NCBI RefSeq assembly: GCF_003612125.1
Contig: NZ_RAWI01000037.1
Location: 1 to 40,703 of the forward strand
DNA length: 40,703 nt
From: Corallococcus praedator
Lineage (GTDB): Bacteria > Myxococcota > Myxococcia > Myxococcales > Myxococcaceae
Direction: 5' to 3'
In this document: positions 1 to 40,703 of the stretch, piece after piece
Layout: the number at the start of each line of letters is the position of its first letter
Numbering within the stretch: the stretch's first letter is position 1
The notes under the pieces: generated by a model
Seen by the model: only the letters and a program-made list of their open reading frames with translations
The model's database searches: none
Told to the model about the DNA's origin: nothing
Translations under genes and position numbers: made by a program

Positions 1-202
1 ATTCCCGCCCGTGCCCACCCGCGCCTCCTCGCCCCCCGCGTCCGCACGGAGGGCAGCCAGGCAGGCACCGGATGTCCGCAAGGCGTCAGCAACACCGCCC
101 CCGCGCCCACTGCACGCGCCCCAGGCCAATGGCCACCGTGCCCGACGCCGGAAGACTGGCTTGGCCCTGCGTGGGCGGCGGGTCGGGGAACAGGGGCATA
201 CC

Positions 203-1174
203 GTGACGACGAAGACGCTGCGCTTGCGGGTGGCGCGCATCACCCCCGTGGCCGAGGGCATCCGGTCCTATGAGCTGGTCTCCAGGGACGGCCGCGCACT
301 GCCCGACTTCGAGGCCGGCGCCCACCTGGACGTCCAGGTGCCGACGTTGAACGGGATGCGGCAGTACTCCCTGTGCAACGACCCGGGCGAGACGCACCGC
401 TACGTCATCGCCGTGCAGCGCGATGCGAACGGACGCGGCGGTTCGCGGGCCATGCACGACCACGTCCACGTGGGCGACACGCTCACCGTGAGCGAGCCCA
501 TCAACGACTTCCCCCTCCTCTACGCCCGCAGCTACGTGCTCATCGCGGGCGGCATCGGCATCACCCCGCTGCTGGCCATGGCGCGCCTGCTGGAGCGCAC
601 CGGCGCGGAGTGGGTGCTGCACTACTGCACGCGCGACGCGGGCCGGACCGCCTTCCGGGAGCTCCTGTCCTCGCCCTCCTTCGCCGGCCGCGTGCACCTG
701 CACCACGACGGGGGCGACCCGGCGAAGGGCCTGGACGTGCGCACGCTGCTGAGCACGCGCGGTCCGGGCACGCGGCTGTACTGCTGCGGTCCGGCGGGCC
801 TGATGAGGGCCGTGCGCGAGGCGGCCCTCCTGAACCGGTGGCCCTGGGAGAAGGTCCACTTCGAGGCCTTCACCGCCGCGGGCACCGCCGCCACCCACGC
901 GACGCCGGAGGAGGACTTCGAGGTGGCCCTGCGCAGCACCGGCCAGGTCCTGCGCGTTCCGGCCGGCAAGAGCGTGCTCAACGTGCTGCGCACCCACGGG
1001 GTGAAGGTGGAGAGCGACTGCGAGGCCGGCTCCTGCGGCACCTGCGTCACCCGCGTGTGCGAGGGCACCCCCGAACACCGCGACACCTTCTTCCAGGCGG
1101 AGCCCGCGGGTGATGCCCGCATGCTCGTCTGCGTCTCTCGCGCACGTTCCAAGCGGCTGGTGCTGGACCTGTAG
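203..1174 (+). CDS. PDR/VanB-family oxidoreductase (FMN/NAD + [2Fe-2S])
   Basis: A 323-residue electron-transfer flavoprotein of the phthalate dioxygenase reductase type. Such proteins pass electrons from NAD(P)H through FMN to a C-terminal plant-type ferredoxin domain and on to an oxygenase or demethylase. The order is an N-terminal flavin-binding barrel with the motif RQYSLCND, an NAD-binding part with GGIGITPLL and YCCGP, then a [2Fe-2S] domain with Cys273, Cys278, Cys281 and Cys310 (C-x4-C-x2-C-x28-C). The frame is open back to a GTG at 11, but those 64 residues are low-complexity and outside the family, so I start at the GTG at 203, behind a G-rich stretch. No oxygenase partner lies in the window; it may lie upstream of base 1. 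Physiological substrate unknown. Confidence 0.88.
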   Translation: MTTKTLRLRVARITPVAEGIRSYELVSRDGRALPDFEAGAHLDVQVPTLNGMRQYSLCNDPGETHRYVIAVQRDANGRGGSRAMHDHVHVGDTLTVSEPINDFPLLYARSYVLIAGGIGITPLLAMARLLERTGAEWVLHYCTRDAGRTAFRELLSSPSFAGRVHLHHDGGDPAKGLDVRTLLSTRGPGTRLYCCGPAGLMRAVREAALLNRWPWEKVHFEAFTAAGTAATHATPEEDFEVALRSTGQVLRVPAGKSVLNVLRTHGVKVESDCEAGSCGTCVTRVCEGTPEHRDTFFQAEPAGDARMLVCVSRARSKRLVLDL

Positions 1175-1271
1175 TAGGAGCGCGGGGTCGGGACGCGCTC
1201 GCTTCGGGCGCGTTCCTGGCGCCGCACGGGCGGCCTGGGGTCCAAGCCCCGCTCGCGCACGAGAGAGGCTG

Positions 1272-1949
1272 ATGAGCGACGGGACGTTGTTCTCCATGGA
1301 GACCATTCCCACCGAGGCCCGGTATCAGGGCCGGCTGTGGGTGGCGGATCTGCTGGACCTCACAAGCTCCGCGCTCGTGGGCTGGGGCGCGGTGCGCGCG
1401 GCGGAGCAGCTGTCCACCCCGGGCGCGCTGGTGCTCGCGGGAGCCGTGGCGTGGTGCGTCCTGTCCGCCGTGGGCGGGCTGACGGGCCGCACCCCGGGCC
1501 GCCACTTCCTGGGCCTGAAGCTGGAGCGCGACGGGGGACGCACGCCGGGCCTGGGCACCGGGCTCCTGCGGGGCCTCACCGCGCCGGTGGAGCTGCTGCT
1601 CCAGGTGGTGCTGCAACAGCGGCCGCTGGACGCGCGGCTGGGTGTGCACGCGGTCGTGATTCCGGGCGGGGCTCGCGGCTGGTTCCGGGCCCTCCTGCCC
1701 CAGCTCCTCGGGGTGGCGCTGCTCGCCGGCGCGGTGTGGAGCATCCTCACGCCCACGCGCCAGGAGATGCTCCAGTACCTGGACCGCACGCTGACCGGCT
1801 GGCACTGCTGCCACGGCACGCGCGACGTGACGTGGCAGTGCCGCACGTCCATGTCCCGCGCGGTGCGCAACGCGAAGGCAGGCGACGCGGAGGTGGCGGG
1901 CTTCCTGCGCGCGGAGTGCCCCGTGGGCGCCGCGCGACTGGGGCCTTGA
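1272..1949 (+). CDS. RDD-family membrane protein
   Basis: A 225-residue predicted inner-membrane protein. The N-terminal half has the RDD-family layout: an Arg/Asp-bearing first helix (RLWVADLLDLTSSALVGWG), a second hydrophobic helix (ALVLAGAVAWCVLSAVGG), then the typical connector TGRTPGRHFLGLKL and an amphipathic stretch. A third hydrophobic segment (LLPQLLGVALLAGAVWSIL) is followed by a Cys-containing soluble tail. The ATG at 1272 has GAGAGAGG just upstream; longer versions in this frame read into unrelated sequence. It follows the oxidoreductase by 97 bp and converges on the kinase gene 37 bp away. RDD proteins have no single agreed function (some are transporters), so no substrate is proposed. 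Confidence 0.78.
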   Translation: MSDGTLFSMETIPTEARYQGRLWVADLLDLTSSALVGWGAVRAAEQLSTPGALVLAGAVAWCVLSAVGGLTGRTPGRHFLGLKLERDGGRTPGLGTGLLRGLTAPVELLLQVVLQQRPLDARLGVHAVVIPGGARGWFRALLPQLLGVALLAGAVWSILTPTRQEMLQYLDRTLTGWHCCHGTRDVTWQCRTSMSRAVRNAKAGDAEVAGFLRAECPVGAARLGP

Positions 1950-1954
1950 GCGGG

Positions 1955-1978
1955 GGCGTGGCGGAGCGCGCCCACGCC
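1955..1978. terminator. Hairpin in convergent gap (candidate bidirectional terminator)
   Basis: Arms GGCGTGG (1955-1961) and CCACGCC (1972-1978) form a 7-bp GC stem in the 37-bp gap between the RDD gene and the convergent kinase gene. There is no U-tract on either side, so it is only a candidate. Confidence 0.35.
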
Positions 1979-1986
1979 ATGACGCG

Positions 1987-4272
1987 CTACTGCTTGCGCA
2001 GCGGGAACTCCCCTTCGCCTTCCTTGCAGATGATCCGCACCGTGCGCTCGGGCACCATGGGCGCGCTGGCCTGCACCGTGAAATAGGGCGCGACCGTCTT
2101 CACCTCGTGCTTCGCATATTCCGCGAGCGACGCCATGAACGCCTGCTGCCGCCGGGCCAGGACGATCTTGCACTTCGTCCAGGGGATGGTGTCCTCGTTG
2201 ATGATGGTGAGGGTCCGGTTGACGTTGAAGCCCAGCAGACCGTCCGTCGTCGCGGAGCCCAGCAGCTTGCGAGGCTCCGCGGGCGGCTCCTCGCGCACCG
2301 GCTCCGCGACGGGCGCGGGGGCCACGGGCGTGGACGGGCGCACGGGGAGCACCACGTAGCGCTCGCCCTTCGACGCGTCCGCGTCGTCATCCAACCGCAC
2401 CGTGAGCTGATCCCGCTTGGGACGGATGTTCTCCACGCGGGCCATCCCCAGCAGCGGGTGCTTGTTGGAGCCTCGCGCCGCCGGTCCCACCACCTGCAAT
2501 GACACACCCGCGATGAGCCCGGGCCACGCCTCCACGTTCACCACGCGCTGACCGCCCCGCGTCTCCTCGATGGGCGCCACCAGCGTGTTCACGGACACCA
2601 TGCGAGGAGGCCGCCGCGTCTTCGACACCGACGCCACCTTCACGTCCGGACGCTTGTCGGGGACCTCCACCGGAGCAGGCACCCCGCCCGCGTCCGGCGC
2701 CCCGTTCTCCGCGACGACCGGCGCCTCGTCGGGCGGCGGCGCCACGTCCGGGGGCGGCGTCACCACCGGCGGCTCGGGCGCGGCCACCACCGGCTCCGTC
2801 GGGGTGACGGGCGCGGGCGGCACGACGGCCGGGGACGCCGTGTTCGTGTGAATCACATACGTGGTGAGGCCCACCGTGGCGCCCACCAGCAGCAACGCCG
2901 CCACGGCGATCTGCGCCAGCGGCCGGCGACGCTCGGGCTTCTCCAACGCCTGTCCGTGAGCGCCTTCCACCGGCGCCGGGGCCCGCGGGTCCGACACCCG
3001 GTGCACTGCGGTGGCGCCCAGCGCGGACGCGTCCAGCGCCTCATCGCTCCGGGCCACCCCGCCCGAACCCGGGCCCCGGCTGGGAGCGCCCGACACGAAC
3101 GTGCCCGAGGGCCCCCGCGCCAGCTCCGGTTCGATGCGCCCGGTGTCCCGCCGCACGGGCGCGTCGCCGGGCGTCCGCACCGCCGTGGCCTGGAAGGCCG
3201 CGCCCGACTCCGGACCTTCTCCAGGCGCCCCATACAGGCCGGTGCCGGAGGAGCCGGAGCCGGAGCGCGCGACGGGCGGCGGCGTGCGGCGCTCCCCCGC
3301 GACGTTGGAGGCCAGCTTGCGCTGCTCGGCGAACGCCTCCGGGCACAGGGCGCGCACGAACTCGCCCACTTCCTCCGCGCCCATCGCCGCCCCGGTGCGC
3401 AAGAGCTCCGCGTTGAGCGCGCGACCGAAGTCGTCCGCCCGCAGGTAGCGCTCCGCCGGCACGGGCGCGAGCGCCCGCCGCAACACCGCCTCCAGCGACG
3501 GGTCCACGTCCGGCCGGAGGTCCGCCAGCGGCGGCACCACCGGATTCGACATGGCCGCCATCATCTCACCCACGGTCCCGTGGGGAACCAGCCCACGGCC
3601 CGCCAGCATCTCCCACACCACCACCGCACAGGAGTAGATGTCGCTGCGGTGGTCCAGGGGCTCGGCGCGCACCTGCTCCGGGGACATGTAGCCCAGCTTC
3701 CCCATCACCGTGGCCGGCAGCGTGTACTTGCTGCGCGCGGTGGACTTCGCGAGGCCGAAGTCGATGACCTTCACCTCGCCCTCGTACGACACCATCACGT
3801 TGTGCGGGGACACGTCCCGGTGGACGATGCCCAGCGGGTCTCCGTCCGGGCCCGTCTTGCGGTGGGCGTACCCCAGCCCTTCCGCCATGCGCTGCCCGAT
3901 GTAGAGCGCCACCGGCACCGGCACCGCCCGCCCCTGCACCCGCGCCTGCTCCAGCAGGTACCCCAGGTCCACGCCCGCCACGTACTCCAGGGCCATGTAG
4001 TAGGTGCCGTCCGCCTCGCCCATGTCGTACACCTGGGCGATGGAGGAGTGCACCAGGTGCACCAGCACCTTGGCCTCGTGGTGGAACCGGTCCAGGAACT
4101 GCCGGTCCTTCACCAGCGCCGGCAGGATGGTCTTCACGATGCAGGGCTTCTCGAAGCCCGCCGCCCCGGTCAGCTTCGCCAGGTACACCTCTCCCATGCC
4201 GCCCTGGCCCAGGAGATGGACGAGCTCGTAGCGCCCGAAAAACCGAGGGGACTCTGGGGGTGCGGTGCTCAT
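1987..4272 (-). CDS. Transmembrane Ser/Thr protein kinase
   Basis: A 761-residue Hanks-type (PknB-like) kinase. The kinase domain spans about residues 13-290 with Gly loop GQGGMGEVY, Lys47 (CIVKTI), catalytic loop HRDVSPHNV with Asp153, DFG at 171-173 and the APE-like MSPEQ. A Pro/Ser/Gly-rich linker leads to one transmembrane helix near residues 450-475, so the kinase faces the cytoplasm. The outer C-terminal part begins with a long Pro/Val linker and ends in a domain I do not recognise. HRDVSPHN rather than HRDLKPEN is common in myxobacterial kinases. The ATG at 4272 (MSTAPPES) is preferred; an in-frame ATG at 4308 would add 12 residues. No convincing ribosome site precedes either. The substrate is unknown. 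Confidence 0.92.
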   Translation of the reverse strand: MSTAPPESPRFFGRYELVHLLGQGGMGEVYLAKLTGAAGFEKPCIVKTILPALVKDRQFLDRFHHEAKVLVHLVHSSIAQVYDMGEADGTYYMALEYVAGVDLGYLLEQARVQGRAVPVPVALYIGQRMAEGLGYAHRKTGPDGDPLGIVHRDVSPHNVMVSYEGEVKVIDFGLAKSTARSKYTLPATVMGKLGYMSPEQVRAEPLDHRSDIYSCAVVVWEMLAGRGLVPHGTVGEMMAAMSNPVVPPLADLRPDVDPSLEAVLRRALAPVPAERYLRADDFGRALNAELLRTGAAMGAEEVGEFVRALCPEAFAEQRKLASNVAGERRTPPPVARSGSGSSGTGLYGAPGEGPESGAAFQATAVRTPGDAPVRRDTGRIEPELARGPSGTFVSGAPSRGPGSGGVARSDEALDASALGATAVHRVSDPRAPAPVEGAHGQALEKPERRRPLAQIAVAALLLVGATVGLTTYVIHTNTASPAVVPPAPVTPTEPVVAAPEPPVVTPPPDVAPPPDEAPVVAENGAPDAGGVPAPVEVPDKRPDVKVASVSKTRRPPRMVSVNTLVAPIEETRGGQRVVNVEAWPGLIAGVSLQVVGPAARGSNKHPLLGMARVENIRPKRDQLTVRLDDDADASKGERYVVLPVRPSTPVAPAPVAEPVREEPPAEPRKLLGSATTDGLLGFNVNRTLTIINEDTIPWTKCKIVLARRQQAFMASLAEYAKHEVKTVAPYFTVQASAPMVPERTVRIICKEGEGEFPLRKQ

Positions 4273-4610
4273 GGCTTCGATGTGGGAGCGCAGCACGGAC
4301 TCCCCCATGGAATCAAGCCGCGCCCCCCGCTTCGCCCCTTCTTCTCAAACCCCAGACACCGCGCGCCAGCAAAAGAGAAAGTCCCGGAGCAAACGGAAAA
4401 CCCGACGGCGTGTTCCTCCTGACAACAGGCGGGGTGTGAACCCGAGCACGTCCGGGGCCCCGTGCCCCGCGGAACGTTGCGACTCCACCCCTGGATGCGT
4501 TCCCTGAAGTGCGGACCGCTTCCTTCCTCCGGGAGGGTGGCGGGCACCTTTCGGCCCCCCGGCCGGAGGGAGGCCTCTTGCGAGGTCGTCGTCCTGGAAG
4601 GAGTCGCGTC
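4273..4610. other. 338-bp divergent intergenic region
   Basis: No gene is seen between the divergent kinase and protease genes, so it should hold both promoters. A relatively A-rich patch at about 4366-4410 stands out against the GC-rich background. A short hairpin CGGGGC / GCCCCG lies at 4453-4469. I could not pick a convincing -35/-10 or sigma-54 pair by eye. Confidence 0.5.
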
Positions 4611-6359
4611 ATGAAGCGATGGGGATTCGTCGGGTTGCTGGCGCTGATGGCATGTGGGCCGGAGTCCTCCACACGTCCTCTGTCGCGGGGACAGACCTGC
4701 CCGGGTGTCGTCGCCGGAGAGGTGACGACCCGCCAGGGCCTGGACTCGCCGCTGCCTTCCCGGGTGCAGGGCGACGGACGCCAGTCGGTCCTCATCCGCT
4801 TCCGCCGGGGCGGTCAGACGCAGGCCTCGCGCGTCACCGCGACCGGCGCCGAGCTGACGCGTGCCACGGGCGCGAAGGTGAGCGCCGTCTATCGCAACAT
4901 CCCTGCGGTGGCCGCGCGCGTGAACGCCCTGGAACGCTTCATGCTGGAGCACAGCCCGCTGGTGGAGAGCATCGAGGAGGATCAACGCTGGTCCTCCCAG
5001 GGCCTGCCGCCCGCGCTGACGCAGCCGGTGGGGGCCTCCACCCTGGGCGCCTCGCCGTCCGACGAGTACTCCGAGGGGCTGCGCCTGGTGCAGGGGCCGG
5101 CGGTGTGGGACGCGAACGGGGACGGCGTGCTGGACCCGGGCGCTCCCACCGGCGAGGGCGTGAAGGTGTGCGTCATCGACAGCGGGCTGGACGTGGAGCA
5201 CCCGGAGTTCCAGGGCGCCGTGGTGGCAAGCCACGACTTCCTGGAGGGCGACGATGATCCAACGGACAAGAGCGAAAAGGGCGAGTGGGGCCAGGGCCAC
5301 GGCACGCACGTGGCGGGCATCATCGGCGCGCGGCTGGGACAGGGCGGCGTCACCGGCCCCCGGCTCAACGCGGGCGGCATGGTGGGCGTGGCCCCCGGCG
5401 CCTCGCTGCTCATCGCGCGCGTGTTGGATCCGCAGGGCTCCACGCAGATGAGCGTGGTGTTCTCCGCGCTGGAGTGGTGCGAGTCCCAGGGCGCGCGCGT
5501 CCTGTCGCTGTCGCTGGGCGGAGGCTCGCCCACGCGCAACTCGGTGGAGGCGTTCAAGGCGGCGCTGGACCACGGGATGCTGGTGGTGGCGGCCGCGGGC
5601 AACCAGGGCGGCCCGGTGCTGTACCCGGCGTCGGACCCGTCCGTGCTGGCGGTGGGCGCGGTGGACGCGAACGAGCGGCGCGCGAACTTCTCCAGCATGG
5701 GCAACGCCCTGGGCCTGATGGCGCCCGGCGTGGACGTGCTGTCCACCTTCCCCCGGGGCCTGGGCACCTTCGCGGAGATGTCCGTGAACGACCTGGTCCC
5801 CATGTCGCGCTCGCTGCTGTACTCACCCACCGGCGACGCGCTGGGGCGGCTGGTGGACTGCGGCCTGGGGGATTCCCTGGACGCGTGCCAGGACGCCACC
5901 TGTGACGGTTTCGTGGCCTACGTGCACCCGGGCGCGGTGCCCGTGGACCAGGCCATGTCCAACGTGATGATGCAGGGCGCGCGCGCGGTCATCTTCGGCA
6001 ACGAGGACGCGCCCGCCGGCGGCGCCGCGGACATCCTCTCCCTGCCCCGCCGTGGCCACTGGGCGCCCGCCGTCAGCGTCAACCAGGCCACCGGCACCGT
6101 GCTGCGTCAGCGCCTGGGCACCTTCGCGCGGCTGAGCCTGGTCCCGGTGGACTACACCTACGTCTCCGGCACCTCCATGGCCGCGCCCTTCGTGAGCGGC
6201 GTGGCGGCGCTCCTCTGGAGCGCCCATCCCACGCTCACGCCGCTACAAGTCCGCGAAGCGATGGAGGCCTCCGCGCGCGACCTGGGCACGCCCGGCAGGG
6301 ACCCCGCGTTCGGCCACGGTCTGGTGCATGCGCATGACGCCTTGCAGCGACTCCAGTGA
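4611..6359 (+). CDS. S8 subtilisin-like serine protease, lipoprotein
   Basis: A 582-residue exported peptidase. The start MKRWGFVGLLALMAC ends in a lipobox, so it is probably lipid-anchored. Next come an I9-like propeptide (VLIRFRRGG to VESIEEDQ, about 60-125) and the S8 catalytic domain, with Asp190 (VCVIDSGLD), His230 (GHGTHVAG) and Ser522 (SGTSMAAP). The long gap between His and Ser contains a PA-like insert (VAYVHPGAVPV to ARAVIFGNED), as in lactocepin-type subtilases. The ATG at 4611 has a good GGAAGGAG site; the frame is open further upstream but without a signal peptide. Plausible roles are extracellular protein degradation during predation or surface processing. All three triad residues are present, so it should be active. 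Confidence 0.93.
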   Translation: MKRWGFVGLLALMACGPESSTRPLSRGQTCPGVVAGEVTTRQGLDSPLPSRVQGDGRQSVLIRFRRGGQTQASRVTATGAELTRATGAKVSAVYRNIPAVAARVNALERFMLEHSPLVESIEEDQRWSSQGLPPALTQPVGASTLGASPSDEYSEGLRLVQGPAVWDANGDGVLDPGAPTGEGVKVCVIDSGLDVEHPEFQGAVVASHDFLEGDDDPTDKSEKGEWGQGHGTHVAGIIGARLGQGGVTGPRLNAGGMVGVAPGASLLIARVLDPQGSTQMSVVFSALEWCESQGARVLSLSLGGGSPTRNSVEAFKAALDHGMLVVAAAGNQGGPVLYPASDPSVLAVGAVDANERRANFSSMGNALGLMAPGVDVLSTFPRGLGTFAEMSVNDLVPMSRSLLYSPTGDALGRLVDCGLGDSLDACQDATCDGFVAYVHPGAVPVDQAMSNVMMQGARAVIFGNEDAPAGGAADILSLPRRGHWAPAVSVNQATGTVLRQRLGTFARLSLVPVDYTYVSGTSMAAPFVSGVAALLWSAHPTLTPLQVREAMEASARDLGTPGRDPAFGHGLVHAHDALQRLQ

Positions 6360-6418
6360 TGCCTGTTTTCTCATCCGCTGGGAGCAGGCCGGACAGTGTT
6401 GATGAGCGGAAATCCCAA

Positions 6419-6450
6419 CGCGGAAACGCAATCGCGAATGCGCTTCCGCG
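6419..6450. other. 12-bp inverted repeat with one mismatch
   Basis: Arms 6419-6430 (CGCGGAAACGCA) and 6439-6450 (TGCGCTTCCGCG) pair except at one position, with an 8-base loop. The structure lies 60 bp after the protease stop and 105 bp before the next lipoprotein gene. No T-run follows. It could be a factor-dependent terminator, an mRNA 3'-end stabiliser or a leader structure of the next gene. Confidence 0.5.
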
Positions 6451-6554
6451 TGGAATGAAGGCGCCGCGCGATTGTACGTGGCGCGCGCGAATGGCTTGCC
6501 TGGACGGCGGCCTGCCTGCGCGAAAACCCTTTCATTCTTGAATTGAGGATATCC

Positions 6555-6962
6555 ATGTTGCGAATTGCTGTTGCCGCCTTCGTCCTTGCCGTGACCGGTT
6601 GCGCCTCCACGTCGAGTGGCGCGGCGGCTGGAGGGCGCGGGGGCAACGCCACGGTCACCGGCAGCATCACGTACCCGGAGAGCGGGCTGCAGGGAGACCC
6701 GTGCTCGTCGGTGAACGTGAAGGTGACCGAGGGAAACTCCGCCGCGCTGGGTTCGGGCGAGGTGAAGCAGAGCCGCAAGAACACCTGCAGCTACACCGTG
6801 GCGAGCCTGCCGGACGGCGCGGACCTGAAGGTGGAGCTGGTGGTGGACCCGGCCCTGAAGTGCGCCAGCGGCGCGGCGCCCACGGCCAGCCCGGAGCCCA
6901 CGACGGTGAACGTCGCCCGCTTCGGGGCGAAGGTCCTCAGCTACAAGCTCTCCTGCGGGTAG
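6555..6962 (+). CDS. Small putative lipoprotein
   Basis: A 135-residue exported protein of unknown function. MLRIAVAAFVLAVTGCAS is a lipoprotein signal with the lipid-accepting Cys near residue 16, followed by a Ser/Gly/Ala-rich spacer. The rest is a single small domain rich in alternating hydrophobic residues (TVTGSITYPE, SVNVKVTEG, YTVASLPDG, LKVELVVDP), which suggests a beta-sandwich. It has four further Cys, including a C-terminal LSCG, that could form disulfides in the periplasm. The ATG at 6555 follows TTGAGGAT; a TTG 12 bp upstream in frame is less likely. It sits alone between the protease and the cytochrome gene, with a candidate terminator behind it. Confidence 0.75.
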   Translation: MLRIAVAAFVLAVTGCASTSSGAAAGGRGGNATVTGSITYPESGLQGDPCSSVNVKVTEGNSAALGSGEVKQSRKNTCSYTVASLPDGADLKVELVVDPALKCASGAAPTASPEPTTVNVARFGAKVLSYKLSCG

Positions 6963-6995
6963 CCTCCGCGCGCTGAAGGCCGGAGCATGAAGGAC

Positions 6996-7024
6996 GGGGA
7001 CGCGCCAGGGTGGGCGTCCCCGGT
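6996..7024 (+). terminator. Candidate rho-independent terminator
   Basis: GGGGACGC (6996-7003) pairs perfectly with GCGTCCCC (7014-7021). CCA/TGG can add three inner pairs across a bulged G. GGTTTC follows. It lies 34 bp after the small lipoprotein stop. The T-tract is short, so termination strength is uncertain. Confidence 0.5.
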
Positions 7025-7111
7025 TTCGCGAGAATGGCAGGAGAGCCTGCGAGTGGGTTCTTCCGGGGACCATTGATTGCTGAACACAAGGGCGCGAAGC
7101 TTCGCCCGCCC

Positions 7112-8275
7112 ATGTCCCTGTTCCGTCTGCGTACCGCCGTGCTCGCCCTGGTCCTTCTGGGGACGGGTTGCGAATCCGAAGCCCCCTTTCCCACCGAGGA
7201 CGAGCTCGAGCAGTTGAGCATCCTGCACACGCCGAGCGTGAAGCCGGAGGTGGACCCCACGAACAAGTTTGGGGACAACGCTTCCGCGGCGGCGCTGGGC
7301 CACCGGCTCTTCGAGGACAAGGGGCTGTCGCGCTGCGGGACGGTGTCCTGCCGCGACTGCCACCAGGGGGACAGCTACACGGTGGAGACGGCCACGGCGG
7401 AGGGCTGCGGAGGCCAGCGCACGGAGCGCAATCCGCCCAGCCTGCTGAACACGGGCTACAACCGCTGGTTCATGTGGGACGGCCGGGCGGACCGGCTCTG
7501 GTCCCAGGCGGTGCTGCCGCTGACGAACCCGGTGGAGATGGACTCGGACGCTGTCGTGGTTCGCGCGCGGCTGGTGGCGGACCCCGCGTACGTGTCCGCG
7601 TACACGCAGCTGTTCGGCACGGCGCCCGCGGACGAGTCGGACGGGGACCGGCTGATGGCCAACGTGGGCAAGGTGCTGGCGGCGTACCAGCGCACGCTCA
7701 ACCGGACGGATTCCCCCTTCGACGCGGACGTGCGGCGCTTCCTCGCGGCGGTGGAGGCGGGCACGCAGGAGAAGGACCCGGCGTACCTGGGGCTGAAGAC
7801 CTTCGTGCGCAAGGGCCAGTGCGTGGTGTGCCACAAGGGCCGCATGCTGACGGACGACAAGTTCCACAACCTGGGCCTGAAGGACGCGGGCGCCGGGAAG
7901 CGCGGCCAGGCGGACGCGGTGGACTCGCTGCTGTCCTGGAAGTTCAACGCCGCGGGCCTCTTCAGCGACGCGCCCACGGGCCTGGACGCGGCGCGGCTGC
8001 CCACGCTGCGCGCGCAGGCGCAAGGCAAGCCGGACGAGGTGGTGGGCGCCTTCCGCACGCCGACGCTGCGCAACGTGGCGATGAGCGCGCCGTACATGCA
8101 CACCGGCGCGGAGAAGACGCTGGAGGAGGTCGTCGACTTCTACAACGAGGGCGGCGACCCGGACGGCACGTTCCCCGGCGTGCGCACGGTGACCATCGTC
8201 AAGCTGGACCTGAGCAGCGAGGAGAAGCAGGCGCTGGTGACGCTGCTCAAGTCCATGACGGGCGCGCCGCGCTGA
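7112..8275 (+). CDS. Di-heme cytochrome c peroxidase / MauG-like lipoprotein
   Basis: A 387-residue periplasmic protein of the bacterial di-heme cytochrome c peroxidase/MauG family. Such proteins reduce H2O2 or oxidise a protein partner. MSLFRLRTAVLALVLLGTGC is a lipoprotein signal. Two heme c motifs are seen, CRDCH from residue 80 and CVVCH from residue 237, matching the family's two domains. The peroxidatic-domain segment NPPSLLNTGYNRWFMWDGR and the C-terminal FRTPTLRNVAMSAPYMHTG are also family hallmarks. I cannot tell a true peroxidase from a MauG-like oxidase by eye. The start is fixed by the signal peptide; no clear ribosome site precedes it. Its stop lies 2 bp from that of the opposing peptidase gene, inside a 6-bp hairpin (8269-8284). 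Confidence 0.9.
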   Translation: MSLFRLRTAVLALVLLGTGCESEAPFPTEDELEQLSILHTPSVKPEVDPTNKFGDNASAAALGHRLFEDKGLSRCGTVSCRDCHQGDSYTVETATAEGCGGQRTERNPPSLLNTGYNRWFMWDGRADRLWSQAVLPLTNPVEMDSDAVVVRARLVADPAYVSAYTQLFGTAPADESDGDRLMANVGKVLAAYQRTLNRTDSPFDADVRRFLAAVEAGTQEKDPAYLGLKTFVRKGQCVVCHKGRMLTDDKFHNLGLKDAGAGKRGQADAVDSLLSWKFNAAGLFSDAPTGLDAARLPTLRAQAQGKPDEVVGAFRTPTLRNVAMSAPYMHTGAEKTLEEVVDFYNEGGDPDGTFPGVRTVTIVKLDLSSEEKQALVTLLKSMTGAPR

Positions 8276-8277
8276 CT

Positions 8278-9708
8278 TCAGCGCACCAGGTGGAAGGTCG
8301 TCTGACGCTGGAAGGCCCAGTGCACGGCGCCTTCCGCGTCCAGCACCACGTCCTCCTCCTGGGCGGAGCGCACGGGCTGGCCGTTCCACTCCGGGACGGG
8401 GCTCGTCGCCTGCAGCTCGATGGAGAACCAGGAGGACGGCATCACGCGGTGTTCGCCGTTGCCGGGCACGCCCTCCTGCCGGTCCCACATGCCAATCATC
8501 GGGCCGGCGCCATGGCCGTGCAGGCCAATGGGGTGTGAGTACACGGTCCCGTCGATGCCCTCCGCCTTCATGCGCGCGAGCGAGGCGCGCAGCACCTCGT
8601 TGCCGGTGCGGCCCGGTTTGATTTCCCCGGTGACGATGTCCTGGAGCCGGTTGGACGCCTTCAGCGCGGCCTTCAGGCCCTCGGGGACGTCCGTCTCGCC
8701 TTCGCGCAGCACGTAGCCCATGTGCTGGGTGTCGGTGTTGAGGCGCAGCGCGGTGATGCCGTAGTCGCAGTGGAGCACGTCGCCGCGCTGGATGACGGGG
8801 CTGTCGCCCAGCTGCTCCTCGGTGGCGCCCTTGCGCTGCACGTCCACGTCCGGCTGGAACCAGGTGTCCAGGCCCTGGTCGGCCAGGCGCTGACGCATCC
8901 ACCACTCCACGTCCTTCGTGGTGGTGACGCCGGGGGTGATGACCGCGTTGGAGAAGGCGGTCTGGATGATGTTCCAGGCGTGCTTCGTGAGGTCCTCGTA
9001 GAAACGGACCTCGTCGGCGCTGCGCCAGCCGAGCACGTCCAGGGGCAGGCCGCCCGCGGGCTTGAAGCGCTTCACCCAGGCGGGGCCCAGGGCCTGGGCC
9101 ATGCCTTCGTATTCGCCATGGGTGAGGCCGTCGGCGAAGGCGATGGCGGGGGACACGTCGATGGCGATGGACTGCGGCTTGCGCTCCTCCACCACCTGCT
9201 TGAGCAGGGGCCACTGTTCGGGGCCCAGGAGTTCGGCGGGGCGCTGGGCGCCGCCCCGGTCCACCAGCTGGGGCGCGCGCCGGGCCTCGTAGAGACCGCC
9301 CTGCGTGCTGCCGCCCAGGGCCAGCCGCTCCACGCCCTTGTCACCGCCCCGGTCGAAGAAGACGTAGATGGTGCGGCGGCGGGCGGCGAAGGTGGTGGGG
9401 GCCACGAGCGCCTTGAAGACGGGGTCCTCGTTGTACTCGCGCATGGGGACGATCCACATCTGCACGCCGTGCTTGCGCATGAGCTGGGGCAGCGCGATCT
9501 CCAGGCGTTCGCGAAGCCAGGCCTGCTGGCGGTCCGCCTGTTCGCGCAGCGTGCCGAAGGGGCGCTCCGGCGCGGCGGGCGCGGGCGCGACGGCCACGGG
9601 CGCGGCGGCGGGGGCCGGGGCTTCGGTCTTCGCGGTCGGGACGGGCGCGGTGGCGCAGGCGGTGGAACAGACAAGCGGGACGACGAGCAGGTGTTTCCAG
9701 GAGCGCAT
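8278..9708 (-). CDS. M24-family metallopeptidase (Xaa-Pro aminopeptidase-like), lipoprotein
   Basis: A 476-residue pita-bread-fold peptidase. MRSWKHLLVVPLVCSTAC is a lipoprotein signal with Cys18, followed by an Ala/Pro linker to about residue 50. An N-terminal creatinase-like domain (about 60-215) contains VQMWIVPMREYNEDP. The catalytic domain has likely dinuclear metal ligands Asp315 and Asp326 (CDYGITALRLNTDTQ), a His in GLHGHGAG (397-399), Glu431 (FSIELQ) and probably Glu452. M24B peptidases remove N-terminal residues before Pro; an exported version would trim peptides in the periplasm or at the surface, fitting a predatory, peptide-feeding lifestyle. It ends 2 bp from the convergent cytochrome gene. 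A longer in-frame version to 9930 has no signal peptide and is rejected. Confidence 0.88.
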   Translation of the reverse strand: MRSWKHLLVVPLVCSTACATAPVPTAKTEAPAPAAAPVAVAPAPAAPERPFGTLREQADRQQAWLRERLEIALPQLMRKHGVQMWIVPMREYNEDPVFKALVAPTTFAARRRTIYVFFDRGGDKGVERLALGGSTQGGLYEARRAPQLVDRGGAQRPAELLGPEQWPLLKQVVEERKPQSIAIDVSPAIAFADGLTHGEYEGMAQALGPAWVKRFKPAGGLPLDVLGWRSADEVRFYEDLTKHAWNIIQTAFSNAVITPGVTTTKDVEWWMRQRLADQGLDTWFQPDVDVQRKGATEEQLGDSPVIQRGDVLHCDYGITALRLNTDTQHMGYVLREGETDVPEGLKAALKASNRLQDIVTGEIKPGRTGNEVLRASLARMKAEGIDGTVYSHPIGLHGHGAGPMIGMWDRQEGVPGNGEHRVMPSSWFSIELQATSPVPEWNGQPVRSAQEEDVVLDAEGAVHWAFQRQTTFHLVR

Positions 9709-9814
9709 GGGCGCGCAGTCTGTCACGCACGTCCGCGCGGTGCGAAGAAAGACAGACGCCCGCCGGGTCCCGGGTTGCCGGTCAGCCGTGAAAACCAGAC
9801 ACGCTGTGCTGGCT

Positions 9815-10132
9815 TCACGCTGAATCCGTGGAGCCTGGGGGTGTGGCGCGAGGGCTGACCTTGCGCAGTTCGTGGAAGTGCTCGCGGAAGAAGCGCGCGG
9901 CGTTGAGCAGGGCATCCACGGGGCCGACACCGACCATGCTGACGGTCAGGGGCACCGCGTGACCGATGAGCACGGGGCAGTACCAGTCCCCATTGGCGTC
10001 CTGGGGAATGGGCACGGGCCTGCCCAGCGTGACGCGCGAGACGTGCGGGCGTCCGTGGTCGTCCTCGAAGGACCAGTAGTCGTCGGCCACCGGGTCATCG
10101 ATGGACGTGTGCCGTGGAGGTCCGGAAGTCAT
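9815..10132 (-). CDS. Small protein of unknown function
   Basis: A 105-residue protein that I do not recognise with confidence. A compact body with VSRVTLGRPVPIPQ, GDWYCPVLI and a helical part (GPVDALLNAARFFREHFHEL) resembles small soluble DUF6968-type proteins, in which a beta-sheet carries a WxCP strand followed by an 'xALL' helix; this link is tentative. The ATG at 10132 is chosen because conserved-looking sequence starts soon after it; a GTG at 10177 or TTG at 10186 would extend it, and none has a clear ribosome site. It sits between the kelch gene and the M24 peptidase gene on the same strand, with a 106-bp gap to the latter, so co-transcription is possible. Confidence 0.55.
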   Translation of the reverse strand: MTSGPPRHTSIDDPVADDYWSFEDDHGRPHVSRVTLGRPVPIPQDANGDWYCPVLIGHAVPLTVSMVGVGPVDALLNAARFFREHFHELRKVSPRATPPGSTDSA

Positions 10133-10189
10133 GGATGGCAGCGTGCTCGCCTTGACGCGAATCTGTCCATTGCCCACTGGATTCAACTG

Positions 10190-11416
10190 TCATGGGCCCT
10201 GCTCGATGCCAGGAAGCGCGCCCGCCACGCACGGGCCGCAGTCGAGCGTTCCGCCACAGCCGTCCGTCGTCACACCGCAAGCCGGCCCCCGGGATTCACA
10301 CGTCATGGGGACACAGGTGGCCGGGACGTACTCCTCGCTCGTGGCGAGCGTGCCCAGTTCGTTCACGCCGCCCACCACCAGCACCGTGCCCCGTCGCAGC
10401 CACAGCGCGCCCGCCTCGCCTCGCGGCTCATGCAGCGTAGGCGCCTGCGTCCACGTGCCGCGCACCGGGTCGAACCGCTCCGCCGACGCGAGCGTGCCGC
10501 GCGTGGAGTGCTCGCCGCCCACCACCAGCACCGCGCCCTCCCCCGTCACCAGCGCCGCGTGGTGCTCACGCGGCACCGAGGGCGACTCCACCAGCTCCCA
10601 CGCGTTGCGCTCCGGCACGTACACCTCCGCCGTCTGCGCCGCGCGCGACGTGGTGCCTCCCACCACCAGCACGCGCCCATCCGGCAGCAGCGTCACGGTG
10701 TGCCCCAGCCGGTGCGTGCCCGCCGCGCCGCCTACCACGCCCGCCTTCTCCCAGTGGCCCGTCGCCGGGTCGTACAACTCCGCCTGCAACCCGCTCACGA
10801 AGAGCACCCGGCCGGAGCGCAGCACCACCGCCGTCCCCTCGCCTCCCCGCACGAAGCCCGGGGCCTCCACCGGTCGCCACGTCCCCGCCGCCGGGTCGTA
10901 CAGCTCCGCCGAGCGCACCGGCCGCAGGTCCACGTCCGTGCCGCCCGCAACCAGCACCTGCCCGTCCGGCAACACCACCGCCGCCGGGTCGTTGCGCGCC
11001 TCGCCCATGGGCGCCACCGCCGTCCACGTCCCCGTGTCCGGCGCGTACACCTCCGCGCTCGCCAGCGCCCCCACCGTCACTCCCTGGGAGCCGCCCACCG
11101 CCAGCACCCGCCCATCCAGCAGCCGCACCGCCGCATGGTTGCGCCGCGCCGTGCGCAGCGCCCCCGTGGGCCGCCACCGTCCGGTGTCCGGGTCGAAGAC
11201 CTCGCTGGAGCCCAGCGTGCGGTGCCCGTCGTGTCCCCCCGCCGCCAGCACCCGCCCGTCCTCCAGCGCGACGTAGGGCAGGAGCCGGCGCGGCGTGGAC
11301 AACACGCCCGGCACCGGCGCCTCCACGGCTCCCGCATCCGCTCGCGGCGCGGGCCCGCACGAGAACATCACTCCCAACCACAGCATCGTGACGCAAGATG
11401 TCGAAAGCCGTCGCAT
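10190..11416 (-). CDS. Kelch-repeat lipoprotein with Cys-rich tail
   Basis: A 408-residue exported protein. MRRLSTSCVTMLWLGVMFSC is a lipoprotein signal. Seven kelch-type blades follow, each with a 'DGRVLxxGG' strand pair (AAGG, AVGG, VAGG, FVSG, VVGG, VVGG, VVGG) and a 'xAExYDPxxGxW' strand, which should close as a seven-bladed propeller. The fourth blade is degenerate. After it comes a short Cys-rich segment of the pattern CVPMTC-x5-CG-x4-DGCGG-x4-CGPC, a tag I associate with myxobacterial surface proteins. The likely role is protein or glycan binding at the cell surface; no catalytic residue is visible. The ATG at 11416 is set by the signal peptide. Confidence 0.85.
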   Translation of the reverse strand: MRRLSTSCVTMLWLGVMFSCGPAPRADAGAVEAPVPGVLSTPRRLLPYVALEDGRVLAAGGHDGHRTLGSSEVFDPDTGRWRPTGALRTARRNHAAVRLLDGRVLAVGGSQGVTVGALASAEVYAPDTGTWTAVAPMGEARNDPAAVVLPDGQVLVAGGTDVDLRPVRSAELYDPAAGTWRPVEAPGFVRGGEGTAVVLRSGRVLFVSGLQAELYDPATGHWEKAGVVGGAAGTHRLGHTVTLLPDGRVLVVGGTTSRAAQTAEVYVPERNAWELVESPSVPREHHAALVTGEGAVLVVGGEHSTRGTLASAERFDPVRGTWTQAPTLHEPRGEAGALWLRRGTVLVVGGVNELGTLATSEEYVPATCVPMTCESRGPACGVTTDGCGGTLDCGPCVAGALPGIEQGP

Positions 11417-11565
11417 GACCCCACCCGGACGTCTGACCGAGGGGGTGTGTCTATCGCACCGGTCTGACACTCCACGGCCGTGGGGCCCAATGATTCCGGG
11501 CCCTTGCCCTGCCCTCCGGGTTGGAAACACCCCTGGCGGCCGGGCGTCAGGGAAGCGCTCCGAAC

Positions 11566-11880
11566 TCAGTGCCGCATGGGACCCACGGGGTCGTTCGCGG
11601 GCTCCGCGTCCATCCCCTCGCTGTTTCGGGGCGGCAGGGCCCCGCCGTCGTCATCCTCTTCCAGCGCGAGCTGCGGATGGTCCGCGGGCTTGAGCAGGAT
11701 TTCGTCCTCGCGCACGGCCTCCACGTCGCTGTACTCGATGAGGTAGTCGCGCCGGGGAATGGGCACCAGGCCCTGTTCCAGTTCGAAGTGGGTGTCGCCC
11801 ACGCCCGCCACCCGGCCCAGCTTCTGTCCATCGGCGGCGAGCACCGCCATGCCCTCTCGCACGTCGCCTGCGTGAATCAT
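11566..11880 (-). CDS. DUF2171 domain protein
   Basis: A 104-residue protein. The first 65 residues (MIHAGDVREGMAVLAADGQ, KLGRVAGV, LVPIPRRDYLIEYSDVEAV) match the DUF2171 pattern, a small beta-barrel reminiscent of PRC-barrels: an 'xREGMxVxxxDGxxxGxVxxV' start, then 'IPxxxI..V'. The tail is acidic and disordered (EEDDDGG to PANDP). DUF2171 has no assigned biochemical function; the fold suggests binding or structural use. The ATG at 11880 has a strong GAGGAG site nearby. It is divergent from the 65-residue gene on the right. Confidence 0.75.
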   Translation of the reverse strand: MIHAGDVREGMAVLAADGQKLGRVAGVGDTHFELEQGLVPIPRRDYLIEYSDVEAVREDEILLKPADHPQLALEEDDDGGALPPRNSEGMDAEPANDPVGPMRH

Positions 11881-12053
11881 CGTGTCGCTCCTCGCGCCTG
11901 GGGTCCTCACCAAGAGTGGGGTCGCTCCCGCCGCCGTGCGCATCAAGGCAGGCAGCCCGGGGAGCCCCCGGGCAACCTTCCTCCACGCCAGGGGAACGGC
12001 CCGCGCACTCCCGGACGCGGTGCCCAACGTTCACGAGAAGGAGGTCGCCCCCG

Positions 12054-12251
12054 ATGCTGCTGGAACTGTCGAACGACGAGTCACGCGTGCTGCAGGAGAC
12101 CCTGGATGCGGCCCTCGGCGCCCTGCGGGAGGAGCGGACGCGGACGGAGGCGCGCGAACTCCAGGACGCCCTGGGCCGCCGCTACGCCCTGCTCCAATCC
12201 CTCCAGCGCCGCCTGGAGCCGCTGGTGGACAGCGAGGAGGTCTACGCCTGA
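12054..12251 (+). CDS. Small helical protein (65 aa), unknown
   Basis: A 65-residue, almost entirely helical protein starting MLLELSNDESRVLQETLDAALG. It has Leu/Ala heptad-like spacing and many Arg/Glu pairs (LREERTRTEARELQDALGRR), so a helical hairpin or short coiled coil is likely. The ribosome site AGAAGGAGG before the ATG at 12054 is excellent and makes this a real gene despite its size. It ends 10 bp before the convergent ABC ATPase gene. No function can be proposed. Confidence 0.72.
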   Translation: MLLELSNDESRVLQETLDAALGALREERTRTEARELQDALGRRYALLQSLQRRLEPLVDSEEVYA

Positions 12252-12261
12252 CCCACGCGCC

Positions 12262-13275
12262 TCACACCGCGCGCCCCGTCTTCCCGTCGAACCGGCGCAG
12301 ATAACGCGCATCGTGGCGCAGCCACACCGGGTCCCCGCTCGCGGCGCGGAAGTCTCCGGGCGCCCGCGCCACCAGCCGCTCGCCGCCTGTCTCCACCGTC
12401 ACCCAGACCTCCGCGCCCATGGGCTCCACCAGGTACACGCGCCCCTCGCGCGCATCCGCGGGGCGCTCGCCCTGGCCCACCTGGAGGTGCTCTGGCCTGA
12501 GGCCCAGCACCGCGTCCTCCGGGGGCAGCCCCAGCGTGTCCGGCTTCACCAGGTTGATGCGCGGCGAGCCGAAGAAGCCCGCCACGAACAGGTTCGCCGG
12601 GGCGTCGTACAGCTCGCGCGGCGGGGCCACCTGCTGCACCTCGCCCTGGCTCATCACCACCACGCGGTCCGACAGCGTCATCGCCTCCGCCTGGTCGTGC
12701 GTGACGTAGATGAACGTCGCCTGGAGCTGCTCGTGCAGCTTCTTGATCTCCCCCCGCATCTGCGTGCGCAGCGCCGCGTCCAGGTTGGACAGGGGCTCGT
12801 CGAACAGGAACACCTTCGGCCTTCGCACCAACGCGCGCCCCAGCGCCACCCGCTGCCGCTGCCCGCCCGACAGCTCCTTCGGCCGGCGCGCCAGCAGCGC
12901 CTCCAACCCCAGCACCCCGGACACCTCGCGCACCCGCGCGTCGATGTCCTTCGCCTCCATCCCCGCCACCTTCAGCGGGAACGCCAGGTTCCCCGCCACG
13001 TCCAGGTGCGGGTAGAGCGCGTAGCTCTGGAACACCATCGCGATGTCGCGCTCGCGCGGCGACAGGTCGTTCACCACCTGCCCGTCGATGCGAAGCGTGC
13101 CGCCGGACAACTCCTCCAGCCCCGCGATGAGGTTCAACGTCGTGGACTTGCCGCACCCGGACGGGCCCACCAGCGACACGAACTCGCCGTCCGCGATGTC
13201 CAGGCTCACGCCCTTCACCGCCGCCACCCCGCCCCGGTACACCTTGCGCACGTCCTGCAGGGACACCGTCGCCAC
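12262..13275 (-). CDS. ugpC: Sugar-type ABC transporter ATPase (UgpC/MalK/MsmX family)
   Basis: A 337-residue ATPase of the carbohydrate-uptake (CUT1) type. It has Walker A GPSGCGKST, the Q-loop region FQSYALYPH, signature LSGGQRQRVALGRAL, Walker B VFLFDEPLSNLD and the switch His in VTHDQAEA. A C-terminal TOBE/MalK-like regulatory part follows (LGLRPEHLQV, VEPMGAEVWVTVETGG, VWLRHDARYLRRFD). The GTG at 13275 (start VATVSLQDVRKVY) is preferred because AGGTGGAGG sits at good spacing; the frame is open further upstream. No permease or solute-binding gene is adjacent, so it probably serves one or more distant transporters, as MsmX does. The symbol is a family-level name; the substrate is not known. 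Confidence 0.9.
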   Translation of the reverse strand: MATVSLQDVRKVYRGGVAAVKGVSLDIADGEFVSLVGPSGCGKSTTLNLIAGLEELSGGTLRIDGQVVNDLSPRERDIAMVFQSYALYPHLDVAGNLAFPLKVAGMEAKDIDARVREVSGVLGLEALLARRPKELSGGQRQRVALGRALVRRPKVFLFDEPLSNLDAALRTQMRGEIKKLHEQLQATFIYVTHDQAEAMTLSDRVVVMSQGEVQQVAPPRELYDAPANLFVAGFFGSPRINLVKPDTLGLPPEDAVLGLRPEHLQVGQGERPADAREGRVYLVEPMGAEVWVTVETGGERLVARAPGDFRAASGDPVWLRHDARYLRRFDGKTGRAV

Positions 13276-13505
13276 CCGCGCCACCTCCACCTGAAGAAGG
13301 ACCGCCGCGCCACCCTCACGCGCGGTCCGAAGAGGCGACCAGCATCGCCGCTCCCACCCGGCCGACAAGCCCGTCCCCACCGGCGCGTACGGCCGCGGAC
13401 ATCCCGCCCCGAAGGAAAGCGTTACTTCCAGGGTCAGCGGTTTGTTCCAGGCTCATTCCGTCTCTAGGATTCCCGCCCCAGGCGTCTGCCTCTGGAGGCC
13501 CCGCC

Positions 13506-14261
13506 ATGCCGTTCATCTTCCGAGGCAACGACGTCACCGCCCTCCTGGACAACCCGCTCACGGCGGCCAACAGCCTGTTCAGCATCCTCGAGCAGGAGGA
13601 ACCCGCGTTGGTGGCGGACCTGAGCGCCCTGTGGAAGACGCATGTCCGGGGAACGCCCCTGGTGGCGGGCACGGCCTGGCGGCCCGCGCTGGGCGCCTTC
13701 GCGAAGATCTCCTCCTTCTGGGACAACACGTACAGCGACCAGCGCCTGGCGGGCCTGCTGTACGGGCCGAACGCCGCCGCGGCGACGCAGGCGGTGACGG
13801 GCGCGGCCTCCGCGAACCAGTTCCTGCGCGAGTTCGAGGCCGCGCGCGACGAGGCCTTCTTCTACGTCTTCTTCCAGCTCAGCTCCGTCAACGAGCTGGC
13901 GGGCGTGTCGTTCCTGGCGACCTACTACCACCACGACATTTCCGCGCTGTTCGTCCAGCGCCCCCACAGCTTCGTGAGGGAAGTGGTGTCGCGCCGGGTC
14001 ATCGAGACGGCGCAGATCATGCTGCGCATCCTCTACGGCAACATGAGCATGGGCTGGGGCAGCTTCTACAGCACGCGCACCCTGTCGACGACGCTGCTGC
14101 TCGCCAAGATGCACCACCACGCGCTGGCCACCTACCGGACGCCCGGCACGGGCCGGCGCTGCTACAACCAGAGCTCCGTCGCCTTCACGCTGCTGACGTT
14201 CTCCTACGTCGTCGCGCAGGCCTGGGTGGACAAGGGCTTCGCGTACAACGAGCAGCGCTGA
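13506..14261 (+). CDS. Unknown protein, probably truncated by in-frame TGA
   Basis: A 251-residue product I do not recognise. It is rich in aromatic and His residues, with helical stretches such as ISSFWDNTYSDQRLAGLLYG, DEAFFYVFFQLSSVNELAG, FLATYYHHDISALF and LLLAKMHHHALATY. The clustered His (YYHH, MHHH) could bind metal, but no family motif is clear. The ATG at 13506 follows CTGGAGG. Translation stops at TGA 14259-14261, yet the same frame stays open and strongly codon-biased for 67 more codons to a TGA at 14463-14465. The intact gene was therefore probably 319 residues plus one at the TGA. Either a recent nonsense mutation, a sequencing error or recoding is involved. Confidence 0.65.
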   Translation: MPFIFRGNDVTALLDNPLTAANSLFSILEQEEPALVADLSALWKTHVRGTPLVAGTAWRPALGAFAKISSFWDNTYSDQRLAGLLYGPNAAAATQAVTGAASANQFLREFEAARDEAFFYVFFQLSSVNELAGVSFLATYYHHDISALFVQRPHSFVREVVSRRVIETAQIMLRILYGNMSMGWGSFYSTRTLSTTLLLAKMHHHALATYRTPGTGRRCYNQSSVAFTLLTFSYVVAQAWVDKGFAYNEQR

Positions 14262-14465
14262 GACCTGTTCTTCCAGAACGGCGAATGCCGGGGCGGGCTG
14301 CCCACCCCGCATCCCACGAACCTGCAGCGCCGGCGCATCGACATGCGCCTGCTCAATGGCTACAACGTCGAGCCCGAGGCGAACCTCATCCAGTGGATCC
14401 CCGCCTTCATCGTCACGCAGCTGCGCAACGCGCCCCGGTGGGTGCGCTACTGGACGGGACGCTGA
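14262..14465 (+). pseudogene. In-frame continuation of the 13506 gene past the TGA
   Basis: The 67 codons run in the same frame as the preceding gene. 63 of them end in G or C, as expected for coding DNA here. The segment reads like protein (DLFFQNGECRGG, LNGYNVEPEANLIQWIP, FIVTQLRNAPRWVRYW) and ends 4 bp before the convergent DUF427 gene, the tight spacing usual in this genome. It has no start signal of its own, so it is best read as the cut-off C-terminus of the upstream gene. Confidence 0.6.
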
Positions 14466-14469
14466 AGAC

Positions 14470-14754
14470 TCAGCGCTCCACCGTCACGCCCTTCCAGAAG
14501 GCCACGTGGTCCCGGATGTTGGCCGCCTTCGCCTTCGGCTCCGGATAGAACCAGGCGGCGTCGGCGTTCGTCTTTCCGTCCACCTCCACGGAGTAGTAGC
14601 TGGCCTCGCCCTTCCAGGGGCAATGCGTGTGCGTGGCGCTGGGTTTGAAGTGTTCCCGGTTCAGGCTGTCGGGCGGGAAGTAGACATTGCCCTCCACCTC
14701 TTCAAAGCGGTCACTCTTCGCGAGCACGACGCCATTCCATTTCGCGACTGGCAT
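14470..14754 (-). CDS. DUF427 domain protein
   Basis: A 94-residue protein covering one complete DUF427 domain. The hallmarks are VAKWNGVVLAKSDRFEEVEGNVYFP at the start, a Cys-Pro-Trp-Lys-Gly motif (THCPWKGEASYYSVEVDGK), the segment AAWFYPEPKAKAANIRDHVAFW and the closing KGVTVE. The domain forms a small beta fold with a conserved aromatic pocket, and its biochemical role is unsettled. The ATG at 14754 and full domain length support the start. It converges on the interrupted gene to its left and lies downstream of the alpha/beta hydrolase on the same strand (39-bp gap), so the two may share a transcript. Confidence 0.88.
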   Translation of the reverse strand: MPVAKWNGVVLAKSDRFEEVEGNVYFPPDSLNREHFKPSATHTHCPWKGEASYYSVEVDGKTNADAAWFYPEPKAKAANIRDHVAFWKGVTVER

Positions 14755-14793
14755 TGAACAAGCCCTCCTGGTTTTTTCTCGGGTAACCGCGCT

Positions 14794-15621
14794 TCAGCCG
14801 GTGTGCGCGGCATTCGTGGAGGCGTGCTCGGTGAGGAAGGGAGCGAGTTCAGCATTCACCAGCGCCGGCTCCTCCACCGAGGAGGAGTGCCCACCGCGCG
14901 ACAGGCGCACCAGCTTCGAGCCCGGGATGAGGGAGTGGATGCGCTCCGACTTCACAGGCACCGTGGCGCGGTCCTCCTCGCCCACGATGACCAGCGTGGG
15001 CGTGCGGATGCGCGGCAGCTCCTCCGCGACGCCCTGGCGCTTCATGACGCCGTTGACGGCGCGCCAGATGTCGCGGCGGTTCTGGCGCAGGCGTGCGCGC
15101 CACAGCGCCCGCTCCGCCTCGCGGCCCGGGTCGGTGAGGAACGACGTGCCGAACATGATGCGCATCACCGGCGCCGTCACGGGCGCCACGCCCAGGTAGC
15201 GGACCACCAGGTTGAGCGCGGTGTAGCGGGGAATGTTCGCGGTGGGCTCAGGGTCGGCGGAGGTCTCCAGCAGCACCAGCGAGCGCACCAGGTCCGGCCG
15301 GCGCGCGGCCAGCCGCATGCCGACAAAGCCGCCCATGGACAGGCCCACGAAGTGGACCGGCCCCACGCCCAGCGACTCGATGAGCGCCACCGCGTCCGCG
15401 TACACCGTCTCCATGTCGATGACGGCGTCGGGCGGCACCTCGCTCTGGCCCTGCCCCCGGTGGTCGTAGGAGATGCACCGGAAGCGGCCGCGCAGCGCCT
15501 CCACCTGTGGGTCGAACAGGCGCGTGCTCCACAGGAGGCCGTGGCTGAACAGCACCACGTCCCCGGTACCGCCGGTGTCCTCGAAGTACAGCCGGGTTCC
15601 ATTCACGGACCGCATGGGCAT
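14794..15621 (-). CDS. Alpha/beta-fold hydrolase
   Basis: A 275-residue hydrolase. The fold signature is complete: oxyanion strand VVLFSHGLLWSTRLFD, DHRGQGQS, nucleophile elbow GLSMGG with Ser95, acid Asp217 (VIVGEEDRAT) and His245 (RGGHSS). The HG-x3 to RGQGxS spacing is typical of the 3-oxoadipate enol-lactonase/haloperoxidase-like group, but a substrate cannot be named. No signal peptide is present, so it should be cytoplasmic. The ATG at 15621 has GGAGG upstream. It is divergent from the multiheme cytochrome gene, with 184 bp between them holding both promoters. Confidence 0.88.
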   Translation of the reverse strand: MPMRSVNGTRLYFEDTGGTGDVVLFSHGLLWSTRLFDPQVEALRGRFRCISYDHRGQGQSEVPPDAVIDMETVYADAVALIESLGVGPVHFVGLSMGGFVGMRLAARRPDLVRSLVLLETSADPEPTANIPRYTALNLVVRYLGVAPVTAPVMRIMFGTSFLTDPGREAERALWRARLRQNRRDIWRAVNGVMKRQGVAEELPRIRTPTLVIVGEEDRATVPVKSERIHSLIPGSKLVRLSRGGHSSSVEEPALVNAELAPFLTEHASTNAAHTG

Positions 15622-15805
15622 GGGACGGACCTCCTGCTGGGTAAGGGGGACGGCGCCTGACCGCTGTCACCCTAGTCCAGGGCTCCCTGGGTGCGCAGCA
15701 CTCCCTGGGAGTACGGTGTCCACTGGAGGAGACGGGCTGCCCGGGCTCGCTCGGAGCGCCGCTTGTGCCGCCCGACGGTCCGGAGGAGCATGGGCGCACC
15801 TCCGG

Positions 15806-17869
15806 ATGCGCACTTCTCGCCCTGTCCTCGTCGCCCTCGCGGTGGTCGCCGTCCTCGCCGTGGGCCTGTTCTTCGCCCTGCGCCCGGCCGCGACCTCCGC
15901 GCCTTCGGCTCCCGTCACCCGGGCCTCCACGCCTCCTGCCGTGCTGGACGCGGGGAGCCCTGCCGCGCCCGTGCCGGTGAAGACGGCGGAGGCCGCCGCG
16001 AAGCCGCCGAACCGCTTCGTGGGCTCCGAGGTGTGCGCGGACTGCCACGAGGAGCAGCACACCGGCTGGAAGCACGACTGGCACGCGCGGGCGCTGTCGC
16101 CGGCGACGAAGCAGTACGTGGTGGGCTCGTTCACGGGCGCGGGCACGCACTTCAAGGGCGAATCCAGCGAGGCGTGGATGCGCCGCGACGGCGGCAAGTA
16201 CCTGATGCGCACGAAGGGCGCGGACGGGAACCTGGGCGAGTGGCCGGTGCAGTGGCTGGTGGGCGGCAAGCGGATGCAGGACCCCATCACGCTGCTGCCG
16301 GACGGACGCTGGCAGGTGCTGCCGGTGTACTTCCACGTGACGGGCAAGGGCGAGTGGGTGGACTACTCGGAGAAGAAGCAGGGCGCGCTGGCGCCGGACC
16401 ACCCGTTCTTCTGGGCGAACTTCCGTCGCAGCGCGCAGCACGCGTGTCTGGACTGTCACGTGACGGGCCTGGACGCGAGGTACGACCGGGAGAAGCACCA
16501 GTGGACGACGACGTTCGCGGACGCGGGCGTCGCGTGTGAGTCCTGCCACGGGCCGGGCGGGCGGCACGCGGAGTCGCAGGCGCCAGCGGACATCGTCCAG
16601 CCTGCGAAGCTGGGCGCGGCGGAGGGCTTCGCGGTGTGCGCGCAGTGCCACGGGCCCCGGCGCACGCTGTTCCCGATGCTGGACGCGGCGCACCGCTTCC
16701 AGCCCGGCCAGCGCTACGACGCGAACTACCAGCCCATGGTGTTGCTGGTGGGCAACGAGCGCTCCGGCGACTTCTTCAGCGACGGGCGCCCCAGCACCTC
16801 CAGCTTCGAGTATCAGGCGCTCATCCAGTCGAAGTGCCACCTGCAGGGTGGGGCCACGTGCCTGACGTGCCACACGGCGCCGCATGATCCGCACGCGCCC
16901 AATGAAGTGAAGCCGCTGACGAAGGCGGCGCCCGCGCGCACGTCCGCGAACGCGGCGACGTGCCAGGGCTGTCACGCGGAGGTGGTGGCGCAGGGGGACA
17001 AGCACACGCACCACAAGGCCGCGGCGGCGCAGGACTGCATCGCGTGTCACATGCCGCCGGTGGTGTCGGGCGTGTTGGACCACTTCGCGGACCACGCGCT
17101 GGACGTGCCGGTGCCCCAGAACACGGCGCGCCACGACGTGCCCAACGCGTGCAATGCCTGCCACACGAAGGAGACGCCGGACGCGATGGGGCAGGCGTTG
17201 ACGAAGTGGTGGCCCCAGGCGGCGCAGCGCCAGCAGCGGCGGTTGCGGCTGGCGGACGCGTTCGATGAGAAGACGGCGGCGCAGAGCCGGGGTCCGCTGG
17301 AGGCGGTGCTGGCGGACACGGCGGAGGCGGGCACGCTCCGGGGCGCGGCGGCGAAGTTCCTCGCGCGAAGGTTCAAGCGCGAAGCGGTGCCGGCGCTGCG
17401 GGCGACGCTGAAGGGCACGACGGACAGCACGTTGCGCTCGGACCTCATCGACGCGCTGGGCAGCGTGAACGCGCGTGAGGCGACGGAGGACCTGGTGCCG
17501 CTCTTGAAGGACGGCTCGCTGTGGGTGCGGCAGGGCGCGGCGCTGACGCTGGCGTCGTTCGGGGACGCGCGCGCGATGCCGGCGCTGGAGGCCCTGGCGA
17601 ACCAGCCGGAGACGAGCGGGCTGGTGCAGCCGCACGTGATGCTCGGGCAGTTGGCGATGCGCAAGCGGGACGTCGTCACGGCGACGCGCGAGTTCGAGCG
17701 GGCGTTGGATTTGCAGCCCTACAACGCGGACGTGCTGGTGCGGCTGGCGGACCTGTACATGGTGCAGGGCAACGTGGCGAAGGGCCGCGAGCGGCTGGAA
17801 GAGGCGCTCCGGTTCGACCCGCAGAGCCGGTCGGCGAAGCAGCGTTTGAGCATGATGCCGGCGCCGTGA
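15806..17869 (+). CDS. Octaheme c-type cytochrome with HEAT and TPR repeats
   Basis: A 687-residue protein anchored by one N-terminal helix (RPVLVALAVVAVLAVGLFFAL), with the rest in the periplasm. Eight CxxCH heme motifs begin at residues 77, 214, 244, 278, 352, 386, 411 and 449. The region after the last heme, about 480-590, has HEAT-like helical repeats (AAAKFLARRFKREAVPALRATL, SLWVRQGAALTLASFGDARAMPALEAL). The C-terminus has TPR-like repeats (ATREFERALDLQPYNADVLVRLADLYMVQGN). The fusion suggests an electron-transfer or redox enzyme docked onto partner proteins; related tetraheme/octaheme proteins of the cytochrome c554/NrfB style carry electrons, but no substrate is evident. The ATG at 15806 is fixed by the membrane segment; a GGAGGAG lies rather far upstream. 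Confidence 0.85.
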   Translation: MRTSRPVLVALAVVAVLAVGLFFALRPAATSAPSAPVTRASTPPAVLDAGSPAAPVPVKTAEAAAKPPNRFVGSEVCADCHEEQHTGWKHDWHARALSPATKQYVVGSFTGAGTHFKGESSEAWMRRDGGKYLMRTKGADGNLGEWPVQWLVGGKRMQDPITLLPDGRWQVLPVYFHVTGKGEWVDYSEKKQGALAPDHPFFWANFRRSAQHACLDCHVTGLDARYDREKHQWTTTFADAGVACESCHGPGGRHAESQAPADIVQPAKLGAAEGFAVCAQCHGPRRTLFPMLDAAHRFQPGQRYDANYQPMVLLVGNERSGDFFSDGRPSTSSFEYQALIQSKCHLQGGATCLTCHTAPHDPHAPNEVKPLTKAAPARTSANAATCQGCHAEVVAQGDKHTHHKAAAAQDCIACHMPPVVSGVLDHFADHALDVPVPQNTARHDVPNACNACHTKETPDAMGQALTKWWPQAAQRQQRRLRLADAFDEKTAAQSRGPLEAVLADTAEAGTLRGAAAKFLARRFKREAVPALRATLKGTTDSTLRSDLIDALGSVNAREATEDLVPLLKDGSLWVRQGAALTLASFGDARAMPALEALANQPETSGLVQPHVMLGQLAMRKRDVVTATREFERALDLQPYNADVLVRLADLYMVQGNVAKGRERLEEALRFDPQSRSAKQRLSMMPAP

Positions 17870-18006
17870 GGAGGGGATGGCTTCCGGGATGGCTGTGTTT
17901 GATTCCGGGAGCCGGTCATTCGAGCCGCCGGATGGCTCCGTTCCCCTGCCGTTCATCCTCGAATCCAGCCAGGATGCGGGCACCTGATTTCACTCGGGAG
18001 GGCATC

Positions 18007-18291
18007 GTGACGGACAAACTGGGTCAGCTTCTGGAGGAGGTCACGGACGAGGCGTCCTTCCTCCGCTTCGTCCTCGCCCTGAAAGATGACTACGAAGCGG
18101 ACCGCGCGGAGGCAGCACGGCTTCCTCCCGCGCCGTACTCACCGGGACCTCTCGGCTGGGAGAACGGCACCATCGGAAGCTTTCTCGAAGCGGGCGCGGA
18201 CTGGGCAGAGGCGACAAGCCAACAGGCTCCCCACAAGAACCCCTGGCACCGATGCGCGAGCATCCTGTTCGCCGGCAAGTCCTACGAGTAA
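18007..18291 (+). CDS. DUF7660-like small protein
   Basis: A 94-residue soluble protein. The order is an amphipathic helix (TDEASFLRFVLALKDDYEAD), then WENGTIGSFLEAGADWAEA, and the end PWHRCASILFAGKSYE. This follows the small acidic DUF7660 pattern, 'xxFxxFVxxLxxD.. WEN.tixxFLExxxxWxxd..PWxxxAxxLxAGKxYE', whose role is unknown. The GTG at 18007 has GGGAGGG at good spacing; an ATG at 17974 would add 11 residues without a better site. It follows the cytochrome gene by 137 bp on the same strand, perhaps by chance. Such proteins often occur as immunity-like or stand-alone small proteins, but nothing here shows that. Confidence 0.72.
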   Translation: MTDKLGQLLEEVTDEASFLRFVLALKDDYEADRAEAARLPPAPYSPGPLGWENGTIGSFLEAGADWAEATSQQAPHKNPWHRCASILFAGKSYE

Positions 18292-18345
18292 CAGGCCAGG
18301 GCCACACCCCCTTCAAGCATCCCCATTAGCCGGCGCCGTGAGCGC

Positions 18346-18762
18346 TCAGTGCTGGATGGCGAGGATGCGTCGTCCCTTCACATCCACGGCGTAGGTCGCC
18401 CCCATGTCCATGAGGGGCCCCTGCTTCTCGCAGAGTTGGGGCTTCAGGGTGATCTGCACGAACGTCACGCCCTCCGGACCGGGCGCGGCGGTGACGTCAT
18501 AGGACTCACGCTGGTAGAGGCACTGCTCTTCCTCCGTGGCCCCTTTGTGTGGCTTCAGGTCCAGGGGACGGAAGTCATCCAGGGCCAGCTGCATGGCGGT
18601 CACCGTCCCGCCCTCGAGCGTCCGCGCGTCCTCGGGAAGGTCGAGCGGGAACTGGACGCGAGCGGCTTCCTCCGGCGGGGCATGAGCTGGCCGCGAATCC
18701 CGGTGGAAGAGCGCGCACGCCGACAGCAGCAGGCACACGGGAAGGAGCAGTCCGGACTTCAT
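18346..18762 (-). CDS. Small putative lipoprotein
   Basis: A 138-residue exported protein. MKSGLLLPVCLLLSAC is a lipoprotein signal with a clear lipobox, followed by a short charged linker. The body has strands such as GTVTAMQLALDDFRPLDLKP, GVTFVQITLKPQLC and the closing YAVDVKGRRILAIQH, which suggests a compact beta domain with one possible disulfide (ECLYQ-like CLYQ and QLCEK). I do not recognise the family. It lies 52 bp behind the JAB-like gene on the same strand and is likely co-transcribed. The ATG at 18762 is set by the signal; an upstream in-frame ATG at 18804 would bury it. Confidence 0.75.
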   Translation of the reverse strand: MKSGLLLPVCLLLSACALFHRDSRPAHAPPEEAARVQFPLDLPEDARTLEGGTVTAMQLALDDFRPLDLKPHKGATEEEQCLYQRESYDVTAAPGPEGVTFVQITLKPQLCEKQGPLMDMGATYAVDVKGRRILAIQH

Positions 18763-18814
18763 CAAGGCTCCACGCCAGCCGGTCGCTGGATTTTGAATGG
18801 GCATGGGGTGGTTT

Positions 18815-19273
18815 CTATTCCTCGACCGAGGTCATCAGACCGACGGCCTTGTGCTCTGGCTTCACGATACCAATGAGCGCCCAGCTCTTCCCACGCCGCT
18901 CATAGACTTCTCCCGGCCGGGCCTCTCCGATGTGGGGCACGAGCTTCATCACCCTGCACTTCGTGTCGAACTGAAGCCGGATGGAGTACCGCTGACGCGC
19001 CTCGGTCCGGTCCGGCCTGGACATGCGCGAATCAGCCCACGGATGACTGTGGTAGTCCGCGTGGATGTTCGCCTCTCCACGCGAATCCCGGACGAGGTTC
19101 GGCTGCCTGCAGCTCTTCTCCTTCTCGGGAATCGCCTTCAACAAAGGCCCCAGCGGTGACGGCATGCTCGCTGAATAAGAGCCGTCTCCCACGGAGTAGA
19201 GGACCCGGATCCTTTCAACGACCAGGTCTCCCGCGCCTGCGCCGCCGTGAGCATCCTCCTGGTCCTCTGTCAT
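18815..19273 (-). CDS. JAB/JAMM-like putative metallopeptidase
   Basis: A 152-residue protein with the segment HADYHSHPWADSRMSRPD. This fits the JAMM zinc motif H-x-H-P-x6-S-x2-D (His75, His77, Ser85, Asp88) and is also close to DUF4329-type domains found at the ends of polymorphic toxins and RHS proteins. The ordering of a strand before the motif (VERIRVLYSVGDGSYS) and strands after it (IRLQFDTKCRVMKLVP, WALIGIVKP) suits the fold. The catalytic Glu normally upstream could be Glu20 or Glu50; I cannot decide. There is no signal peptide. TGA lies 6 bp before the ATG at 19273, so this is the full length. Its ribosome site lies in an inverted repeat. Activity is unproven. Confidence 0.6.
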   Translation of the reverse strand: MTEDQEDAHGGAGAGDLVVERIRVLYSVGDGSYSASMPSPLGPLLKAIPEKEKSCRQPNLVRDSRGEANIHADYHSHPWADSRMSRPDRTEARQRYSIRLQFDTKCRVMKLVPHIGEARPGEVYERRGKSWALIGIVKPEHKAVGLMTSVEE

Positions 19274-19282
19274 TGATTGTCA

Positions 19283-19302
19283 TCCTGCCCCCAGGGGCAG
19301 GA
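19283..19302 (-). promoter_or_regulatory. 9-bp inverted repeat overlapping ribosome site of JAB-like gene
   Basis: On the minus strand, TCCTGCCCC and GGGGCAGGA pair perfectly with a 2-base gap. The right arm is the purine-rich ribosome site of the gene starting at 19273. In RNA the site could be hidden in the stem, so a translational switch is possible; a real RNA loop would need to open one or two pairs. Confidence 0.45.
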
Positions 19303-19362
19303 CCGACGTTCATCGCCCCCGCCGCCGGGCAATTCCATACGCGACTGTGTTGTCCATTGGAG

Positions 19363-19386
19363 CGCCACGGGGGCGCCCCCGTGGCG
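19363..19386. promoter_or_regulatory. Perfect 24-bp palindrome, candidate operator
   Basis: The half-site CGCCACGGGGGC is followed directly by its exact reverse complement, giving 12+12 bp with no spacer. It ends 37 bp before the ATG of the TolC-like gene, the first gene of the efflux/lipid block. This is a good position for a dimeric repressor (TetR-like proteins often control RND pumps), but no regulator gene is adjacent. It could equally act as an RNA hairpin. Confidence 0.5.
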
Positions 19387-19423
19387 GGGGCATGGCTTCG
19401 CCCCTACCTGGGGAGCACCCTTT

Positions 19424-20914
19424 ATGAACGCCCTCCCGTTCGCAGCCCTGCTGGCCCAGCTTGGAGCCTCCGGCGTGGTCTCCGCCCAGCCCGGCCCTGA
19501 ACATCCCCAGGCCGTGGCCCAGGACACCGCGCCAGGACCTCGCGCCACGCCCACCCCGCAGCCCACCCAGGATCCGCAGGACGTGCCGGAGGTACCGCCA
19601 CCCTTCGAGGCGAACGTGTCGGATCCGCTGCTCGCCCCGGCATCCACCGCGCCGCTGCAGCTCACCTCGTGGAACCAGGCGCTCACGCTCCTGCGCCAGC
19701 GCTCCACCGACCTGCAGGCCGCCCTGGGACAGATTGAAGTGGCCGCGGGCACATGGCGCATCGCGCTCGCGAACCTGCTGCCCAGCGTCACCGGCACCCT
19801 GGGCGCCCAGTACAACGTGCTCAACCCGAGCCTGGTCGCCATCGGCGGTGGCGCTGGCGGCGGCCTTGGCGGCGGCGTGGGCACCGGCGGCGGCATCACC
19901 CCCACGGAATTGCTGGGCGTGGGCACGATCGCCGCGTCCGTGCCGCTGGTGGACCTGGCCAGCCTCTACGCCCTGGGCAGCGCGAAGGAGAACCGGCGCA
20001 CCGCCGCCCTGTCGCTCGCGGAGACGCGCCGGCAGCTCACCCGCGGCCTCGCACAGGCGCTCGTCTCCGTGTCCTCCACGGAGCGGCTGGCGGAGGTCAA
20101 CCGCGTCAACCTGCGCACCGCGCTGGAGCGGCTGGCCCTCGCGCAGCGCCGCTTCGAGCTGGGCGCCGGCACCCGCCTGGACGTCGTGCGCGTGGAGCAG
20201 GACGCGCAGGCCGCCCGCCGCAACGTGGTGACGGGCGACGAGGACCTGCGCCAGGCGCGCGAGTCCCTGGGGCTCGCGCTGGGCACCCCTTCCGCCGTGG
20301 GCCTGGCCAAGGGGCTGGAGCTGAACACCCTGCTCCAGGGCGCCAGCCAGACCTGCCACCCGCTGCAGTCGCTGGAGCGCCGCGCGGACATCGCCGCGGC
20401 CCGCTCCCGGCTGGTGGTGGCCGAGCGCGCCATTGGCGAGGTGAAGCGCCAGTACGCGCCCACGCTGGACCTCACCAGCAACACCACCGCGCTCACCGTC
20501 AACCCGGGCTTCGCGGAGGTGCCCATCTGGAACATCGGCGCAAGCCTCGTGCTGCCCTTCTGGGACGGCGGCGCGCGCGAGGGTCGGCTGCGCCAGACGC
20601 GCGGCCAGTTGGAGCAGGCCCGCGCGGACGTCGTCGCGCGCGAGCGCAACGTCGTCGTGGAGGTCACCCAGGCGAAGCGCGCCGTGCAGGTGAGCCAGGA
20701 GACGCGCGCCCTGGCGGACCGCGAGCTGAACCTCGCGAAGGAGAATGACCGGCTCTCCCGCCGCGCCTTCGAGGTGGGCACCGGAACGAGCCTCGAGCTG
20801 GTGGACGCGGCCGGGGCCCTGCGACAGGCGGAGCTGGCGCTCGTGATTCGAGACTTCCAACTGCGCCAGGCGCAGGTGGACGCATTCTTGTCGGAGGCAG
20901 CATGCGAGTGGTGA
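19424..20914 (+). CDS. TolC-family outer membrane efflux protein
   Basis: A 496-residue outer membrane channel protein. The start (MNALPFAALLAQLGASGVVSAQ) is a weak Sec signal, followed by a Pro-rich stretch to about residue 75. Two TolC-type repeats follow, each with long coiled-coil helices (WNQALTLLRQRSTDLQAALGQ; LALAQRRFELGAGTRLDVVRVEQDAQAARRN; REGRLRQTRGQLEQARADVVARERN; LSRRAFEVGTGTSLELVDAAGALRQAELAL). The 'RFELGxGTxLDVxRVEQ' and 'FEVGTGTSLELVDA' signatures mark the family. A Gly-rich loop lies near residues 145-165. It is the first gene of the set; the next starts 13 bp before its end, so translation is probably coupled. Together with the following two genes it should form a tripartite efflux pump. 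Confidence 0.9.
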   Translation: MNALPFAALLAQLGASGVVSAQPGPEHPQAVAQDTAPGPRATPTPQPTQDPQDVPEVPPPFEANVSDPLLAPASTAPLQLTSWNQALTLLRQRSTDLQAALGQIEVAAGTWRIALANLLPSVTGTLGAQYNVLNPSLVAIGGGAGGGLGGGVGTGGGITPTELLGVGTIAASVPLVDLASLYALGSAKENRRTAALSLAETRRQLTRGLAQALVSVSSTERLAEVNRVNLRTALERLALAQRRFELGAGTRLDVVRVEQDAQAARRNVVTGDEDLRQARESLGLALGTPSAVGLAKGLELNTLLQGASQTCHPLQSLERRADIAAARSRLVVAERAIGEVKRQYAPTLDLTSNTTALTVNPGFAEVPIWNIGASLVLPFWDGGAREGRLRQTRGQLEQARADVVARERNVVVEVTQAKRAVQVSQETRALADRELNLAKENDRLSRRAFEVGTGTSLELVDAAGALRQAELALVIRDFQLRQAQVDAFLSEAACEW

Positions 20915-22101
20915 GGGGTGATTGGGGCGCATGGGGACTCGTGCTCGCGCTTGCGGGCGGCTGCAGCGGCGGAAAGGAAGGGGGGCAGGGCGGGCCCGGT
21001 GGCGGCCCCCAGGGTGGCCAGCAGGGACAGGGCGGCGGCAAGCCCATGCCCGTGCAGGTGCTCCAGGTCCAGCCCGGCCCGGTGCGCGACACCCGCGAGT
21101 ACGTGGGCACGCTCATCTCCCGGCGCAGCATCACCGTCTTCCCGCAGGTGGCCGGCTACGTGCAATCCATCGCCGTGCACCCCGGGGACACGGTGCGCTC
21201 CGGCCAGGTGCTGCTCGTCGTGGACCCCCGTCAGGAACGGGCGACCCTGCGCGCCACCCAGGCGCAGAAGGCCTCCGCGGTCGCCAGCCGCGAGTTCGCG
21301 CGCAAGACGCGGGAGCGCAGCGCGCAACTGCTCAAGGAAGGCCTCGTGAGCCGCCAGGACTACGAGCAGGCCGTGGCCCAGGCGGAGCAGGCCGTGGCCC
21401 AGGCCCGCGCCGCGGAGGCACAGATTCAGAACCAGCAGGTGCAGTTGGGCTTCTTCAGCGTGAGCGCCCCCTTTGACGGCATCGTGGGCGACATCCCGGT
21501 GAAGCTGGGCGACTACGTGTCCTCTGAGACGGCGCTCACCATCGTGGACCAGAGCCGGGCGCTGGAGCTGTCCGTGCAGGTGCCGGTGGATCAGGCCAGC
21601 CGCGTGAAGCTGGGACAGACGCCCCTGGAGGTGCTGGACGACGACGGCAAGCCCGTGGTCCGCGCGCCCGCGTTCTTCGTCGCCACCACGCCCAACCCGG
21701 CCACGCAGCTGGTGGAGGTGAAGGCCGCCTTCGTCAACACCGTGGGCCTGAGGGCCGGCCAGCTGGTGCGCGCGCAGCTCGTCTACGACGTGCGCGAGGC
21801 CCTGAAGATGCCCACCACCGCGGTGACCCGGCAGGGCAGCCAGTCCTTCGCCATGGTGGTGGGACAGAGCGACGGCGGCACCGTGGCGAAGCGCCAGCCG
21901 GTGACGCTGGGGCTGGTGGAGGGCAACGACTACGAGGTGCTCAAGGGCCTGGACGCGGGCACGCAGGTGGTGATCAGCGGCGTGCAGCAACTGCGCGACG
22001 GCATGCCCATCACGGCGAAGCCCGCGCAGCAGGGCCAAACGGAAGGCATGCCCGACACCTCCGCGCCAGGCACGGGCGGCGGCGCGGACGCGGGCCGCTA
22101 G
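20902..22101 (+). CDS. RND efflux periplasmic adaptor (MFP), lipoprotein
   Basis: A 399-residue membrane fusion protein that joins the RND pump to the outer membrane channel. Its signal runs to ALAGGC (Cys21), so it is lipid-anchored as in AcrA, followed by a Gly/Gln-rich linker. The lipoyl half-motifs are split by a coiled-coil hairpin: AGYVQSIAVHPGDTVRSGQVLLVVD, then AQKASAVASREFARKTRERSAQLLKEGLVSRQDYEQAVAQAEQ, then VSAPFDGIVGDIPVKLGDYV. A beta-barrel and membrane-proximal domain follow (ALKMPTTAVTRQGSQSFAMVV, GLDAGTQVVISGVQQLRDG). The start overlaps the TolC-like gene, and the stop is 8 bp before the pump gene. The transported substrate is unknown. Confidence 0.93.
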   Translation: MRVVRGDWGAWGLVLALAGGCSGGKEGGQGGPGGGPQGGQQGQGGGKPMPVQVLQVQPGPVRDTREYVGTLISRRSITVFPQVAGYVQSIAVHPGDTVRSGQVLLVVDPRQERATLRATQAQKASAVASREFARKTRERSAQLLKEGLVSRQDYEQAVAQAEQAVAQARAAEAQIQNQQVQLGFFSVSAPFDGIVGDIPVKLGDYVSSETALTIVDQSRALELSVQVPVDQASRVKLGQTPLEVLDDDGKPVVRAPAFFVATTPNPATQLVEVKAAFVNTVGLRAGQLVRAQLVYDVREALKMPTTAVTRQGSQSFAMVVGQSDGGTVAKRQPVTLGLVEGNDYEVLKGLDAGTQVVISGVQQLRDGMPITAKPAQQGQTEGMPDTSAPGTGGGADAGR

Positions 22102-22109
22102 GGACTGCC

Positions 22110-25100
22110 ATGAACTTCTCCGAGTTCTTCATCAAACGCCCGGTCTTCGCGAGCGTGCTGTCCATCCTCATCACGCTCGTGGGCGCCATCTCCATCCCCA
22201 ACCTCCCCATCGAGCAGTACCCGGAGCTGGCCCTGCCCCAGGTGCAGGTGACGGCCACGTACACCGGCGCGTCCGCGGAGACGGTGGAGAGCGCCGTCAC
22301 CACGGTGCTGGAGCGCCAGCTCAACGGCATGGAGGGCATGCGCTACATGTCCTCCACCAGCACCAACGACGGCCAGAGCACCATCATCGCCACCTTCGAC
22401 CCGTCGCGCGACGTGGACCTGGCGGCGGTGGACGTGCAGAACCGCGTCGCCACCGCCACGCCGCAGCTGCCCCAGCAGGTCAACGCGCTGGGCGTCACCG
22501 TGCGCAAGGCGCAGACGCAGTTGCTCGTCTCCTTTGGCGTCTACGACCAGCAGAAGCGCTACGACACGGAGTTCGTCAGCAACTACGCGGACGTCTTCAT
22601 CCGCGACGCGCTGTTGCGCGTGAAGGGCGTGGGCGACGTGCGCATCTTCGGCGAGCGCCGCTTCGCCATGCGCCTGTGGTTGGATCCCACGGAGCTGGCC
22701 CGGCGCGGCCTCACCGCCCAGGACGTGCTGGACGCCCTCCAGGAACAGAACGTCCAGGTGGGCGCGGGCAAGGTGGGCCAGGCGCCCTCCTCCAAGGACC
22801 AAGCGTACCAGCTGTCGCTCCAGGTGAAGGGGCAGTTGACGTCCGCCAGCGAGTTCGGCGCCATCGTCATCCAGCGCGGGGCGGAAGGCGCGCTCGTGCG
22901 CATCCGCGACGTGGGCCGCGTGGAGCTGGGCGCGGAGAGCTACCAGCAGTTGTTGCGCTTCAACGGCCAGGACGCGGTGGGTCTGGGCATCACCCAGCTT
23001 CCGGGCTCCAACGCGCTGGAGGTGCGCGAGGGCGTGGAGAAGGAATTGAAGCGGCTGTCCGCGACCTTCCCGCCCGGCCTCACCTACAAGGTGGCGTTCG
23101 ACACCACGCTGGCGGTGAGCGCCTCCATCAAGGAGGTGCTCCACGCGCTGGGCGAGGCCATCCTCCTGGTCATCCTCGTCATCTTCATCTTCCTGCACGG
23201 CTGGCGCAGCGTGCTGGTCGCGGTGACGACGCTGCCGGTGTCGCTCGTCGGCACGTTCATGTTCGTCAACGCGTTCGGCTTCTCGCTCAACACGCTGACC
23301 CTCTTCGGCCTGACGCTGGCCACGGGCCTCGTGGTGGACGACGCCATCGTCGTCATCGAGAACGTCGAGCGCGTGATGGAGCACGAAAAGGTGGACGCGA
23401 AGGAGGCCACCACCCGGGGCATGCAGCAGGTGTCCGGCGTCGTGGTGGCCACCGCGCTGGTGCTCTCCGCGGTGTTCATCCCGGTGTCCTTCTTCCCCGG
23501 CACCACGGGCGCCATCTACCGGCAGTTCGCGCTCACCATCGCGTTCTCCATCAGCCTCTCCGCGCTCGTCGCCCTCACCCTGTCCCCCGCGCTGTGCGCG
23601 CGCCTCTTGCGCAGCAACGAGGGCAAGAAGTTCGTCCTCGCGCGCAAGTTCGATGACGGCCTGGATTCCCTGCGGCGCGGCTACGGGAAGCTCTTGGGCT
23701 TCATGCTGGGCAGGGCGAAGTGGTTCGTCGTCGCCGCGTTCGTCGTGTTCCTGGTCGCCACGGGGCTGCTCTATCGGGCCACGCCGTCCGGCTTCATCCC
23801 GGACGAGGACCAGGGCTACCTCATCATCGCGGTGCAGGGCCCGGAGGGCACGTCGCTGGAGTACACGCGCCAGGTGCTCCTCCAGGTGGAGGAGATCATC
23901 CGCGAGCAGCCGGAGGTGACGGACATCTTCACCGTGGGCGGCTTCTCGCTCCTGGGCACGGGCGCCAACTACGGCTCGCTGTTCATCAACCTCAAGCCCT
24001 GGGAGGAGCGCGAGAAGAAGGAGGAGAGCGTGGCCGGGATGGTGGAGCGCCTGCGCGGTCCGCTGGGCCAGGTGGGCGGCGCGCGCGTGCTGCCCCTGCA
24101 ACCGCCCGCCATCCGCGGCGTGGGCAGCGTGGGCGGCTTCGAGTTCGTGCTGGAGGACCAGCAGGGCGGCCGCTCCCTGGAGGAGCTGGCGCAGGCGACG
24201 CAGGCGTTGGTGGGCACGGCGGCGCGGGAGCCGCGCCTGAGAGGCGTGTTCTCCGCGTTCACGGCGGGCTCGCCGCAGCTCAACATCGACGTGGACCGCG
24301 AGAAGGCCAAGGCGATGGGCGTGCCCCTGTCCTCGCTGTTCTCCACGCTCCAGGTGTACCTGGGCAGCCAGTACGTGAACGACTTCACCTTCGCCAACCG
24401 CGTCTACCGCGTGTTCGTGCAGGCCGCGACGCCCTTCCGCGACAACCCGAAGGACATCGGCAGCTTCTACGTCCGCGCGGAAGGGGGCGGCATGGTGCCC
24501 CTGGAGAACCTGGTGAAGCTGACGCCCGTGGCCACCGCGCAGAACATCACCCACTACAACCTCTTCCGCTCCGCGAACATCAACGGCCAGGGCACCCCCG
24601 GCGTCAGCACCGGGCAGGCGCTCCAGGCCATGGAGGACGTGGCGAAGCAGGCGCTGCCCACGGGCTTCACCTACGAATGGACGGGCCTGTCCGCGGAACA
24701 GAAGAGCGCGGGCAACACCGTGCTCGTCATCTTCGCGCTGGGCATCGTGTTCGTCTTCCTGGTGCTGGCCGCGCAGTACGAAAGCTTCGCCCTGCCCTTC
24801 GTCGTCATGCTCGCGGTGCCCGTGGCCATGATGGGCGCGCTCCTGCTTCAGGGCGCGCGTGGACTGGTGAACGACGTGTTCTGCCAGGTGGGACTGGTGA
24901 TGCTGGTGGGCCTTGCGTCCAAGAACGCCATCCTCATCGTGGAGTTCGGAGAACAACTGCGCGCGCAGGGACAGGGCGTCGTGGAGTCCGCCATCAACGC
25001 GGCGGAGACGCGCCTGCGGCCCATCCTGATGACGTCCTTCGCCTTCCTCTTCGGCGTGGTGCCCCTGATGCTGGCCAGCGGCGCGGGCGCCTCGGCGCGC

Positions 25101-25310
25101 AAGTCGCTGGGCACCACCGTCTTCGGCGGGATGCTCTTCTCCACCTTCGTGAACCTCATCTTCATCCCCGTGCTCTACGCACTGGTGGAGGGCGCGCGCA
25201 CCAAGGTCCTGAAACACCGCAAGCCCGGTAACTCCACGGGGGGCCCCCCGAAAAACCCGCCGCCGTCCATCCCTCCTGGGAGGGATCCACACCGGCCGCA
25301 GCCCGCGTAG
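22110..25310 (+). CDS. HAE1-type RND efflux transporter permease
   Basis: A 1066-residue inner-membrane proton-driven pump. It has twelve expected transmembrane helices in two halves, beginning FFIKRPVFASVLSILITLVG. The proton-relay residues are present at near-AcrB numbering: Asp410-Asp411 in LATGLVVDDAIVVIENVERVM and Lys938 in GLASKNAILIVEFGEQL. The docking and porter domains have family motifs (YPELALPQVQVTATYTGAS, QYESFALPFVVMLAVP). The HAE1 group exports hydrophobic and amphiphilic compounds. The last 25 or so residues (GNSTGGPPKNPPPSIPPGRDP) are a Pro-rich tail unlike usual family ends and are encoded over G6C6 and a hairpin. The next gene begins 88 bp on. Confidence 0.95.
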   Translation: MNFSEFFIKRPVFASVLSILITLVGAISIPNLPIEQYPELALPQVQVTATYTGASAETVESAVTTVLERQLNGMEGMRYMSSTSTNDGQSTIIATFDPSRDVDLAAVDVQNRVATATPQLPQQVNALGVTVRKAQTQLLVSFGVYDQQKRYDTEFVSNYADVFIRDALLRVKGVGDVRIFGERRFAMRLWLDPTELARRGLTAQDVLDALQEQNVQVGAGKVGQAPSSKDQAYQLSLQVKGQLTSASEFGAIVIQRGAEGALVRIRDVGRVELGAESYQQLLRFNGQDAVGLGITQLPGSNALEVREGVEKELKRLSATFPPGLTYKVAFDTTLAVSASIKEVLHALGEAILLVILVIFIFLHGWRSVLVAVTTLPVSLVGTFMFVNAFGFSLNTLTLFGLTLATGLVVDDAIVVIENVERVMEHEKVDAKEATTRGMQQVSGVVVATALVLSAVFIPVSFFPGTTGAIYRQFALTIAFSISLSALVALTLSPALCARLLRSNEGKKFVLARKFDDGLDSLRRGYGKLLGFMLGRAKWFVVAAFVVFLVATGLLYRATPSGFIPDEDQGYLIIAVQGPEGTSLEYTRQVLLQVEEIIREQPEVTDIFTVGGFSLLGTGANYGSLFINLKPWEEREKKEESVAGMVERLRGPLGQVGGARVLPLQPPAIRGVGSVGGFEFVLEDQQGGRSLEELAQATQALVGTAAREPRLRGVFSAFTAGSPQLNIDVDREKAKAMGVPLSSLFSTLQVYLGSQYVNDFTFANRVYRVFVQAATPFRDNPKDIGSFYVRAEGGGMVPLENLVKLTPVATAQNITHYNLFRSANINGQGTPGVSTGQALQAMEDVAKQALPTGFTYEWTGLSAEQKSAGNTVLVIFALGIVFVFLVLAAQYESFALPFVVMLAVPVAMMGALLLQGARGLVNDVFCQVGLVMLVGLASKNAILIVEFGEQLRAQGQGVVESAINAAETRLRPILMTSFAFLFGVVPLMLASGAGASARKSLGTTVFGGMLFSTFVNLIFIPVLYALVEGARTKVLKHRKPGNSTGGPPKNPPPSIPPGRDPHRPQPA
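25269..25286. repeat. 8-bp inverted repeat at the 3' end of the RND gene
   Basis: ATCCCTCC and GGAGGGAT pair with a 2-base gap, inside the last codons of the pump gene. A perfect 14-bp G6C6-centred palindrome (25237-25250) lies just before it. Neither is followed by a T-run; they may slow transcription between the pump and the lipid genes. Confidence 0.4.
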
Positions 25311-25397
25311 AAGATCGCGGATACCGACCCGCACAGCGGGCAGGCACTCCGCTGCGCTATCCGGCGGCGGAGGGTCCTGGTTATCCTTGGGCGACGC

Positions 25398-27251
25398 ATG
25401 GCTTCTCCCCTCACGGTCGAAGAGCGGCGTCGGTGGCTGTACACGTTGAAGCAGGCGCCCGCGCTGCGCCACACCCGCACGTCCGTCCTCCTACGCCTGC
25501 TGGGGAGGGCACGGCCGGTGGAGCCCGCTCCCGGTGAAGGGGTGTGCCAGGAGGGCCAGGAGGTGGACGGCGTCTACCTGCTGCGCTCGGGCGAATGGAA
25601 GGTGACGGCGGGAGGGACGGTGCTCCTGCACCTGCGCTCGGGAATGTCACTGGGCGTGGAAGCGCTCGCACGGGGCATCTGGCCTGTCACGGTGACGGCG
25701 GTGTCCGCGTCGCAGGCGCTGTTCATTCCCCGCGCGGAGCTGGAGCTCGCCGCGGGCGCGCCCCGCCACGGCGTCTTCGCGACGGGCCCGCGCGCGGACG
25801 TGGTGACGTTCCGGACGCAGGGCCTGGAGCTGCCGCCCGCCGCGCTGTCCGTGCTGGTGGAGCTGGTGGCGAAGGTGATGGCCCACGACTTCGGGGACCG
25901 CGTGCTGCTGGTGCGCGCGGGGACGAAGCGGACGGAGGCCGCGGTGCGGGGGCCGGACGGGGTGTTCCGCCGCACCGTGGGGCCCGGCACGCTGGAGTCC
26001 TGCGCCGCGATGGCGCCGGACGGGGACTTCGACTGCGTGTTGCTGGACGGGCTCGCTGCGCCGGATGGCGTGACGGTCCGCGAGGTGCGGCTCGTGGCCT
26101 CCAGCGACGCGGCCGTGGGCATGGCCGGAGCATCGGTGCTGCCCACGGTGCTCCTGTCGCCGTGGCGCCCGCGCGCCAGCCCCACGCTGCGGGGCCGTCC
26201 CCTGCCCGACGAGGATGGCTGGGACGCGGACGCGCCGCCGCCCATCTGCCGGCTGCGGCTGGACTGGGAGCGGCTGGTGGTGCGACCCGGGGACACGCGC
26301 CCGCTGGCCGCGCTGGGGCTGGACGCGGGCACGCGGGATGCGCTGTCGCGCTGGGCGCGTGCCATCACCGGCCGGCGCGTGGGACTGGCGCTCAGCGGCG
26401 GGGGCGTGTGGGGCTTCTACCACGCGCACATCCTGCGGCGGCTGACGGCGCTGGACGTGCCGGTGGACTTCCTGAGCAGCTCCAGCATGGGCTCGCTGGT
26501 GGGCGCGTACTTCTGCGGCACCGCGCGCGACGGACGCGAGGGCCTGGATGGCCTGCGCCGGCTGCGCCACCGCGCCAGGAGCGGCCACCTGTCCGCCGCC
26601 GCGCTGTCGTCGGTGGTCACCACGCAGGCCATGGAGTGGCTGGTGCGGGGCGACCTGGGGAGCCTGTCGCTGGAGGAGCTGCCCACGGGCTTCCTGCCGG
26701 TGACGACCGACCTGACCACGGGCCGCTGCGTGGTGCTGGAGCAGGGGCCGCTCGCGCTGGCGGTGCGCGCCAGTGGCTCCGCGCCGGGGGTGTGGGCCCC
26801 CACGCTCCAGCCGCCCGCGCGGTACGTGGACGGGGCCTTCACCAGCATGGTGCCGGTGGACGTGCTCCTCAACGCGGGCGCGGACCTGGTCTTCTCCAGC
26901 AACATCTTCCCGGCGGGCCACCACCAGGCGGCGCGGCCGCTGCTGCCCGGACCGGTGGGGCTGTTCCTCTCCGCGCTCAACCCGGTGGCGCGGGCCATGG
27001 ACCTGCTGACCAGCGGCGTGTTGCTGTTGCATCGCAGTGGCGACCTGGAGTCGGCGCGCGGGGACCTGCGCTACGACGTGGGCACGCGCGACCATCCGCT
27101 GCTGGGCTCCATGCGCTTCACGCACGTGGACGAAGTGCTGGACGAGGCCGCGCGCGACATGGCCCTGGAGCAGAAGCTGCTGGAGTTCAAGCAGGCGTGG
27201 GAGTCCCTGCGCGTGCGCCGGAATCCGTCCGGCGGAAGGAGGGCCGCGTGA
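25398..27251 (+). CDS. Patatin-like phospholipase with N-terminal cNMP-binding-like domain
   Basis: A 617-residue protein with the domain order of neuropathy-target-esterase-type lipases. Residues about 20-115 look like a cyclic-nucleotide-binding beta-roll (PGEGVCQEGQEVDGVYLLRSGEWKV), but the phosphate-binding cassette is degraded (SLGVEALARGIW, lacking the FGE and Arg-Ala pattern), so cAMP binding is doubtful. A poorly defined middle region follows. The patatin domain starts with GLALSGGGVWGFYHA (oxyanion hole), then the elbow SSSMG with Ser363, and Asp478 in VDGAF completes the Ser-Asp dyad. The elbow is S-x-S-x-G rather than the usual G-x-S-x-G. A phospholipase or acyl-ester hydrolase is expected. 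The next gene overlaps its stop (GTGA), which implies coupled translation. Confidence 0.85.
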   Translation: MASPLTVEERRRWLYTLKQAPALRHTRTSVLLRLLGRARPVEPAPGEGVCQEGQEVDGVYLLRSGEWKVTAGGTVLLHLRSGMSLGVEALARGIWPVTVTAVSASQALFIPRAELELAAGAPRHGVFATGPRADVVTFRTQGLELPPAALSVLVELVAKVMAHDFGDRVLLVRAGTKRTEAAVRGPDGVFRRTVGPGTLESCAAMAPDGDFDCVLLDGLAAPDGVTVREVRLVASSDAAVGMAGASVLPTVLLSPWRPRASPTLRGRPLPDEDGWDADAPPPICRLRLDWERLVVRPGDTRPLAALGLDAGTRDALSRWARAITGRRVGLALSGGGVWGFYHAHILRRLTALDVPVDFLSSSSMGSLVGAYFCGTARDGREGLDGLRRLRHRARSGHLSAAALSSVVTTQAMEWLVRGDLGSLSLEELPTGFLPVTTDLTTGRCVVLEQGPLALAVRASGSAPGVWAPTLQPPARYVDGAFTSMVPVDVLLNAGADLVFSSNIFPAGHHQAARPLLPGPVGLFLSALNPVARAMDLLTSGVLLLHRSGDLESARGDLRYDVGTRDHPLLGSMRFTHVDEVLDEAARDMALEQKLLEFKQAWESLRVRRNPSGGRRAA

Positions 27252-28216
27252 TTCCCGTTCGCATCCTCGGCACGTCCAGCGTGCTGCCCGGCCCGCCGGT
27301 GACGACCGCGGAGTTGTGCGCGCGCGTGGGCCGAGACCCGGCGGAGGTGGAGAAGAAGACGGGCATCCGCACGCGGCACTTCGCCCCGGCGGGGACACGC
27401 GCGGCGGACCTGGGGGCCCAGGCCCTGAAGGGCGCGCTGGACGCGGCGGGCCTGGAGGCCACGGCGCTCAAGCGCATCCTCTTCGTGTCCTCCATGGGTG
27501 GGGACGTCACCACGCCGGCCAATGGCAGTCGGGTGGCGGCGGCGCTGGGGCTGGCCGGGACGTGCGACGCGATGGACGTGGGCAACGCGTGCATGGGGTT
27601 CCTGAGCGCGTTCGACCTGGCGGCGCGCTCGGTGGCCACGGGGCTGGGGCCGGTGGGCGTGGTGTCGGTGGAGCTGCTGTCGCGCACGACGCGGCCGGAG
27701 GACCCTCGGCCCTACCTGGTGCTGGGCGACGCGGCGGCTGCGGTGGTGCTGGGCGAAGCGCGGCCGGGCGAGGGCGTGCTGGGCGCGGCGTTCGGCAACG
27801 ACGGCACGCTGCCGCCGGACGTCGTCCTGGACAACCCGCACCTGACGGGCGAGCGCGGAGGGATGCGCTTCCTCACGCCCGCGAAGGACATGACGCGCGT
27901 GGCGCTGGGAGCGCTGACGCGCGCGGCGACGGCGGTGCTCCAGGGCGCGGGGCTGACGGTGGCGGACGTGGAGTGGGTGCTCACGCACCAGCCGAACGGG
28001 AGCATGTTCGCGGCCATCCTCCAGGCGCTGGAGGTTCCCCCGGAGAAGAGCGTCACGGTGGTGGACACGGTGGGCAGCGTGGGGTCCGCGTCGCTGGGGA
28101 CGGGCCTGGACCGGCTGTGGCGCACGCGCCCGGTGAAGCCGGGGGACCGGGTGTTGCTGGTGGGCGTGGGCGCGGGCGTGGCGCACGGCGCGGTGCTGTA
28201 CCGGGTGGGCGGGTGA
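27248..28216 (+). CDS. 3-oxoacyl-ACP synthase III-like (thiolase fold) enzyme
   Basis: A 322-residue thiolase-fold enzyme of the KASIII/OleA group, which joins an acyl chain to an acyl-ACP or acyl-CoA, or transfers acyl groups. The nucleophile is Cys115 (VGNACMGFLSAFDLA) and the His is His247 (LTHQPNGSM). The third residue, Asn in the usual GNTSAAS, aligns with Ser277 in TVGSVGSASLG, so the standard Cys-His-Asn triad is altered. The N-terminus RILGTSSVLPG and GDAAAAVVLGE fit the family. The GTG at 27248 overlaps the patatin stop and is the only start compatible with the family length. It is co-translated with the patatin before it and the acyltransferase after it. It is not the housekeeping FabH by context. 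Confidence 0.87.
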   Translation: MIPVRILGTSSVLPGPPVTTAELCARVGRDPAEVEKKTGIRTRHFAPAGTRAADLGAQALKGALDAAGLEATALKRILFVSSMGGDVTTPANGSRVAAALGLAGTCDAMDVGNACMGFLSAFDLAARSVATGLGPVGVVSVELLSRTTRPEDPRPYLVLGDAAAAVVLGEARPGEGVLGAAFGNDGTLPPDVVLDNPHLTGERGGMRFLTPAKDMTRVALGALTRAATAVLQGAGLTVADVEWVLTHQPNGSMFAAILQALEVPPEKSVTVVDTVGSVGSASLGTGLDRLWRTRPVKPGDRVLLVGVGAGVAHGAVLYRVGG

Positions 28217-28962
28217 CGGCGACGGGGAGCGCGGCAAGGGCCGCGTGGCTGGCGACGTTCCGCCTGCTCCAGCGCTACCACCGCTATGAGGTGGTGAACC
28301 TGGAGCCGCTGTTGCAACCGGGCGCGAAGCTGCTGGTGGGCTACCACGGGCGGCCCCTGGCGGTGGACCTGTGCATGCTGACGGTGACGCTGCATGACCG
28401 CCTGGGCTACCTGCCCCACGGCATCGCGCACGGCGCGTTCGACGCAATCCCCGGAATGCGGCAGGTGGCGGACGGGCTGGGCTTCGTCACCGGGGATGGA
28501 CCGCGCCTGGCCGAGGCGGTGGCGAAGGGCGAACACGTGCTGGTGCAGCCGGGCGGCACGCGCGAGGGCTGCCGCGACTTCCGGCACCGCTACCGCGTGG
28601 ACTGGGGGGAGCGGCTGGGCTACCTGCGGCTGGCCGTGCGCTACGGGCTGCCCATCGTGCCCATCGCGGGCCACGGCATGGACGACGCTTACGTGGGTTT
28701 GAATGACGGCCATGCCTGGGGCAAGCGCCTGAGCCTGCCTGGACGTCTGCCCTTGTGGCTGGGCGTGGGCGCCACGGGCCTGTGGCCGCTGTCCCTGCCG
28801 TTCCCGGTGAAGATGACGCAGTGGGTGGGGGAGCCCCTCACGCGCCACCTGGCGCCCGGCTTCGACGCGGCGGACCGGGACGCGCTGCTCACGGTGCACC
28901 GCGACGTGACGGGCGCGGTGCAGGGATTGCTGGACGCGGCCCGCTACCAGCGGACGCGGTAG
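28213..28962 (+). CDS. MGAT/LPLAT-like acyltransferase
   Basis: A 249-residue membrane-associated acyltransferase that moves an acyl chain onto glycerolipid or a similar alcohol. The motifs follow the MGAT-like branch of the LPLAT superfamily: GAKLLVGYHGRPLAVDL (His45 to Asp52), YLPHGIAHGAFDAIPGMRQVADGLGFV, then VLVQPGGTREGCRDFRHRYRVDW and GYLRLAVRYGLPIVPIAG. The His-to-Asp spacing is six residues, not the four of classic HX4D enzymes; related MGAT-like proteins vary here too. The GTG at 28213 overlaps the KASIII stop by 4 bp (GTGA), so it is the third member of a tightly coupled lipid operon. Its last 19 bp overlap the end of the opposing DUF2378 gene. Confidence 0.82.
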   Translation: MTATGSAARAAWLATFRLLQRYHRYEVVNLEPLLQPGAKLLVGYHGRPLAVDLCMLTVTLHDRLGYLPHGIAHGAFDAIPGMRQVADGLGFVTGDGPRLAEAVAKGEHVLVQPGGTREGCRDFRHRYRVDWGERLGYLRLAVRYGLPIVPIAGHGMDDAYVGLNDGHAWGKRLSLPGRLPLWLGVGATGLWPLSLPFPVKMTQWVGEPLTRHLAPGFDAADRDALLTVHRDVTGAVQGLLDAARYQRTR

Positions 28963-29504
28963 ATGGCGGCGCGCCCGTCGCGGGACTCCACGACGGTGGT
29001 GAGGCCCTTCACGCCCGTCGCCATGGTGCCGAAGTGGCAGATGGCGCCAATGAACTCCGGGTAGGTCCCGCCCTCGTTCACGCGGATCCGGAAGTCCGTG
29101 TCCGACACCTTCTGCACCTCCACGTGCAGGAAGTTGCTGCCGGACGCCAGGTTGCGGGAGGTGCGCTCCAGCGCCCGCGCCGGTCCCAACAGCTTGAGGA
29201 CACCCTTCAGGGCCCGCCCCATGTTCGTCTCGAAGTAGCCCTCGACGAAGCGCTCGCCCAGCAGCCACTGCGCCTCCTTCATGGGGACGCCCGGGAAGAG
29301 CTCTTCCGCGCCCAGTTGCAGCAACCGCTGCCACACGGCGTTGGGATAGGCCGGCTCCAGCTTGCGCTCCAGGTCCAGCCCGGCGGCCTTCAGCTTCGCC
29401 CGCAACGGCTCATCCATCCGGCCCTGCAAGGCCAACAGCAATCCTTCGACCGTATGGCCGAACACGAACTCATTCTGAGAGGACACCCGGTGCTCCTTCG
29501 CCAC
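28944..29504 (-). CDS. DUF2378 (TIGR02265) family protein
   Basis: A 186-residue protein of the myxobacterial paralogous family DUF2378/TIGR02265, largely limited to Myxococcus, Stigmatella and relatives. Recognisable parts are the start VFGHTVEGLLLALQGRM, the middle YPNAVWQRLLQLGAEELFPGVPMKEAQWLLGERFVEGYFETNMGRAL, and the C-terminal strand set FRIRVNEGGTYPEFIGAICHFGTMATGVK. No biochemical function is known for the family. The GTG at 29504 opens the frame with AKEHRVSSQ. Its 3' end overlaps the acyltransferase gene tail to tail by 19 bp, so the two transcripts are antisense to each other there. Its presence is one of the best taxonomic clues in the window. Confidence 0.87.
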   Translation of the reverse strand: MAKEHRVSSQNEFVFGHTVEGLLLALQGRMDEPLRAKLKAAGLDLERKLEPAYPNAVWQRLLQLGAEELFPGVPMKEAQWLLGERFVEGYFETNMGRALKGVLKLLGPARALERTSRNLASGSNFLHVEVQKVSDTDFRIRVNEGGTYPEFIGAICHFGTMATGVKGLTTVVESRDGRAAIYRVRW

Positions 29505-29629
29505 GTCTCGGGGGGACGCGGTTCAGTTCCTCCTGGCTAGACCGTCGCGGACTTGTGAACAACCCCTACATCCCCGGGGTGATGAAGATTTTGACCAAAG
29601 GACACCGGATCCGCCATGCGACGCGACGT

Positions 29630-29664
29630 GTCGCCTGGGGAAGGCGACGTGGGGGGTTGCCCCC
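29630..29664 (+). other. Two tandem short hairpins in 263-bp divergent region
   Basis: GTCGCC (29630-29635) pairs with GGCGAC (29643-29648), and GGGGG (29652-29656) pairs with CCCCC (29660-29664). They lie about 105 bp upstream of the next gene on the plus strand, between divergent genes. They could be leader RNA structures or chance GC pairing. A TTGACC at 29591-29596 just before them resembles a -35 element, but no good -10 is visible. Confidence 0.3.
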
Positions 29665-29767
29665 GCCGGTGCCCGCGAACCAACACACCCACCTCCCCCG
29701 GGTCAGACGGTCCCGCGTCCGTCCGCGTGCGACGCTGGTCCAGCGGTCGACCCTGGGGGGGCATGAC

Positions 29768-32053
29768 ATGAGCTGGAGCATCAACGTACCCGCCACGAAC
29801 ACGCTGGACCTCGCGCTGGGTGATGCCGCGCATGGACAGGCGGTGTGCAGCGCGGAGGCGGGCGTCGCGAAGGCCATCCCGCTGCCGGGGGGCTCCGTGT
29901 CCCTGAAGGCGGCGCTCCGGGTGCCCGTCGAACTCTTCAACGGCCAGGAGGACGCGGACGCCCACGGCGTCATCGGCCGGGCGACGGGGAACCCCGACGG
30001 CACCGAACCCGAACCGCTCTTCACGCCCGACGGCGCCGCATGCTGGCTGAAGTACGCGGCGGAGCTCAACGCCCAGGCCAGCGGTGAGGGCAGCTTCCCC
30101 TTCGTCGCCCTGAGCGGCAGCGGCGCCGTCAACGTGCTGGTGGCGGACTACCGCCGGCACGCCCCCACCCGGACCCTGGGTGACGCGCTCCGCGACGACG
30201 TGAAGTCCCTGCGGCTGCCCTTCCTCCTGGAGGACGTGCAGGCCCTGGTGGCGGGCGACGCGCTGTCCTTCCAGACGCGCATCCAGCTCAAGGCCGGACT
30301 CACCCTGTCCTGGCCCGCGGTGACGTCCACGGTTGTGGCCTCGCTCGCGCGGCGCGTGGGTGGACAGGTCGCCCTCCAGCTCAAGGCGGAGGTGGGCGCC
30401 AGCCTGAGCGGGGAGCTGAAGCTGGAGGATGAGCTGCGGCTCGTCTTCTCCCGCGCGGAGGGCGGCGGTGCGTTCCAGATCTCCATCCGCAAGGCCATCA
30501 CGTCCCAGGTGTCCGCCGGCATGAAGGTGGGGGTGACGCTGGATGTCGCCTCGCCGGTGCTCGCCGCGCTGCTGGGGGCGGTGGCGGACACCGCCCAGGC
30601 CCAGAGCGTGTCGAAGATTGTCGAGGGCCTGGACAGCGGCACGCTGGGCACCGTGCTGGTGCCCGTCGCCACCTCGCTGTTCGGGGCGCTCGGCTTCAAG
30701 CAGGAGCTGGACGGGACCCTGGCCACCGTCAAGCAGGTGCACACGGAGCTGAAGCGCCTCATCGAGGACGGCGTGGTCACCGCGCTGCAGGCCGGCTTCG
30801 AATACGAATACGCCCGCACCGCCGGGGACGCGACGCTGATGGCGCTGGAGGTGCCCGCGGACGAACTGGGGAGCGTGCACGCCGCGCTCATCTCCGGGGA
30901 CCTGGCCAGCATCCAGCGTCGGACGAAGGACGCGTGGGTGCGCCGCTACTTCCACATGCGCACCACCGGCATGCAGCGCACCCGGGGCTTCGGGCTGGGC
31001 TGGCGCGACATGTTCCTGGCGAAGGTGGAGGACCGCAAGCAATTGAAGGCCGTCACCCAGCACGCCTCGCGGGACCATGCGCACGGGCCCCGCCGCTACG
31101 CCTTCCAGGGCACGCGCTCCTACCAGCACGAGGGCTGGCTCGCGGGGAACAAGGTCCTCCAGGGCATCGACTTCAACGCGCAGATGCCGGCGTTCTCCAC
31201 CCGGCCGAGCGCGGACGCGTTCGACTACGCCTTCTTCGCGCAATCCCGTGTCGAGGGCAGCCTGTCGCTCCAGGAGCTGGCGGATCAGGCCCGCGTCTGG
31301 GGCGCGCTCCGCGACGATGCCTCCGTCGAACCGCTGAGCAGGCTGTTCCAGTCCGTCCCGCGCGGCACCCGCGTCACCGCCCGCTTCGAGGCGCGGCTCG
31401 ACGCCGCCACGTTCCGCAAGGTGCTCCGGAAGATGGGCACCGACCCGGAGGTGGAGCGTCAGGCGTTCGCGGTGGCCCTGGCCCGCGCGCTGCCCCGGGA
31501 CTCCGTCGCGTCGCGGGAGTCCCCTTCGGTGCGCCAGAAGCTCTACACGCCGCTGTGGAACACGTACCTGCTGCAGCAGGGCAAGGGCTGGTCCAAGGAG
31601 TTCATCACCAACAGCGTGGGGGCCCACCTCAAGAAGCAACTGGGCGCGGGGGGCCTCGTCGCGTGGAACTGGGAGCAGTCCCGGCACTCGGGTGGAGGCC
31701 CCACGGCGGGCACCTTCATGGGGGTGATGGAGGGGGCGTCGAAGTACGGCGGCGACACGGGGGGCCAGCCCTACGGGAACATCTTCGTCATCTGGCAGCG
31801 GCTGACGCACGCGCTGCAGGACCTGCAACAGGCCATCGATGCGCGCAGCCCGCTCCCGGATGAGCCGGAGCAGTCGATCATCGCCCGGGCGTTCGAGCCG
31901 CTGGAGGACGCGGGGTCCAACCCGTTCCGGCTCACGGCCACCGTCGCGTGGCTGGTGGAGCTGGCGCGGCACTGGGGCTTCCGCGACGAGGTCCAGCCGC
32001 TGCTCGGCCTCAAGGTCGGGGAGCAGGAGGAGCTCCTGCTCACGGCGCTCTGA
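29768..32053 (+). CDS. Large protein of unknown function (761 aa)
   Basis: A 761-residue soluble protein that I do not recognise. It has no signal peptide and no convincing membrane helix. The first half (to about 350) alternates hydrophobic and polar residues in long strands (GGSVSLKAALRVPVELFN, DALSFQTRIQLKAGLTLSW, VGGQVALQLKAEVGASLSGELKLEDELRLVF, GMKVGVTLDV), suggesting an extended beta structure. It is followed by helices (VSKIVEGLDSGTLG, LATVKQVHTELKRLIEDGV). The second half is mixed, with many Trp/Arg-rich pieces (WVRRYFHMRTTG, WRDMFLAKVEDRKQL, WNTYLLQQGKGWSKEF). Codon bias is that of the host genes. The ATG at 29768 follows a G-rich run. It stands alone between the divergent DUF2378 gene and the BKACE gene 79 bp downstream. 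Confidence 0.85.
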   Translation: MSWSINVPATNTLDLALGDAAHGQAVCSAEAGVAKAIPLPGGSVSLKAALRVPVELFNGQEDADAHGVIGRATGNPDGTEPEPLFTPDGAACWLKYAAELNAQASGEGSFPFVALSGSGAVNVLVADYRRHAPTRTLGDALRDDVKSLRLPFLLEDVQALVAGDALSFQTRIQLKAGLTLSWPAVTSTVVASLARRVGGQVALQLKAEVGASLSGELKLEDELRLVFSRAEGGGAFQISIRKAITSQVSAGMKVGVTLDVASPVLAALLGAVADTAQAQSVSKIVEGLDSGTLGTVLVPVATSLFGALGFKQELDGTLATVKQVHTELKRLIEDGVVTALQAGFEYEYARTAGDATLMALEVPADELGSVHAALISGDLASIQRRTKDAWVRRYFHMRTTGMQRTRGFGLGWRDMFLAKVEDRKQLKAVTQHASRDHAHGPRRYAFQGTRSYQHEGWLAGNKVLQGIDFNAQMPAFSTRPSADAFDYAFFAQSRVEGSLSLQELADQARVWGALRDDASVEPLSRLFQSVPRGTRVTARFEARLDAATFRKVLRKMGTDPEVERQAFAVALARALPRDSVASRESPSVRQKLYTPLWNTYLLQQGKGWSKEFITNSVGAHLKKQLGAGGLVAWNWEQSRHSGGGPTAGTFMGVMEGASKYGGDTGGQPYGNIFVIWQRLTHALQDLQQAIDARSPLPDEPEQSIIARAFEPLEDAGSNPFRLTATVAWLVELARHWGFRDEVQPLLGLKVGEQEELLLTAL

Positions 32054-32132
32054 AGCGGGCCGGTGTCTTCCACGGACGGGGGCGGCGCATTTTCCTGGCC
32101 GTGCCCCGTGTCGCCAGGAAGGGTGGGCACCG

Positions 32133-32876
32133 ATGCTGCTCAAAGCCTGTCTCAATGGAGCCCGCGCGGCCACCGCGCATCCGTGTCTGCCCGTCACACC
32201 CGAAGCGCTCGCGCGGGAGGCCGCCGCCTGTCACGCGGCGGGCGCGGGTGCGTTCCACGTGCATCCGCGCGATGCACGCGGCGCCGAATCCCTTCACGCG
32301 GCCGACATCGGCGCGGCGGTCGTGGCGATCCGTCGCGCCTGTCCCGGCGTCCCCGTGGGCGTCAGCACCGGCGCGTGGATGCTTCCGGACGTGGAGGCAC
32401 GCCGCGCGCGCATCGCCGCATGGGCCACGCTGTCCTCCGACGCCCGACCTGACTTCGCCTCCGTCAACCTCTCCGAGTCCAGCTGGGCCTCCATCGCGGA
32501 CACGCTGCTCGACGCGGGCATCGGCGTCGAAGCGGGCGTGTGGTTCCCGGAGGACGTCCCGCGCCTCGTGTCCTGGCCGCGCGCTTCCGCGTGCCTGCGC
32601 GTGCTCGTGGAGACGCAGGCCCCGGAGCCGGAGGCCGCGTGCCAGCAGGCCCGGACGCTGGTGGACGCGCTGGGTGCCACGGGCCTCCAGCGTCCCCTGC
32701 TCGTCCATGGCGACGAGGGTGGTGCGTGGGCCGTGCTCGCATGGGCACGGCAGCACGGCTTCGATGCGCGCATCGGGTTGGAGGACACGCTCGTGTTTCC
32801 GGACGGACGTGCCGCCCCGGACAACGCCGCGCTCGTGGCCCATGCGTGGGCCACGTCACCGGATCCATCGCGTTGA
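32133..32876 (+). CDS. BKACE (DUF849) family beta-keto acid cleavage enzyme
   Basis: A 247-residue zinc enzyme of the 3-keto-5-aminohexanoate cleavage family. These TIM-barrel enzymes cleave a beta-keto acid with acetyl-CoA to give acetoacetate and a new acyl-CoA. Zinc ligands are visible at His42 and His44 in GAFHVHPRD, with further motifs VNLSESSW (as in 'sxNxxE'), His192 in VHGDEGGAW and Glu217 in the signature ARIGLEDTL. The protein is about 30 residues shorter than classic Kce, mainly in the loops. ATG at 32133 opens the domain directly (LLKACLNGAR). It follows the unknown 761-residue gene by 79 bp and may share its transcript. The true substrate cannot be read from the sequence. Confidence 0.85.
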   Translation: MLLKACLNGARAATAHPCLPVTPEALAREAAACHAAGAGAFHVHPRDARGAESLHAADIGAAVVAIRRACPGVPVGVSTGAWMLPDVEARRARIAAWATLSSDARPDFASVNLSESSWASIADTLLDAGIGVEAGVWFPEDVPRLVSWPRASACLRVLVETQAPEPEAACQQARTLVDALGATGLQRPLLVHGDEGGAWAVLAWARQHGFDARIGLEDTLVFPDGRAAPDNAALVAHAWATSPDPSR

Positions 32877-32935
32877 TGCGCGCCTCGGGCCGGCTGACGC
32901 CAGGGACAGCGCCGCGCGCGCGGACCCCGCTACCG

Positions 32936-35056
32936 TCACTGGCAGGACGAGGACCGCTGTTTCTCGGGCATGAGCGCGCAGGCCCTGCGCTTGGCCTCGT
33001 CGGACCGACGTTCGTCCTGGGTGACACCCAGCCCATAGCGCAGGGCTCTCGCCAGCATCTCGCAGCCCTGCCAGCTTCCGCGCTCACAGGCCCGTGAGGC
33101 GAAGTTCGCGGAGCGCACCGGGTCCTGGGGTCCCAGCCCCTTGTCATCGTGCATTCGCGCCAGGAGCAGACAGCCCGCGCCGCTACCGCCCGTGCAGGCC
33201 TGTTCTCCCCACCGGAGCGCGCTCGTCAGGTCGCGGGCCACCAAGGCACCGTGCGCGTAGGCGGTGGCTGCATCGGCACAGGCATCGGGATTGCGGCCGG
33301 TCTCACACGCCATCCGCTGCGTGCGCACGAACGGGTCCTCCGACGGCGCCATCAGGTTCAATTCCTTGCATGCCGACATCAGCCGCGTCTTGCACGCCTG
33401 GCGCTTGATGCGCTCCAGGTTCGCCGGCTCCTTTTCCGCTGGGACTTGCGACCGCGAGGCGTTCGAGAGCAGCTCGGAGCAGGCCCGGGAACTCTCATGG
33501 ACGAAGCATCCCCGCTCCAGGGCCCGCATCACCCGGGCCTGATTCTCGGGCCCGACATCGGAGATCGACAGATGCGACGCCAGGACGCGGCAGGCATCGT
33601 CACCCCGGGTCCGCGAGCAGGTCTGCTCGAGGAGGCTTTGCCCCAGGGCCTCGTCCTGCGGCACGCCCGGCGCACCGAACAGGTACACGCTCGCCATGCC
33701 CATGCACCCGGCAGCGTCCCCTCCGTCACAGCCCTTCTTGAAATCCACCAGGGCCTGCACCGCGTTGGCGACCGCCCCTGACTCGCCATTCTTCACGAGC
33801 CAGGCCCGGCGGGTGCAGGCATCGGACCGTCCGGCCCTGCACGCGGTGTCCAGCCGCACCAGCGGATCCAGCACCGAGGCGCTCGGCCCCGGAGCCCCGC
33901 CCTGGAACGGGGAAGGCTCCTGCACGGAGGACTTCGGCGCCTCCGCCGCGCCCTGGGACGGGGCGCTCCCCTGGAGTCGCAGCGACTCCAGCACCGACTG
34001 CTTCGGCTCCGCGCGCGGCGTGGAAGGCAGGTCCAGCCGCAGCGACTCCAGCACCGACTGCTTCGGCTCCGGCTGAGCCGTTTCCTCGGGCGTGAGTCCC
34101 AACATGCGCCGCATCGCCGCGCAGCCCTCCTGCACTTCCTGGTCGCACGCGTGCTTGTAGAACACCGTCGCGCGGCCCGGGTTCTCCTTCACGGAGGCGC
34201 CCTTCTCGTACGCCACGCCCATCAGGTAGCACGCCATCCCCTTGCCCACGCCCGTGCCGGCGGCGTCACACATCGCGCGGATCTTCTCCAGCTTCGCGCC
34301 CTCCTCGGGCGTGGCGGCCGGCGGCGGTGTCGCGGCCACCGCCGTGGAGGCCCGCTCGCACGCCTTCTGCAAGCCCATGCCGCACGCCTGACGGAAGTAG
34401 CTGGCCGCGAGCCTCGGGTCCTTGCGCGTGCGCGTGCCCGAGTCGAACTCCCCGGCCACCGTCTCGCACGCGGTCGCCACCTGCCGGTTGCAGGCCTGCA
34501 CCAGCCGGCCCATGCCCCCGGCTACATCCTGCGGGAGGCCGAAGCCGCCCATCAGCATCAACACGCCCAGGTTGTTGCACGACAGGCCGTCGTCGTGGGC
34601 GCACCCCTGCTGGAAGAAGCGCACCGCCTGGGCCTCGCTCTTCGGCACCCCGCGCCCCTCGCCGTACAGCAGCGCCAGCCGTCCACAGCCCTCGCCGATG
34701 CCCCGCTCGCACGCCTGCGCGTACAACTTCGCCGCCCCGTCCGCGTCCTTCGCGACGCCCCGGCCCTCCTCCTTCAGCACGCCCAGCCCCGCGCAGCTCC
34801 TCGGGTCCCCGCCGTTGCAGCCCAGCTCGTACAGCGTGGCCGCCCGCGCCTCGTCCTTCGCGACGCCGTCGCCCTTCAGGTGGCGCTCGGCGCCGTTGAA
34901 GCACGCCTCCACGCGGGTGCCCCCGCAGGTGCGCAGGTACAGCGTGGAGAGCGGGTCCTCCGCGGCCTCCTCGGAGGAAGAGGAGTGGGCACAGGCCACG
35001 AGCACCGCGAAGGCAGGCGCCGCCAGCCACGCGAAGAGGAATCGGGATGAGGGCAT
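32936..35056 (-). CDS. Sel1-repeat lipoprotein
   Basis: A 706-residue exported protein. The signal FAWLAAPAFAVLVAC is a lipoprotein type. Sel1-like repeats (helix pairs of about 36 residues, with 'AxxLYxxGC..G...C..LG.LxxxGxGV') fill roughly 55-235, 275-320, 410-490 and 590-700. Cys pairs at the repeat positions suggest disulfides in the periplasm. A linker at about 325-405 is Pro/Ser-rich and contains four related short segments (QSVLESLRL twice, SSVQEPSPF, ASVLDPLVRL). Such solenoids act as scaffolds for protein complexes. It is divergent from the SDR gene, and 59 bp separate its end from the BKACE gene. No enzymatic motif is visible. Confidence 0.87.
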   Translation of the reverse strand: MPSSRFLFAWLAAPAFAVLVACAHSSSSEEAAEDPLSTLYLRTCGGTRVEACFNGAERHLKGDGVAKDEARAATLYELGCNGGDPRSCAGLGVLKEEGRGVAKDADGAAKLYAQACERGIGEGCGRLALLYGEGRGVPKSEAQAVRFFQQGCAHDDGLSCNNLGVLMLMGGFGLPQDVAGGMGRLVQACNRQVATACETVAGEFDSGTRTRKDPRLAASYFRQACGMGLQKACERASTAVAATPPPAATPEEGAKLEKIRAMCDAAGTGVGKGMACYLMGVAYEKGASVKENPGRATVFYKHACDQEVQEGCAAMRRMLGLTPEETAQPEPKQSVLESLRLDLPSTPRAEPKQSVLESLRLQGSAPSQGAAEAPKSSVQEPSPFQGGAPGPSASVLDPLVRLDTACRAGRSDACTRRAWLVKNGESGAVANAVQALVDFKKGCDGGDAAGCMGMASVYLFGAPGVPQDEALGQSLLEQTCSRTRGDDACRVLASHLSISDVGPENQARVMRALERGCFVHESSRACSELLSNASRSQVPAEKEPANLERIKRQACKTRLMSACKELNLMAPSEDPFVRTQRMACETGRNPDACADAATAYAHGALVARDLTSALRWGEQACTGGSGAGCLLLARMHDDKGLGPQDPVRSANFASRACERGSWQGCEMLARALRYGLGVTQDERRSDEAKRRACALMPEKQRSSSCQ
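33978..34071. repeat. 34-bp perfect direct repeat, 60-bp period
   Basis: The segments 33978-34011 and 34038-34071 are identical over 34 bp at a 60-bp offset, inside the linker of the Sel1 lipoprotein. The period is 20 codons, so copy-number change would keep the frame. A diverged third copy lies near 33915-33950. Each copy encodes the peptide EPKQSVLESLRL. Confidence 0.8.
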
Positions 35057-35148
35057 GAAGCCATCCTTCCACCCCCATCTCCGCCGGGTCGAGGACCCTC
35101 ACCGTCGTCCGAGCCGTTCCCGCATCGGCTTCCTATGATTGGGACACC

Positions 35149-36015
35149 ATGCAAGTGCCACGACACCCTGAAGACACTCCTCCGGACGGCACACCCTCAC
35201 GAACCCCTCCCGCCCCACGTTGGGCTTTGATCCTGGGCGTCTCGTCAGGGTCGGGCGCGGCCATCGCGGAAGCCGTCGCGCGCAACCCAGGCCTGGACGT
35301 CTTCGGCGTGCACCGGGGCCGCTACCCGGACGCCGCGCTCCAGATGGAGGCCCGCGTGCGCGCGGTGGGTCGGGACCTCTTCCTGCGGCAGGCGGACGCC
35401 TCCACCGCCGAAGCCGCGGAGGACGGCGCGGACGCCCTGCTCGCTCGCGCGGGCCCCCGCAGCGTGAAGCTGTTCGTCCACGCCATCGCGGGCGCATCCG
35501 TGGGGCGCTTCCTGTCCGAGGGGCCGGACCGGCTGCACCCGCGCCGCGTGGAGCGCACCTTCGACTGCATGGCGCACTCGTTCGTGTACTGGACACAGGC
35601 GCTGGTGAAGCGCGACCTGCTGGCCCCGGACGCGCGGCTGCTGGGTCTGCAGAACCCCCTGGACGAATCCCACCTGGGCAACACCGGCCTCATCAGCGCC
35701 GCCAAGGCCGCGCTGGAGATGTACATCCGCTACCTGGCGGTGGAGCTGGGCCCGAAGGGCCACCGCGTGAACCTGCTCAAGTTCGGCACGGTGATGACGC
35801 CCGCCCTGCGCCACGTCTACTCGCCGGAGGCCCTGGCCCAGTTGGAGCAGCGCCACGCGGCCATGAACCCCGCGGGGCGCATGTGCACGGTGGAGGAGGT
35901 GGCGCGCTTCGTCTCCGTGCTCACCGGCGACGAAGCGGGCTGGTTCAACGGCGCCACCATCGACTTCACCGGCGGCATGACGCTGCGGCTGCTGGACCTG
36001 GTGCTCAACCCGTGA
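35149..36015 (+). CDS. SDR-family protein lacking catalytic Tyr
   Basis: A 288-residue Rossmann-fold protein. After a 23-residue Pro-rich extension, WALILGVSSGSGAAIAEAVA (30-40) is a dinucleotide-binding loop of the SDR/enoyl-reductase style. VHAIAGASVG and the C-terminal FGTVMTPALRH, VEEVARFVSVLTGDEAGWFNGATIDFTGGM also fit. The active-site helix reads GLISAAKAALEMYIRYLA: Lys186 is kept, but Ile182 stands where YxxxK proteins have Tyr, and no Tyr sits at the FabI spacing either. The Ser position is also changed (LLGLQNPLDE). It may be a non-catalytic or altered reductase. The ATG at 35149 leaves the leader; a later start is possible. It overlaps the methyltransferase end by 11 bp. Confidence 0.83.
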   Translation: MQVPRHPEDTPPDGTPSRTPPAPRWALILGVSSGSGAAIAEAVARNPGLDVFGVHRGRYPDAALQMEARVRAVGRDLFLRQADASTAEAAEDGADALLARAGPRSVKLFVHAIAGASVGRFLSEGPDRLHPRRVERTFDCMAHSFVYWTQALVKRDLLAPDARLLGLQNPLDESHLGNTGLISAAKAALEMYIRYLAVELGPKGHRVNLLKFGTVMTPALRHVYSPEALAQLEQRHAAMNPAGRMCTVEEVARFVSVLTGDEAGWFNGATIDFTGGMTLRLLDLVLNP

Positions 36016-36889
36016 CGGCCGGCTCCAGCGACGGAACGCGGAACGTGAGGCAGTAGTAGAAGGGTGACACCTGTTCCTCGATGACACCTTCGGCGTTGAG
36101 CGGCAGCAGCGAGCGCGGGCTCTTCGCGTCGCGCGTGTAGAACGTGAGGGCGCGGAAGGCGGCGCGCTGGAACAGCGACGGCTGGAAGCTCGCATCCAGC
36201 TGTTCGTCCACCACCACCAGCGGCGTGCCGGGGCGGGCCACGCGCGCCATCTCCAGCAGCGCCACCGCGGGCTGGCGGTAGCTGCCAATGGCCCCCACGT
36301 GGAAGACGCGGTCGAACGTCGCGTCGCGGAAGGGCAGCGCGTGCGCGTCCGCCAGGAGCAACCGGGTGCCCTCCAGGCCCCGACCCCGGCGCTTGCTGCC
36401 CAGCCGCTTCTCGCACTGCGCCAGCATGCCGGTGCTCAGGTCCAGGCCCCACACCTCCACCGCGAGCCCCGGCGGCAGCGCGCCCCGGATGCGCGGCAGG
36501 TTGGCGCCCGCGCCCACGCCCACCTCCAGCACCCGCACCGGCTGCCCGTCCTCGCGAGGCTGGAGCGCGCTCAACTCCAGCCGCCGCATGTACCCGTCGC
36601 GCATCCGCGACTCGGAGACGGACTGGAACAGCGGCGTCAGCAGGGCCGTCAGCGGATCATGCAGCGCGGGCAGCCCGTCGTAGATGTGGCGCATCAGCCG
36701 GTCCGTGCCGCGCACGCGGTCCTCGCGGTACAGCCGGGCCCGCCCCTCCTCCACCTCCCACGTCTCACCGCAGCCGCCGCAGCGCAGGCGTCCCTCGGTG
36801 AGCCGGTCCTCCTCGTTCTGCCCGTGCCACACCAGCCGGCCCCGGCAGTCCGGACACGCCAGGAGCGCCACATCCTCCACTCGCATCAT
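36005..36889 (-). CDS. SAM-dependent methyltransferase with zinc-ribbon N-terminus
   Basis: A 294-residue class I methyltransferase. The first 45 residues form a Trm112-like zinc ribbon with Cys12, Cys15, Cys37 and Cys40 (ACPDC, RCGGC). SAM-binding motif I is VLEVGVGAGANL (120-131), followed by WGLDLSTGMLAQCE, LLLADAHALPFRDATFDRVF and LLEMARVARPGTPLVVVDE, the UbiE/type-11 pattern. It starts 7 bp after the stop of the large kinase gene, in GGGGTGATGACGCG, so it should be co-expressed with that kinase. A longer start at 36925 would overlap the kinase. Small-molecule substrate unknown. The 3' end overlaps the convergent SDR gene. Confidence 0.87.
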   Translation of the reverse strand: MMRVEDVALLACPDCRGRLVWHGQNEEDRLTEGRLRCGGCGETWEVEEGRARLYREDRVRGTDRLMRHIYDGLPALHDPLTALLTPLFQSVSESRMRDGYMRRLELSALQPREDGQPVRVLEVGVGAGANLPRIRGALPPGLAVEVWGLDLSTGMLAQCEKRLGSKRRGRGLEGTRLLLADAHALPFRDATFDRVFHVGAIGSYRQPAVALLEMARVARPGTPLVVVDEQLDASFQPSLFQRAAFRALTFYTRDAKSPRSLLPLNAEGVIEEQVSPFYYCLTFRVPSLEPAVTG

Positions 36890-36896
36890 CGCGTCA

Positions 36897-39800
36897 TCAC
36901 CCCGCCGTGCCTTCCGCCATGCCATCCGTCAGCCTGGGCCGAGCCTGTTCGGCCACCGCGCGCTCCAGGTCCTCGCGTGCCTCCAGCCGGGTGAAGTCCT
37001 CCACCGCCAGTCGCAGCAGCTCCGCGCGCGCCGGGTCATCGACTTCCAGGTGCCGCGCCCACTCCAGCCGGGCGCGCGCCGCCTCGTAGGGCATCTGGCG
37101 CGCCGTGGCCTCCGCGATGCACCGCTTCCACGCCTGGAAGGCCTTGCCGTGCCGGCCCGAAAGCCACGCCTCGCAGCCGCGCCACAGCCACGCCGCGGGC
37201 GCTCCGAAGGGGAACACCCGGGCGAAGTCCTCCACCGACTTGAGCGCCGCGCGGGCGCTGTGCGTGAGCGCCTGCAACCCCGGGCCCGGCGTCTCGCGCG
37301 CCCACAGCGTGAGCAGCACCTCCGCCACCGTGATGGCGCCGAAGTAGACGAAGTGCGCCACCGGCTTGCCGGCCGACAGCCGCACCAGCGCCTTCTCCGC
37401 CGCCGCGCGCGCGCCCGCCGCGTCGTCCTCGCGCAGGCACAAGAGCGCCAGCGTGCCGTCCACGATGATGCGGTCGGTGGCCCCGCCGTGCGCCTCCGTC
37501 CACGCCAGCGCCGGCTCCAGCGCGACACGGGCCCGCGCGTGTTCGCCCAGCCGCAAGAGGATGTACGCGCGGTAGTGCATGGCCCAGTGCTGCGTCTGCA
37601 CCGCGCCCCGGCGCACGGCGGACGCCTCCAGCCAGTCCATCAGCGGCAGCCCGCGCGCGAACTGGCCCTGGTAGCAGCAGGCCACGTTGAGCAGCGCGCG
37701 GCACTCCTCCGCCAACCGCAGGTCGCCCACCGAGTCCACGATGGACGTCGCGCGCGCAAGCCACGCCTCCACGTCCTGCCAGTGCCCCTGGTACACCGCG
37801 CACACCGCGTTGCGGTTGAGCACGTAGGCCAGGTCCGACGGGCGGCCCACGCTCTCGGCCACGTCCTGCGCCCGCTTCACCCACGCGTCCGCCACGCGGT
37901 GCACCGGCACCGTGCCCGCCACCACCGCCATCACCGTGTAGCCGCGCGCCAATTCCGGCGTGGGCCCGGCGGGCTCGCACAGGTTGAGCATGCGCAGGCC
38001 GCTCCAGAGCACCGGCAGCGCTTCCTGCGCGTAGATGAACGCGTCGGTGAGCCGCATCAGCAGCCGGCCCGCAACCCGCCGGGCCTCGCGGCGCCTCACC
38101 GAGTCGTCCGCGTACGCATCCGGCCGGGCACTCTGCGCCAGCCTCACCAGCGCCTGGCCCAGCGTGCCCAGCACCCACCCCACGCGCGTCGTGGGCACGG
38201 GCCAGCCGAAGTGCGCGAGCGCCGCCTGCGCGTGCGCGCGGAACGCCTCCAGGTCTCCCAGTTGGAAGCGCGCCTCCGCCAGCAGGGCCTCCACCTGGCC
38301 CTGCTCCAGCGCAGTCGGCTGCGGAGCCACCGTCAGCGCCCGGGAGAGCAGGGGCAGGGCCTCGCGGCACGCGCCCACCGCCAGCGCCTCCTCGCCCGCG
38401 CGCCGCGCGTGGAGCGCCTCGCGGGCCACGTCCTGGGCCTGTCCCCAGTGGTACGACAGCGCCGCGGCGTGGCCCGTGGGGTGGGCGGCCTCCAGCGCCT
38501 GCGCCGCGCGCCGGTGGAGCGCGGGCCGGGACGCGGGCGACAGGTCCTCCAACAGCCGCTCCCGCAGCTTGTCGTGCGCGAAGCGCCAGCGTCCGTCCGC
38601 CACGTCCAGCACCGCCGCCGCCGCGCAGTCGGTGAGCCACGCCTCCACGTCCACGCCCGGGGCCGCGCACTGGAGCACCCGCAGGTCCAGCTCCCGGCCC
38701 AGCAGCGCCGCCACGTCCAGCAGGCCGCGCGCCTCCCGGGGCACCTTCTCCAGCCGGCGCTGCACCAGCGCGCGCATGCCGCCGGCCCACACGCGCTCCG
38801 GCAGCGCGCGGCCGCCCAGCCGGTCCAGGCCGCCCGCCTCCTCCGCCAGCGCGCGCACCACCTCCACGACGAAGAAGGGGTTGCCCTCCGATTCGCGGCG
38901 CAGCAGCTCCACCACGTCGGGCCGGCGGCCGATGGTGCCCAGCATGGACTCACCCAGCAGCGCGATCTCCTCCGAGTCCAGCCGGGGCAAGCGCAGCGTC
39001 CGGGTCCCGGGCAGCCGCTCCGGCAGGTGCGGGGCCTCGTCGTCGCGGAAGCTCGCGAGCAGCAGCAGCGGCAGCCCGGGGGCGCGCGCCGCGAGTTGGG
39101 CGAGCAGCTGGAGGGACTCGCTGTGCGCCTGGTGCAGGTCCTCCAGGATGACGACGGTGGGCTGGGGCAGCCGGCCGAAGAGGTCCTCCACGGTCTGGTG
39201 CAGCCGCAGCTGCGCCATCTCCGCGTCCAGCTCCGGGGCGGCCGGCACCGCGTGGCCCAGCAGCGTGTCCATGTCCGGCACCAGCGGCTTCAGGACGCGA
39301 GCGTCCCGGTCCGACAGCTCCGTGAGCATGGGCAGCCAGCGCAGCACCGCGCGCCACTCCTGGTAGGGCACGCCGCCGGTGTCCACTGCCTGTCCGCGCA
39401 GCACGACGGCGCCGCGCACCAGCGCCAGCGAGCGCAGCTCTTCCAGGAGGCGCGACTTGCCCACGCCGCTCTCACCGCCGACGAGCCACGCGCTGCCCTG
39501 GCCCGCGAGCGCGCGGTCGAGCACGTCGTTCAGGTGCTCGCGCTCGCTCACGCGGCCCACGAAGCGCGCGGACTGGAGGAAGCTCTCGCGGGTGGCGGCG
39601 GACTCGGCGGGCACGGGCTGGCCGGTGGCGGCGCACAGCGCGGCGATGACGGCCTCCGCGTCACGCGGCCGGCGGTGGGCGTCCGGGGCCACCAGCTGCT
39701 CCAGCGCGGCCTTGAGCGCGGGCGGGAAGTCCGGCGTCGCGAACACCTGGCCGGCGTGAGGCAGCCGCCCGAAGAACATCTGGCACGCCATGGCGCCGAA

Positions 39801-40472
39801 GCTGAAGAGGTCGGTCTGTTCGGACGGGGGCTGGTCCTCGAAGAGCTCCGGGGCCAGGTAGCCCGGGGTGCCGGCCGGGTGCGCGCGGCGGCCCTGGTCG
39901 CGGCCCACCGCGAGCCCGAAGTCCAGCACCTTCACCTGGCCGCGCACCACCAGCACGTTCCCGGGCTTCAGGTCGCGGTGGATGATGCCGCGCCGGTGCA
40001 GGTACGCGAGCGCCTGGAGCGTCTGCACCAGCAGCCCCACCTGCGTGGGCAGGGGCGCGTCCGAGCCGGCCTCCACCAGCGTGCGCGCGTCCTCCAGCAG
40101 GTCCATGGCCAGGTAGGGCCGGCCCTCGTTGTCGAAGCCGTAGTCCAGCACGCGGATGACGTGCGGGTGGCGCAGGGACACCAGCGTCTGGAACTCGTGC
40201 GCCAGCGACAGGGCCATGCCCTGGGTGGCGAAGGCGGAGGGCGTGCCTTTTCCGGGCCGGCGCGCCAGGTCCGCCACCGTCTTGTGCAGCCGCTTGAGAG
40301 CCACCGGCCCGGACAGCCCGTCCTGGGCGCGCCACACGGTGCCCGCGCCCCCGCGCCCCAGCAGGTCCAGGATGCGATAGCGGCGCCCCACCACCTCCGG
40401 ATCGAGGTCCGGAGACGCGTCAGGGTCCGGCACGTCCGTGCGGAGGGGTGTCTGGCAGGAGGAGTGGGACAT
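36897..40472 (-). CDS. Ser/Thr kinase fused to AAA ATPase and TPR-like repeats
   Basis: A 1191-residue cytoplasmic regulator. Residues about 32-285 are a Hanks-type kinase: GRGGAGTVW, Lys60 (VALK), HRDLKPGN with Asp167, DFG at 184-186, GTPGYLAPEL. Next is a LuxR/MalT- or adenylate-cyclase-style ATPase domain with Walker A GGESGVGKSR (332-341) and Walker B VVILEDLHQAH, then winged-helix-like and TPR-like helices to the end. Similar kinase-AAA-TPR proteins occur in myxobacteria and in eukaryote-like signalling. No membrane helix is seen. ATG at 40472 (MSHSSCQ) is chosen since kinase sequence begins soon after; upstream residues look non-coding. The downstream methyltransferase lies 7 bp away. 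The signal sensed is unknown. Confidence 0.9.
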   Translation of the reverse strand: MSHSSCQTPLRTDVPDPDASPDLDPEVVGRRYRILDLLGRGGAGTVWRAQDGLSGPVALKRLHKTVADLARRPGKGTPSAFATQGMALSLAHEFQTLVSLRHPHVIRVLDYGFDNEGRPYLAMDLLEDARTLVEAGSDAPLPTQVGLLVQTLQALAYLHRRGIIHRDLKPGNVLVVRGQVKVLDFGLAVGRDQGRRAHPAGTPGYLAPELFEDQPPSEQTDLFSFGAMACQMFFGRLPHAGQVFATPDFPPALKAALEQLVAPDAHRRPRDAEAVIAALCAATGQPVPAESAATRESFLQSARFVGRVSEREHLNDVLDRALAGQGSAWLVGGESGVGKSRLLEELRSLALVRGAVVLRGQAVDTGGVPYQEWRAVLRWLPMLTELSDRDARVLKPLVPDMDTLLGHAVPAAPELDAEMAQLRLHQTVEDLFGRLPQPTVVILEDLHQAHSESLQLLAQLAARAPGLPLLLLASFRDDEAPHLPERLPGTRTLRLPRLDSEEIALLGESMLGTIGRRPDVVELLRRESEGNPFFVVEVVRALAEEAGGLDRLGGRALPERVWAGGMRALVQRRLEKVPREARGLLDVAALLGRELDLRVLQCAAPGVDVEAWLTDCAAAAVLDVADGRWRFAHDKLRERLLEDLSPASRPALHRRAAQALEAAHPTGHAAALSYHWGQAQDVAREALHARRAGEEALAVGACREALPLLSRALTVAPQPTALEQGQVEALLAEARFQLGDLEAFRAHAQAALAHFGWPVPTTRVGWVLGTLGQALVRLAQSARPDAYADDSVRRREARRVAGRLLMRLTDAFIYAQEALPVLWSGLRMLNLCEPAGPTPELARGYTVMAVVAGTVPVHRVADAWVKRAQDVAESVGRPSDLAYVLNRNAVCAVYQGHWQDVEAWLARATSIVDSVGDLRLAEECRALLNVACCYQGQFARGLPLMDWLEASAVRRGAVQTQHWAMHYRAYILLRLGEHARARVALEPALAWTEAHGGATDRIIVDGTLALLCLREDDAAGARAAAEKALVRLSAGKPVAHFVYFGAITVAEVLLTLWARETPGPGLQALTHSARAALKSVEDFARVFPFGAPAAWLWRGCEAWLSGRHGKAFQAWKRCIAEATARQMPYEAARARLEWARHLEVDDPARAELLRLAVEDFTRLEAREDLERAVAEQARPRLTDGMAEGTAG

Positions 40473-40670
40473 ACGGGGGGCCGCCCTGCGAGCGAGGATA
40501 TCCCCCCTTCCCGCGCGGGAGGGGATTGAATGCAAACCGGGCAACCGAGGTAGGAGGCGCTTCGGACCCTGGTGGGCGGACCGGCGGGCAGGGCCCGGCT
40601 GGCTCCTTCCCTGTGAGGCAGCAGGGCACCATGTCTTGAAACACGCCTTGAGACACACGGGAGGCTGGCG
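40473..40670. other. 198-bp divergent intergenic region
   Basis: This gap lies between the kinase-AAA gene and the partial reductase gene and should carry both promoters. It contains a G-run next to the kinase start (40475-40480) and a GGGAGG ribosome site for the right-hand gene. No recognisable operator is seen. Confidence 0.4.
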
Positions 40671-40703
40671 ATGGCGGGCTACGACTTCGACTTGTTCACG
40701 GTG
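40671..40703 (+). CDS. N-terminus of probable glutathione reductase-type flavoprotein (partial)
   Basis: Only 11 codons are in the window: MAGYDFDLFTV. A GGGAGG ribosome site stands 8 bp before the ATG. The pattern 'YDFDLFxx' followed by the expected GxGSGG is the common start of pyridine-nucleotide disulfide oxidoreductases, in particular glutathione-disulfide reductase. The FAD-binding motif itself lies beyond the window, so this is inference from 11 residues. Confidence 0.5.
   Translation, partial: MAGYDFDLFTV

What the first reader, a model, noticed from the sequence alone, without database searches (positions are those of the whole stretch)
27248..28216. KASIII-like enzyme with the catalytic Asn replaced by Ser
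Cys115 and His247 are intact, but the GNTSAAS position aligns with VGSVGSAS, putting Ser277 where KASIII, OleA and FabH have Asn. Asn helps the decarboxylative condensation step. KASIII-like acyltransferases such as CerJ also have a changed third residue (Asp), so this protein may transfer acyl groups or do a non-decarboxylative condensation.
Basis: partly seen in the sequence, partly recalled or inferred. Interest (0 to 1): 0.68.

Follow-up and report, generated by a model that had tools for sequence, protein, structure and literature searches.

The report
Fatty-acid-type synthase missing catalytic asparagine
A myxobacterial relative of the enzyme that starts fatty-acid synthesis carries a serine where its relatives carry a catalytic asparagine; the change is fixed across a whole family that is always inherited with the same lipid-enzyme genes, so it probably does different chemistry in a still unknown lipid pathway.

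Summary
ORF 27248-28216 (+) is a 322-aa KASIII-fold protein with Cys115 and His247 in place and Ser277 (codon AGC) at the FabH Asn274 position. It is not a one-off: 58 of 58 distinct family members have C/H/S, while 28 of 30 other KASIII proteins compared have Asn (the other two Tyr). The family is its own fully supported clade, separate from FabH and OleA and under purifying selection.

It belongs to a conserved cassette: KASIII(Ser), an LPLAT-type acyltransferase, an SDR and usually a methyltransferase, often with a patatin and a Ser/Thr kinase. In 96 family genomes the first three co-occur perfectly (57/57/57, none elsewhere). The SDR also lacks its catalytic Tyr.

OleA's Glu117 is absent too. 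The best precedent is PqsC, a Cys-His-dyad KASIII that lost Asn (to Val) yet still makes C-C bonds with a non-malonyl partner. I favour a PqsC-like condensation (0.4) over acyl transfer (0.25), malonyl condensation despite Ser (0.2) or a non-catalytic role (0.1). Product unknown. New variant of a known kind.

The parts
27248..28216 (+). KASIII-like protein with Cys-His-Ser active site (GTG start overlapping the stop of the patatin gene: GTGA)
27590..27592 (+). codon of nucleophile Cys115 (NAC motif)
   Evidence: invariant 58/58
27986..27988 (+). codon of His247 (HQPN motif)
   Evidence: invariant 58/58
28076..28078 (+). codon AGC of Ser277, at the FabH Asn274 position
   Evidence: Ser in 58/58
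25398..27251 (+). patatin-like hydrolase with N-terminal cNMP-binding domain, same operon
   Evidence: Pfam PF01734, PF00027; upstream in the Corallococcus, Myxococcus and Pyxidicoccus loci examined
28213..28962 (+). LPLAT/DAGAT-type acyltransferase, GTGA overlap with KASIII
   Evidence: below-cutoff Pfam PF01553/PF03982 hits; conserved HGRPxxxD and PGGTREG motifs; within 50 bp downstream of KASIII in 37/41 loci; 57/57 co-occurrence
35149..36015 (+). SDR, sequence-closest to FabI/FabL, lacking catalytic Tyr (true start may be about 40-70 bp later)
   Evidence: 57/57 co-occurrence
36005..36925 (-). class I methyltransferase with Trm112-like zinc-ribbon N-terminus
   Evidence: present in 54 of the 57 genomes and in none of the other 39
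36897..40658 (-). Ser/Thr kinase with AAA_16 domain, conserved cassette neighbour in many genera
19277..25310 (+). RND efflux operon (OEP, MFP, RND) upstream, conserved only in part of the family

Best explanation
The protein is a KASIII-fold enzyme (probably a homodimer) dedicated to a small myxobacterial lipid cassette. Shown by sequence: thiolase/KASIII fold, invariant Cys115 and His247, invariant Ser277 replacing the malonyl-decarboxylating Asn, and strict co-inheritance with an LPLAT-type acyltransferase and a Tyr-less SDR. Inferred: Cys115 is acylated from an acyl-CoA or acyl-ACP. Because Asn is missing, malonyl thioester is a poor second substrate. His247, as in PqsC, activates a different carbon nucleophile (such as a beta-keto acid or other activated carbonyl compound) and the enzyme forms a C-C bond. 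The other cassette enzymes (SDR, O-acylation by LPLAT, methylation) then elaborate the product into an unidentified lipid. A separate, firmer claim is that it is a catalytically altered, non-FabH acyl-Cys enzyme of a lipid cassette (about 0.75).
For: C115 and H247 invariant in 58/58 with Ser277 in 58/58. dN/dS 0.13-0.29, so the protein is under constraint. Separate clade with support 100/100. Far below the FabH and OleA family cut-offs: TIGR00747 157.6 vs 292.1, NF006720 97.9 vs 285. LPLAT and SDR present in exactly the same 57 of 96 genomes, also where only some species of a genus carry the cassette. The genome keeps a separate canonical FabH with Asn (L002). Precedent: PqsC has Cys129/His269 with Val299 in place of Asn, condenses octanoyl-CoA with 2-aminobenzoylacetate, its H269A mutant loses >10,000-fold activity, and V299 lowers malonyl-CoA use (PMC4807248).
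Against: No substrate, product or assay is known. PqsC works as a PqsBC heterodimer and its substrate supplies the missing amino function; no second KASIII lies in this cassette. Ser can donate a hydrogen bond, unlike Val, so the analogy is imperfect. The SDR lacks the Tyr that normally handles keto/enoyl reduction, which weakens the argument that a ketone intermediate is reduced. No ACP, CoA-ligase or obvious non-malonyl substrate supplier was seen in the cassette.
Confidence: 0.4

Rival explanations
1. KASIII-fold acyltransferase: Cys115 takes an acyl group and passes it to an O, N or S nucleophile (alcohol, sugar, glycerolipid or carrier protein), like CerJ and ChlB3 in function.
For: Asn, needed for decarboxylation in FabH (PMC4807248), is lost while the transacylating Cys is kept; the gene is coupled to an LPLAT acyltransferase.
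Against: CerJ/ChlB3 architecture (His at the Asn position, Asp at +5) is absent: Ser277 and Ser/Ala282. The cassette already has an O-acyltransferase. His247, dispensable for ChlB3-type transfer, is invariant.
Confidence: 0.25
2. A decarboxylative malonyl condensing enzyme after all, with the Ser277 hydroxyl or a bound water replacing the Asn amide in the malonyl oxyanion site.
For: The fold is closest to FabH and BioZ; Cys and His are intact; an SDR follows in the same cassette as expected for a beta-keto product; Ser can donate a hydrogen bond.
Against: Asn is required for decarboxylation in E. coli FabH (PMC4807248); 28 of 30 other KASIII proteins compared keep Asn; a canonical FabH is present in the same genome (L002).
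Confidence: 0.2
3. A non-catalytic or regulatory KASIII homologue, for example an acyl-CoA sensor or a scaffold for LPLAT/SDR.
For: Two cassette members (KASIII, SDR) have each lost a hallmark catalytic residue; a genomic paralogue has lost both His and Asn (L003).
Against: Cys115, the NAC and HQPN motifs and the glycine-rich C-terminal loop are invariant, unlike a degenerating or scaffold protein.
Confidence: 0.1

Closest known systems
[quoted passage not shown] coli, N. meningitidis)
   Same: Thiolase fold over the whole length (Z 42, 1.9 A), Cys and His of the triad, HQ-N motif; 27-30% identity.
   Different: Asn274 replaced by Ser in every family member; AAC motif is NAC; HQANxR is HQPNG (the Arg is not kept); scores far below the FabH family cut-off; distinct clade.
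PqsC of PqsBC (Pseudomonas quinolone synthesis)
   Same: KASIII with Cys-His dyad and the catalytic Asn naturally lost (PMC4807248).
   Different: Val instead of Ser; works as heterodimer with PqsB; no pqs-type gene context here.
OleA (head-to-head acyl-CoA condensing thiolase)
   Same: Shares the NAC motif, His, fold and a GNxG / GSVG-like loop.
   Different: Keeps Asn, needs Glu117 (absent here), sits with oleBCD (absent here); 25% identity; separate clade.
CerJ / ChlB3 (KASIII-like acyltransferases)
   Same: KASIII-fold proteins with a changed third active-site position; CerJ is a weak sequence match (E 2e-6).
   Different: Use Cys, a His (by spacing at the Asn position) and an Asp five residues on; here Ser277, Ser/Ala282 and a retained FabH-type His247.

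Membership tests
FabH / KASIII proper | KASIII thiolase fold with nucleophilic Cys and His | tested here: met
FabH / KASIII proper | catalytic Asn in GNTSAAS | tested here: not met
   Ser in 58/58
FabH / KASIII proper | score above curated FabH cut-off (TIGR00747, PRK09352) | tested here: not met
   157.6 vs 292.1 and 174.1 vs 249 bits
OleA | Glu117 followed by Pro on the dimer partner | tested here: not met
   T/V/I/A-Pro in this family; Glu-Pro in XcOleA and myxobacterial OleA
OleA | score above NF006720 cut-off and oleB/C/D neighbours | tested here: not met
   97.9 vs 285 bits; no OleC ligase or OleB hydrolase seen in the cassette
CerJ/ChlB3 KASIII-like acyltransferases | His at the FabH Asn position and Asp five residues later | tested here: not met
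   Ser277 and Ser/Ala282; ChlB3/CerJ residues from PMC9573744; position equivalence inferred from spacing, CerJ sequence not aligned here
CerJ/ChlB3 KASIII-like acyltransferases | acyl transfer to O/N/S nucleophile | not testable with these tools
   needs enzyme assay
PqsC-type Asn-less condensing enzyme | Cys-His dyad with the Asn lost | tested here: met
   PMC4807248
PqsC-type Asn-less condensing enzyme | heterodimer with a PqsB-like second KASIII encoded next to it | tested here: not met
   only one KASIII gene per cassette in the loci read

The most novel reading that the evidence does not exclude
A distinct class of KASIII enzymes with a Cys-His-Ser active site, working in an undescribed myxobacterial lipid pathway in which two enzymes borrowed from fatty-acid synthesis (KASIII and an enoyl-reductase-like SDR) have both lost their hallmark catalytic residue and do new chemistry together with an LPLAT acyltransferase and a methyltransferase.
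Probability: 0.4. Interest if true: 0.7.

Novelty: new variant of a known kind. Interest (0 to 1): 0.5.

Why it matters
Natural replacements of the KASIII Asn are rare and each characterised one marks new chemistry (PqsC in quinolone signalling, CerJ/ChlB3 in acyl transfer). Here the replacement is fixed in a whole clade and tied to a compact, co-inherited set of lipid genes in genetically tractable bacteria (Myxococcus xanthus carries it). Deleting three or four genes and comparing lipid extracts could identify both a new lipid and the reaction of a Cys-His-Ser KASIII.

Tried and rejected
Sequencing error or single-species drift: rejected, Ser in 58/58 distinct proteins from independent assemblies. 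Misalignment: rejected, gap-free in five FabH alignments and in the MAFFT set. OleA membership: rejected (Glu117, score and context). CerJ-type active site: rejected (positions 277 and 282). Nearby active-site Asn as substitute: N113 (NAC) and N250 (HQPN) are invariant, but OleA and FabH carry the equivalents too (N113 as in OleA, N250 as in FabH Asn247), so neither is a newly gained Asn. My recollection that a Ser could replace the enoyl-reductase Tyr (InhA Y158S wild-type-like) was checked and dropped: a later study finds 0.16% activity (PMC6222099). Literature searches for KASIII with Asn replaced by Ser, or for this myxobacterial cassette, found nothing in the open library. Plasmid records show only KASIII at under 35% identity among the rows listed. 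CerJ and PqsC are not in the 50 VIA rows shown; this says nothing about the fold. Active-site distances could not be measured because model coordinates are not released.

Full report
Check of the observation. The ORF 27248-28216 (+) encodes a 322-aa protein with KASIII domains. HMMER alignments to solved FabH proteins are gap-free across the last motif and place GSVGSAS under GNTSAAS; Cys115 and His247 lie under the FabH Cys and His, Ser277 under Asn274. The AlphaFold2 model (pLDDT 91, pTM 0.91) superposes on E. coli FabH and BioZ over the whole length (Foldseek TM 0.92; VIA Z 42-44). The codon is AGC.

Is it more than one gene? Orthologues were collected from genome contigs, 145 genomes of the order and 195 of the phylum. 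Fifty-eight distinct family proteins, from 97% down to 39% identity and including three distant loci (L023, L024, L116), all have Cys115, His247 and Ser277; 42 columns are invariant, among them N113, Q248, P249, N250, G251 and G276. The 30 other KASIII proteins aligned alongside (myxobacterial FabH and OleA, assorted paralogues, E. coli FabH, Xanthomonas OleA) have Asn in 28 cases and Tyr in 2. The Ser family is a clade with support 100/100 on a long stem, separate from FabH and OleA. Pairwise dN/dS against six relatives is 0.13-0.29, so the protein is constrained.

Surroundings. Patatin (25398-27251), KASIII and an LPLAT-type acyltransferase (28213-28962) are joined by GTGA four-base overlaps. 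In other genera the LPLAT is followed at once by an SDR, and usually by a convergent methyltransferase with a Trm112-like ribbon and a large Ser/Thr kinase. In the window the SDR (35149-36015), methyltransferase (36005-36925, minus) and kinase (36897-40658, minus) lie 7 kb downstream, separated by Corallococcus-type insertions (DUF2378, a BKACE gene, a Sel1 protein). The LPLAT lies within 50 bp downstream of the KASIII on the same strand in 37 of 41 loci (some genomes are represented twice). In 96 genomes of the family, KASIII(Ser), LPLAT and SDR are present in exactly the same 57 genomes and absent from the same 39; the methyltransferase is in 54 of the 57 and none of the others. Within two genera (g3, g6) some species have all three genes and others none, so the pattern is not only shared descent, although the simple probability ignores phylogeny. 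In G044 the LPLAT and SDR are at a different locus from the KASIII and still co-occur. An RND efflux operon precedes the cassette only in part of the family.

A second altered enzyme. The SDR aligns best by sequence with FabI/FabL. Where FabI has Tyr146 and Tyr156 it has Asn and Thr/Cys/Ala/Leu; the classical YxxxK position is Ile/Val; the Lys and the glycine-rich cofactor motif remain. Its model is a generic SDR fold of moderate confidence (pLDDT 78). Loss of this Tyr nearly abolishes InhA (PMC6222099). So two cassette enzymes derived from fatty-acid-synthesis families have each lost a hallmark residue.

Mechanism. In FabH, His and Asn together decarboxylate malonyl-ACP while Cys carries the acyl group (PMC4807248). 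Keeping Cys and His while losing Asn is the pattern of PqsC (Cys129, His269, Val299), which still forms a C-C bond but with 2-aminobenzoylacetate, and in which the Asn loss lowers reaction with malonyl-CoA. It is not the pattern of CerJ/ChlB3, whose triad is Cys-His296-Asp301 (PMC9573744): from the spacing that His sits at the Asn position and the Asp five residues further, and both are Ser or Ala here. It is not OleA's, which needs Glu117 (PMC7064751); that position is Thr/Val/Ile/Ala. I therefore favour acyl-Cys115 plus a non-malonyl carbon nucleophile activated by His247, with Ser277 as a small hydrogen-bonding residue. Shown: residues, clade, constraint, cassette and co-occurrence. Inferred: acylation of Cys115, the nature of the second substrate, C-C bond formation, and the role of the other cassette enzymes. 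Not known: the product.

Comparison and novelty. By fold it is a KASIII-like protein; by residues, score and tree it is neither FabH, OleA nor CerJ, and it resembles PqsC only in having a Cys-His dyad. I found no report of a natural KASIII with Ser at this position, but the library holds only open-access papers. I rate it a new variant of a known kind.

Noticed in passing
L003 1489-2484 (own genome C1380:7514-8485); also L141: Another KASIII paralogue in the same genome keeps the Cys but has Thr for the catalytic His and Tyr for Asn (FTQLN, GYTGSAC), shared with another genus.
   Followed up: partly
window 35149-36015 (+): FabI/FabL-like SDR of the cassette lacks the catalytic Tyr at both possible positions in all relatives examined, while Lys and the cofactor motif stay.
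   Followed up: yes
window 25398-27251 (+): Patatin with an N-terminal cyclic-nucleotide-binding domain, translationally coupled to the KASIII; its first GxSxG Gly is Ser (SSSSMG) in the window and several relatives.
   Followed up: partly
window 28944-29504 (-); L007, L008, L009, L011, L012: DUF2378 gene between LPLAT and SDR occurs in several copies in some Corallococcus loci, as if the insertion region expands.
   Followed up: no
window about 32130-32876 (+): A beta-keto-acid cleavage enzyme (BKACE, PF05853) lies between LPLAT and SDR in several Corallococcus loci only; possible link to a beta-keto intermediate.
   Followed up: partly
L019 (BNCN01000005.1): A record titled Comamonas sp. KCTC 72670 carries the full myxobacterial cassette at 77% identity; the record is probably a mislabelled Myxococcus genome.
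   Followed up: no
L068, L069, L070, L071: A second Ser-type KASIII copy (62-64% identity) in a few genomes lies in a rearranged cassette (KASIII, kinase, methyltransferase, then SDR on the opposite strand), with the patatin also turned around; both copies keep Ser.
   Followed up: partly
L011, L012 (KASIII around residue 172): Orthologues in two Corallococcus species carry a 13-23 residue in-frame repeat insertion (GLGDGGLGDG) in the KASIII.
   Followed up: no
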